Virus record (IMG/VR): IMGVR_UViG_3300034159_000035 | Coordinates: 1 to 38,255 of that record | Source: a virus | DNA: 38,255 nucleotides | Direction: 5' to 3' (one strand) | Part shown: in pieces, positions 1 to 38,255 of the stretch | Numbering within the stretch: the first letter of the stretch is position 1 | How the letters are laid out: each line of letters opens with the position of its first letter | Made by a program: the position numbers and the translations under genes | The notes under the pieces: model-generated | What the model was told of the DNA's origin: nothing | Seen by the model: only the letters and a program-made list of their open reading frames with translations | Database searches by the model: none

Positions 1-156
1 GTTATTCGAACGGCAGGGGTCGCGCGTTTTTTACTTTCAAATAGTTACGATGAGGCTCAGTCAGCTTTCAGGAAGTCGATCAGGAAGTTAGGTGCGCTGA
101 GGTTTCAGCAAGAAACCGGGCATCCATGCCACAGTTCTTTCGGTCAGGCGGGACAG
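1..156. other. Left-edge segment, no gene recognised
   Basis: I see no convincing coding frame here. It lies downstream of the leftward zinc-ribbon gene ending at 157, so it is either the 3' untranslated end of that operon or the approach to a gene outside the window. No strong hairpin followed by a T-run was found. Confidence 0.4.
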
Positions 157-423
157 TCAGCGTTTCGCCGGCTGTTGGGGCAGATCGCGGTGGCAGTGCA
201 TACAGACGATGGCTTGCGGACGGATGAACTCAGCGCAGAACGGGCATGGCACCCGTCGCTCAGAACTCGATACCAATCCATCCATCCAGAACATGAGAAT
301 GGCGAAGGGGCCGGCCAACGCCCCTCCAAAGAATGAGCCGAACAGATTAAAGCCGCGTTTCATTCCAGCGCCAAGTCCAATCAGGGCGCCGGAGAGTAGC
401 CAGAACATGCTGATGTAGATCAT
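157..423 (-). CDS. Small membrane protein with C-terminal zinc ribbon
   Basis: 88 aa. The N-terminal half (residues about 3-50) is hydrophobic and glycine-rich and probably forms one or two membrane segments. The C-terminus carries CPFC and CMHC, two CxxC knuckles spaced like a single zinc ribbon. The ATG at 423 is preceded by an AAGGA-type ribosome site about 8 nt upstream. It is the most promoter-distal gene seen in the leftward operon. A membrane-anchored zinc ribbon suggests a small scaffold or regulator at the inner membrane; no specific function can be given. Existence as a gene is well supported by the cysteine pattern and ribosome site. Confidence 0.75.
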   Translation of the reverse strand: MIYISMFWLLSGALIGLGAGMKRGFNLFGSFFGGALAGPFAILMFWMDGLVSSSERRVPCPFCAEFIRPQAIVCMHCHRDLPQQPAKR

Positions 424-445
424 CTTGTTTTTCCTTTGGTGGTTA

Positions 446-1000
446 TTAAAAGTGCGCAGCTTTCAATTGCGCAGAGGACTGCCGCCGTCGTTCCGCCCGC
501 ACGGTCGGCTTTTCGGTCTTGAGTCGGTCCCGGTGGTTGGCGACCAGCTCGCGCCACGGCACCACGAGGCGCACATCGTTCTTGGTCACCAGGATGCTTG
601 GATCGTCGCCAAGGTCGGGGACGCAGTACACCCCGCCACGCAGGTGGACCTCGGCAATCCCCACCCAGATGGATGCCAATTCCCTGGCCTGGCCGTCGTC
701 GCTCACCCGCTCAAGCAGCGGGTAGAAGTCGCACCCATCGGTGGGTGTGGGCACGAACAGGCCGGCGACCAGCATGCCGGCCCGGTAGGCCGGTGGGCGT
801 TGCAAACGCAGGTAGCGGGCGACCCCGCTGGAGCGGGTCAGCAAGCGTTTGAAGGGTGACCCAACGTCCGCTGAAGCGCGGCCGTAATCCCCATAGGCGG
901 TTTCCACGTCGGCCCCCCTGTTCCCGCTGACTGGGGTCCAGGTGATGTCTGGCAGGTTGGGCGGCGCAACCGCGGGCACGTAGCGATAGACGGCTGGCAT
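446..1000 (-). CDS. Hypothetical phage protein, 184 aa
   Basis: The frame is open further upstream to 1132, but I choose the ATG at 1000. It sits 1 nt from the stop of the upstream gene and has a strong GGAGGT site 9 nt before it. The protein begins MPAVYRYVP, is proline- and arginine-rich, and ends in a basic tail (about residues 155-184, many R/K/Q). No catalytic motif is recognised. Middle segments such as LASIWVGIAEVHLRGGVYCVPDLG look like beta strands. The basic tail might bind nucleic acid, but this is a guess. Function unknown. Confidence 0.75.
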   Translation of the reverse strand: MPAVYRYVPAVAPPNLPDITWTPVSGNRGADVETAYGDYGRASADVGSPFKRLLTRSSGVARYLRLQRPPAYRAGMLVAGLFVPTPTDGCDFYPLLERVSDDGQARELASIWVGIAEVHLRGGVYCVPDLGDDPSILVTKNDVRLVVPWRELVANHRDRLKTEKPTVRAERRRQSSAQLKAAHF

Positions 1001-1001
1001 A

Positions 1002-1361
1002 TCAGGCGACCTCCGGTAATTCTGAAAAATCGATGACGAAATACTCCCACTCGCGCGGACCCACGCGCCGGGACTTGCGCCGTTGCTCCGTCTTCTCGAC
1101 GTATTTGGTGCGCATAGCCAGGATGCGATCACCTGGACAAAGGAAGGTCGGGGCGCGGTTCTCCACCAGACTGATCCCAGTCAGCTTCTCAATGTAGACC
1201 AGGTTCTCCAAGTAGCCGATGTTGTTCATCAGGCGACAGTCGGCCGCGGCCTCGCAGATCATCCGGGCGAAGTCAGCCTCATTGATGCGTTGGCAGGAAT
1301 ACAGGCCCTCAGTCGGCATCATGGCTGAGTTCATCAGGATGGTTCGGTTAAGACGACTCAT
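1002..1361 (-). CDS. DUF1874 / STIV-B116-like protein
   Basis: 119 aa. Start ATG at 1361 overlaps the upstream stop (ATGA), suggesting translational coupling; a TTG at 1385 is a weaker alternative. The protein opens with NRTILMNSAMM..., then has a helix, then the block YIEKLTGISLVENRAP followed by LCPGDRILAMRTKY. This order (short strand, helix, 'TG..LVENR.P..L.PGD..L..R') resembles from memory the DUF1874 family that includes archaeal virus STIV B116 and B. subtilis YddF. Those are small alpha/beta proteins of unsettled role. A C-terminal basic stretch (EQRRKSRR) is extra. Family assignment is from motif memory only. Confidence 0.6.
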   Translation of the reverse strand: MSRLNRTILMNSAMMPTEGLYSCQRINEADFARMICEAAADCRLMNNIGYLENLVYIEKLTGISLVENRAPTFLCPGDRILAMRTKYVEKTEQRRKSRRVGPREWEYFVIDFSELPEVA

Positions 1362-1663
1362 AACGGTTGGACCAGCAGTTTGCAAATACGAAAGTCTGTC
1401 CAGCTTCCCTCTGGCCGCACTTGACGATGGTGTGGCGCGATGATTCCGGCGGTAACCAGCGAGGCTTCAACATCATCGTCGCATTCTTGGTTCAGCGCGA
1501 TTTCGTCCTTTGCCAGGTTTTCCTCAACCAGATTGACGGTGACCTTGAACATGGGTTCGCAAGTGACCGCATCGTGCAATTGCATCGCGATTCTGCCATT
1601 TGAGAATCGCCCCCAGACAATAACGCAGCGCCAAACGTGGGAGCGATGTTTGATGAGGACCAT
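1358..1663 (-). CDS. Hypothetical protein, 101 aa
   Basis: Start ATG at 1663, with GGAG about 10 nt upstream; its stop overlaps the start of the DUF1874-like gene. Predicted to be mostly beta strand at the N-terminus (VWRCVIVWGRF, GRIAMQLHDAVT, FKVTVNLVEE) followed by an acidic helix. The layout 'RSHVWRCVIVWGRFSNGRIAMQLHD...PMFKVTVNLVEENLAKDEIALN' is of a kind I associate with small phage or plasmid accessory proteins of unknown function. No catalytic residues are apparent. Confidence 0.7.
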   Translation of the reverse strand: MVLIKHRSHVWRCVIVWGRFSNGRIAMQLHDAVTCEPMFKVTVNLVEENLAKDEIALNQECDDDVEASLVTAGIIAPHHRQVRPEGSWTDFRICKLLVQPL

Positions 1664-1694
1664 GGGGGTGTATCTCCGATGCTTCGCTGGTGGG

Positions 1695-1715
1695 TGCCCC
1701 GTCCTTGGGGCTGGT
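1695..1715. repeat. GCCCC...GGGGC hairpin repeat, copy 1
   Basis: TGCCCCGTCCTTGGGGCTGGT forms a 5-bp GC stem (GCCCC/GGGGC). A near-identical copy with one base change lies at 1975-1995. The two copies flank the 75-aa gene on both sides. There is no T-run on either strand, so this is not a classical terminator; a role in RNA processing or stability is possible. Confidence 0.6.
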
Positions 1716-1732
1716 TAGGCCAGTGTTACGCC

Positions 1733-1960
1733 TTATCGTCTCACTTGTTCTAGTATCAGCTTCTCCAGACTTTTCCCTTTGACTGTCATAAGCGTTGGCC
1801 CGGTTGGTCGCAGGTATTCGCAAACGTCGACCAAGCGACCACTCGGAAGAACACGCTTAACGTAGTTTCCGAGCGTAGTGAACTCCTGCTCATGTAACAC
1901 GCCGTCTTCGTCCGTCGTGGTTAAAAGGACGTTGCCGTTTTTCAATATACTGGTGGTCAT
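1733..1960 (-). CDS. Hypothetical small protein, 75 aa
   Basis: ATG at 1960 with GGAG 7 nt upstream. The sequence reads as a compact beta-rich protein (TSILKNGNVLLTTTDEDG...), then a basic segment (NYVKRVLPSGR) and a C-terminal helix with a basic end. No family is recognised. It is bracketed by two copies of the same GC hairpin (1695-1715 and 1975-1995), which sets it apart from the tightly overlapping genes around it and suggests it can be carried or processed as a unit. Confidence 0.7.
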   Translation of the reverse strand: MTTSILKNGNVLLTTTDEDGVLHEQEFTTLGNYVKRVLPSGRLVDVCEYLRPTGPTLMTVKGKSLEKLILEQVRR

Positions 1961-1974
1961 TTCATTTCTCCGAT

Positions 1975-1995
1975 TGCCCCGTCCCTGGGGCTGGT
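1975..1995. repeat. GCCCC...GGGGC hairpin repeat, copy 2
   Basis: Second copy of the hairpin described at 1695-1715, differing at one loop position. It lies between the 75-aa gene and the sliding-clamp-like gene. Confidence 0.6.
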
Positions 1996-2012
1996 GTCTT
2001 AACGAATGAGCG

Positions 2013-2750
2013 CTACAGCCGGCACGGCATGAGCGTAACCTTCACGTCCCGCACGGTTGGCGATCCGAGCGTCACCCGGTAGCCGCCCATCTGATCTGGC
2101 GCTTCGATCATGACCGGGCCTTTCCAGATGTCGGACAACAGGTCCAGGCTGAACGTGATCTCCCGCGCGGACTTGGCCTCCTTGAAGTTGCCCGGCCAAT
2201 GCGCATCAACCCGGCGCCAGGCGACAAAGACCCCATCTTCCATGGCTTCAATGTGGCGCTCGCGCTTCGCACCATATCCCGTCACATCCCAGAAGCGGCC
2301 CAAGCGCAGATCGAAGGCCAACACCACGTCGTCGCCTGGGGGCGGCAGCTTCTCGGGGCGGAAGATGAACTGGTCAGCGGCGACCCATTTGCATTTGCCG
2401 TTGTCCAGGGTCTCGTTCTGCCGTTCCGAGACGAATTGGCGCAGCGCCGGGCGGTGGGCATCCACGTCGATGATCGCCGGGCAGCGCGCCATGACGCTAC
2501 CGTTGGTGGCGACCAGCATGGGCGTCTGTTCGTCCAGGTCCAGGTAGATGCCGTTCAGGTAGAAGCGCGTGTCGCCCTTGGCCATGGCGCCCATGAGGCA
2601 CTTCAAGTGCGCAGCCGGGACGCGGAACATCTCAGTGGCTATTTTCCCGTCGGCCATGGGGCGGTGAATCAGCGCCGCGGGGTTGGCGACAAACGGGGCC
2701 GGGGCCGTGATGGGGGTAACGCTGGCGAGTTTTCTTGCTCTGGTGGCCAT
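2013..2750 (-). CDS. Beta sliding-clamp-like protein (DNA polymerase III beta fold)
   Basis: 245 aa from the ATG at 2750, which has GAGGAAG upstream and lies 2 nt after the previous stop; the frame is open further upstream but those residues look like shadow sequence. Signature features are RFYLNGIYL at residues 62-70, LVATNGS at 79-85, and a C-terminal end in LMPCRL, closely resembling the 'VATDG' and 'MPMRL' elements of bacterial DnaN. Bacterial clamps are about 366 aa with three repeats, so this is roughly one domain short. Phage clamps of this size (such as T4 gp45, 228 aa, a different subfamily) trimerise. Likely role: processivity factor for phage or host polymerase, or a decoy that redirects clamp-binding proteins. 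No polymerase is in the window. Confidence 0.7.
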   Translation of the reverse strand: MATRARKLASVTPITAPAPFVANPAALIHRPMADGKIATEMFRVPAAHLKCLMGAMAKGDTRFYLNGIYLDLDEQTPMLVATNGSVMARCPAIIDVDAHRPALRQFVSERQNETLDNGKCKWVAADQFIFRPEKLPPPGDDVVLAFDLRLGRFWDVTGYGAKRERHIEAMEDGVFVAWRRVDAHWPGNFKEAKSAREITFSLDLLSDIWKGPVMIEAPDQMGGYRVTLGSPTVRDVKVTLMPCRL

Positions 2751-2752
2751 GA

Positions 2753-3061
2753 TTAGGCTTCCTCGATATCGAAGTGTTGGGCGATGGTGTCGGCGTCGAT
2801 GCTGTGTGTCTCGCACCAGGCCCGGGCCTCGTCGGTGGTCATGGCGAGAATGTCCGTTCCGCCGCAACGCATATCTCCAGCGGCCTGGGACCATTGTGTC
2901 ATTGCCCCACCTTCCCCATAGACGAAGAAGGCACCCTTGGCCGTCTTCAAAAGCGTTTCGTCGCAATTCCTGAAGTCACCACGAGGGAGGTCGTTGCTCC
3001 AATGGGCAATCGCCTCTGCGGTTTCGGTGTTATAGAGTTTGCCATCAATGACTTTTTTCAT
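2753..3061 (-). CDS. Hypothetical protein of the 'KLYNTETA' type
   Basis: 102 aa from ATG at 3061; a GTG at 3100 would add 13 residues and has a GAGGGG stretch upstream. The N-terminus KKVIDGKLYNTETAEAI and the later AKGAFFVYGEGGAMTQW ... MTTDEARAWCE match, from memory, small proteins on integrative elements and phages of many bacteria ('NGKLYNTETA', 'FFLYGEGG', 'LT..EA..W'). Their role is unknown. Just before the ATG the mRNA reads ATCAGCAACAACA, a motif repeated upstream of other leftward genes. Its stop is followed directly by the clamp gene start, so the two are probably co-translated. Confidence 0.75.
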   Translation of the reverse strand: MKKVIDGKLYNTETAEAIAHWSNDLPRGDFRNCDETLLKTAKGAFFVYGEGGAMTQWSQAAGDMRCGGTDILAMTTDEARAWCETHSIDADTIAQHFDIEEA

Positions 3062-3073
3062 GTTGTTGCTGAT
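3061..3073 (-). promoter_or_regulatory. ATCAGCAACAACA leader motif, copy 1
   Basis: On the minus strand this reads ATCAGCAACAACA and runs directly into the ATG at 3061, where no Shine-Dalgarno is visible. The exact 13-mer recurs at 11391-11403, and a shorter related copy is at 6774-6785, each upstream of a leftward gene. CA-rich leaders can enhance translation; that role is inferred. Confidence 0.45.
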
Positions 3074-3104
3074 ATTCAGGTAACGGTGCTCAAAGCGCAC
3101 CAGT

Positions 3105-3124
3105 GGGCGCCCCTCGGGGCGCCC
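3105..3124. terminator. Perfect 9-bp GC hairpin between leftward genes
   Basis: GGGCGCCCC TC GGGGCGCCC: a perfect inverted repeat located between the 78-aa gene and the 102-aa gene. It lacks a T-run on either strand, so it is at best a pause or processing site, or a weak terminator. Confidence 0.5.
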
Positions 3125-3144
3125 TAGTTGCGTTCTGAGTAGTT

Positions 3145-3381
3145 CTACTCGCTCACGTCCTCGTAAAGGTCCGCAGGCTCGCTATCGCGCTCCGCGATGT
3201 AGCTCTGGATGCAGAAGTGCTCGTCGCGGTTGTGGCCCCACGCAAAGAACCTTCCAGCATGGAACCAGGACGTTTGTGGCGGCAGGCCAGGCGGATTGGA
3301 TGCGCGCTTTTCATAAAGCGTGAACATGGTCGCCGGCTTGCGATCCACAAAGACGTTCTGGTGTTGCTCTGTTTTGTACAC
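3145..3381 (-). CDS. Hypothetical protein, 78 aa
   Basis: Start is a GTG at 3381, supported by GGAG 7 nt upstream. Residues 15-55 contain aromatic and proline clusters (PPGLPPQTSWFHAGRFFAWGHN), and the C-terminus is acidic. No family recognised. It lies just downstream of an intrinsic terminator (3399-3418) and just upstream of a GC hairpin, so its expression may depend on read-through or on a local promoter that I could not identify. Confidence 0.6.
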   Translation of the reverse strand: MYKTEQHQNVFVDRKPATMFTLYEKRASNPPGLPPQTSWFHAGRFFAWGHNRDEHFCIQSYIAERDSEPADLYEDVSE

Positions 3382-3398
3382 TGATGATCTCCAAGAAA

Positions 3399-3418
3399 GA
3401 GCCCGGTTTCCCGGGCTC
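3399..3418 (-). terminator. Intrinsic terminator after the VWA gene
   Basis: On the minus strand GAGCCCGG GAAA CCGGGCTC is a perfect 8-bp stem followed by TTTCTT. It starts 5 nt after the stop of the VWA gene (3423), in the right orientation to end the MoxR-VWA transcript. Confidence 0.75.
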
Positions 3419-3422
3419 GGGG

Positions 3423-4595
3423 TTAAGCCTCAATGACGATGCGCTCGCCAAAGGGCATGTCGGGCGCGATGCCCCCGGCATAATCGGCCCACAGGACCGG
3501 ATAGCCGGGATCCTCCGGGGTGTCGGCCGGGTCCATGTCGGTGAAGTACACCGCGCACACCGGATCGATGTCGTGCTCGGCGATCCAATCGAACGCGGGT
3601 TGAAAGCGCGTCCCGCCACGTCCCTGCGCGGTCAACTCGAAGGGATAGTCCTGGGGCTCCAACTCCTGGACATCCCGTACCTGCTTGTCGCACTGGATGA
3701 TGAACAGGCGCTCGGGCTTGATCTCTTCCAGGATGGCGTTCAACTCCGCGCTGAATTGCTCCAGCATCCCGGTGTCGACCGATGCGGATGTGTCCAGGAT
3801 CAGCGCCATGGTCCCGATGGTCTCAGACCGCACGCTGGGCAGGTAGAGGCCCTGGCCAATGTAGCGGCGGTTGGGACGCGACCACGAATAGTCGTCGCGC
3901 GCTGGCCGGGTCATGAACTCCCGCAACAGCGCCGTCCAGGGCGCCAGCGGGTTCATGATGTCGCGCACCAATTCGGCGAGTCCCGCGCAGAGCAACCCGC
4001 GGCCCTTGGCCAGTTGCGCTGCCTGGGAGACGGCGACCTTCCAGTCGCGTTCCTGCTGGCGTTGCTCGGCCGGCGTGGGGGCCTGTCCCTGGGCATTGGG
4101 CGGTGCGTCCAGCACGCCCCCGCAGCCCCCGGCATCCTTGCCCGGCATGGGTCGTCCATCGGGCGTTTGCTCCGGCCGCTTTCCCCCGGAACCGGGTGGG
4201 GGCTCCAGCTTGGCGTAGATGCGTTCCGCCGGATCGTCCAGATACTCGGTGTTGACCAGCGCCCCCTCGGGCAGGCGCAGGCCGGCGTTGAGCACGATCG
4301 GATTCACCGCAAAGTCGGCCGCGATGTTCCACCGATCCGGATCGCGCCCCTGGCGACGCCACACATGCCCAAGGGTCACATGCTGCACTTCATGGCACAC
4401 CACGCCCTTCATCTCGTCCATCGGCATGGCGTCGATGGCCTCGGGCTGGTAGTACAGGTGCGTGCCGTCCGTGGCCATGCAGGAGGGCAGCCAGTCCGCG
4501 GCCACCAGTTTGAGGCGGGTCGACAGCGACCCATAGAACGGCTGTTCCAGGATCAGGGCGCCCCTGGCCCTGACCATCTTGGTGATGGACTTCAT
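3423..4595 (-). CDS. HExxH + VWA-domain protein (DUF2201-like putative metallopeptidase)
   Basis: 390 aa from ATG at 4595, which overlaps the upstream stop (ATGA) and has AGGAGG before it. An N-terminal alpha/beta domain has VVCHEVQHVTLGH with HEVQH at residues 68-72, a zinc-protease-type HExxH. A Pro/Gln-rich linker (about 132-185) follows. The C-terminal half is a VWA-like domain with an intact MIDAS set: DTSAS at 268-272, GGT at 327-329 and FTDMD at 351-355. This arrangement is typical of DUF2201 proteins, which are often coded beside MoxR ATPases. In such pairs the VWA protein is thought to present a substrate or metal-binding client to the ATPase. Here it is the last gene of the module and is followed by an intrinsic terminator. 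Confidence 0.85.
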   Translation of the reverse strand: MKSITKMVRARGALILEQPFYGSLSTRLKLVAADWLPSCMATDGTHLYYQPEAIDAMPMDEMKGVVCHEVQHVTLGHVWRRQGRDPDRWNIAADFAVNPIVLNAGLRLPEGALVNTEYLDDPAERIYAKLEPPPGSGGKRPEQTPDGRPMPGKDAGGCGGVLDAPPNAQGQAPTPAEQRQQERDWKVAVSQAAQLAKGRGLLCAGLAELVRDIMNPLAPWTALLREFMTRPARDDYSWSRPNRRYIGQGLYLPSVRSETIGTMALILDTSASVDTGMLEQFSAELNAILEEIKPERLFIIQCDKQVRDVQELEPQDYPFELTAQGRGGTRFQPAFDWIAEHDIDPVCAVYFTDMDPADTPEDPGYPVLWADYAGGIAPDMPFGERIVIEA

Positions 4596-5512
4596 GCCGC
4601 CTCCTGCATTGAAGGCTCTCCGCAATAGCCCGCCATGGCTTCCAGGATGTCGTCGGCCGCGGTGCGCACAAACTCGCGCGTGGCCTTGCTGGTCCTGATC
4701 TGGTCGCTGTTCCATTTGGACAGCTTCATCTCCGCTTCCCGGCAAATACGGGCCAGCTCCGGGTCCCCGGTAAAGTCGAGCTTCGGGATCATCTCGATGA
4801 CCGCCTTGATGTTGTCGATCCACACCGGCAGCCACAGCTTGCGCTCGGCGGTCTCGTACTTGTCGAGCCGGTCGCGCAGGTTCTCGATCGGATCACGCAG
4901 GCGCCCCCAGAGGTCACCAATCGCCGCGGTCAGCACGCCCTGCATGCGCCGCTCCAGGTCCGCCTTGATCTTCACCGTCTCCATCTCGTTCAAGTCGACC
5001 CGGAAGTCGGACTGATCCGGGATCGGCTGGATGATGACGTTCACCACGAAGCGCTTGTACTCCCCGGTCTCCCGGTCGCGCTCGAAGAGCTTGTCCGGGT
5101 CCGGGAAGTCGGACAGCTTGAACATCGTCCCCAAGCGCGTGCGGGCCTCTTCGATGGCTTCATCGTAGGTCCGGGCGAAGTCCGTAGTGGCGGACTTGAA
5201 TTGCTCCCTGAATGTCCGTTGGGCGGACATATAATCGAAGTAGTTCTGGCTCGGAAGTAAGCGCCAGCCTTCATCGTCCCACGGCAGGGTGTTCTTGACG
5301 TGGTACTCATAGGCCCGCGCGCCGATGTCATCGAGCTTTTCGGTGAAGCGCGGCGCGATCAGCGCCTTGCGGTATTTCCCGGCCTTCTCGATATCGGCAT
5401 CGTGGCGGCGGGCCACATCGGCGCTGATCTCCTTGTCGGCCTTACCGCGGCCGAATCCCTTGCCCTTCACGGCATGGCGAACCAGCATGGCTTTTTCGGT
5501 CAAGATAGTCAT
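4592..5512 (-). CDS. Helical protein in the MoxR-VWA module (possible DUF3150)
   Basis: 306 aa from ATG at 5512, with GAGGAAG upstream; the longer open frame to 5665 overlaps the neighbouring gene and is not needed. The protein is charged and mostly helical (for example residues 45-70, 95-125 and 190-240), with no signal peptide or catalytic motif. Placement between a MoxR ATPase and a VWA/HExxH protein, its size and its helical character recall phage DUF3150 proteins, but I cannot confirm this. It probably acts as the third component, an adaptor or substrate of the ATPase-VWA pair. Stop and start overlap with the VWA gene implies coupled translation at a fixed ratio. Confidence 0.75.
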   Translation of the reverse strand: MTILTEKAMLVRHAVKGKGFGRGKADKEISADVARRHDADIEKAGKYRKALIAPRFTEKLDDIGARAYEYHVKNTLPWDDEGWRLLPSQNYFDYMSAQRTFREQFKSATTDFARTYDEAIEEARTRLGTMFKLSDFPDPDKLFERDRETGEYKRFVVNVIIQPIPDQSDFRVDLNEMETVKIKADLERRMQGVLTAAIGDLWGRLRDPIENLRDRLDKYETAERKLWLPVWIDNIKAVIEMIPKLDFTGDPELARICREAEMKLSKWNSDQIRTSKATREFVRTAADDILEAMAGYCGEPSMQEAA

Positions 5513-5523
5513 CGTGGCTTCCT

Positions 5524-5727
5524 CTATAGTTCTGAAAATGATTGACGACGCCGACGATCGTGCTGCTCCAGGTATTCGTTGGCGATGGACAACGCACCCT
5601 GCCAGTCCTGGACATTTTCCAAGACGACCACCACAGCAGTTAGGCCCTCGCGCAATTCCTTGCACTCGTACTTTAAGGCGTCGCGTTCATGGATCAGGTT
5701 TACTACCCATTCGGTTGTCTTATTCAC
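5524..5727 (-). CDS. Small coiled-coil protein, 67 aa
   Basis: GTG start at 5727 overlapping the MoxR stop (GTGA). Residues 10-55 form a probable amphipathic helix/coiled coil (LIHERDALKYECKELREGL), followed by a basic stretch HDRRRRQ. It sits between the MoxR ATPase and the helical third component, so it is part of the same translational unit and may be an accessory subunit. No family recognised. Confidence 0.65.
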   Translation of the reverse strand: MNKTTEWVVNLIHERDALKYECKELREGLTAVVVVLENVQDWQGALSIANEYLEQHDRRRRQSFSEL

Positions 5728-6755
5728 AGCACAACCTCCGAATATTCAGACCCAAATTCAATGAAAGCGCGCGTGTGCTTCAGGTCCGGGTTGCGACCGC
5801 AGCAATCGGACATAATCAGCACGGTGAACTCCGCGGGCAGGCGCTTAACGTAGGTCCAGATGCGCTCGATGTTGTTGGAGTCGGCCCGGCGCACCAGCGC
5901 TCCGGCCAGGGCGAAGATGGTCGATGGGTCGTCCGGAACATCGGCCGTGGCCGGCGCCAGCAGGATCGAATCGACGGTCGGCAGCCGGCGGAAGATGCGC
6001 AGGAACGCGGTGAACTCTCCCGCCGCCCCCTGCCCCACCACGGATGCGTAAGCGGGAAACTCGATCTCGGGATCGGGGTCGGCTTCCAAGAGCCGATGGA
6101 CGAACTCCCACGAGCGTGGGGTCGGGAACGCCTTCTCGCCGCTCCTGGCGTCGAAGGCGTGCAGCAGCTCCGGGCGGAAGCGGATAAACGCGATCACTTC
6201 AGCCCGCAGTCCAGCGGACAAGGCCCAGCGCACCCAGTCGGGCACGTCGGGGACAACCTCGTAATGACCGAAGCGGTTGGCCAATGGGGTCGGCATGCGG
6301 TTGGTCACCCCGCGGTCACCCTCCCGGTTGCCGGCGGCGATCACGTCCCAGCCGGTCGGAAGCACGTACTCTCCGAGCCGGCGATCCAGCACAAGCTGGT
6401 AGAGCGCGGCTTGGACGGCTTGCGGCGCGGCATTCAGTTCGTCCAGGAACAGGATGCCTTCGATGCCATCGCGATCCCACCGGGGCAGGATGTCCGGCAC
6501 CGACCAGTGCGTCATGCCGTCGCCGTTGACCACAGGGATTCCCCGCAGATCAACCGGGTCGAATTGCACGGCCCGAATATCGATCACCTGACGCCCGAGT
6601 TTATTGGCGGTCTGGTGAACGAGTTGGCTCTTTCCAACCCCCGGCGGTCCCCACAGGAAGGTGGGCACGCGCGCCCGGATCATGGTCTCAAGTGCGAGGC
6701 TGGTCTGAGACGGTTTGACCTGGATAACCAGGTTGGTCATACTCTCATTCGTCAT
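5724..6755 (-). CDS. MoxR-type AAA+ ATPase
   Basis: 343 aa; ATG at 6755 with GAGGA 7 nt upstream. Walker A GPPGVGKS at residues 36-43, Walker B ILFLDEL at 101-107, sensor-1 AAGN at 140-143 and the arginine-finger region LANRFGHYEV around 158-167 are all intact. The order and the short lid match the MoxR/RavA/CoxD branch of AAA+ chaperones, which remodel or insert cofactors into client complexes together with VWA partners. The VWA partner is two genes downstream. In a phage early operon it may serve virion maturation, host take-over or defence; the sequence does not decide between these. Confidence 0.9.
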   Translation of the reverse strand: MTNESMTNLVIQVKPSQTSLALETMIRARVPTFLWGPPGVGKSQLVHQTANKLGRQVIDIRAVQFDPVDLRGIPVVNGDGMTHWSVPDILPRWDRDGIEGILFLDELNAAPQAVQAALYQLVLDRRLGEYVLPTGWDVIAAGNREGDRGVTNRMPTPLANRFGHYEVVPDVPDWVRWALSAGLRAEVIAFIRFRPELLHAFDARSGEKAFPTPRSWEFVHRLLEADPDPEIEFPAYASVVGQGAAGEFTAFLRIFRRLPTVDSILLAPATADVPDDPSTIFALAGALVRRADSNNIERIWTYVKRLPAEFTVLIMSDCCGRNPDLKHTRAFIEFGSEYSEVVL

Positions 6756-6773
6756 TGGGTGATCCTCGATGAC

Positions 6774-6785
6774 TGTTGCTGATGA
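6774..6785 (-). promoter_or_regulatory. TCATCAGCAACA leader motif, copy 2
   Basis: Minus-strand TCATCAGCAACA, 18 nt upstream of the MoxR start. It is related to the motif at 3061-3073 and 11391-11403; the TCATCAGCAACA core is also present at 11391-11403 and its flank. Confidence 0.4.
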
Positions 6786-6790
6786 TTCTG

Positions 6791-6830
6791 ACCCGGACGC
6801 GAATTGCTCTCGCTATCCGGGTTTCTTTTT
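6791..6830 (+). terminator. Plus-strand intrinsic terminator between two leftward genes
   Basis: ACCCGGA C GCGA ...TCGC TA TCCGGGT gives a 7-bp plus 4-bp stem, followed on the plus strand by TTTCTTTTT. The genes on both sides are leftward, so it would stop antisense (rightward) transcription, not the operon. The minus strand has no T-run after the stem. Confidence 0.65.
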
Positions 6831-6839
6831 GCCTGTCTA

Positions 6840-7049
6840 TTACTCAGCAGGCAGAGTCACGATGCACTGGTGCATAGTACGGTCCCAGGCGCTCGGCGAG
6901 CAGTACATGCCCATGTCCTTGCCGTTTGGATCATACTGCCTAACGTGATCGAAACAGTGAGCCTTGCAGGTCACCAGCACGTAGCTGTAACCGTTCTTGC
7001 AGAAGCCCAGGTCAGTTTCTATCTGGATTGAAAGGATGCGGGTTGCCAT
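6840..7049 (-). CDS. Hypothetical protein, 69 aa
   Basis: ATG at 7049 overlaps the previous stop (TAATG). It has three cysteines in the middle and a beta-rich look (ATRILSIQIETD, YSYVLVTCKAHCFDHV). No family recognised. It is the last gene before the short gap with the plus-strand terminator that precedes MoxR. Confidence 0.7.
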   Translation of the reverse strand: MATRILSIQIETDLGFCKNGYSYVLVTCKAHCFDHVRQYDPNGKDMGMYCSPSAWDRTMHQCIVTLPAE

Positions 7050-7402
7050 TAGTACCACCCCATATCCGGTACGCCGGTATCCCAGCAGTCGCACTCCGGG
7101 CCCTCGGGAAGGGAGGGCGAAACCAAGGCATCCCAGCCGCATTCAGCGCACTCGCTGCCGTCGTCGTTGAGCGCCACGGTGCCGCAGATCGGGCATTTGC
7201 CTTCCTCTGCACACTTAGGGCAGGGGTCCGCGTCATTGGGCAGGTTCACGCTGCCCATGCCATAGGGCACAGAACAACCGGGGGTCGTCAGGTAGCCCGA
7301 TCCGCCGCAGTGGTGGCAGTAGTTCGGGTAGGACGCTTCAAAGGCGGCAACGGCCGCGGCGTACTCGGCGTGGTAGCGCTCGCAGGATTCGGTGTGGGTC
7401 AT
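7049..7402 (-). CDS. Multi-zinc-ribbon protein
   Basis: 117 aa; ATG at 7402 overlaps the preceding stop (ATGA). It has four CxxC knuckles: C29/C32 in a DnaJ-like CHHCGGSG, C61/C64, C70/C73 and C85/C88, enough for two zinc ribbons. The N-terminus is a helix with ERYHAEYAAAVAAFEASYP. Small phage zinc-ribbon proteins of this type usually act as protein- or nucleic-acid-binding adaptors; the target here is unknown. Cys spacing makes the gene call secure. Confidence 0.8.
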   Translation of the reverse strand: MTHTESCERYHAEYAAAVAAFEASYPNYCHHCGGSGYLTTPGCSVPYGMGSVNLPNDADPCPKCAEEGKCPICGTVALNDDGSECAECGWDALVSPSLPEGPECDCWDTGVPDMGWY

Positions 7403-7677
7403 GCTGATGGCTCCGTGGTAGTCGCTTCCGTGATAAGCCCGCCGCCATGCAGGGCATCCCATTCCGCTAGAAACCTCTCGGTGCAGCAAGAGCGGTCGGG
7501 GCTAAACCCCGTTAAAGGTTCCCAGATAACGCGGTTCACGCCGCCAAAGATCACCCGCTCATCGCCGACGAGCTGGATGCAGAAGTCAACGCCAGCGCCG
7601 CAGTCATTGAAGAGTCCGGCGGCGGCAAACTCCAGTATTTCGCCGATTTTCGCTAAGTTTTTTTCGTATGAGTTCAT
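7399..7677 (-). CDS. Hypothetical protein, 92 aa
   Basis: ATG at 7677. The N-terminus is helical and amphipathic (YEKNLAKIGEILEFAAAGLF), followed by a strand-rich part (DFCIQLVGDERVIFGG) and a CC pair near residue 65. The stop overlaps the zinc-ribbon gene start, so the two are probably co-translated. No family recognised. Confidence 0.65.
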   Translation of the reverse strand: MNSYEKNLAKIGEILEFAAAGLFNDCGAGVDFCIQLVGDERVIFGGVNRVIWEPLTGFSPDRSCCTERFLAEWDALHGGGLITEATTTEPSA

Positions 7678-7695
7678 ACCGATGGCCTCAGTTGG

Positions 7696-7956
7696 TTATT
7701 TGCCGGCCGCGATGATGCGGGCGAGCTGTGAATCGAGCATCGACACGGATTCGCCTTTCTTGCCGTTCATGCTGTGTCGCGCTGTTCCGAATTTGGAAGT
7801 GAAAATTCGCGCGTCCGGGCCGGCGGAATAGCGAGTACCGTTGGGCCGGGTGAAGTCCCCGTCTTTCCAGACGGTGCCCTTGGTAACGCGGCTGGCCTTG
7901 TCTTCGGTCCAGCCAAGGGCGCGTAGGCCCTGAGCGATTTGCTGGGTCTTGGTCAT
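7696..7956 (-). CDS. Hypothetical small basic protein, 86 aa
   Basis: ATG at 7956 overlapping the previous stop (TAATG). Starts MTKTQQIAQGLRALGWTEDK, a helix followed by a basic beta segment (TVWKDGDFTRPNG). The first residues MTKT-Q resemble those of the next upstream gene (MTKTKQ), and the DNA around both start codons is nearly identical, which hints at a small local duplication of the translation start. Net charge is positive; DNA or RNA binding is possible but unproven. Confidence 0.7.
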   Translation of the reverse strand: MTKTQQIAQGLRALGWTEDKASRVTKGTVWKDGDFTRPNGTRYSAGPDARIFTSKFGTARHSMNGKKGESVSMLDSQLARIIAAGK

Positions 7957-8135
7957 TACTTGATCCTCCGCTTATAGGCGGTTTGCTTGGAAGTCAGCAT
8001 TACGATGACGAACTCGGTGCCGCGTGGAGCGTGCTGATCTTCGTAAAGACCGGCCCCACGGAAGAGCTGTCCGGCGGCGAGCCGTTGCGCATACTCTTCT
8101 CTTGTCAGTCTGGCGACCTGCTTGGTCTTGGTCAT
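7956..8135 (-). CDS. First short gene of the leftward operon, 59 aa
   Basis: ATG at 8135 with AGGAG 7 nt upstream. A small basic protein (MTKTKQVARLTREEYAQRLAAG...), ending in YKRRIK. It is the first clearly translated gene after the roughly 500-nt structured leader. A longer frame (7972-8445) overlaps it in a different register and is described separately. Confidence 0.7.
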   Translation of the reverse strand: MTKTKQVARLTREEYAQRLAAGQLFRGAGLYEDQHAPRGTEFVIVMLTSKQTAYKRRIK

Positions 8136-8445
8136 TGGATGCTCCTGAAGTATGGAAACGATGGCTTGATTCTGCCCCCTGCTTGAGGGAGCAGAACGAA
8201 ACCCATCGGGTTTCGGATCGGGTAGCGCGCAAGCCGCGCGCAAAGGAAAACCGATCAAATCCCGCGTTCCCCATCGCAACTACAACGCACGACAAAGGCG
8301 GGTAGACGACCCCGGAAACCCGTGTCATCTCTGCATCCTTCGATTCACGGTTTAGAGCCCCAAAGATGCGGGTTAGGCTGGTCCCAGCTTTGGCGTGCTG
8401 GTAACGGTGCGACTTGGGTCGGTTGGGGTAGCGTATCCGTGGCAT
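7972..8445 (-). CDS. Ash-like ORF over the structured leader (doubtful CDS)
   Basis: 157 codons from ATG 8445, of which about 103 lie upstream of the 59-aa gene and the rest overlap it in another frame. The upstream part reads, in pieces, 'SHRYQHAKAGTSLTRIFGAL', 'MTRVSG', 'YPPLSCVVVAMGNAGFDRF' and 'SETRWVSFCSLKQ'. From memory this resembles prophage proteins annotated as ash-family or Icd-like, in which an 'ETR.V.F.SL' segment recurs. Here that segment is encoded by a perfect hairpin (8197-8215), so apparent protein conservation may reflect RNA structure. No Shine-Dalgarno precedes the ATG. It may be a real peptide, a leader ORF or purely a shadow of an RNA. Confidence 0.35.
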   Translation of the reverse strand: MPRIRYPNRPKSHRYQHAKAGTSLTRIFGALNRESKDAEMTRVSGVVYPPLSCVVVAMGNAGFDRFSFARGLRATRSETRWVSFCSLKQGAESSHRFHTSGASNDQDQAGRQTDKRRVCATARRRTALPWGRSLRRSARSTRHRVRHRNADFQANRL

Positions 8446-8640
8446 CCAACGTCGGCTGATCGCGTGTCTGTTGTCCTGGTAGCATCTCCTGCTACCCCTT
8501 GGGCTTTAGCGGTTCCATCGCAGCGGTAACCGGCTTGGGTGCATCTCTTCTACTGCACCTAACGCAAACCGGGCGCGGGTTCCTGGCGGGGAATCTATGG
8601 TATAGACGGGAAACATTCCGTGTTTTTTGTCAATCGCAAT
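8136..8640 (-). ncRNA. Multi-stem-loop leader RNA of the leftward operon
   Basis: Downstream of the promoter at 8651-8679, the minus strand carries at least seven inverted repeats before the first well-supported gene. In transcription order they are: 8559-8538 (6 bp); 8496-8478 (7 bp, loop GGAGA); 8393-8360 (CCAAA/TTTGG enclosing GCTGG/CCAGC); 8322-8298 (CGGGT/ACCCG); 8240-8225 (GCGCG/CGCGC); 8215-8197 (perfect 8 bp, loop GAT); and 8196-8170 (6 bp + mismatch + 4 bp). Two short ORFs (12 and 46 codons) start inside the first two hairpins, with AGAAGAG or AGGAG abutting the ATG. This suggests attenuation, an antitermination site or a P4-like immunity RNA. The structure is visible; the function is inferred. 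Confidence 0.5.
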
Positions 8641-8650
8641 TCCCCATGAC

Positions 8651-8679
8651 ATTATCTGAAAAAATCCCGCAATAGTCAA
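8651..8679 (-). promoter_or_regulatory. Leftward sigma70-type promoter
   Basis: Minus strand: TTGACT (8679-8674), 17-bp spacer, GATAAT (8656-8651). Five of six matches in each box with ideal spacing, in a locally AT-rich stretch. It should start the transcript of the whole 8135-157 operon near 8643. Confidence 0.65.
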
Positions 8680-8722
8680 TAAAAAGTCGAATAAAAACAA
8701 TGAACTAGAAGCGCAAGTTAGA

Positions 8723-8784
8723 GCCAATAGTCGGCCGGTACCGGGCGCGAAGAATTGGCGCCAAGTCCATGTCTCTGCTAGTCT
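8723..8784 (+). promoter_or_regulatory. Palindrome cluster and possible promoter for the ParB gene
   Basis: Contains CCGGTACCGG (8735-8744) and TTGGCGCCAA (8755-8764), both perfect palindromes, and a wider inverted repeat GCCAAT (8723-8728) / ATTGGC (8754-8759) almost concentric with the first. TTGGCG (8755-8760) with TAGTCT (8779-8784) at 18 bp could be a weak promoter starting at about the ATG of the ParB gene, making a leaderless message. The palindromes are likely operators for an unseen regulator. Confidence 0.35.
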
Positions 8785-8791
8785 CAGGCGC

Positions 8792-9589
8792 ATGAATACA
8801 CCCACAACGCCCAAGCCCCGCAAGAAGCCCATCGCATCCGACGCCGGCCCGACTGTTCCCCGTGGAACCATTCGCAAGAATCGCATCGTCGGGCATGCCC
8901 TGGTTGACCCCCGTACATTGCTCGCGCACCCGGATAATTGGCGGATTCATCCCGACCACCAACGGGCAATCCTGCGCGGTTCATTGGACGATCTGGGCTG
9001 GACCAAGAGCGTCCTGGTGCAGCAGTCAAAGGGGCTCATCGTCGACGGCCATGCGCGCGTGCTCATCGCGGTTCACGATGGTGAGGCCGAGGTTCCGGTC
9101 GAATACGTGGATCTGACTGATGCCGAGGTCATCAAGGCGCTGGCGGCCCTGGACCCCATATCCTCGCTGGCAGACATCGATTTTCGGGCGCTGGAGAAAA
9201 CGCTGGGGCAGATCGACGGCCCGGACCCCGGTCTGGCGGCTCTCTACGATGAACTAGAGGCCCAGGTCGCCGATGCGCTGGCGATGGAACGGCAGTACGA
9301 GGGACGCACCGAGACCAACTTCAATTCGGTGCAGAAGAGCTTTTCCGAGCGCAAGGTCGTGATTAAGGCGGTCTATGCCCTGGACGAGGCCGAGCTGGTG
9401 GAGCGCGCCCTGGAGGCGACCGGCAAGATCAATCGCGCCGAGGCGATGCAGATGCTCGCCAGGCATTTCCTGGAAACGCACAACCACCATGACCGTCATC
9501 CGACAGACAAACTCGACAGGCACCCAGAAGATCGGGCTGCGCAAGACGTTGCTGAAGCACTTGGGCGTAGCGCGGCCATTCACGATTGA
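8792..9589 (+). CDS. ParB/Srx-fold N-terminal domain protein
   Basis: 265 aa from ATG 8792. Residues about 35-130 form a ParB N-terminal (ParB/Srx) domain: VDPRTLLAHPDN, a helix, SLDDLGWTKSVLVQ, then GLIVDGHARV at 81-90, the equivalent of the ParB 'DGHHR' loop. There is no ParB-type HTH or dimerisation domain. The rest is helical and charged. Phage ParB-like proteins of this build are usually coded with DNA methyltransferases and can bind or hydrolyse NTPs. Here a methyltransferase gene starts inside its last 101 nt. No Shine-Dalgarno is visible. A segregation role is unlikely; a DNA-modification partner role is more likely. Confidence 0.8.
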   Translation: MNTPTTPKPRKKPIASDAGPTVPRGTIRKNRIVGHALVDPRTLLAHPDNWRIHPDHQRAILRGSLDDLGWTKSVLVQQSKGLIVDGHARVLIAVHDGEAEVPVEYVDLTDAEVIKALAALDPISSLADIDFRALEKTLGQIDGPDPGLAALYDELEAQVADALAMERQYEGRTETNFNSVQKSFSERKVVIKAVYALDEAELVERALEATGKINRAEAMQMLARHFLETHNHHDRHPTDKLDRHPEDRAAQDVAEALGRSAAIHD

Positions 9590-10118
9590 GACCCACGGCG
9601 GGCGCGGCGAGATTTACAAGCGCCTGTACTCGGGATTCCCAGGTGCCGTGATTGAGAAGGACCCCGAGCGCGCGGAGTTCCTAGCCCGGCAGCGGCCGAG
9701 TTGGCTGGTCTATGAGGGCAAGGCCGAGGACATGCTGGGAGCGGGGCTCTTCCGGCGCTATTCGGTGGAGATGCTCGACGTGGATCCGTTCGGCGAGCCC
9801 TGGCCGACGATCGAGGGGTTCTTCGGCTCCAAGCGCGAGCTGGCGCCGCGCATGGCGCTCGCGGTCAACGATGGGCTGCGGCAGAACGCGCGCGTGAAGG
9901 GGGCCTGGAAGGTAGGCTCAACCAAGGCAGCGGCGCGCAAGTGGGGCAACGACAAGGTGCGCGCCCATTACTTGGACCTATGCCGGGAGAAGGTCACCGA
10001 GATAGCCGGGGCGGCCGGCTACTCGGTGGAGTGGTGGCACGGGTATTACACCGGCAACCTAGATGACATGACCCACTATGGGGCGTTGTTGGTCAGAACC
10101 GTTTCTCATGATGCCTAA
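9489..10118 (+). CDS. Class I SAM-dependent methyltransferase-like protein
   Basis: 209 aa from ATG 9489, overlapping the ParB gene by 101 nt in another frame. Rossmann features are ETHGGRGEIY at 34-43 (motif I position), IEKDPE at 55-60 (acidic end of strand 2) and DVDPFGEPW at 97-105 (motif IV). The 'D-DPFG-P' form of motif IV recalls Trm1-type tRNA methyltransferases and some N-methyltransferases of nucleic acids rather than the DPPY of common DNA adenine enzymes. The substrate is therefore open: DNA base, tRNA or small molecule. Weak ribosome site; coupling to ParB translation is likely. The stop overlaps a convergent 49-aa gene by 3 nt. Confidence 0.65.
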   Translation: MTVIRQTNSTGTQKIGLRKTLLKHLGVARPFTIETHGGRGEIYKRLYSGFPGAVIEKDPERAEFLARQRPSWLVYEGKAEDMLGAGLFRRYSVEMLDVDPFGEPWPTIEGFFGSKRELAPRMALAVNDGLRQNARVKGAWKVGSTKAAARKWGNDKVRAHYLDLCREKVTEIAGAAGYSVEWWHGYYTGNLDDMTHYGALLVRTVSHDA

Positions 10119-10264
10119 TCGCCCTCGTCCATCTCACGTATCGCCTCTTGGATCAGCGCCACGGCTTTATCGATGTCGCCGAAGCTGAGATACGATAGAA
10201 CGTCGGCGAAGGTCTGCCGGCACGCCATCAAGGCACTTTGGTAGTCAACGATGTCGGTGCTCAT
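10115..10264 (-). CDS. 49-aa hypothetical protein downstream of the DUF5131 gene
   Basis: Reads MSTDIVDYQSALMACRQTF... and ends ...IREMDEGD. ATG at 10264 has GGGAG 8 nt upstream and lies 3 nt after the DUF5131 stop; TAG at 10117-10115. The protein is an acidic, amphipathic two-helix peptide. It fills the only unassigned stretch between two good genes, and its stop overlaps the convergent methyltransferase stop. Function unknown; it could be a small partner of the DUF5131 protein. Confidence 0.65.
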   Translation of the reverse strand: MSTDIVDYQSALMACRQTFADVLSYLSFGDIDKAVALIQEAIREMDEGD

Positions 10265-10267
10265 GAA

Positions 10268-11137
10268 TCAAGCTCCCAACAGATCGGCCAGGTGGCCATG
10301 GTAAGCGGTCGGCCATTCCTTCCAAGCGCGTCCGTCCAGTTTGGACCCGCCCTTGCCCACGGGGTCGTTCATGGCGACCCAGCGGGCACCGGGGATGCCG
10401 GGCGGCGGGTTCTTGAAGAGCGGGTTGTTGCCGATGGTCCCGTACTGCTTCAGGAAATAGGGCACCCCTTGGTCCTGGCACTGGTCGCGAAGGGAGCGCA
10501 GCCAGTCGGCGTGCATCGGGCGGGCGCCGGGGCCAGATTCCCCCCCGGCGATGACCCAATGAATGCCGGTCAGGTCCAGCGTCCCGAGGTCCCCGATCAG
10601 CGGCTCGCAGGAGAGGAAGCGCACGGCCGCGGGCACCGCGCGCAGAGTGTCGATGCGGTGCGTGGCCTTGGCGTTTTCGACGGTCGCGCCGATCCAGACG
10701 TTATCGGGAAACCAGTTTCCGGGGCTGATGTAAAGCCCGGAGCGGAACGCGAACGGCTGAATGTTCTCCGGACGCTTGGTGAGGATCTGAAAGTAGTGCT
10801 GGGGGCAGGCCAGCATCACAGTCAGCGCCTCATGGCGCCAAGCGTCTTCGGCCTTTTCGTGAAAAAAGTCGGACATGGAATTGACGAACACCAGACTGCC
10901 ATGCTTAAACCCGTAGGGCTTGCGCAGGGTGGCGTCGGTGGCACGATTGACCAGTCCGGTCCAGACGGGGTTGCCATTGACCTTCGTCGTGGTCCCCTGG
11001 TATTGGACCATGTTGAAGTTGTGCTCCAGGCGATGGGCCTGGCGCATGGCGTAGCAGTTCTTGCAGCCGTCGCTCTTGATGGAGCAGCCGACAAACGGGT
11101 TCCAGGTTTCGTCCGTCCATTCGATTTCTGTTGCCAT
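10268..11137 (-). CDS. DUF5131 family (phage Gp37/Gp68) protein
   Basis: 289 aa; ATG at 11137 with GAGGA upstream. The N-terminus IEWTDETWNPFVGC and the cysteine set C18-x6-C25-x2-C28 followed by YA are the hallmark of phage Gp37/Gp68 (DUF5131) proteins. VFVNSMSDFFHE, FQILTKRPENI, VWIGATVEN and HWVIAGGESGPGARPMH are the other conserved blocks. The clustered cysteines and TIM-barrel-like pattern suggest a radical-SAM-related iron-sulfur enzyme; the reaction is not established. It is full length and has all motifs. It shares an operon with a 79-aa and a 49-aa protein and faces the ParB-methyltransferase pair. Confidence 0.85.
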   Translation of the reverse strand: MATEIEWTDETWNPFVGCSIKSDGCKNCYAMRQAHRLEHNFNMVQYQGTTTKVNGNPVWTGLVNRATDATLRKPYGFKHGSLVFVNSMSDFFHEKAEDAWRHEALTVMLACPQHYFQILTKRPENIQPFAFRSGLYISPGNWFPDNVWIGATVENAKATHRIDTLRAVPAAVRFLSCEPLIGDLGTLDLTGIHWVIAGGESGPGARPMHADWLRSLRDQCQDQGVPYFLKQYGTIGNNPLFKNPPPGIPGARWVAMNDPVGKGGSKLDGRAWKEWPTAYHGHLADLLGA

Positions 11138-11139
11138 GA

Positions 11140-11379
11140 TTATTCCTCACCATCTTTAACCACCAACTCCCAGTCCACGGTAATCTCGCCGCGATCTATA
11201 TGACCTTGGTCTACTCCATCGGAATGGCAAATGAACGTCTGTCCCCGCATTTGCGCTACTCTGGCGACATCTTCGTGATGGGCGACTTCCCATTCTCCTT
11301 GGATAAGCCCGACGATCTGATCGGCGTCTTCCTCGAAAGCCATGGCGCAGGCGTGTTCTATGGCGCTTTGTAGACTCAT
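11140..11379 (-). CDS. Hypothetical acidic protein, 79 aa
   Basis: ATG at 11379. It contains many histidines and acidic residues (EDADQIVGLIQGEWEVAHHEDV) and a strand-rich C-terminus ending KDGEE. First gene of the short leftward operon from the promoter at 11455-11483; the 5' leader carries the ATCAGCAACAACA motif. The stop is 2 nt from the DUF5131 start. No family recognised. Confidence 0.65.
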   Translation of the reverse strand: MSLQSAIEHACAMAFEEDADQIVGLIQGEWEVAHHEDVARVAQMRGQTFICHSDGVDQGHIDRGEITVDWELVVKDGEE

Positions 11380-11390
11380 GTTGTTCTCGC

Positions 11391-11403
11391 TGTTGTTGCT
11401 GAT
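11391..11403 (-). promoter_or_regulatory. ATCAGCAACAACA leader motif, copy 3
   Basis: Exact 13-bp match to the motif at 3061-3073, located in the 5' leader of the 79-aa gene between its promoter and ATG. Confidence 0.45.
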
Positions 11404-11454
11404 GACTCAATCCCAGGAAACGCAATTTATAAGTGATTGGTTTCCCGCGATTTA

Positions 11455-11483
11455 ATTAGACGCGATCAGCGGGTAAATGTCAA
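11455..11483 (-). promoter_or_regulatory. Leftward sigma70-type promoter
   Basis: Minus strand: TTGACA (11483-11478, perfect), 17-bp spacer, TCTAAT (11460-11455, 5/6). An inverted repeat CCCGC (11444-11448) / GCGGG (11469-11473) straddles the -10 box and could be an operator. It drives the 11379-10115 operon. A matching rightward promoter for the terminase genes was not clear. Confidence 0.7.
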
Positions 11484-11533
11484 AAGAATCGAAACAATGA
11501 AAAACGCAAACGTAGCGATGAACTGATACGGCC

Positions 11534-12265
11534 GTGAAAGTCGCAAAGAACTCGAATATCGGATCCTTGGCGCTCATGTGGGGCGTTGCCGAACGCGAAG
11601 TCTATTTTAAGGCCCGCGACGGGGTGATACCCCCGCCGGTTGGGTCGCAATACGACATCATCAAATGCACCCAAGCCTATATCGCGTGGCTCAAGGATGC
11701 CCGCGACATCCGCACCACCCCAGAGGTCGCTAAGGTGTTCGGGGTCAGCGAAAGCCAGGTGCAGGCCCTCGTCCGCGAGCAGGGCATGCCGCGCGAGCGC
11801 ACCGGTATTTTCGATCTGAGCAAGTGCGTGCCCTGGTATGCGGACAAGCTCAAGCGCCGGTCGCTCGGAGGCGACAGCCAGCCGGATATGTACGACGAGA
11901 AGGTCCGCCTGGTGCGCGAGCAGCGCTTGCGTGCCGAGCTGACGCGCAAAGAGGCCGAAGGGGTGTTGGTCCCGCTCGATGAGTGCGAGGCCGGGTGGAT
12001 CACGCTGTCGGGGAAGTTCCGGGCGGCCGTCAACTCCCTGGTGGCCCGGCTCGCCCCCGGTATGGTGAACATCGAGACGCCAGCCGAGGCCCGGGAGATT
12101 CTGCTGCGGGAGTCCCGCGGTGTGCTGGAGGAATTGGCCGATGAACTTACCAGCCTCTCAAAGGGCATTCGCAGCACTGGCCGCGCAGATCGTGCGTCCA
12201 CCGCCGGATCGGACCCCGGATCAGTGGGCGGACAAGAATCGGCAACTGCCGAGGGGTTCGGCTGA
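11534..12265 (+). CDS. Terminase small subunit, Nu1-like
   Basis: 243 aa from GTG 11534, chosen because the first residues complete an Nu1-type DNA-binding fold; no clear ribosome site. Residues 3-52 form a winged-helix of the lambda Nu1 kind (LALMWGVAEREVYFKARDGVIPP ... YIAWL). A second, similar unit follows at about 60-108 (TPEVAKVFGVSESQVQALVREQGMP ... WYADKL), so the DNA-binding module appears duplicated. Residues 120-220 are helical and probably bind the large subunit. It should recognise the phage packaging (cos-like) site. The gene overlaps the large-subunit gene by 125 nt. Confidence 0.8.
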   Translation: MKVAKNSNIGSLALMWGVAEREVYFKARDGVIPPPVGSQYDIIKCTQAYIAWLKDARDIRTTPEVAKVFGVSESQVQALVREQGMPRERTGIFDLSKCVPWYADKLKRRSLGGDSQPDMYDEKVRLVREQRLRAELTRKEAEGVLVPLDECEAGWITLSGKFRAAVNSLVARLAPGMVNIETPAEAREILLRESRGVLEELADELTSLSKGIRSTGRADRASTAGSDPGSVGGQESATAEGFG

Positions 12266-14171
12266 GTACGGCAAGTTCCGCTCGGGGCGCACGCCCTACA
12301 TGATCCCGATCGGCCGCGCGTTCCGCCGGTGGCAACTGCGCGAGGTCTATTTCACCATGGCTCGCCAGATGGGCAAGACCAACGGCGGGATCTACAACCC
12401 CATTGGGCAGCGCCTCGACGATGACCCGGTGCCGATCCTCTACATCGGCCCCACGCGCGACAACATCGATGACGTCATCGAGCCCAAGGTCCAGTTCATG
12501 CTCGAAAGCACCCCGAGCCTCTGGAATAAGACCCTCAAGGGCCAGAAGAACAAGAAGCACGCCAAGATGGTCAACGGCGTGTCCCTGCGCTTTGCCTGGG
12601 CCGGGTCCGACACGGGTCTCAAGGCCGATGCCGCGGGCCTGGTCTTCATTGACGAGATCGACGGCATCGAAGCCGACCGCCCGGTGGCCGGCGAGGGCAC
12701 CGTCAAGGACATGGCCGCCGCGATCACGAGCAGCTTCCCAGAAGGGTGTGTGGGTTGTACCTCGACGCCGACGCACGGGGCGGTCGAGAGTGAGCGCCAC
12801 CCGGTTACGGGCCTGGAGCACTGGAGCTATTCCGAGCAAGTCATCTCCGCGATCTGGCGCTACTGGCAGGAGGGCAGCCGCCATGAGTGGGCGGTGCCCT
12901 GCCCGCACTGCAAGGTCTACTTCATCCCGCGCTCGAAATATTTGCGCCCCATCGAACAGGTCACGCCCGATGAGGCCGAGCGCAACGGGCATCTGGCGTG
13001 CCCCAACTGCGGCGGCGAGATCAGGGATAAGCACCGTGTCTGGGCGAATGCCCGCGGCTGCATGGTCGCCCCCGGTCAACTGCCGGCGCCCTACGATCAC
13101 ACCTGGGGCCGGGTCAACGATGACGCGATCGTCGGCCAGGGCTTTCTGCTGCATCTGGATGGTCCCGAGTCGGTCCCCGTGCGCGTGCCGTGGGGCGACT
13201 TCGTGCTGGATCGCTCCGCGTCAAAAGCGAGTTTTTGGGTGTCGGGACTCTGCACTTTCTCCGCCCGTTCGAGCTTTGGCTACATCGCCGAGAAGTTGGT
13301 TACGGCGCTCAAGAGCCTGCTGCCGCAGCGCATCCAAGGCGTGTTCAATACGCTCTTTGGGGAGTGCTATCTGGCCAAGGGCGACACGCCGCCCTGGACC
13401 GAGGTCAAATCCCTGGCCCTGCGATCTGACTACGTGCTGGGGCAAGTCCCGGCACCGGTCACGACGCTGACGGCCGCGGTCGATCTGTCCGACAACGAGC
13501 TGCAATGGGCGGTGCGCGGCTGGGTGCCCAGCGACGATCCCAATCACGAGTCCTACTTGATCCAGAGGGGCGTTTTCTATGGCCCCACCGATCAGGATGA
13601 CGTGTGGAAGTTGCTCAAGGCACGGGTCCTGGAAGCCACCTACGAGGGGCTCAAGATCAGCCTGATGGCGATCGACTCGGGGCACCGCGAGCAGATGGTC
13701 TACGAGTTCTGCAAGCTCAACGACCTGGCGATCCCAACCAAGGGTCGCGACACCATGGATGCCTGGTGGAAGGCCGCCAAACCCGAGGTCGACACCCGCG
13801 GCAAGGTCCGGCGCTATGGCTTAAAATTGTGGCACATCAACACCGACGTGGTGAAAAGCTGGGTGCATTCGCAGGTCAAGCACTCCGCGCGCAAGGAGCT
13901 GGTCTGGCACCTGCCCAGCGATATCGACGATGAATACTGCAAGGAGATCACGTCCGAGTCCCGGCTCATCGACGACCGCGGCGTGCCCTACTGGCGCAAG
14001 CACCGGCCCAATCACTTTCTCGATATCGAGGGGCTGCTGTGGTTCGCCGCCAACCAGATTCAGATCAAGGCCGAGCGGCCGGCGCCGGTCGGGATGCTCA
14101 TCAAGTCACGCAACCATGATGCTATGGTGTCATGGCAAGCGGATGATCCGTGGCTTCAAGGGGCTGGTTGA
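12141..14171 (+). CDS. Terminase large subunit, lambda GpA family
   Basis: 676 aa (lambda gpA is 641). ATG 12141 is preceded by GGAGG. Packaging ATPase: Walker A-type MARQMGKT at residues 73-80 and Walker B LVFIDEID at 167-174. Two cysteine pairs, CPHC (254-257) and CPNC (287-290), give the zinc-finger-like insertion typical of the GpA family. The C-terminal nuclease has AAVDLSDNEL with D448 and MAIDSGH with D512 as likely metal ligands. It cuts concatemers at cos-like ends and drives DNA into the prohead through the portal. Complete, with all active-site elements. Confidence 0.95.
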   Translation: MNLPASQRAFAALAAQIVRPPPDRTPDQWADKNRQLPRGSAEYGKFRSGRTPYMIPIGRAFRRWQLREVYFTMARQMGKTNGGIYNPIGQRLDDDPVPILYIGPTRDNIDDVIEPKVQFMLESTPSLWNKTLKGQKNKKHAKMVNGVSLRFAWAGSDTGLKADAAGLVFIDEIDGIEADRPVAGEGTVKDMAAAITSSFPEGCVGCTSTPTHGAVESERHPVTGLEHWSYSEQVISAIWRYWQEGSRHEWAVPCPHCKVYFIPRSKYLRPIEQVTPDEAERNGHLACPNCGGEIRDKHRVWANARGCMVAPGQLPAPYDHTWGRVNDDAIVGQGFLLHLDGPESVPVRVPWGDFVLDRSASKASFWVSGLCTFSARSSFGYIAEKLVTALKSLLPQRIQGVFNTLFGECYLAKGDTPPWTEVKSLALRSDYVLGQVPAPVTTLTAAVDLSDNELQWAVRGWVPSDDPNHESYLIQRGVFYGPTDQDDVWKLLKARVLEATYEGLKISLMAIDSGHREQMVYEFCKLNDLAIPTKGRDTMDAWWKAAKPEVDTRGKVRRYGLKLWHINTDVVKSWVHSQVKHSARKELVWHLPSDIDDEYCKEITSESRLIDDRGVPYWRKHRPNHFLDIEGLLWFAANQIQIKAERPAPVGMLIKSRNHDAMVSWQADDPWLQGAG

Positions 14172-14194
14172 ATTTTCCTTTGGAGAACGTTGTT

Positions 14195-14476
14195 ATGCCG
14201 AATATTACTAATGAAGCTGCGGAAATATTGATTGAAACACTAATGGATCGACTGAAAAAAACTGAAGAGGGTTTAGCGAACAAGTGTGAAGAAACCTTTC
14301 TTATATATATGTTTTTAGGTGAAAGAAGAAAAGACGCATTACCAGACTGGATCAAGTATGTGTATGAACAACAGCCGGAACTTGCAAAGGATATTGTGGC
14401 TAAATATCACGTCGATACAATTGATTTGTCCACACTTGAGTGTAGCGCGTCAGACTTTAAGTCTTGGAAGGAATAA
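14195..14476 (+). CDS. AT-rich moron between terminase and head genes, 93 aa
   Basis: ATG 14195 with GGAG 9 nt upstream. The gene is strikingly AT-rich and uses A/T-ending codons (AAA, ATA, TTA), unlike the GC-rich terminase and portal genes on both sides. The product is acidic and all-helical (AAEILIETLMDRLKKTEEGL..., ...DWIKYVYEQQPELAKDIVAK). These are the usual marks of a recently acquired moron inserted in the packaging module. Candidates for such genes include anti-CRISPR, superinfection exclusion or anti-restriction proteins, but nothing in the sequence selects one. No own promoter or terminator was identified. Confidence 0.8.
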   Translation: MPNITNEAAEILIETLMDRLKKTEEGLANKCEETFLIYMFLGERRKDALPDWIKYVYEQQPELAKDIVAKYHVDTIDLSTLECSASDFKSWKE

Positions 14477-14493
14477 CAGTGAACTAGACCGAA

Positions 14494-14838
14494 ATGCGCC
14501 TCCTTGACTTCGTGGTCCTCCGCTTCGCCAACGCCATCGCCGCCCACGGCATCGATGAAGCGGTGGTGCGCGCCGAGGCCGCGCAGTTCGAGAGTGCCAT
14601 CCGCTCCCTCTACGGCGGACGCGAGAGCTACATCCACGGTCCCGATCTGGCGGCGCGCAATGCGTGTCTACTGGCCGACTTCAACGAGCTGGTGACCGGC
14701 GGCATGGCGATCGGCCAGGCGCGCGATCAGGTGTGCGGGCACTACGGGATCCGCCGCACGACCTTTTATCGCATCCTCAATGACCGACCACGCCTCAATG
14801 AGTCCGTCATTTACCCTGGAAGTCGTACACACCAGTAG
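14494..14838 (+). CDS. Mor-like helix-turn-helix protein, 114 aa
   Basis: ATG 14494, weak ribosome site. Residues about 50-100 read RNACLLADFNELV...IGQARDQVCGHYGIRRTTFYRIL, a helix plus HTH resembling the Mor/C activators of Mu-like phages ('F......A...VA..YGIS..T.YRI'). The N-terminal part is helical and could dimerise. A putative transcription factor placed between terminase and gpW is unusual for lambda-type modules. It could regulate late genes or be part of the adjoining moron insertion. The alternative is a non-regulatory head protein with a chance HTH. Confidence 0.6.
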   Translation: MRLLDFVVLRFANAIAAHGIDEAVVRAEAAQFESAIRSLYGGRESYIHGPDLAARNACLLADFNELVTGGMAIGQARDQVCGHYGIRRTTFYRILNDRPRLNESVIYPGSRTHQ

Positions 14839-14853
14839 TCTACGTTTCGTGGC

Positions 14854-15135
14854 ATGGATGCCGCACTGCAAGCCCAACCGATCGAGACCCTGCTCCTCTG
14901 GCGCGACGAGGCCGTGCGCGGGCGCCATGACATCTTGTCCGGCAAGAAAGCCTACCAGGTCGCCAACGGCGGCCAGATGCGCACCTTCAACCACAACAAC
15001 ATCGATGCGCTCAACGCCTATATTGCCGAGCTGCAAGACGCCATCACGTGTCGCGAGTCCGGCCGCTCAACCGGTGGGCCGATCCACTACGGCATGGGCT
15101 TTCCGATCTCGGGCCGGGGCGGATTTCGTTGGTAA
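14854..15135 (+). CDS. Head-tail joining protein, gpW-like
   Basis: 93 aa; ATG 14854. Residues 8-65 match the compact gpW plan: a helix (IETLLLWRDEAVRGRHDILSG), a beta hairpin (QVANGGQMRTFNH) and a second helix (NIDALNAYIAELQDAI). Lambda gpW is 68 aa, so there is a glycine-rich C-terminal extension here. gpW plugs the portal channel after packaging and prepares it for tail attachment. Position immediately before the portal gene is as in lambda. Confidence 0.8.
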   Translation: MDAALQAQPIETLLLWRDEAVRGRHDILSGKKAYQVANGGQMRTFNHNNIDALNAYIAELQDAITCRESGRSTGGPIHYGMGFPISGRGGFRW

Positions 15136-16784
15136 GCAAGCCCCATTTCAAGCCGCCCGCGGCCCTGCTCTATAGCGCGGCCTACCAAAGCTCGCACGCG
15201 GCGGCGAGCCACGACGACCCGGCGATGGTCGGCTGGTATCCGTCCTCGCAGTCAGCCGACGCTGATCTGATCGATGAACTGCCGCTCATCCGCGAGCGCA
15301 ACATCGACTTGGAGCGCAACAACGGCTACGTGGCCGGCGCCAACCAGGTCTTCAAGGACAATATCGTCGGGCACCAGTTACGCCTCAATCCCGGCCCGGT
15401 CTTGCAACTGTTGGAATGGGATGCGGACCAGGGCGAAGAGTGGGGCCGCGAGGTGCGGGCGCAGTTCGAGTCCTGGGCCAACTCCCCGGTGGAGATCGAC
15501 GCGGCCAAGGATCTAAACCTGCGGGGCCTCACCATCCAAGCGCTTGGCGCGTGGTTCTTGACCGGCAATGCCCTGGCCCTGCCGATCTGGCGCCCGCGCG
15601 AGGGCTGCCGCTGGAACACCCGTATTCAGACGGTCGAGGCTCATCGGCTCGAAAGTCCGCCCTTTTTCCAGTCCTACACTCGGTCGATGCGCGGCGGCAA
15701 AGAAATAGACCGCGACGGCGCCCCGGTGGCGTACTGGTTTCGCAAGACGCAGCCGGGTGATGAGCGCTTCGACCCCATCGGCACGGCGACCGATCCATTT
15801 CAGTTTCGGCGCGTGCCCGCGTTTTACCCATGGGGCCGGCGGCGCGTGATCCATCTTTTTGACAAGGAGCGCTCGGGTCAGTCGGTGGGCAAGCCGATCG
15901 TGGCGGCGATCATGCGCGAGTTTCGCATGGCGACCCAATACCCACGGGTTGAGCTGCAAGCCACCATCGCCAATTCCCTGGTGGCCGGCGTTCTGGAATC
16001 CAATCTGGACGGCGAGACGAACAACAACATTTTCAATAGCTATCAGGATCGCAACGACTCCAACAGAAGTGGCGCGGAAGCATATTGGAAAGATGCGATG
16101 GATGGTGCTCGCAGGTCGGCAACCCTCAAGCCGGGCGCGACCTTGGCCCTCCCCCTCGGGGCCAAGTTCGTCGGGTTCACTCCCAACCGGCCCAATAATT
16201 CCTTCGACAAGTTCATGAACTCGGTCCTGCACAACATCGGTGCCGGGCTGAATATCCCCTATGAACTGCTCACCAAGGATTTCACGCAAACCAACTACTC
16301 CAGCGCCCGCGCGGCCATGCTCGAAGCCTGGCGGCACTTCCTCAGTAAGCGCGCCTGGCTGGAGGAAAACTGGCTCAATCCAATCTATGAGCTGTGGCTT
16401 GAAGAGGCCGTCAACGCGGGCGTGGTAACCGCCCCCGGCTTCTACGACAGCCGCTACGCCTATTGCGCGACCCGCAAGTGGACGATGACCGGCCGCGGTT
16501 GGGTGGATCCATCCAAAGAGGCCCAAGGCGCCCAGGTGCGCATGGACTCCCGCATTTCCAGCCTCGCCCAGGAGTGTGCCGAGCAAGGCAACGACTGGAT
16601 GGAGGTCATCGACCAAATCAAGATTATCGAGGACTACGCCAACGAGAAGGGCGTGCAGCTCTACGCCGCGGCCAGCCAAGGCGCGGGCGTGGCCGGCGCG
16701 GTCGATCTGGCGGCGGCCAATGTCGATGGGACTGACCCCAATCCCAACGACAACACCGGGCAGCAGGACCAGCAGGCAGCTTGA
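15129..16784 (+). CDS. Portal protein, lambda gpB family
   Basis: About 551 aa from a TTG at 15129 that overlaps the gpW stop; a GTG at 15048 inside gpW is an alternative. Recognisable segments are RNIDLERNNGYVAGANQVFKDNIVG near the N-terminus ('R..RdL.RNNp.a..ai....N.VG'), NALALPIWRPR, and GAGLNIPYELLTKDFTQTNYSSARAAMLEAWR, the classical lambda-portal block. The C-terminus is Gly/Asp/Gln-rich and disordered. It forms the dodecameric ring at the head vertex for DNA entry and exit. The stop overlaps the protease start (TGATG). Confidence 0.92.
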   Translation: MVSKPHFKPPAALLYSAAYQSSHAAASHDDPAMVGWYPSSQSADADLIDELPLIRERNIDLERNNGYVAGANQVFKDNIVGHQLRLNPGPVLQLLEWDADQGEEWGREVRAQFESWANSPVEIDAAKDLNLRGLTIQALGAWFLTGNALALPIWRPREGCRWNTRIQTVEAHRLESPPFFQSYTRSMRGGKEIDRDGAPVAYWFRKTQPGDERFDPIGTATDPFQFRRVPAFYPWGRRRVIHLFDKERSGQSVGKPIVAAIMREFRMATQYPRVELQATIANSLVAGVLESNLDGETNNNIFNSYQDRNDSNRSGAEAYWKDAMDGARRSATLKPGATLALPLGAKFVGFTPNRPNNSFDKFMNSVLHNIGAGLNIPYELLTKDFTQTNYSSARAAMLEAWRHFLSKRAWLEENWLNPIYELWLEEAVNAGVVTAPGFYDSRYAYCATRKWTMTGRGWVDPSKEAQGAQVRMDSRISSLAQECAEQGNDWMEVIDQIKIIEDYANEKGVQLYAAASQGAGVAGAVDLAAANVDGTDPNPNDNTGQQDQQAA

Positions 16785-18115
16785 TGTCAACCCGCTCCAC
16801 CACCCCCCTGCGCCATTGGGCGCGCGTTTACAACTCGCCGCTCCTGATCCAGCCCAGTGCCCTGGAGGCGATGCTTCCGGGCCTGGAGGCGGCCCTGCGC
16901 GAACTGCGTGACGAGCATCTGGACCCGGAGGCATTTGCCACCCTGGCCCAGGCCCGCAGCGAGCAAACCGGCCTGCGCATGGAGGGCAGTGTGGCCGTCC
17001 TGCCGATCTACGGCCCCCTGGTGCATCGCGGGCGCTATGACGCCGAGTGCAACCGGCTCTTGGGGTATCAAGACATCGCCAATGCCTTCCAGGCGGCGGC
17101 GGCCGACCCCTCCGTGACCGACATCGTGGCGATCTACGACTCCCCCGGCGGTGAAGTGGCCGGGTGCTTCGATACGGTCGATCTGATCGCGCGCATCGCC
17201 GCCCAGAAGCCGGTGCATGCCGCCATTGCCGAGTGTGCCTGTTCGGCGGCCTATGCGCTGGCCAGCGCCAGCACTTCGATCTGCATCTCACAAACCGCTG
17301 TCGCCGGATCCATCGGGGTCTATTGCCGGCACGTCTCCATGGAGGCGTGGCTCAAGAACGAAGGCTACAAGGTCTCGGAGTTCTTCGCCGGCACGCGCAA
17401 GGCCGATGGCACGCCGGTCAAGGATCTTCCCGCCGACGTGGCCGCGCGCATTCAGGGTCGCATCGACACCCTCTACGCCATGTTCGTCGATCTGGTCGCG
17501 GCCAATCTCAACGTCGATCCCGCCCTGATCGTGGCCCAGCAGTCCGACGTCTTCATGGGCAACGAGGCCCTGAGCGCGGGCCTGGCCCAGCGCATTGAAA
17601 CCCCCGACCACTTAATTGCGCGGCTGGCCCAGGCCGGGCGCGATCCGCTCGGGGCGTTCTTGACCCCCTCTCATTCAACCCGCCAAGAGGCACCAACCAT
17701 GTCCGCAGCTATTCCCGAGTCCATCGCGACCGCCCTTGGGGTTGCACCGGATGCGTCCGATGCCGTCGCCCTGGCGGCCATTGCGCACTTGACGGCGGAT
17801 GCCGCCCTCGCCGAGCGCACGCGCATCTTCGCCATCCTCGAACACCCGCTGGCCTTGGATCACCAGCCCCAAGCCATCGCGCTCGCCAAGCTCCCGACGA
17901 TGGATGCCAAGACCGCGGGCGACGTGTTGGCCACCATGCCGGCACCGCAAACCATCCAGGCGACGGCCGACAACCAATTCGCCTCGATGATGACCCGGCT
18001 GGGTAATCCCGACGTGGGTGCCGACAGCAACAGCGGCGAGTCGACGGATGAGGCAGAACTGAAAGCTGGTCGCGAGGCGTGGTCTCGTGCCCTGGCCCCG
18101 GCTGAAACTCGCTGA
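16784..18115 (+). CDS. S49-family head maturation protease with C-terminal scaffold region (gpC-like)
   Basis: 443 aa, ATG 16784. Residues 68-270 form a ClpP/SppA-type fold: VAVLPIYGPLV, IVAIYDSPGGEVAG (119-127), ECACSAAYALASA with Ser154 as the likely nucleophile, and VAGSIGVY (173-180). From about residue 300 the sequence becomes Ala/Pro-rich and helical, as expected for a scaffold. In lambda, gpC is the protease and Nu3 the scaffold from an internal start; this gene has the same layout. The product cleaves scaffold and itself during prohead maturation. Confidence 0.9.
   Translation: MSTRSTTPLRHWARVYNSPLLIQPSALEAMLPGLEAALRELRDEHLDPEAFATLAQARSEQTGLRMEGSVAVLPIYGPLVHRGRYDAECNRLLGYQDIANAFQAAAADPSVTDIVAIYDSPGGEVAGCFDTVDLIARIAAQKPVHAAIAECACSAAYALASASTSICISQTAVAGSIGVYCRHVSMEAWLKNEGYKVSEFFAGTRKADGTPVKDLPADVAARIQGRIDTLYAMFVDLVAANLNVDPALIVAQQSDVFMGNEALSAGLAQRIETPDHLIARLAQAGRDPLGAFLTPSHSTRQEAPTMSAAIPESIATALGVAPDASDAVALAAIAHLTADAALAERTRIFAILEHPLALDHQPQAIALAKLPTMDAKTAGDVLATMPAPQTIQATADNQFASMMTRLGNPDVGADSNSGESTDEAELKAGREAWSRALAPAETR
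17699..18115 (+). CDS. Nested in-frame scaffold protein (Nu3-like)
   Basis: 138 aa, same frame and stop as the protease. ATG 17699 (residue 306 of the protease) is preceded by AAGAGG with 8-nt spacing, a good internal ribosome site exactly at the junction between the protease domain and the helical C-terminal part. The product begins MSAAIPESIATALGV, is rich in Ala and acidic residues, and predicted helical, like lambda Nu3. It would be the free scaffold made in excess over the protease fusion. Confidence 0.65.
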   Translation: MSAAIPESIATALGVAPDASDAVALAAIAHLTADAALAERTRIFAILEHPLALDHQPQAIALAKLPTMDAKTAGDVLATMPAPQTIQATADNQFASMMTRLGNPDVGADSNSGESTDEAELKAGREAWSRALAPAETR

Positions 18116-18129
18116 TCGGAGACGTTCCC

Positions 18130-18786
18130 ATGACCACGTTGACTGAAGGCCGTTACCCACTGGAGTTCATCGTCTCGGAGGCGGCCAATGCGAAAAGCCG
18201 CAGCCTCGGCGCCTATCTCGCGGCGGGTCAGAATCTCGATGCGGGCGCCGTTGTTGGCCAGCAATTGCACACCAGTGCGCTCGCCGCCAAGGTGTCTGGA
18301 ACCGGTGATGGCAACGTCGCCGCCGCTGCGGTGACCTTGGGTTCTCAAGCGCGACCGGGTGTCTACAAGCTCACGGCGACCGCTGCCGCGGCCGGCGCCG
18401 GCACCTTCTCGGTCACCACGCCTGACGGTGACCTCCTGCCCAATCTCACGGTCGGCACCGCCTATGTCTCCGATCACATCAACCTAACGGTCCCCGATGG
18501 GGCTACCGATTGGGGTGTCGGCGCGGTCATCTCCGTGACCGTGGCGGGATCGGGCTATTACACGGTGCTCAATCCCAGCGCCAGCGACGGCAGCGAGGTC
18601 GCCGCGGGCATTCTCGCCTTTCCGGTCGATGCCACCCTCGGCGCCAAGCCGGCGGTCTTCATCATCTGGAACGCTGATGTCAATTCCCAGGAGATCGCCT
18701 GGCCGGCGGGCATCACGGCGGGTCAGAAGACAGCGGCCATTGCCCAGCTCGAAGCCCGCAAGATTCGCCTGATCCAAGGCGTCTAA
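18130..18786 (+). CDS. Head decoration protein, gpD-like with inserted domain
   Basis: 218 aa; ATG 18130 with GGAG upstream. The N-terminal arm (TEGRYPLEFIVSEAANAKSRSLG) and C-terminal body (DGSEVAAGILAFPVDATLG..., EIAWPAGITAGQKTAAIAQLEARKIRLI) match lambda gpD, which is 110 aa. Between them, residues about 56-142 are an extra Gly/Ala/Thr-rich beta segment (VYKLTATAAAAGAG, FSVTTPDGD, DWGVGAVISVTV). Trimers bind the expanded capsid and stabilise it; the insertion would project from the capsid surface. Confidence 0.85.
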   Translation: MTTLTEGRYPLEFIVSEAANAKSRSLGAYLAAGQNLDAGAVVGQQLHTSALAAKVSGTGDGNVAAAAVTLGSQARPGVYKLTATAAAAGAGTFSVTTPDGDLLPNLTVGTAYVSDHINLTVPDGATDWGVGAVISVTVAGSGYYTVLNPSASDGSEVAAGILAFPVDATLGAKPAVFIIWNADVNSQEIAWPAGITAGQKTAAIAQLEARKIRLIQGV

Positions 18787-18823
18787 CCGTCTTCTCGCAT
18801 CAACCGTAAGAGGCTTTTGAACC

Positions 18824-19897
18824 ATGGCTCACATGGATATTTTCCACTCCAAGGCGTTCAGCCTCATCGAGATGACCGATGCGGTGAACAAGGTCCCTTA
18901 TGCGCCCACAGCAATCAGCCAACTGGGCCTGTTTGCGGTGCGCCGGGTGCGCACGCCGTTCGTCGCCATTGAAGAGCGCGAGGGCATTCTCACGCTGATC
19001 CCCACCTCGCAGCGCGGCGAGCCGATCAATCGCGACCGCACCCAAGAAAAGCGCGTGCTGCGTAATTTCAACACGGCGCGTTTGGCCGATGCGTCAACCA
19101 TCACCGCCGCCGAGATCGAAGGCGTGCGCGCCTTCGGCACCGAATCGGAGCTGGTCCAGGTCGCCGCCGAGGTCATGCGCCGGGTCAGTGGTGCGACCGG
19201 CATCTTGCGCAATTTCGAGCTGACCTGGGAGCGCATGCGCTTAGGCGCGATCCAGGGCATCGTGCTCGATGCGGACGGCTCGACGCTCTACAACTGGTTC
19301 ACCGAGTTTGGTATCACGCAAGCGGCCGAGATCGACTTCGATTTGGACAATGCAACCCCGGCCCCAGGGGCGGTGCGCAAGCTGTGCAACCTGGTTATCC
19401 GCCAGTCGATGCGCGCCGCGAAAGGCGCCTGGATCGACGGCACGACCTACTTGGTGGCGATCTGCGGAGACGCCTTCTGGGACGATTTGACGCAGAACTC
19501 GGAAGTTCGCAGCACCTATCTCAACACCCAACAGGCGGCCGATCTGCGTCAGATCAATCTGCCCTTCGAGACCTTCCGCTACGGCGGCATCGTCTGGATG
19601 AACTATCGCGGCACCGACGACACCGATGCGGCTCATCCCAATACCGTCGTGGTCCCCACCAACGAGTGCAAGTTCTTCCCCGTGGGCGCTCCCGGCGCCT
19701 TCACCGCGGTCTTCAGCCCCGGTGAGTTCTTCGGCAGCGTCAATCAGCCGGGACGCGACCTGTACTCGCGCGTGGTCATCGATCCGGATGCTGGCGGCAA
19801 CATGGATCAGGCGTCGTGGGTGAAAACCGAGTTGTACAGCTATCCGCTGTTCATTTCCCTGCGGCCGGGAATGCTCCAGCGCGGACGGCGCACCTGA
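18824..19897 (+). CDS. Major capsid protein, lambda gpE family
   Basis: 357 aa (lambda gpE 341). ATG 18824. Typical features are the N-terminal MDIFHSKAFSLIEMTDAVN, GLFAVRRVRTPFVAIEER, LIPTSQRGEP, an acidic/aromatic C-terminal region with FFPVGAPGAFTAVFSPGEF, and the end LFISLRPGMLQRG. HK97-fold capsid subunit forming the icosahedral shell. It follows the decoration gene by 38 nt, as in lambda D-E order. Confidence 0.95.
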   Translation: MAHMDIFHSKAFSLIEMTDAVNKVPYAPTAISQLGLFAVRRVRTPFVAIEEREGILTLIPTSQRGEPINRDRTQEKRVLRNFNTARLADASTITAAEIEGVRAFGTESELVQVAAEVMRRVSGATGILRNFELTWERMRLGAIQGIVLDADGSTLYNWFTEFGITQAAEIDFDLDNATPAPGAVRKLCNLVIRQSMRAAKGAWIDGTTYLVAICGDAFWDDLTQNSEVRSTYLNTQQAADLRQINLPFETFRYGGIVWMNYRGTDDTDAAHPNTVVVPTNECKFFPVGAPGAFTAVFSPGEFFGSVNQPGRDLYSRVVIDPDAGGNMDQASWVKTELYSYPLFISLRPGMLQRGRRT

Positions 19898-19902
19898 CGA
19901 CG

Positions 19903-20229
19903 ATGGAGCGCGCGGCCTTTCGCCCGACCGACACGGAAGTTGAACTCGCCAGGGACATCTTCAGCGGGTTGGCCAAGCCTGGGTTCTACCAGGGGCAGCC
20001 GGTGCAGTTGCAATGGATCAGCGGCAGCATGGAGCTGGAGGGCGACATCGACAGTGCCCTGCGCCGCCGGCCGTGGGAGGCCGCGCCGACGGTCTATGCC
20101 CTGTGGGAACAGATCCCGGAGCCGCGCGAAGGCGAGCGGCTGTGGATCGTTACTGGCGGCCCGGTCTTCAGGATCGCCGGTATCGCGCCCGAGGGTGCCC
20201 TGTGGCGTCTTGACCTGATCCCGGAGTAG
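19903..20229 (+). CDS. Head-tail joining / head completion protein (putative)
   Basis: 108 aa; ATG 19903, 6 nt after the capsid stop. A beta-rich small protein (PGFYQGQPVQLQWISGSM..., GERLWIVTGGPVFRIAGIAP...). In lambda the next genes after E are FI and FII; size, beta content and position suggest a head-completion or FII-like connector role. There is no diagnostic motif, so this rests on synteny. Confidence 0.65.
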   Translation: MERAAFRPTDTEVELARDIFSGLAKPGFYQGQPVQLQWISGSMELEGDIDSALRRRPWEAAPTVYALWEQIPEPREGERLWIVTGGPVFRIAGIAPEGALWRLDLIPE

Positions 20230-20234
20230 GCGCC

Positions 20235-20714
20235 ATGGCGGACGCGAGCGTCGAGCAGCAGGTCGCTGGATGGTTTGCCGAGCGCTTGGCACAGATTCGC
20301 ACCAGCGTGGGCTACGCAATGACGCTTGACTCATCGCGCATCTTTATCGATGGAGACCCGGAGAATGAGGAAGCTCCCACCGTGCCTTTTGCGGAGTATG
20401 ACGACAACCAAGGGTCATGGTCCGATGCGGCGAATACCAGCGGCAAGAGTGCGATCCATCAGTATCAACCGACGGTCAAAATCACCGTACAAGCGGGTGC
20501 CGCCGACTACAAAGCGGTGGCCCGCGGGGTTTTCGATGACGTGGTACGCGCCTGCGCGCATGACGGCTGGTGCGTGGGCGTGCCGCTCGGCGTCAACTCC
20601 ATTCTTCCCGATAGCTGGGCGCGGCAACGCCGGGATGGAAACTATCTCGATGTCGCCATCACCTTCACCGTGCGCCTTGCGGTGGACACCCGCAGCCGCC
20701 CCCTTATTTCCTGA
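20235..20714 (+). CDS. Tail terminator / minor tail protein (U- or Z-like, putative)
   Basis: 159 aa; ATG 20235. The N-terminal helix VEQQVAGWFAERLAQIRTSVGY, a central beta region and a C-terminal strand ITFTVRLAVDTRS match the general plan of phage tail-terminator and completion proteins. It lies directly before the tail-tube gene, where lambda has Z and U. Assignment to U versus Z cannot be made by eye. Confidence 0.65.
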   Translation: MADASVEQQVAGWFAERLAQIRTSVGYAMTLDSSRIFIDGDPENEEAPTVPFAEYDDNQGSWSDAANTSGKSAIHQYQPTVKITVQAGAADYKAVARGVFDDVVRACAHDGWCVGVPLGVNSILPDSWARQRRDGNYLDVAITFTVRLAVDTRSRPLIS

Positions 20715-20745
20715 CTAATCCCTATCCCCGCGGAGTATCGACACC

Positions 20746-21789
20746 ATGTCAACCTCGATTTACACGATGGAAGCACAACTGGCCATCAAGGATCCCGACA
20801 CCGGGGTGTGGGGCGGCTACACCGATCCCAAGAATCTCATCGCACTGGAGATTCAAAAGCCCGAGCCGACCAAGATTGAGGACTATTCCTCGCGTCCTGA
20901 CGACACCTTTGCCTCTTTGCGCGAAACCTTTCTGGTTCCCAAGGGCCAGGCGTCGATCAAGCTGTCGACCAAAGACCTTGTGAACCGCAATAGTGCGCCG
21001 GTCGAGATGCTGATGTTGGCCGCGGCACTCTCGGCCAAGGTCGCGTCGCTGACCGTCGCCGCGGTGACCGCGGCCCCCTTCTCCTTTGTGGTCACGCAAC
21101 TGGAGCTAAATTATCCCACTGGTCATCGCAATTTGATCGGCGCCTCGACCGTGGTGAATCGGCAGGCATCAGCGGCCATCACCGGACTGAAGAGCGGCAG
21201 TGTCGAGAGTGCCACCGCCACGGTGACGACGGTCACGGGCGCAGGCTGGACGGCCAGTGCGCTGATTGGCAAGAAGGCCGCGATAACCTCCGGGGCCGGA
21301 GCCGGGCAAGTCGTGGCGATTACCGCCAATACGGCGACGACCTTCACGGTGGCCGCCTGGACGACCCCCATCGACGCAACCTCGCGCTTCTCCATTGTCG
21401 AATCAGCCTCCCTGAGCGCGGGCTCCGACTATAGCGTTGACGAGAAGTACGGCACCATCAAGCCACTGACCGCTGGCAGCATCGAGGTCGGGGACGTGCT
21501 CACCGGCACGGTAACCTCGCGCGCGATCAGCGGCATTCGCTTCCGTGGTGCGACGGTGCCCGCGGTGACCTTCCGGCTCCAGGGTAAGGTCAAGGACATC
21601 AAGAACGGCAATGAAGGCTTCATGACGGTGCATGAGGCCGTAGCCTATAGCTCATCGGCCCAGCAATTCGTGGCGAATGCCGAGTCACCCGAGTTCAAGA
21701 CCCTTGAGTTATCGGGTGACCTGTTGGTGCCAGAAGGGTTCTCCGAGCCATACACGCTGGATGACAACCTACTCTATGCCGCGGCGTGA
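20746..21789 (+). CDS. Major tail (tube) protein
   Basis: 347 aa; ATG 20746 with GCGGAG upstream. The N-terminus has YTMEAQLAIKDPDTGVWGGYTDPKNLIALEIQKPEP, the tube-domain start, and the C-terminus has TFRLQGKVKDIKNGNEGFMTVHEAVAYSS and LSGDLLVPEGFSEPY, typical of large tail-tube proteins. A Gly/Ala/Thr-rich repeat-like insert (about residues 138-240: AAITGLKSGSVESATATV..., GAGAGQVVAITANTAT...) looks like an added Ig-type surface domain, as in lambda V. Polymerises around the tape measure. Confidence 0.85.
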   Translation: MSTSIYTMEAQLAIKDPDTGVWGGYTDPKNLIALEIQKPEPTKIEDYSSRPDDTFASLRETFLVPKGQASIKLSTKDLVNRNSAPVEMLMLAAALSAKVASLTVAAVTAAPFSFVVTQLELNYPTGHRNLIGASTVVNRQASAAITGLKSGSVESATATVTTVTGAGWTASALIGKKAAITSGAGAGQVVAITANTATTFTVAAWTTPIDATSRFSIVESASLSAGSDYSVDEKYGTIKPLTAGSIEVGDVLTGTVTSRAISGIRFRGATVPAVTFRLQGKVKDIKNGNEGFMTVHEAVAYSSSAQQFVANAESPEFKTLELSGDLLVPEGFSEPYTLDDNLLYAAA

Positions 21790-21802
21790 GTGCTGACATC
21801 CT

Positions 21803-21822
21803 CCCCGCCCTAATGGGCGGGG
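21803..21822. repeat. CCCCGCCC-TAAT-GGGCGGGG hairpin, IS200/IS605-end-like
   Basis: A perfect 8-bp GC stem with TAAT loop, 13 nt after the tail-tube stop. The flanks (TGACATCCT before, CTTCAACAT after) match, from memory, the common motif at ends of IS200/IS605 (TnpB-type) elements, minus-strand reading GAAGCCCCGCCC...GGGCGGGGAGGATGTCA. No tnpA or tnpB remains. It may now act as a transcriptional brake between tail tube and fibre genes; there is no real T-run. Confidence 0.55.
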
Positions 21823-21840
21823 CTTCAACATGGAATAATT

Positions 21841-22188
21841 GTGTTGACTTGGCAACTTGGCATTTCTGCGTTAGCCGCCGTGGTTGCCCTATTGGGTCTG
21901 TTGCGGCTTGCGGTGTTCGATATACTCAATAAGATTGACAAGCAATTTGAAGCCAACGAACGTCGCCACCAAGAGGCCAGTCGGATATGGCATGAGCGGC
22001 TCAAGGATCGCGATGAGCGGATTGCCGATCAGATCGATAAAGTCAGCCTTAAACTCTCCAATCAATTCATTACGCGAAGTGAATATGAAAAGGAAGTGAG
22101 TAGACTCCATAACGCCGTAGAAAACCTAATGCGAGTGATCGAGCAAGTCGACCAGAAACTTCCGCCTTCGACGGATAACCCACAATGA
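21841..22188 (+). CDS. Membrane-anchored coiled-coil protein, 115 aa
   Basis: GTG start 21841; lower GC than the flanking genes. Residues 4-27 are one hydrophobic segment (WQLGISALAAVVALLGLLRLAVF). Residues 30-105 are a long charged helix with coiled-coil character (KIDKQFEANERRHQEASRIWHERLKDRDERI, ...EVSRLHNAVENLMRVIEQVD). It could be a lysis accessory (Rz-like topology, but without a partner), a superinfection-exclusion factor or an injected membrane protein. It sits directly behind the IS-like hairpin and looks like an insertion between tail tube and fibre. The stop overlaps the fibre gene start. Confidence 0.75.
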   Translation: MLTWQLGISALAAVVALLGLLRLAVFDILNKIDKQFEANERRHQEASRIWHERLKDRDERIADQIDKVSLKLSNQFITRSEYEKEVSRLHNAVENLMRVIEQVDQKLPPSTDNPQ

Positions 22189-24869
22189 TCCGTGACATTA
22201 TCATCCCCCCGATCAGTACCCCCGGCGATGCGGCCGGGCTGGCCGGGCGGTTGGTGATTAACCTGGCGCTGGTGGATCGCGACGGACAGCCGGTCCCAGC
22301 GTCCAACGTTGCCAATACGCGCATCGTCGCCGGGCTCGGGAAGTTCATCGTCACCGACAGTCCCGTTACGCTACAGGTCTGTACCCAAGACGAACTGGCG
22401 GGTGACACGTTCTACCGCGTTGACGTTGAGCGGGGGCGCGAGCCGCCATGGGTTGCTCTGGTGCAGGTGCCGGCGGGCGACGGATCGCCATTGACCTGGG
22501 GAGAGTTTGTCCAGTTGGGTGCGCCAGTGGGTGGCGCTGATCTGTGGACGCGGTGGTTGTTGCCGCGAAACGCCGCCGACGGACAATCCGTGGCGTGGGA
22601 CGACGCGGGCCAGTCCTGGATAGCTGCCTCGACGGTTCTGGATGCGCCGCAGACCGGAGGTCCCTACGGGCGGCAGGGCGGGGCCTGGGTCTCGGCGGTC
22701 GGCCCCAAGGGTGACCAAGGTCCTGCTGGTCCTACGGCGGTCTCGGGGGATGCCGGCAACCTCGCGGTGCTTGGCACCGACGGCAAGCTGCTCGTCGATT
22801 CCGTGCATGTCACCCCGGAGATCATCGGCGCTTTGCCAGTCGCGCATGCCGGGAGCGGGGGCGCGGCCCACGCCAATGCCATTGCCGCCGGTGCGGCGGG
22901 GTTCCTGACGGGCGCCGACAAGGCCAAGCTCGATGGCGTTGCGACCGGGGCCACCGCGTCGGGAGCGACGGGCGATGCCTTTGCCGCCGTGCATCTGGTG
23001 GCCTTCAGCCACTCCAACATTGCCAATGGGCAGACGGCCTTCACCTGGGGCAATCACGCCGCCGCCGGGTATGCGCTGTCCGCCTCGTTAGGCTCGGCCG
23101 CTACGCACCCTGTTGGCGACTTCGCCAGCGCGGCGCAAGGGGTCAAGGCCGATAGCGCGAGCCAGCCAGGGCACACGCAAGCCGCCGCGACGATCTCGGG
23201 CTTGGCGACGGTGGCGACCACCGGGGCCTACGCCGACCTCAGCGGGAAACCCACACTGGGCAGCGCCGCGGCTACCGCCAGCTCGGCTTATGCCACCGCG
23301 GCCCAGGGCGTTGACGCGCGCACGCCTACGGCCCACAAAGCCACGCACGCCACGGGCGGCACCGATGTTCTGAGCGCCGCTGATATTGGAGCGGCGACCG
23401 CCGCCCAGGGTGTGCTTGCCGCCAGCGCCAGCCAACCCGGACACACCCAGGCTTCGAGCACGATCAGCGACAGCACGCCAGCAGGAAGGGCACTGCTAAC
23501 CGGGGCCGATGCGGCGGCGCAACGCACCAGTCTTGGATTGGGGACGGCAGCAACCCATGCGACGACTGAGTTTGCCAATGTTGCAGGGGTCACTGGGGGG
23601 CAATCGTTAATTGGTGGGTCCGGGGTAACTGATACTTTAGTGATTCAGGGGACGAGTGGAAATGGTACGACCACTGCCGCTGCGCTGATTGCGAAAGTTG
23701 GAAATAACGGTTCCGTTAGCGCGGTGACCGTTCTTAACAATGGAAATGTAGGTATAGGAACCGCCAACCCGGTAGCGAAATTTGAGGTTAATTATTCTGG
23801 GGCCGTCGGCCCGGCAATTGGTGCAACAAATTCGATTACGGTCGTAGGACCAAATGGTACTTCTGGTCAGTTCTCGGCAGTCAGTTTTGGCGCACCAACG
23901 GCAGGCGCAACGATTGCTGGGTACTCAGCAAACGGCATCGCTGCTGCACCCATTGTTGTAAACAAAGATGACGTTCTGCTGAGGGTTATCGCTGCGGGAT
24001 ATGACGGGACAGCATGGTCAGGATCACGAGCTAGGATACTGATTGCGGCAGACGAGAATTGGACTACATCATTCCAAGGGACGCGGATTTCGTTCTTTAC
24101 TGCGGTCAATGGTAGTAACAACCTCACTGAAAAACTTCGTATTTCAAATGATGGGAAAATTGGAGTTAATGCCGCTGATCCGGCAGGCGCCCTTGACGTA
24201 AAAGGCACTGGAACCACGACTGGGATTACCTTCCAGCTACGGGATAGCGCTAATACTGTTCGCGTAAAGGCTCTGGATTCTGGCGTAGTCACTATCGGGG
24301 GTGCGACAGATTACGCGCAGTTTTCCGTGAATGGTTCGTTATCGTTTACTGGTTCGGCGGGCATTGCTGCGTCCGCAATCACTTCCGGCGTCATCCCAGT
24401 CGCACGCCTCGCGACCGGAACTCCGAACGGCACAAAATACATCCGAGATGATGGAACGCTCGCGGTCCCAGGTGGAGGACTGTGGAGAGGGGAAACAGCG
24501 CCGAGTGACCCCATCGCATACCCGTTCTGGTGGGACACGACTGAAATTGAACAAGGCTCCGCAGCGCTCTATGTTAGTTATGGCACGACGTGGGTATCAG
24601 CGTCTCCCGATAGCCGTCTCACCGATGTGGTCATGCAGGCCGGCATTGCGACGACGCAGGCGAACATTGCCACCACAGCCGCCTCCAATATCGCTGTCGT
24701 CATGGCATCAGGCAACTGGGAAGTCCCACCAGACCTGGCGGTCCTGTTTGATATTCAAATGTTCGATCTGTTCGGCTCTGGCGGATTCTGGACGCCGGTT
24801 GTCTCGAATGCTTCGGATCGACAAGTCTTATTCGATCTGCAATCACTTCAAGTGTTAGGAGCTATGTGA
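22185..24869 (+). CDS. Large tail fibre protein, 894 aa
   Basis: ATG 22185 (ATGA overlap). N-terminal beta domain (1-120), a short collagen-like GPKGDQGPAGP near residue 180, then a repetitive Ala/Thr/Gly shaft. The shaft unit AAQGV-A-SASQPGHTQA-(A/S)TIS occurs twice, with the related AAQGVDARTPTAHKATHATGG between. IGALP and DIGAATAAQ blocks are typical of fibre shafts. From about residue 465 (nt 23580) the DNA becomes more AT-rich and the protein changes to GIGTANPVAKFEV / KIGVNAADPAGALDV units, as seen in fibre tips. The extreme C-terminus is hydrophobic. Role: host recognition. GC change suggests tip exchange. Confidence 0.85.
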   Translation: MIRDIIIPPISTPGDAAGLAGRLVINLALVDRDGQPVPASNVANTRIVAGLGKFIVTDSPVTLQVCTQDELAGDTFYRVDVERGREPPWVALVQVPAGDGSPLTWGEFVQLGAPVGGADLWTRWLLPRNAADGQSVAWDDAGQSWIAASTVLDAPQTGGPYGRQGGAWVSAVGPKGDQGPAGPTAVSGDAGNLAVLGTDGKLLVDSVHVTPEIIGALPVAHAGSGGAAHANAIAAGAAGFLTGADKAKLDGVATGATASGATGDAFAAVHLVAFSHSNIANGQTAFTWGNHAAAGYALSASLGSAATHPVGDFASAAQGVKADSASQPGHTQAAATISGLATVATTGAYADLSGKPTLGSAAATASSAYATAAQGVDARTPTAHKATHATGGTDVLSAADIGAATAAQGVLAASASQPGHTQASSTISDSTPAGRALLTGADAAAQRTSLGLGTAATHATTEFANVAGVTGGQSLIGGSGVTDTLVIQGTSGNGTTTAAALIAKVGNNGSVSAVTVLNNGNVGIGTANPVAKFEVNYSGAVGPAIGATNSITVVGPNGTSGQFSAVSFGAPTAGATIAGYSANGIAAAPIVVNKDDVLLRVIAAGYDGTAWSGSRARILIAADENWTTSFQGTRISFFTAVNGSNNLTEKLRISNDGKIGVNAADPAGALDVKGTGTTTGITFQLRDSANTVRVKALDSGVVTIGGATDYAQFSVNGSLSFTGSAGIAASAITSGVIPVARLATGTPNGTKYIRDDGTLAVPGGGLWRGETAPSDPIAYPFWWDTTEIEQGSAALYVSYGTTWVSASPDSRLTDVVMQAGIATTQANIATTAASNIAVVMASGNWEVPPDLAVLFDIQMFDLFGSGGFWTPVVSNASDRQVLFDLQSLQVLGAM

Positions 24870-25273
24870 TGGCCGTCATTCTCGCAACGGACGTGATCGG
24901 CATTGCCAAGACGATCCTACCTGCCGATACGACAGCAAAAGTTGATTTGCTGGATAACTCCGCTGGACTGAAAACCAAGCGCGTTGAGGCCCTTTCGGTG
25001 GTCACCGATGACACGGCGGCGGCTGTGCTCGATCTGTGGCTCTTGGTCAGCGGCACAGCGTATCGGCTTGGGGCGACCAGCATTATCGCGTTGTCAGGGA
25101 CCAATGGCACGGCGGATCGGATCAATCTACTCACCAAACTGGGTGTCGTGGAGTCCGATAACATTCCGGTGCTGCATGTCCCGGCTGGCGCGAAATTGCA
25201 GGCGAGTGTGCAGGCGGCTGTGACTGCGGCCAAGACGGTTACGATTACGGGCCGGGCACGGAAATACGAGTAA
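24869..25273 (+). CDS. Virion-associated small protein, 134 aa
   Basis: ATG 24869 with AGGAG 7 nt before it; overlaps the fibre stop and ends in a TAATG overlap with the next gene. A beta-rich protein (ATDVIGIAKTILPADTTAKVDLLDNSAGLKTKRVEALSVV, VPAGAKLQASVQAAVTAAKTVTITGRARKYE). From its place among fibre genes it is probably a structural or adaptor subunit of the fibre or baseplate. No family name can be given. Confidence 0.7.
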   Translation: MAVILATDVIGIAKTILPADTTAKVDLLDNSAGLKTKRVEALSVVTDDTAAAVLDLWLLVSGTAYRLGATSIIALSGTNGTADRINLLTKLGVVESDNIPVLHVPAGAKLQASVQAAVTAAKTVTITGRARKYE

Positions 25274-26592
25274 TGATGAGAGACCCCCTAGCGGCAGCAC
25301 TCGGGGCACCATCGTTTCCCCGCATAGACCCGCTGGCGATGCCGCTCGGGGCCAGCGATGGGTACTCGTCACGGCGACAGCAGCTTGCCGATTTGCGCGC
25401 GATTCAGTCCTGGCCCCAGACCGTGGGATATTACGATCCAAGTCAGCCGGTCTATACCAATACGGGGGATGCGAGTCCGGCAGCGGTTGGTGCCCCGGTG
25501 GGGGTGGCGTATGACCAGTCGAAGGGCTTGGTGCTAGGTCCTGAATTAGTCGGTAGTATGTCAGATGGTAGCGGGTGGGTATTAGGGGCTGGGGTTACTA
25601 TCTCGAATGGAAACATAGTAATAAACGCGATTCCCACAAACACGAATATCGCAGCTTCAGTGTCGATTAATGTATCAGATACTGCTAAATCGTTTTTAGT
25701 AAGTTATGACATGGTTTCGATAACTTCCGGGGCGATAGCACTTGGGGTTATGACATATTGGAGTGATGCGATATATAGGTCGTCAATAGGTAGATACAAA
25801 TCAGTCATCGTTGGCTATAAACCTACTTTTGGTTTTATATCTGCTGGCGGGACAACTTCGGCCACAATTAATAACCTGTCAGTTCGTGAAATTCTCGGCG
25901 GGTCCGCCACCCAACTCACCACCGCCAACAAGCCCCTCCTGCGCCGCACGCCCATTACCGGTAAATACTGGCTCGACGCCGACGCTACGGATGCACTCAA
26001 TCTCGCGCTGCCTGCACAACTGACCAACGCGGCGATTTTCCGCGCGACCGCTGAGGGGGTGACGGTCCAACGCGGACAGACTGTTGCGACCAACTTCAAC
26101 ATCGTCACGCCCTACTCCTTCAACGGGCCGGTGGCGATCTTCAACGAGGCGCTCGGCACGCTGACCGATGCGCAGATTGCGACCATGACGCGGGTGCTAA
26201 GTGCAGGGGTTCCGGCGCTGGGGCCGGAGCTTTTATTAGACACGGAGTTTGACGATGCGTCGAAATGGGCGCTCACGACCGCCACGATACAAGGCGGCGT
26301 GCTTACCCTCTCGGGGTCACCATCATTTGCTGTCGCTGTAGGCCCTGGGCTTGCCCCTGGAGCACTAATTCAGCTTAAATCCAAATTAAACTCTATTGTC
26401 TCAGGTGATTACTATGTTGGCATTGGACCAAGTACTGGTGCAGAGCAAATAATGAGACCAAACATATATTCTATCGGTATTAACTATGCGGTAGGGTATA
26501 CATCATTCATATCTTCTTTTGTTAGAGTTAGTCGGCACACACCTATTACCAATGGTGTTATTGAGTATTGCTCTCTAAAGTCCATATTGTAA
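25273..26592 (+). CDS. Tail protein with two carbohydrate-binding-like modules, 439 aa
   Basis: ATG 25273. Layout: N-terminal adaptor (1-90, GC-rich DNA); module A (about 90-213) opening LGPELVGSMSDGSGW and closing NNLSVREIL; GC-rich linker (about 214-316, GKYWLDADATDALNLALPAQ ... TDAQIATMTRVLSAG); module B (about 317-439) opening LGPELLLDTEFDDASKW and closing IEYCSLKSIL. Modules A and B share the same start and end signatures, typical of beta-sandwich carbohydrate-binding domains in phage tails. Their DNA is clearly AT-richer than the linker. Probably a receptor-binding protein. Confidence 0.8.
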   Translation: MMRDPLAAALGAPSFPRIDPLAMPLGASDGYSSRRQQLADLRAIQSWPQTVGYYDPSQPVYTNTGDASPAAVGAPVGVAYDQSKGLVLGPELVGSMSDGSGWVLGAGVTISNGNIVINAIPTNTNIAASVSINVSDTAKSFLVSYDMVSITSGAIALGVMTYWSDAIYRSSIGRYKSVIVGYKPTFGFISAGGTTSATINNLSVREILGGSATQLTTANKPLLRRTPITGKYWLDADATDALNLALPAQLTNAAIFRATAEGVTVQRGQTVATNFNIVTPYSFNGPVAIFNEALGTLTDAQIATMTRVLSAGVPALGPELLLDTEFDDASKWALTTATIQGGVLTLSGSPSFAVAVGPGLAPGALIQLKSKLNSIVSGDYYVGIGPSTGAEQIMRPNIYSIGINYAVGYTSFISSFVRVSRHTPITNGVIEYCSLKSIL

Positions 26593-26945
26593 TGAACACC
26601 TGGACCGACCGTATCCCCCTGGCATTCCCCGTCGCGCTCTTTGGCACGTCCGATGAAACGCTCGCGCAGATCAATGCCCTGGCGCAGATCATCGACCCGG
26701 CACCGCGGGGTGATTTGACGTTTACGCTGGATCAGGTGCGGGGCGACTATTTCACCGCATCGTCGCCCCTGCTTGAGCATTTCATGCCGGTCTTCGCCGG
26801 TCCGCTTGAAGTCTGGCAGGAGTACATTCCGTTGTTGGCCGCGGAGAAGGGCTTGGAGCCGCCGAGCGCTGAGACCATCGCAGTCCTGCATGGTGGACTG
26901 CTCTATGGCGATGCGGCCAGAGCGCTGGGAGATCAGATTGAATGA
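26592..26945 (+). CDS. Hypothetical protein in fibre cassette, 117 aa
   Basis: ATG 26592 overlapping the preceding TAA. GC-rich. Helical, with LAFPVALFGTSDETLAQINALAQIIDPAPRGDLTF at the N-terminus. The size and position, between two fibre-type proteins with overlapping start/stop codons, would suit a fibre chaperone or assembly factor, but no motif supports it. Confidence 0.65.
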   Translation: MNTWTDRIPLAFPVALFGTSDETLAQINALAQIIDPAPRGDLTFTLDQVRGDYFTASSPLLEHFMPVFAGPLEVWQEYIPLLAAEKGLEPPSAETIAVLHGGLLYGDAARALGDQIE

Positions 26946-27619
26946 CCGCGATTATCTTCCCACCGTCCCCAGCAGAAGGTGAGACACACCCAGTCTCCGA
27001 CCCGCGATGGAAATATATCAATGGCCGGTGGGTTGCCTATTCACTGGGGGCGACTGGACTCGGCATAGGTGTCACGGATGGCGATAAGGGCGGTATCGTC
27101 GTATCTGGGGCCGGCGCGGTATGGACGCTGGATGTCGTTGGCGCTACGGATATCGGCGCGGCGCTGGCCGATGATGACATGATCCCCGTCTACGACACGT
27201 CGGTCACTGCTAATCGCAAGAGCGCGGTATCGAGACTGTGGACGTACATCAAAGAGCTGATCGAGTCCACGAACACCGGAATTGCGCCCTATCTCACTAG
27301 CTACAGAGAAAAGGTTTATGCGATCACCCCAAGCCCAACATTTGTAATTGACCTTAATAATGGATCGATACAAACAATCACGCTTGGCGCAAGCAGTACA
27401 CCGACGACGGTCAACTTCGCCGATGGTCAATCGGTAACATTATTTGTTGACGATGGATCAGGGTATACGATCACCTGGACAAGCACTACCTTTGGAACTG
27501 GCGGGAATGACAGCACGGCTATTTACTGGCTGAACGGGGCCAAGCCAACGCTCGCCACGACTGGCTACACGGTCGTGACATTGGTAAAAATTAGCGGCCA
27601 GGTATACGGACGTTATTGA
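26942..27619 (+). CDS. Tail fibre-like protein, 225 aa
   Basis: ATG 26942 (ATGA overlap). An N-terminal W-containing strand region (DPRWKYINGRWVAYS), then GLGIGVTDGDKGGIVVSGAGAVWTLDVVG and DDDMIPVYDTSVTANRKSAVSRLWTYIKE, phrases common to phage fibre trimerisation/shaft regions. The C-terminal ~100 residues (VIDLNNGSIQTITLG..., GQSVTLFVDDGSGYTITW) form an all-beta domain on AT-richer DNA. A short fibre or fibre-tip subunit. Confidence 0.75.
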   Translation: MTAIIFPPSPAEGETHPVSDPRWKYINGRWVAYSLGATGLGIGVTDGDKGGIVVSGAGAVWTLDVVGATDIGAALADDDMIPVYDTSVTANRKSAVSRLWTYIKELIESTNTGIAPYLTSYREKVYAITPSPTFVIDLNNGSIQTITLGASSTPTTVNFADGQSVTLFVDDGSGYTITWTSTTFGTGGNDSTAIYWLNGAKPTLATTGYTVVTLVKISGQVYGRY

Positions 27620-28269
27620 TGCTGGCTAACGCGCTGCGGCTGACGAGCAAGGGAAACCCCTGGTATCGCGCTGGGGGGTCGCCGCTGCCCACGGCCGCTT
27701 GGCAAGCTGCGGGTGCTGCGTCTTATGCCGAATCGCTGGTCAATCGTGCCAATCCTGGGACTTATGATGCTTTTGAGGGCGTCGCTCCGTCATGGAGTTC
27801 CAGCGGATGGCAGGGTAACGGGACATCTGCTTATTTACGCACTGGGCTAGTGGTAAGTTCATTAAGCAGCACAATGATCGTGCGTTCATCTGGCGCAGTA
27901 ACTGCAATTGTTGCCGAAATTGGCGCATACCAAGCGACTGGTGCAAAGTATGCTGGATTGCAGTATCAGACAACGAATTTGGCAGCAGTATTACTCGGCA
28001 CAACTGGAAGTAGCAAAACGACAACCGCTGCTTCAGCGGGTATATTAGCGGTGGCTGGAAACACTATGTACTTCAATGGTGCGTCTGCGGGTACATTTAC
28101 ACAAGTTGGTTCAACTCCAAGTATTGAGTTATATTTATTGGGTCGTAACACCGACGGAATACTTGCCAGACCCACGGATCATCTAGTGCAAGCCGCGGCT
28201 GTTTGGAATGGTACGATTCTATCTGCCGCACAAATACTGGCAATATCTACTGCGATGGCGGCACTATGA
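27619..28269 (+). CDS. Lectin-like tail protein, 216 aa
   Basis: ATG 27619 overlapping the preceding stop (TTGATG). Residues 40-216 resemble a concanavalin/LamG-type jelly roll: ANPGTYDAFEGVAPSWSSSGWQGNGTSAYLRTGL at the front, then alternating strands, and the end HLVQAAAVWNGTILSAAQILAISTAMAA, a closing pattern common in phage LamG-like modules. Likely binds host surface glycans. The middle of the gene is AT-richer than its ends. Confidence 0.75.
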   Translation: MLANALRLTSKGNPWYRAGGSPLPTAAWQAAGAASYAESLVNRANPGTYDAFEGVAPSWSSSGWQGNGTSAYLRTGLVVSSLSSTMIVRSSGAVTAIVAEIGAYQATGAKYAGLQYQTTNLAAVLLGTTGSSKTTTAASAGILAVAGNTMYFNGASAGTFTQVGSTPSIELYLLGRNTDGILARPTDHLVQAAAVWNGTILSAAQILAISTAMAAL

Positions 28270-28664
28270 CAACGTATGTAAAAGAAATAGATAACGTGCT
28301 CATCCCGTATGGGATGTATGAGCTACAGCGTGATAACCCTGGGACATCGTTCCCAGATGAGATAACGCCTCCAATCATTGCCGAATATGGTCTTATACCG
28401 CTGATTCGCGACAGCGACGCCGCCCCCCTGGGCTACGCCGATCCAGTGCTCGAAACGCGCGACGGACAGCAAGTCGCCGTGCAGTATGCACTCGGTACGC
28501 CAGCAGAACGCGCAATGGCAACTGCCCGTATCAAGTGGGCCGCGCAAGCCAACACGAACAAACGCAAGGCCGCGCTGGCTGAGATTGCTGCACCTATTGA
28601 CCCAACTGATCCGGCCGCCCTGCACGCCCGTCTGGCAGCCATCACTCAACTACTCGGAGCCTAA
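28266..28664 (+). CDS. Tail-associated / fibre-assembly-like protein, 132 aa
   Basis: ATG 28266 (ATGA overlap). The N-terminus TYVKEIDNVLIPYGMYELQRDNPGTSFP and the helical C-terminus (ERAMATARIKWAAQANTNKRKAALAEIAAP) have the general look of phage tail-fibre assembly or DUF4376-type proteins. Both the position behind the lectin-like gene and the helical, charged tail fit a chaperone for the preceding receptor-binding protein. Confidence in function is low. Confidence 0.65.
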   Translation: MTTYVKEIDNVLIPYGMYELQRDNPGTSFPDEITPPIIAEYGLIPLIRDSDAAPLGYADPVLETRDGQQVAVQYALGTPAERAMATARIKWAAQANTNKRKAALAEIAAPIDPTDPAALHARLAAITQLLGA

Positions 28665-28668
28665 TATC

Positions 28669-28938
28669 ATGGCCTATCTGGTCAAAATCGATCCCAACAA
28701 TGCGATCGGAAAAGAGACGCTCGATGCGCTCGAATCCATCTCGACCGCCCTGGCAACACTGCGCAAGCGCGAGGGGCTGCGGGCCGCGACGATGAATACT
28801 TCGCTGTCCGAGTTCTCGCTGACCTTTGGTGTCACGGCCAACGCTCAGGCGTTTAGCGACCGGCTCGGGGCGCTCAATGCGGGGGCGTTCACTGGTCTGA
28901 TGGACACGGTGTCAGAAGTCGTGGCTGACCTGACTTAA
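28669..28938 (+). CDS. Hypothetical protein, 89 aa
   Basis: ATG 28669 with GGAG 9 nt upstream; the frame is open further upstream but only as a shadow of the previous gene. Mostly helical (GKETLDALESISTALATLRKREGL) followed by LSEFSLTFGVTANAQAFSDRLGALNAGAF. No family recognised. In siphoviruses the slot upstream of the tape measure often holds tail-assembly chaperones, but this protein does not resemble them. Confidence 0.65.
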   Translation: MAYLVKIDPNNAIGKETLDALESISTALATLRKREGLRAATMNTSLSEFSLTFGVTANAQAFSDRLGALNAGAFTGLMDTVSEVVADLT

Positions 28939-28952
28939 TCCATCATAATCAC

Positions 28953-29261
28953 GTGTCTTTACTCGACTTCATTCTGAATCCCCCCAGCGGGTTTTCGCTG
29001 GATTCGCTCCATCGTAAGGTGGACTCTTTAACTACCAAGGTGAATGATATGTCCGAATTAGGCCAACAACTGATTGACCGGGTAACGAAGATCGAGGATG
29101 CGGGCGATGCCATCATCGCCATTCTGGAGGCGACTCGAACCGATCTGGCGGAGGCCATCGCCAACAACAGCATCCCGGAAGCGCAGGAGGTCTTGGATCG
29201 CCTCGCGTCGCAGACGGATGAACTGGCGGCGGCGGCGGTGGCGAACACGCCGGCAGCGTAG
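28953..29261 (+). CDS. Small coiled-coil virion-type protein, 102 aa
   Basis: GTG start 28953; ATG 29049 is an in-frame alternative. Residues 18-90 form a heptad-like helix (SLHRKVDSLTTKVNDMSELGQQLIDRVTKIEDAG..., EVLDRLASQTDELAAAA), ending in an Ala-rich tail. Many phages carry such short coiled-coil proteins near fibre or lysis genes. Function unknown. A strong hairpin (29280-29306) follows 18 nt after its stop. Confidence 0.65.
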   Translation: MSLLDFILNPPSGFSLDSLHRKVDSLTTKVNDMSELGQQLIDRVTKIEDAGDAIIAILEATRTDLAEAIANNSIPEAQEVLDRLASQTDELAAAAVANTPAA

Positions 29262-29279
29262 GTCTGCGGCTGCGCCTAT

Positions 29280-29306
29280 CTTGAACACGCTAACCCCATG
29301 TTCAAG
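29280..29306 (+). promoter_or_regulatory. Hairpin that contains the next start codon
   Basis: CTTGAACA (29280-29287), 11-nt loop, TGTTCAAG (29299-29306): perfect 8-bp stem, extendable with GCCT/AGGC. The ATG at 29298-29300 of the 69-aa gene lies at the loop/3'-arm border. There is no T-run, so it is more likely a translational control element or processing site than a terminator. Confidence 0.5.
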
Positions 29307-29507
29307 CTGAGGCGCGCGCGACGTTGTTTTCAGCACCGAGTCTGGGCAGTTGTTTGCGGTTTGGAAGTCGAGCGCGTCTTAATGCGTGAGACGACCGATC
29401 TGAGGGGCTATTCCAACGCCCTTGCCACGGCCCTGCGGGAGACACGACGCAGACTCGCTGAGGATCGTCGGCAACTGATAGCCATTCGCATGGTGCCCTA
29501 TGTCTGA
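29298..29507 (+). CDS. Basic small protein, 69 aa (tentative)
   Basis: ATG 29298, inside a hairpin, with no free ribosome site. Very basic N-terminus (FKLRRARRCFQHR), one short hydrophobic stretch (WAVVCGLEV) and a charged helix (ALATALRETRRRLAEDRRQLIAI). The stop overlaps the next gene's start region. The charged helix with an N-terminal hydrophobic patch could be a lysis accessory next to the holin, but the gene itself is not certain. Confidence 0.45.
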   Translation: MFKLRRARRCFQHRVWAVVCGLEVERVLMRETTDLRGYSNALATALRETRRRLAEDRRQLIAIRMVPYV

Positions 29508-29688
29508 AGCGTGCATACCGGTGTTCCATATCGAGCAGAACACCCCAATGGGATGGACGCAGGTTGGCCCGGCACTGGAAACAGAAGCAGAGGCGAGGAA
29601 AAAAATTAGATACCTGCAAATCAACCATCCATTGCTGACGTTTCGTATCATCAAGATCGTAACTAATGTACAGATTGTTAGCCTATAA
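29500..29688 (+). CDS. Hypothetical protein, 62 aa
   Basis: ATG 29500 overlapping the 69-aa gene end. AT-richer than its surroundings. Reads CIPVFHIEQNTPMGWTQVGP ... EAEARKKIRYLQINHPLLTFRIIKIV, a small alpha/beta fold in which the last strand repeats the look of the first. No family recognised. It lies 13 nt upstream of the holin-like gene. Confidence 0.55.
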   Translation: MSEACIPVFHIEQNTPMGWTQVGPALETEAEARKKIRYLQINHPLLTFRIIKIVTNVQIVSL

Positions 29689-29701
29689 GGAGAAGACCGG
29701 A

Positions 29702-30016
29702 ATGAATGCACAATCGGTGACGGTGCTGGTCTCCCCGCGCACCTGGGCGGTGCGGTTTCTGCTATCGCGCGCACGGGAAGCGTCCACCTGGCGGGGGCTG
29801 ATCTTGTTGGCAACTGGATCCTGGGGGCTGACGCACCCGGAACAGATCGAGTCCATCATCCCGCTGGGCATCGCCCTGGCGGGCCTGGTGGGCGCCTTCC
29901 TGCCTGACCTGACGCTGGGCGGTCAAACGCGCCGCCTGACTGATCCGGGCCAGCCAGGCGAAGGGGTGGTGGTCGAAGAGTCGAAGCCTGAAGGGTACAA
30001 CCCCTATCTGGGGTAA
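29702..30016 (+). CDS. Holin-like protein, 104 aa
   Basis: ATG 29702 with AAGGAG 9 nt upstream. Two hydrophobic segments at residues about 32-44 (GLILLATGSWGL) and 52-70 (IIPLGIALAGLVGAFLPDL), separated by the short turn THPEQIES, then a polar C-terminus. This matches small phage holins of the type 'W..L..L....G....P.q...I...G.alaGliGaflPD'. It would permeabilise the inner membrane for lysis. No endolysin or spanin pair is seen in the window, so the lysis set is split or incomplete here. Confidence 0.65.
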   Translation: MNAQSVTVLVSPRTWAVRFLLSRAREASTWRGLILLATGSWGLTHPEQIESIIPLGIALAGLVGAFLPDLTLGGQTRRLTDPGQPGEGVVVEESKPEGYNPYLG

Positions 30017-30022
30017 TCCTTT

Positions 30023-33000
30023 ATGGCCACCATCAGCGGAGCGCGTGACGCCTATCTGACCGAGGTCGTCCTGGTCCTGCGCGATCTGCTGTCTGGCGAA
30101 AGCAATAAGGCCGGCGCGTCGCTCGATCGCTTAGGCCGCAGCACCGGCAGCCTGGATCGCAGCTTTGGGTCGGCCAGCACGGCGTCCGATCGCTTCGGGA
30201 TGTCGCTCAAGAGCCTGGGGCTGCAAGCCCTCGCGCTCAACGAAATCCGCGGTCTAACACTGGCCTTGCTGGCCCCCCTGCAACGGGTTGGGGAGCTGTC
30301 GGATGTGTGGAAAGAGATGTCGGCCCGGGTGGGGATCTTCAAAGACCCCGCCGAGAAAACCGCCGACATCATGGCCCAGATCGGCCGCGTCGCCCAGGAA
30401 TCCCGCACCCCGGTTGCCGAGGTCGGTAAGCTCTACGCCCGCCTGGCGCAGGGGCTCTCCGAGCAGCACGTCAGCCAGAAGGAATTGCTCGGGATCGTGC
30501 AAGGCATGTCCGATGCCCTGCTGATCTCCGGTGCGTCGGCCGCGGAAGCCGGCGGCGCGATCATGCAATTCTCCCAAGCCATGGCCAGCGGCACGCTGCG
30601 CGGCGAGGAGTTCAATTCCGTCGCCGAGCAGGCCCCGATCATCCTGGATGCGCTGGCGAGCTATCTGAAAGTGGCTAAGGGCACCTTGCGCGCGATGGCC
30701 GCCGAGGGGCAGATCACGTCCGATGTGATGCGCAAAGCCATTGGCGCGATGAGCGCGCAGTGGCGCAAGAGCGCCGACGAGATGCCCTTAACCATTGGGC
30801 GGGCGATGACCAACCTCACCAGCGCCTTCACCCAATACCTGGGAACCAATCGGGATGTGATCCAAGGCACGTCGCTGTTTTCAGCGGCGATCAACGGGCT
30901 GGCCAAGAATCTCGGGACGATCGGCCCGGCGATCGAGGACGCGGGGACGATCCTGTTCTATGCCGCGATGCTGCGCGGAGTGGCGGTGCTTGCGCAGTTC
31001 AGCCAGGCGAAGATGGCCGATGCCAAAGCATCCCAGGTCCTCGCCGCCGAACAACGGCTCGCCTCCGCGCAGGCAGTGCAATCGGCCGCCGCGGCCGAAG
31101 TCGCCACCAAGGCAAACTTTGAAGAGGCGATGTCGGTGTGGGGCGTCGCCGACGCCCAGAATGCCAAGTCGCGGGCGCTCGCCGGCGCGCTGTTGCTGGC
31201 CCGCGCAGACAATGCCGCCGCCATTGCCGCGGCTCAAGCCAATCATGCCCAAGCGGTCTCTGCACGGGAAGCGGCGGTTGCTCAAGTGGCCCTGGTCGAA
31301 TCCAAGCGCCGGTATTACGCCGCGATCGGAACGGGGGTCTACGAGCAGAAACTCGCGGCTGCCCAAGACCGCCTGACCCAAGCGATTATCGCCACGGAGC
31401 AGGCGCAACTGGCGCTCAATATCACCCAGGCCCGCAGCATCAACATCGAAGTGGAGCTGTCGTTGGAGACGGCCCGCTTTGCCCAGACCCGCGAGGCCCT
31501 GGCAGCAGCCAATATCGCGGTGGCCGAGTCTGAGTTGGCGGTGCAAGCCGCGGTCGCCAAGGACACCGCGGCGCGGCTGGCGCAGGCCGCGGCGGCGACC
31601 ACGGCGGGACTGTCCCTACGCAATCTCTTCAGCGTCAGCACCTTGCTCAACGGGGCGATCTACACCTTCTTGAGCTACGAGCTGGGCGCGTATTTGCGTC
31701 GCACCGCGGAAGGTGCCGGCGTCTATGCAACGATTTTCAAGGGACTTGAGCACGACTTACGGCTCTACAACAAAGAATACGACGCGCAACTGCGCGTCGA
31801 AGAGCATGCGGCTGAAATCCGGGTGCGCGAGATTGCGCAGCTCAAGCAGATCAGGGAGCAAACCGGTCTTTCGCTCACCGATATGAAAGAGGCCAACGCG
31901 GCGCGCGCCTCTGGTCTGCTGCTGTGGGACTCACAAAACAAACGGTGGGAAAAGGGCGTCGCCATTCTCGATGAACTGGCCCAGGGCATGGGCACCGCCG
32001 ACACCGCCTATCAGCGCGTGCTCAAAGCCATGGAGAAGGACATTGCCGCGCGCAATACCACGGCCAAGGCGCAAGAACAGCTCACCACGGCGCACATCGA
32101 AAGTGCGAAAGCGGCCGGCGACGAGCTAGGCGCCCTGGATGCCCTGGCCGCAGCCAAACGCACCGCCCTGACCACGGCGCAAGAAGACCTGGCGCAGCGT
32201 CAGCGGTTGTTGAGCGTGGCGCGCGCCGAGCTGATCGTCGCCGAGGAACAGGCGCAACGCTTGAACCTGAGCAACGATGTCAGCAAAACGCACATCGCGA
32301 ACCTCAAAAATCAGGTCACCGAGTATGAAGCGGCGGTGACCGCCTCACAGGCGTTGTCGGTCGCAGCGCTCACCGAAGCGCAATCGGCTGACGCGGCCAG
32401 CAAAAGTTTTGGCGATCAGTCCGCTCAGTTGGTGCAGTTGCAGGGCAACCAAGAGTATCTCGCCGCCCGGCTTGGCGACATCAAAGGCGCCATGCAATTG
32501 GCGGCGGTGGCGGCGGCCAACCTGGGCCAGGCCGAACAGGACGCCCACAAGGCCCATAGCGACTACATCATCGCGGTGGGGACCGGAGCAACCAAGGACA
32601 TCCCGGCACTCAAAGCCGCGATGGATGCCGCTGATGCAACGGTCAACGGGCTCAACCAGCGCATGGATGCCGGCGTTGCTGCCAACGCGCGATTGATCCC
32701 CACCCAACAAGCCCTGGCGATGGCCACGCGCCTGGTGGCGGACGCCGCCAAGGACGCCGCGGCCGGGGTCGATATTCAGATCAAGACCCTGCAAGCCGAC
32801 ACCCAGCTCGCCCTTGGACGGCTGGGGCTCGCCCGCGATCAGCTTGAGCAGGACCGGGAGTCCTCGAAGTTCCGGCGCGAAGATGCGGTGGCAATGCTGG
32901 AGATCGCCAACGACCAGCAGGGGCGCCAGGACGCGATCAACGCGATCCGCGCCGAGGACATCATCCAGCGGCAAATCTCCGCTGACGCTTTTCAAAACGA

Positions 33001-33850
33001 GCAGGACGCCTTGGAAGGCGCCATGCACGCCAAGGAGCAAGAGGCCGAGGCCCTGCGCGAGAAAGCGCGCCTGTTGGAGATCGCGGGCAAGGCGACCGGT
33101 GACTACTCGCGCGAAGAACAGGCCCAGGTCAACGACACCTTGCGCGCCGCCGATGCCTTGACGCTGGAGTCGCAGCGCATGGAAGTCGCCCGAGTGACCA
33201 AGGAGAAAGCCTTCGCCGAGACCGAGCGGCTGCGCAAGAAATCTCATGAGCTGTCGCTGGCCTTCGAGGAATCGGGGATCTCGGGCGTGCGCTCGATCCG
33301 TGACGTGGCCAGCGCCATCCAGCAAGCCGATTCGACCGGCAATCTGGATAAATTGGCCAAGGCGCTGACCAAGGCGTGGCGCGAGGGAGGGCTGGCCGCC
33401 GAAGAGTACCGAACCCTCCTGGAGGACATTCAGAAGCGCCAAAACGATCTGGCCACGGCGGCGGATAAGTCATGGAAGGATCGCAAGAGCACCATCCAGT
33501 ACGAGGACCTGTTCAAGAAGTACGGGACCGACATCAGCCAAGCCTTTGGAAAGAGCGCCGATCCGGTCTACACGAGCTATGAGATTCAGGTCAAAAAGGG
33601 CTATGCCGAATGGCTTGCTCAACAGCAACCCGATTACAAAAAGCCGGCCTCCGAGATGACCGCGGCCGAGACCTTCGCCAAGCGCGCGGCGCCGGCCCCA
33701 AGCAGCAGTAGCCCCACCGAAACCAAGATCGTTCGCTTCGAGTTCCCGCTGACCAAGCAGACGGTCACCACCAAGATGAGCGACGGCGGGGCCACGTCGC
33801 TGCTCGACGCGATCGACAAAGAAATGGCCACGGCCTTGCACCGGGGGTAA
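30023..33850 (+). CDS. Tail tape measure protein, 1275 aa
   Basis: ATG 30023. Residues about 75-265 form the conserved tape-measure N-terminal domain (VGELSDVWKEMSARVGIF..., YARLAQGLSEQHVSQKELLGIVQGMSDALLISG..., FSQAMASGTLRGEEFNSVAEQAP). Residues 310-535 and 680-1060 are Ala/Gln/Glu-rich coiled coils. A hydrophobic stretch (LLNGAIYTFLSYELGAYL, about 537-555) may insert in the membrane during DNA ejection. At about 1.5 angstrom per residue the tail would be close to 190 nm long. Usual chaperone genes are absent from the position just upstream. Confidence 0.92.
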   Translation: MATISGARDAYLTEVVLVLRDLLSGESNKAGASLDRLGRSTGSLDRSFGSASTASDRFGMSLKSLGLQALALNEIRGLTLALLAPLQRVGELSDVWKEMSARVGIFKDPAEKTADIMAQIGRVAQESRTPVAEVGKLYARLAQGLSEQHVSQKELLGIVQGMSDALLISGASAAEAGGAIMQFSQAMASGTLRGEEFNSVAEQAPIILDALASYLKVAKGTLRAMAAEGQITSDVMRKAIGAMSAQWRKSADEMPLTIGRAMTNLTSAFTQYLGTNRDVIQGTSLFSAAINGLAKNLGTIGPAIEDAGTILFYAAMLRGVAVLAQFSQAKMADAKASQVLAAEQRLASAQAVQSAAAAEVATKANFEEAMSVWGVADAQNAKSRALAGALLLARADNAAAIAAAQANHAQAVSAREAAVAQVALVESKRRYYAAIGTGVYEQKLAAAQDRLTQAIIATEQAQLALNITQARSINIEVELSLETARFAQTREALAAANIAVAESELAVQAAVAKDTAARLAQAAAATTAGLSLRNLFSVSTLLNGAIYTFLSYELGAYLRRTAEGAGVYATIFKGLEHDLRLYNKEYDAQLRVEEHAAEIRVREIAQLKQIREQTGLSLTDMKEANAARASGLLLWDSQNKRWEKGVAILDELAQGMGTADTAYQRVLKAMEKDIAARNTTAKAQEQLTTAHIESAKAAGDELGALDALAAAKRTALTTAQEDLAQRQRLLSVARAELIVAEEQAQRLNLSNDVSKTHIANLKNQVTEYEAAVTASQALSVAALTEAQSADAASKSFGDQSAQLVQLQGNQEYLAARLGDIKGAMQLAAVAAANLGQAEQDAHKAHSDYIIAVGTGATKDIPALKAAMDAADATVNGLNQRMDAGVAANARLIPTQQALAMATRLVADAAKDAAAGVDIQIKTLQADTQLALGRLGLARDQLEQDRESSKFRREDAVAMLEIANDQQGRQDAINAIRAEDIIQRQISADAFQNEQDALEGAMHAKEQEAEALREKARLLEIAGKATGDYSREEQAQVNDTLRAADALTLESQRMEVARVTKEKAFAETERLRKKSHELSLAFEESGISGVRSIRDVASAIQQADSTGNLDKLAKALTKAWREGGLAAEEYRTLLEDIQKRQNDLATAADKSWKDRKSTIQYEDLFKKYGTDISQAFGKSADPVYTSYEIQVKKGYAEWLAQQQPDYKKPASEMTAAETFAKRAAPAPSSSSPTETKIVRFEFPLTKQTVTTKMSDGGATSLLDAIDKEMATALHRG

Positions 33851-33856
33851 GCAAGC

Positions 33857-34264
33857 ATGGTCCTCGTCACGCTCGACAGCTTTACCTTTCCCGAGAACAT
33901 CACGTGGCCGAATCGGCGCAGCTTCTCCCCGCAAGTCAGCCGCGTCGAAACGCTCATCACCGGGCGCCTGGCCTTCCAGACCGCCACCCTGACGTTCGGG
34001 CGCCCAATCATCCTGTCCTCTGGCGGCATCGCGGAGGGCTATTGCGGGCTCTTTACCGGGGCCCAAGCCGATGCGCTCAAAGCGCTCTATGACGCGCCCG
34101 ACGTGGTGCGCACGCTCACCATCGGGTCTGAGGTCTTCCAGGTGCGCTTTGATCGCACCGGCGCTACCGGCCTGGAGATCGAGCCGTTGATGCCGATCGC
34201 TGCCGGCTACGACTGGAACCAACGCATCTATCGCGTCAGCACCCGCTTCCTGACGGTCGCCTGA
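33857..34264 (+). CDS. Distal tail protein-like, 135 aa
   Basis: ATG 33857, 6 nt after the tape measure. An all-beta protein: LVTLDSFTFPENITWPNR, VSRVETLITGRLAFQTATLTFGRPIIL, LTIGSEVFQVRFDRTG. Size and place resemble the minor or distal tail subunits that follow the tape measure (lambda M position). No binding motif is visible; the assignment is by synteny and fold impression. Confidence 0.65.
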   Translation: MVLVTLDSFTFPENITWPNRRSFSPQVSRVETLITGRLAFQTATLTFGRPIILSSGGIAEGYCGLFTGAQADALKALYDAPDVVRTLTIGSEVFQVRFDRTGATGLEIEPLMPIAAGYDWNQRIYRVSTRFLTVA

Positions 34265-34280
34265 CGGAGGCACCACTCCC

Positions 34281-37200
34281 ATGCCGATTTACTCCAACAA
34301 CATCCTCACCCGCAAGGCGGCCGTCGACGGGCAATTCGACAACTCCGGCGGGCGCATTCACCCCACCAATTACGTGGTCCACCACGAGGTTGGCGGCCTG
34401 CTGCCAAAACTCACGGAAGTCGACCACCAAGGTGGGCGCGTCGATCTGGCCAAATGCTATCTGTCGATCGAGACCGTGGGCGCGGAACAGGGCGACGATT
34501 GCTACACCTATCTCGATCAGTCGCCGGCTGATCCGAAAGTCGACTGTCTGATCTTCCGGCCAGTGGGCGTGGGCGTGCGCTCGGCCCATACCGACACGCG
34601 CGCGGTCGCTCGCTCCTACATCGAGGCGTACCAGATTCAGGGCGGCATTGCGCCCTGGTATGTGCGCGGGATTCATGTCGCCGGCATGAACCGGCTAGAG
34701 CTGTGGAGTCGCGTGACGGTCCCGTTGCCCGAGGTTGGGCAGACGCTCTACCTGGTGTCTGGCGAGGGGGGCGGTGGGGCCTATTCGCAATACGTGCAGA
34801 TCAAGGACTTCAGTTGGGAGATTCAGACCTTCCTGGTCGATCAACAGCAAGGGGAGATCACGCGCCGGCTGATGCACCTGGATCTGACTTCGATGCTGGC
34901 ACAATCCTATAACGGCAGCGAGGTCTCCAACATTGATCCGGTCAGCCCCGTCGTGCGTGTGCGCACCTGCGTGGTGGCCGATTCGGCGCGCTACTACGGG
35001 CGGGCATCCCTGGCGTCGCCGACCGCCATTGGCGACACCACGGTCAATGTGGGGTCCGGTGGCGTCTACGGGCAACTGGCCCCCTCAGCGCGCGGGGAGA
35101 CGGCGCTGGCGAGTCTGGCGGCCCTCGCCTCCGGTTCCCAGCTCTTTGCCAGCGGCGGCTTGAATTTCACGGTATCAGGGCCGGTGCATACCGGGCGCCA
35201 GGCGGTGACAACCGGCAATCGGCGCACCACCTGGACGCGCACGCTCACGCCCATCCCGGCCAGCGGCGGCTTTGCGCGCGCCCATGTGCGCATCCTCGAT
35301 CACTGGTACACCGTCACCGAAGGCGAAAGCGGCACCGTCGGCACCATCACGGTCAACCGGATGACCGGGGCGACGCTGTTGTCCCTGTCGGCGCTGCCCG
35401 ATGCGGGGAGCTGGGTCATTTGGGAGTGGCCAAGCGCCATTCACTTCACCGATCGCGCCGGCACAACGCTGGTGGACCCCGTAGCCATCATCGTGGATCT
35501 AGCATCGACGCCTGAGCCCGGGTCGTTGGTCTTGACGTGGACCAGTGGCGAGGTCACCAAGAGCGCCACGGAAGCCTCTACCGGGCGCCTGAGCGGTGAT
35601 GGCGTTGGCTACCGGGTGGGCACCAAGGCGGTGCTCTATCTCACCGGCAATCTGCCGGATGGCGGCACGCAGATCGGCTATGCGTATCACCCGGTCGAGG
35701 TCGTTGAGGAAGTGCTGACCCCGACGATGACCGGGCCGGACGGGACGTTTACGCTGTCCAACCCCCCTATGCCGGCATCCTTGAGCGTCATCTGGAGCGT
35801 CGAGCGCACGGTCGCTGCACAATCCAAGAGCCAGTCCGGTTCACTCTTTTCCTCAACGGCAACGCTTGGCGGATCGGGCAGTGCCCCGGTCCCGACGATC
35901 CGGGTCAATGCCACGGAACGCTCATCGGGCGGCAAGGCGATGGACACCATCTCCATTGCTGATGATGGCGCCGGGCATATTGGCGGGGGCAGCGGCAACC
36001 CAGGTGGAAATGGGTTGGTCAACTACACCACGGGCGTGGTCTCGCTGCGACTCCTGCAAGGCTTTACCACGGAAATCTACACGGTCGGCACCCAGACGAT
36101 CGCCGATCAGACGGTTGAGACAGGGACGTGGACCAGCACCGCGTTGGCGGAAACCCTGATCGGTCGCGTGAATGTTCGCTACTGCCTGGCAACCGTCATC
36201 CCCGGCGAACTGGTGACTGGAGTTGTCGATGTTCCGCCGCTGACAATCCAACTCCTGCGCGGCGTGCAGGACCAGATTGTCCCCGGCACCGTGCGCTTCA
36301 CGCTGGGGTCAAAATCCTATTCCGATCGCGACGGCACGGCGGGCCTGCTCTATTGGGTCGATGGCAGCGTGGTGGGCAGTGTGGATTATTTGGCTCGCCT
36401 CGCCAAGGTAACCAACTGGCTGGGCGCAACGACGAGTGTCGCGGTGACCTCCCTGATCTCCACCTTCGGCCAGTTCACGCTCAAAGAGCTGTCCTTTCGC
36501 ACCAGCACCGCACCGATTGCCGCGGGGTCACTGGAGTTGGTCGCCACCCAGGAGGACGGCGGGGCGGTCTCCGGGACCGGCGACACCGACGGCGCCGTCA
36601 CGGGCGTGGGCATCGCCGCGGCAAGCAGCGTCGAGCACGACATCGGCGTGGTGATGGTGAACTTCACCGAGCCGGTCTTCCCCGGCACCATCAAGTACAG
36701 CGCGACCGCCTTCACGATCATCCCGCTCAATCCCGACATCATCGGCCTGGACCCGGTACGCCTACCTCCGGATGGGCGGGTGCAGAAGATTCGCACGGGC
36801 GACTATGCCGTGATCTACGAGGACGGCTACGACACCATGGCCAACCCGGCCGTCGCCGGCCACGTCTATACCCTCTCCCACAGCAAACTTGCCTACGCCT
36901 ATCTGGAGGATGGCGCGGGCGAACAGGTCTACACGCTCCCCAGTGGCCTGTCGCCAAGCCAGTTGCTCCAGATCCCCAAGGCCGGGCGTACCGGGCTCTT
37001 GGAGTACGCGGTCCTGGAGGATGCCAAGCAGCGCCCGATCAACGGCGCGCTCTACACCGCGGACCTCACAACCTGGCAGATCACGTTGCCCTCCACGTTC
37101 TCAGCGTCCGGCTATGACGAGCCATTCCTGGCGCGCTTCCTGCCGCTGGTGAAAGCCGAGGACTACGACGTGGACCGGGATGCCGGCACGCTGACGACGC

Positions 37201-37832
37201 ACAATCCCTTCGCCATCACGGGCTACACCCAGCCGCTCATCTGCCGCTGGCGCATCCACGACCTGGCCATGGTGGCCGAGGCGCAGACCACGGGGCTTAT
37301 CACGCTGGTCATCGGCGACGAGGGGCTCGCGCACAACTACAGCACCAACGGCGCCATCTCCGCGATGCTCCTGCACGGGGATCTCGGGGCGCGCGTGGCC
37401 AATCAGTTCCAGCAGAATACCGACAGCACGACCTGGCTGGATTATCTCGCGGGGTCAGGCCCCAGCAGCGGCGCGGCCTACAACTTTACCGACTACCCGG
37501 TTTTGGTCGCCAATAACGGCGCGGTGCGCGAGCGCTGGCGCCTACGCCGTCGCGCCGATGCCAGTTGGGACGTGATCGGCGAGACCATGGGGGTCATTGC
37601 CAACTGGAGCGGCAGCACCACGCTCAACGCCAAGCGCGTCAGTAGCCAAGCCCATCCCTACTTCACCATCTACGCCGAGGGCTTGGGCGGCGGGTGGTCA
37701 ACGGGAAACATTATCCAGTTCGAGACCTATGCCGCGCAGGGTCCGTTGTGGGTGGCGCGCACCGTCAAGCCCAGCCGCCCCACGGTGGTCACCGATTCCA
37801 TCCGGCTGCGCCATCGGGTGGGGGCGGATTAA
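34281..37832 (+). CDS. Large tail-tip / baseplate protein, 1183 aa
   Basis: ATG 34281 with CGGAGG upstream. Largely beta, with many repeated Gly/Thr/Val strands (for example TAIGDTTVNVGSGGVYGQLAP, TFTLSNPPMPASLSVIWSVERTV). The N-terminal domain (1-210) is polar and contains VGGLLPKLTEVDHQGGRVDLAKCYLSIETV, while the C-terminus (about 980-1183) resembles phage adhesion domains. Too divergent for a clear match to lambda gpJ. Probably the central tail-tip protein or a long side fibre carrying Ig-like repeats. It is one uninterrupted frame. Confidence 0.75.
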   Translation: MPIYSNNILTRKAAVDGQFDNSGGRIHPTNYVVHHEVGGLLPKLTEVDHQGGRVDLAKCYLSIETVGAEQGDDCYTYLDQSPADPKVDCLIFRPVGVGVRSAHTDTRAVARSYIEAYQIQGGIAPWYVRGIHVAGMNRLELWSRVTVPLPEVGQTLYLVSGEGGGGAYSQYVQIKDFSWEIQTFLVDQQQGEITRRLMHLDLTSMLAQSYNGSEVSNIDPVSPVVRVRTCVVADSARYYGRASLASPTAIGDTTVNVGSGGVYGQLAPSARGETALASLAALASGSQLFASGGLNFTVSGPVHTGRQAVTTGNRRTTWTRTLTPIPASGGFARAHVRILDHWYTVTEGESGTVGTITVNRMTGATLLSLSALPDAGSWVIWEWPSAIHFTDRAGTTLVDPVAIIVDLASTPEPGSLVLTWTSGEVTKSATEASTGRLSGDGVGYRVGTKAVLYLTGNLPDGGTQIGYAYHPVEVVEEVLTPTMTGPDGTFTLSNPPMPASLSVIWSVERTVAAQSKSQSGSLFSSTATLGGSGSAPVPTIRVNATERSSGGKAMDTISIADDGAGHIGGGSGNPGGNGLVNYTTGVVSLRLLQGFTTEIYTVGTQTIADQTVETGTWTSTALAETLIGRVNVRYCLATVIPGELVTGVVDVPPLTIQLLRGVQDQIVPGTVRFTLGSKSYSDRDGTAGLLYWVDGSVVGSVDYLARLAKVTNWLGATTSVAVTSLISTFGQFTLKELSFRTSTAPIAAGSLELVATQEDGGAVSGTGDTDGAVTGVGIAAASSVEHDIGVVMVNFTEPVFPGTIKYSATAFTIIPLNPDIIGLDPVRLPPDGRVQKIRTGDYAVIYEDGYDTMANPAVAGHVYTLSHSKLAYAYLEDGAGEQVYTLPSGLSPSQLLQIPKAGRTGLLEYAVLEDAKQRPINGALYTADLTTWQITLPSTFSASGYDEPFLARFLPLVKAEDYDVDRDAGTLTTHNPFAITGYTQPLICRWRIHDLAMVAEAQTTGLITLVIGDEGLAHNYSTNGAISAMLLHGDLGARVANQFQQNTDSTTWLDYLAGSGPSSGAAYNFTDYPVLVANNGAVRERWRLRRRADASWDVIGETMGVIANWSGSTTLNAKRVSSQAHPYFTIYAEGLGGGWSTGNIIQFETYAAQGPLWVARTVKPSRPTVVTDSIRLRHRVGAD

Positions 37833-37838
37833 GCGGCC

Positions 37839-38255
37839 ATGCCAAACATTCGCGCGGTGCCGTCGATCTATCCCACGATCGCCGCGGCCCAAGCGGCGGC
37901 GGCGGCCGGCGACACCATCCTGATCGACCCCGGCACCTGGGATAACGTCCTTCTGACCAAGCCGGTGCATCTGCTTGGGAATACCACCAATCCCGTTGGC
38001 AATCCCGTCATCATTCGCGGGTCAGGTAACTATGCCGATGCGGGAAACGATGGGGTAAATACAAAATACGCGATTCATTATTCACTCTCCGCGACGCCCG
38101 GATTTCCGATTCATGTACAAAACATCAAGAGCCAACCCGGCAGTGGCTCGTGGTCAGGTCATGTTGTATGGTGGGCACCGGCTGGCGCAACGCTCTATCT
38201 TAATCGCTGTATTCTTCCTTCCAACGGCCAATACTGGTATCCATTGCAGTGCTCG
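37839..38255 (+). CDS. Beta-helix (pectin-lyase-fold) tail protein, 5' part
   Basis: ATG 37839; 139 codons, then the window ends with the frame open. Begins MPNIRAVPSIYPTIAAAQAA and continues AGDTILIDPGTWDNVLLTKPVHLLG, the classic opening of right-handed beta-helix proteins ('yptIqaAidaA..GDtI.v.pGtY.....i.k.v.l.G'). In phages these are tailspikes, depolymerases or glycan-binding proteins. The catalytic region is outside the window. From about 38040 the DNA becomes AT-richer, like other receptor-binding modules here. Confidence 0.8.
   Translation, partial: MPNIRAVPSIYPTIAAAQAAAAAGDTILIDPGTWDNVLLTKPVHLLGNTTNPVGNPVIIRGSGNYADAGNDGVNTKYAIHYSLSATPGFPIHVQNIKSQPGSGSWSGHVVWWAPAGATLYLNRCILPSNGQYWYPLQCS

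Follow-up and report, generated by a model that had tools for sequence, protein, structure and literature searches.

To our knowledge, control RNAs of phages that work without a protein are few, put having received the most study, and a shortage of relatives has left most phage leaders unstudied. Antitermination by RNA alone is an established property of HK022 put, and the same has been proposed for EAR and canT (PMC9378689, PMC11658703). The put elements (putL and putR) are about 70 nt long and consist of two stem-loops with almost no linker; putR is located about 270 nt downstream of its own transcription start (PMC9378689). Tn916 canT and Bacillus EAR are leader RNAs heading long operons with internal terminators, and no dedicated protein is known for them (PMC11658703). 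The cyanophage motifs manA and wcaG are conserved structured RNAs in the 5' UTRs of phage operons, and their function was unknown when they were described (PMC2864571).

The DNA analyzed here (the window) is an entire IMG/VR virus record; it has 38,255 bases and a G+C content of 61%. Tailed-phage head and tail genes run rightward from about 11.5 kb. A leftward gene set starts at position 8135 with four small genes without assigned function, which are followed in leftward order by the genes for a MoxR-type AAA+ ATPase (5724-6755, minus strand), a 357-aa protein, a DUF2201 metallopeptidase/VWA protein and a protein with weak sliding-clamp-like matches. The first leftward gene (7956-8135, minus strand) encodes 59 aa and has no family match. 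It has a start region in common with the second gene (7696-7956, minus strand), MTKTKQVAR and MTKTQQIAQ, respectively, with 87.5% DNA identity over 24 nt; the remaining parts of the two proteins are unlike. A ParB-like gene, encoded at 8792, is divergent from the leftward operon. A close relative of the window was absent from INPHARED and PLSDB, the best terminase matches were VP882-like phages with about 39% identity, and a search of the window for a tyrosine integrase found none.

A homologous leader was found on an uncultured 59-kb phage contig, IMGVR_UViG_3300034196_000113, which was reached via the ParB-like protein of the window. L002 designates one locus of this contig; other loci of the contig were used too. 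The window and the L002 contig share 52-72% identity in their ParB-like, MoxR, DUF5131 and terminase proteins (terminase 72%). A 209-aa protein encoded at 9489-10118 (plus strand) is 76% identical to its counterpart in the L002 contig, has no Pfam match and gave no relative in the INPHARED, PLSDB or GTDB scan. The L002 leader has the equivalent location, with the divergent ParB-like gene on one side and the leftward MoxR/DUF2201 operon on the other, and a 212-nt stretch lying between the ParB-like and MoxR genes of L002 is 71% identical to the window leader. A full alignment of the two leaders revealed a well conserved 3' half and a diverged 5' half. The core is non-coding, as indicated by alignment gaps of 10, 9 and 1 nt and by stops in every frame of L002. 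Upstream of the window leader, the leftward promoter claimed in the earlier note is present as a sigma-70-like site (TTGACT-17-GATAAT, 8651-8679, minus strand), scoring 10/12 in a consensus scan as a match to consensus only; a promoter-like site with a 9/12 consensus match precedes the L002 leader on the same strand (L002 3893-3864).

The distance from the end of the hairpin array to the first start codon, read from the sequence, is 34 nt in the window and 33 nt in L002. The gene directly after the leader is a MoxR ATPase gene in L002, 62% identical to that of the window, whereas the window has the unrelated 59-aa gene at this place and MoxR 1.4 kb further on. Since the leader keeps its position and spacing while the first genes differ, the element appears to belong to the operon and not to the first gene. 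The module of MoxR ATPase, 357-aa protein and DUF2201 protein (3423-6755, minus strand) is common to the window, L002 and a further locus, L008; at L008 the MoxR operon is present and the leader is absent.

The structure of the core was analyzed using alignment A5, which comprised window positions 8166-8396 and L002 positions 3297-3528, both on the minus strand, with 71% identity. Pairs were counted for a 51-pair consensus after an unsupported closing helix had been removed. All 51 pairs form in both phages; both partners have changed in 7 pairs and a single partner in another 7, and none is broken. The minus strand pairs 102 of 102 cells versus 89 on the plus strand, and thirteen G-U cells can pair in the minus-strand RNA alone, their equivalents on the other strand being A-C mismatches. 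This argues for a leftward-read RNA and not a DNA palindrome. When the 3' partners were slid by 1-3 columns, pairing fell from 100% to 41-52% of cells, and shuffled 3' partners matched the observed covariation in 2-6 of 500 cases. Alignment folding gave a z-score of about -7.5 to -7.7, with 0 of 300 column-shuffled alignments at the observed energy. Forty coding-region controls from the same genome pair had a mean z of -0.3 (sd 1.3), the lowest being one outlier at -5.3. Consensus folding reached -73 on the minus strand versus -48 on the plus strand. Because only two members are known, the covariation is not phylogenetically assessable. At the level of sequence, the comparison shows that a fold of the minus-strand RNA is under selection in the two phages.

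In the 5' to 3' direction of the minus strand, to which all hairpin coordinates refer, the core comprises seven consecutive stem-loops, hp0 followed by A to F. Hairpin hp0 (8384-8401; CCAGC/GCUGG, in L002 UAGCUU/AAGCUA) was predicted in both phages by local folding, and the alignment is loose here. Hairpin A (8333-8369; GCAUCUU/AGGAUGC) is the most conserved stretch of the leader, with 7 of 7 pairs in both phages and one C-G to U-G wobble between them. Its large, strongly conserved loop (GGGGC..UAAACCGU.AAUCG) and the UAACCC preceding A are the most conserved unpaired parts. A candidate H-type pseudoknot stem, S1 (8356-8379), would join AGCCU (8379-8375) to GGGCU in the loop of A (8360-8356). 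It has 5 of 5 pairs in both phages, including one A-U to G-C double change, and taken alone is indistinguishable from chance in a 5-bp helix null. Hairpin B (8304-8330; AGAUGAC/GUCGUCU, in L002 GGGAGAC/GUCUCCC) has a 7-bp helix in which three pairs show double compensatory changes, one of which leaves a U-G that pairs on the minus strand only. Hairpin C (8261-8302) consists of CCCGC/GCGGG and CUUUGUCG/CGAUGGGG (in L002 CCUUGGUG/CACCGGGG) with a conserved AAC bulge, and shows two double and several one-sided changes with zero broken pairs.

Hairpin D (8216-8256; GAUCGG/CCGAUC, in L002 AUCGGGUCU/AGGCCCGAU) contains an inner hairpin at 8225-8241 in the window. It has five identical pairs and no covariation; its pair probability was 0.92-0.96 in the window and 0.8-1.0 in L002, with 0.99 and 0.98, respectively, in local folding. 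Hairpin E (8197-8215; CGAAACCC-GAU-GGGUUUCG) is a perfect 8-bp stem, identical in L002, and is directly abutted by hairpin F (8170-8196; UUCUGC..GCAGAA), whose inner stem has two double and two one-sided changes. No linker separates D, E and F in the window, and L002 has a linker of one nucleotide. The minimum-energy structure of L002 is the seven-hairpin array. The window forms the array when pairing is limited to 60 nt, with the inner stem of C only partly formed (0.28); in its unrestricted fold, hp0, C and D are replaced by longer-range pairing. A multibranch closing helix suggested by alignment folding, P1 (GGACC/GGUUU), was dropped, since one such 5-bp helix is expected by chance and P1 is not favoured in the fold of either phage. 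An anti-SD switch around the 3' arm of P1 was likewise discarded, as SD accessibility did not change consistently.

From the single sequence alone, the leader would have been a weak finding. Its region contains four perfect hairpins of at least 6 bp, namely the two named in the earlier note, 8197-8215 (8 bp) and 8478-8496 (7 bp), both of which are present, together with 8225-8241 and 8538-8559 (6 bp each). Shuffles of the region averaged 1.2 such hairpins and reached four in 11 of 300 cases. The note's claim of a structural density far above that of the rest of the window did not hold, as 505-base windows average 1.6 perfect hairpins with a maximum of 6. Local folding z-scores of the leader are mild, many other places score lower, and the lowest 120-nt minus-strand values lie outside the leader. 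For the whole leader the folding z was -1.7 (5 of 100 shuffles). The strongest local folding z-scores of the window (about -5) were observed at 10700-10900 and 21440-21920 (minus strand), inside coding regions or at their margins. What supports the structured leftward leader RNA described by the earlier note is the homologous leader with compensatory changes, a check that had been set beforehand. The leader is real, though the earlier description holds only in part; its conserved core is the 3' half, about 8166-8401.

For the 5' half (8400-8640) the alignment-folding statistic was weak or alignment-dependent. The hairpin at 8478-8496 (perfect 7-bp stem GGTAGCA/TGCTACC) has a counterpart at L002 3621-3637, GGAAGC/GCTTCC, in which the stem is kept by one compensatory U-A to A-U change. 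The loop is not kept: GGAGA in the window, the GGA site assessed for a proposed CsrA/RsmA regulator, is ACGAG in L002, which speaks against such a binding site. The hairpin at 8538-8559 (perfect 6-bp stem GGTGCA/TGCACC), containing the start of a 12-aa ORF, may have an L002 counterpart; the alignment is uncertain there, and the ATG is absent from L002. Two tiny ORFs noticed earlier do exist (ATG 8544 to stop 8506, 12 aa; ATG 8485 to stop 8345, 46 aa). Leader peptides, or a leader-peptide attenuator, were nevertheless rejected, given that the SD-like sequences directly abut the ATGs and both ATGs are missing from L002. The segment 8362-8440 is C-rich. A possible alternative pairing of GGGGUAGC (8498-8491) with GCUACCCC (8432-8425) would exclude hairpin 8478-8496 and is at most suggestive. 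Among the X, Y and Z pairings near 8425-8498, X:Z is better by 2.8 kcal/mol in the window and X:Y by 10 kcal/mol in L002, and a switch of this kind was rejected because the energies point in opposite ways in the two phages.

Rfam 15 was searched with both leaders using cmscan at the gathering threshold and at E up to 10, and gave no family match, including riboswitch and leader families. The C4 antisense RNA model (RF01695) likewise gave no match at the gathering threshold or at E up to 10. The leader resembles C4 antisense/P4 CI immunity RNA in being structured and phage leader-derived, but this suggested identity found no support in the absence of a C4 match even at E up to 10. No more leader homologs were found in INPHARED phages, plasmids or GTDB genomes (exact leader blocks in GTDB). 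Exact leader blocks in viral contigs occurred only in the contig of L002, and searches with the first leftward protein, the neighbouring protein, MoxR and TerL yielded a leader homolog on that contig only. A covariance model, R1, was built from the two leaders and, among seven virus records, matched the window and the L002 contig only. R1 did not match HK022 24000-36000 (L017), a result obtained with a two-sequence model on a region within which the put sites were not located, so that remote homology is possible. The leader appears to be a structured phage leader RNA without a named family, and it matches no catalogued RNA family.

The best reading of these comparisons is a putative new cis-acting phage leader RNA with two known members, which probably controls the read-out of the early genes. 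It would be the 5' UTR of the leftward operon, which encodes the MoxR ATPase, the DUF2201 metallopeptidase/VWA protein and their neighbours, and the 3' two thirds of the leader would fold into the array of seven stem-loops, with A possibly a pseudoknot. Action in cis on its own operon is suggested because position and start-codon distance are kept while the first gene differs, and also by the promoter-like sites upstream in both phages. As with HK022 put, a phage-encoded structured RNA with adjacent, nearly linker-free stem-loops lies in a presumably early transcript leader. The order is comparable as well, with the promoter-like site at 8679-8651 followed by the core at 8401-8170 and the first gene at 8135, and the core begins about 250 nt downstream of the -10 box, similar to the distance of putR (about 270 nt). 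However, with seven stem-loops over about 230 nt instead of two in about 70 nt, the leader has neither the size nor the stem number of a put RNA and on these grounds is not one, although it may perhaps work like put.

In the mechanism that we place first, the leader RNA would act on the elongating RNA polymerase by processive antitermination of the put/EAR/canT sort and would allow the early transcript to continue beyond signals such as the terminator-like hairpin at 3418-3399. This is the least certain part of our explanation, and we propose it tentatively and by analogy. The hairpin, GAGCCCGGGAAACCGGGCTC-TTTCTT (3399-3418, minus strand), was identified by scan and sequence as intrinsic-terminator-like; it is strong and lies between the DUF2201 stop and the ribosome-binding site of the next leftward gene. 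A scan found no promoter-like site downstream of it for the further leftward genes, and an internal terminator-like hairpin without a promoter-like site behind it suits processive antitermination. By description only, the leader resembles canT and EAR, which also head long operons with internal terminators; unlike the window leader, these belong to other hosts, and the window leader has no Rfam match. Another GC-rich intergenic hairpin of the leftward operon (GGGCGCCCCGAGGGGCGCCC, about 3101-3123, minus strand) is without a U tract. No minus-strand terminator-like site (hairpin and U tract) was found in either leader, which speaks against ordinary attenuation and was counted for antitermination. 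On the other hand, a comparable internal terminator was not found on the operon strand of the L002 operon, which counts against antitermination. Also counted against our explanation were the missing R1 match in HK022, the seven-stem-loop architecture unlike put, the one coding control at z -5.3 and the loss of C in the unconstrained fold of the window.

The leader could alternatively be an attenuator or a riboswitch-like element, in which binding of a ligand, a protein or the ribosome shifts alternative folds and sets transcription or translation of the operon. Two conserved unpaired stretches, UAACCC and the large loop of A, look like binding surfaces, the candidate pseudoknot has one compensatory pair, and mutually exclusive pairings exist near 8425-8498 and between GGACC/GGUUU and hairpin D. 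The phage-borne 5'-UTR motifs manA and wcaG, whose ligand is not known, provide a precedent (PMC2864571); the leader is like them a conserved structured RNA in the 5' UTR of a phage operon, although the operon differs and neither motif was matched in Rfam. However, none of the conserved hairpins is followed by an intrinsic terminator, no state consistently sequesters the SD, the preference between X:Y and X:Z is opposite in the two phages, and an Rfam riboswitch match is absent. We regard this explanation as possible but doubtful.

Processing of the leader into a stable trans-acting RNA with an anti-host, immunity or decoy function is unlikely. The element is compact, tightly conserved and independent of the first gene, and the abutting hairpins D, E and F would resist decay. 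Yet the core has no adjacent terminator or promoter of its own, it matches neither C4 nor any other Rfam family, and the constant spacing of 33-34 nt to the start codon fits a role in cis better. Less likely still is a purely stabilising or insulating 5' structure that shields the early mRNA from decay without regulation. A linear row of strong hairpins just upstream of the operon would be consistent with it, but the loops and linkers (UAACCC, the loop of A, the bulge of C) are conserved like the stems, and simple shielding would not require this. We consider it very improbable that the element acts at the DNA level, as an origin of replication, a partition site or a packaging site with palindromes that merely look like RNA hairpins, in view of the thirteen strand-specific G-U cells and the far stronger consensus folding of the minus strand. 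In favour of this reading, the leader adjoins the ParB-like gene, and E forms a perfect palindrome in the window and in L002 alike.

For the cis-acting leader RNA that we favour, two uncultured phages were enough to reveal a structure that exceeds 200 nt, is specific to one strand and covaries. In its boldest form, which we consider rather unlikely, the leader would represent a new class of processive antitermination or other RNA-polymerase-modifying leader, with seven stem-loops and a pseudoknot, in which RNA alone is sufficient for read-through of the early operon in an uncultured phage lineage. Should the leader prove to modify RNA polymerase or to sense a ligand, it would provide a new tool and also a direct way to test how common it is for phage early genes to be controlled by RNA alone.
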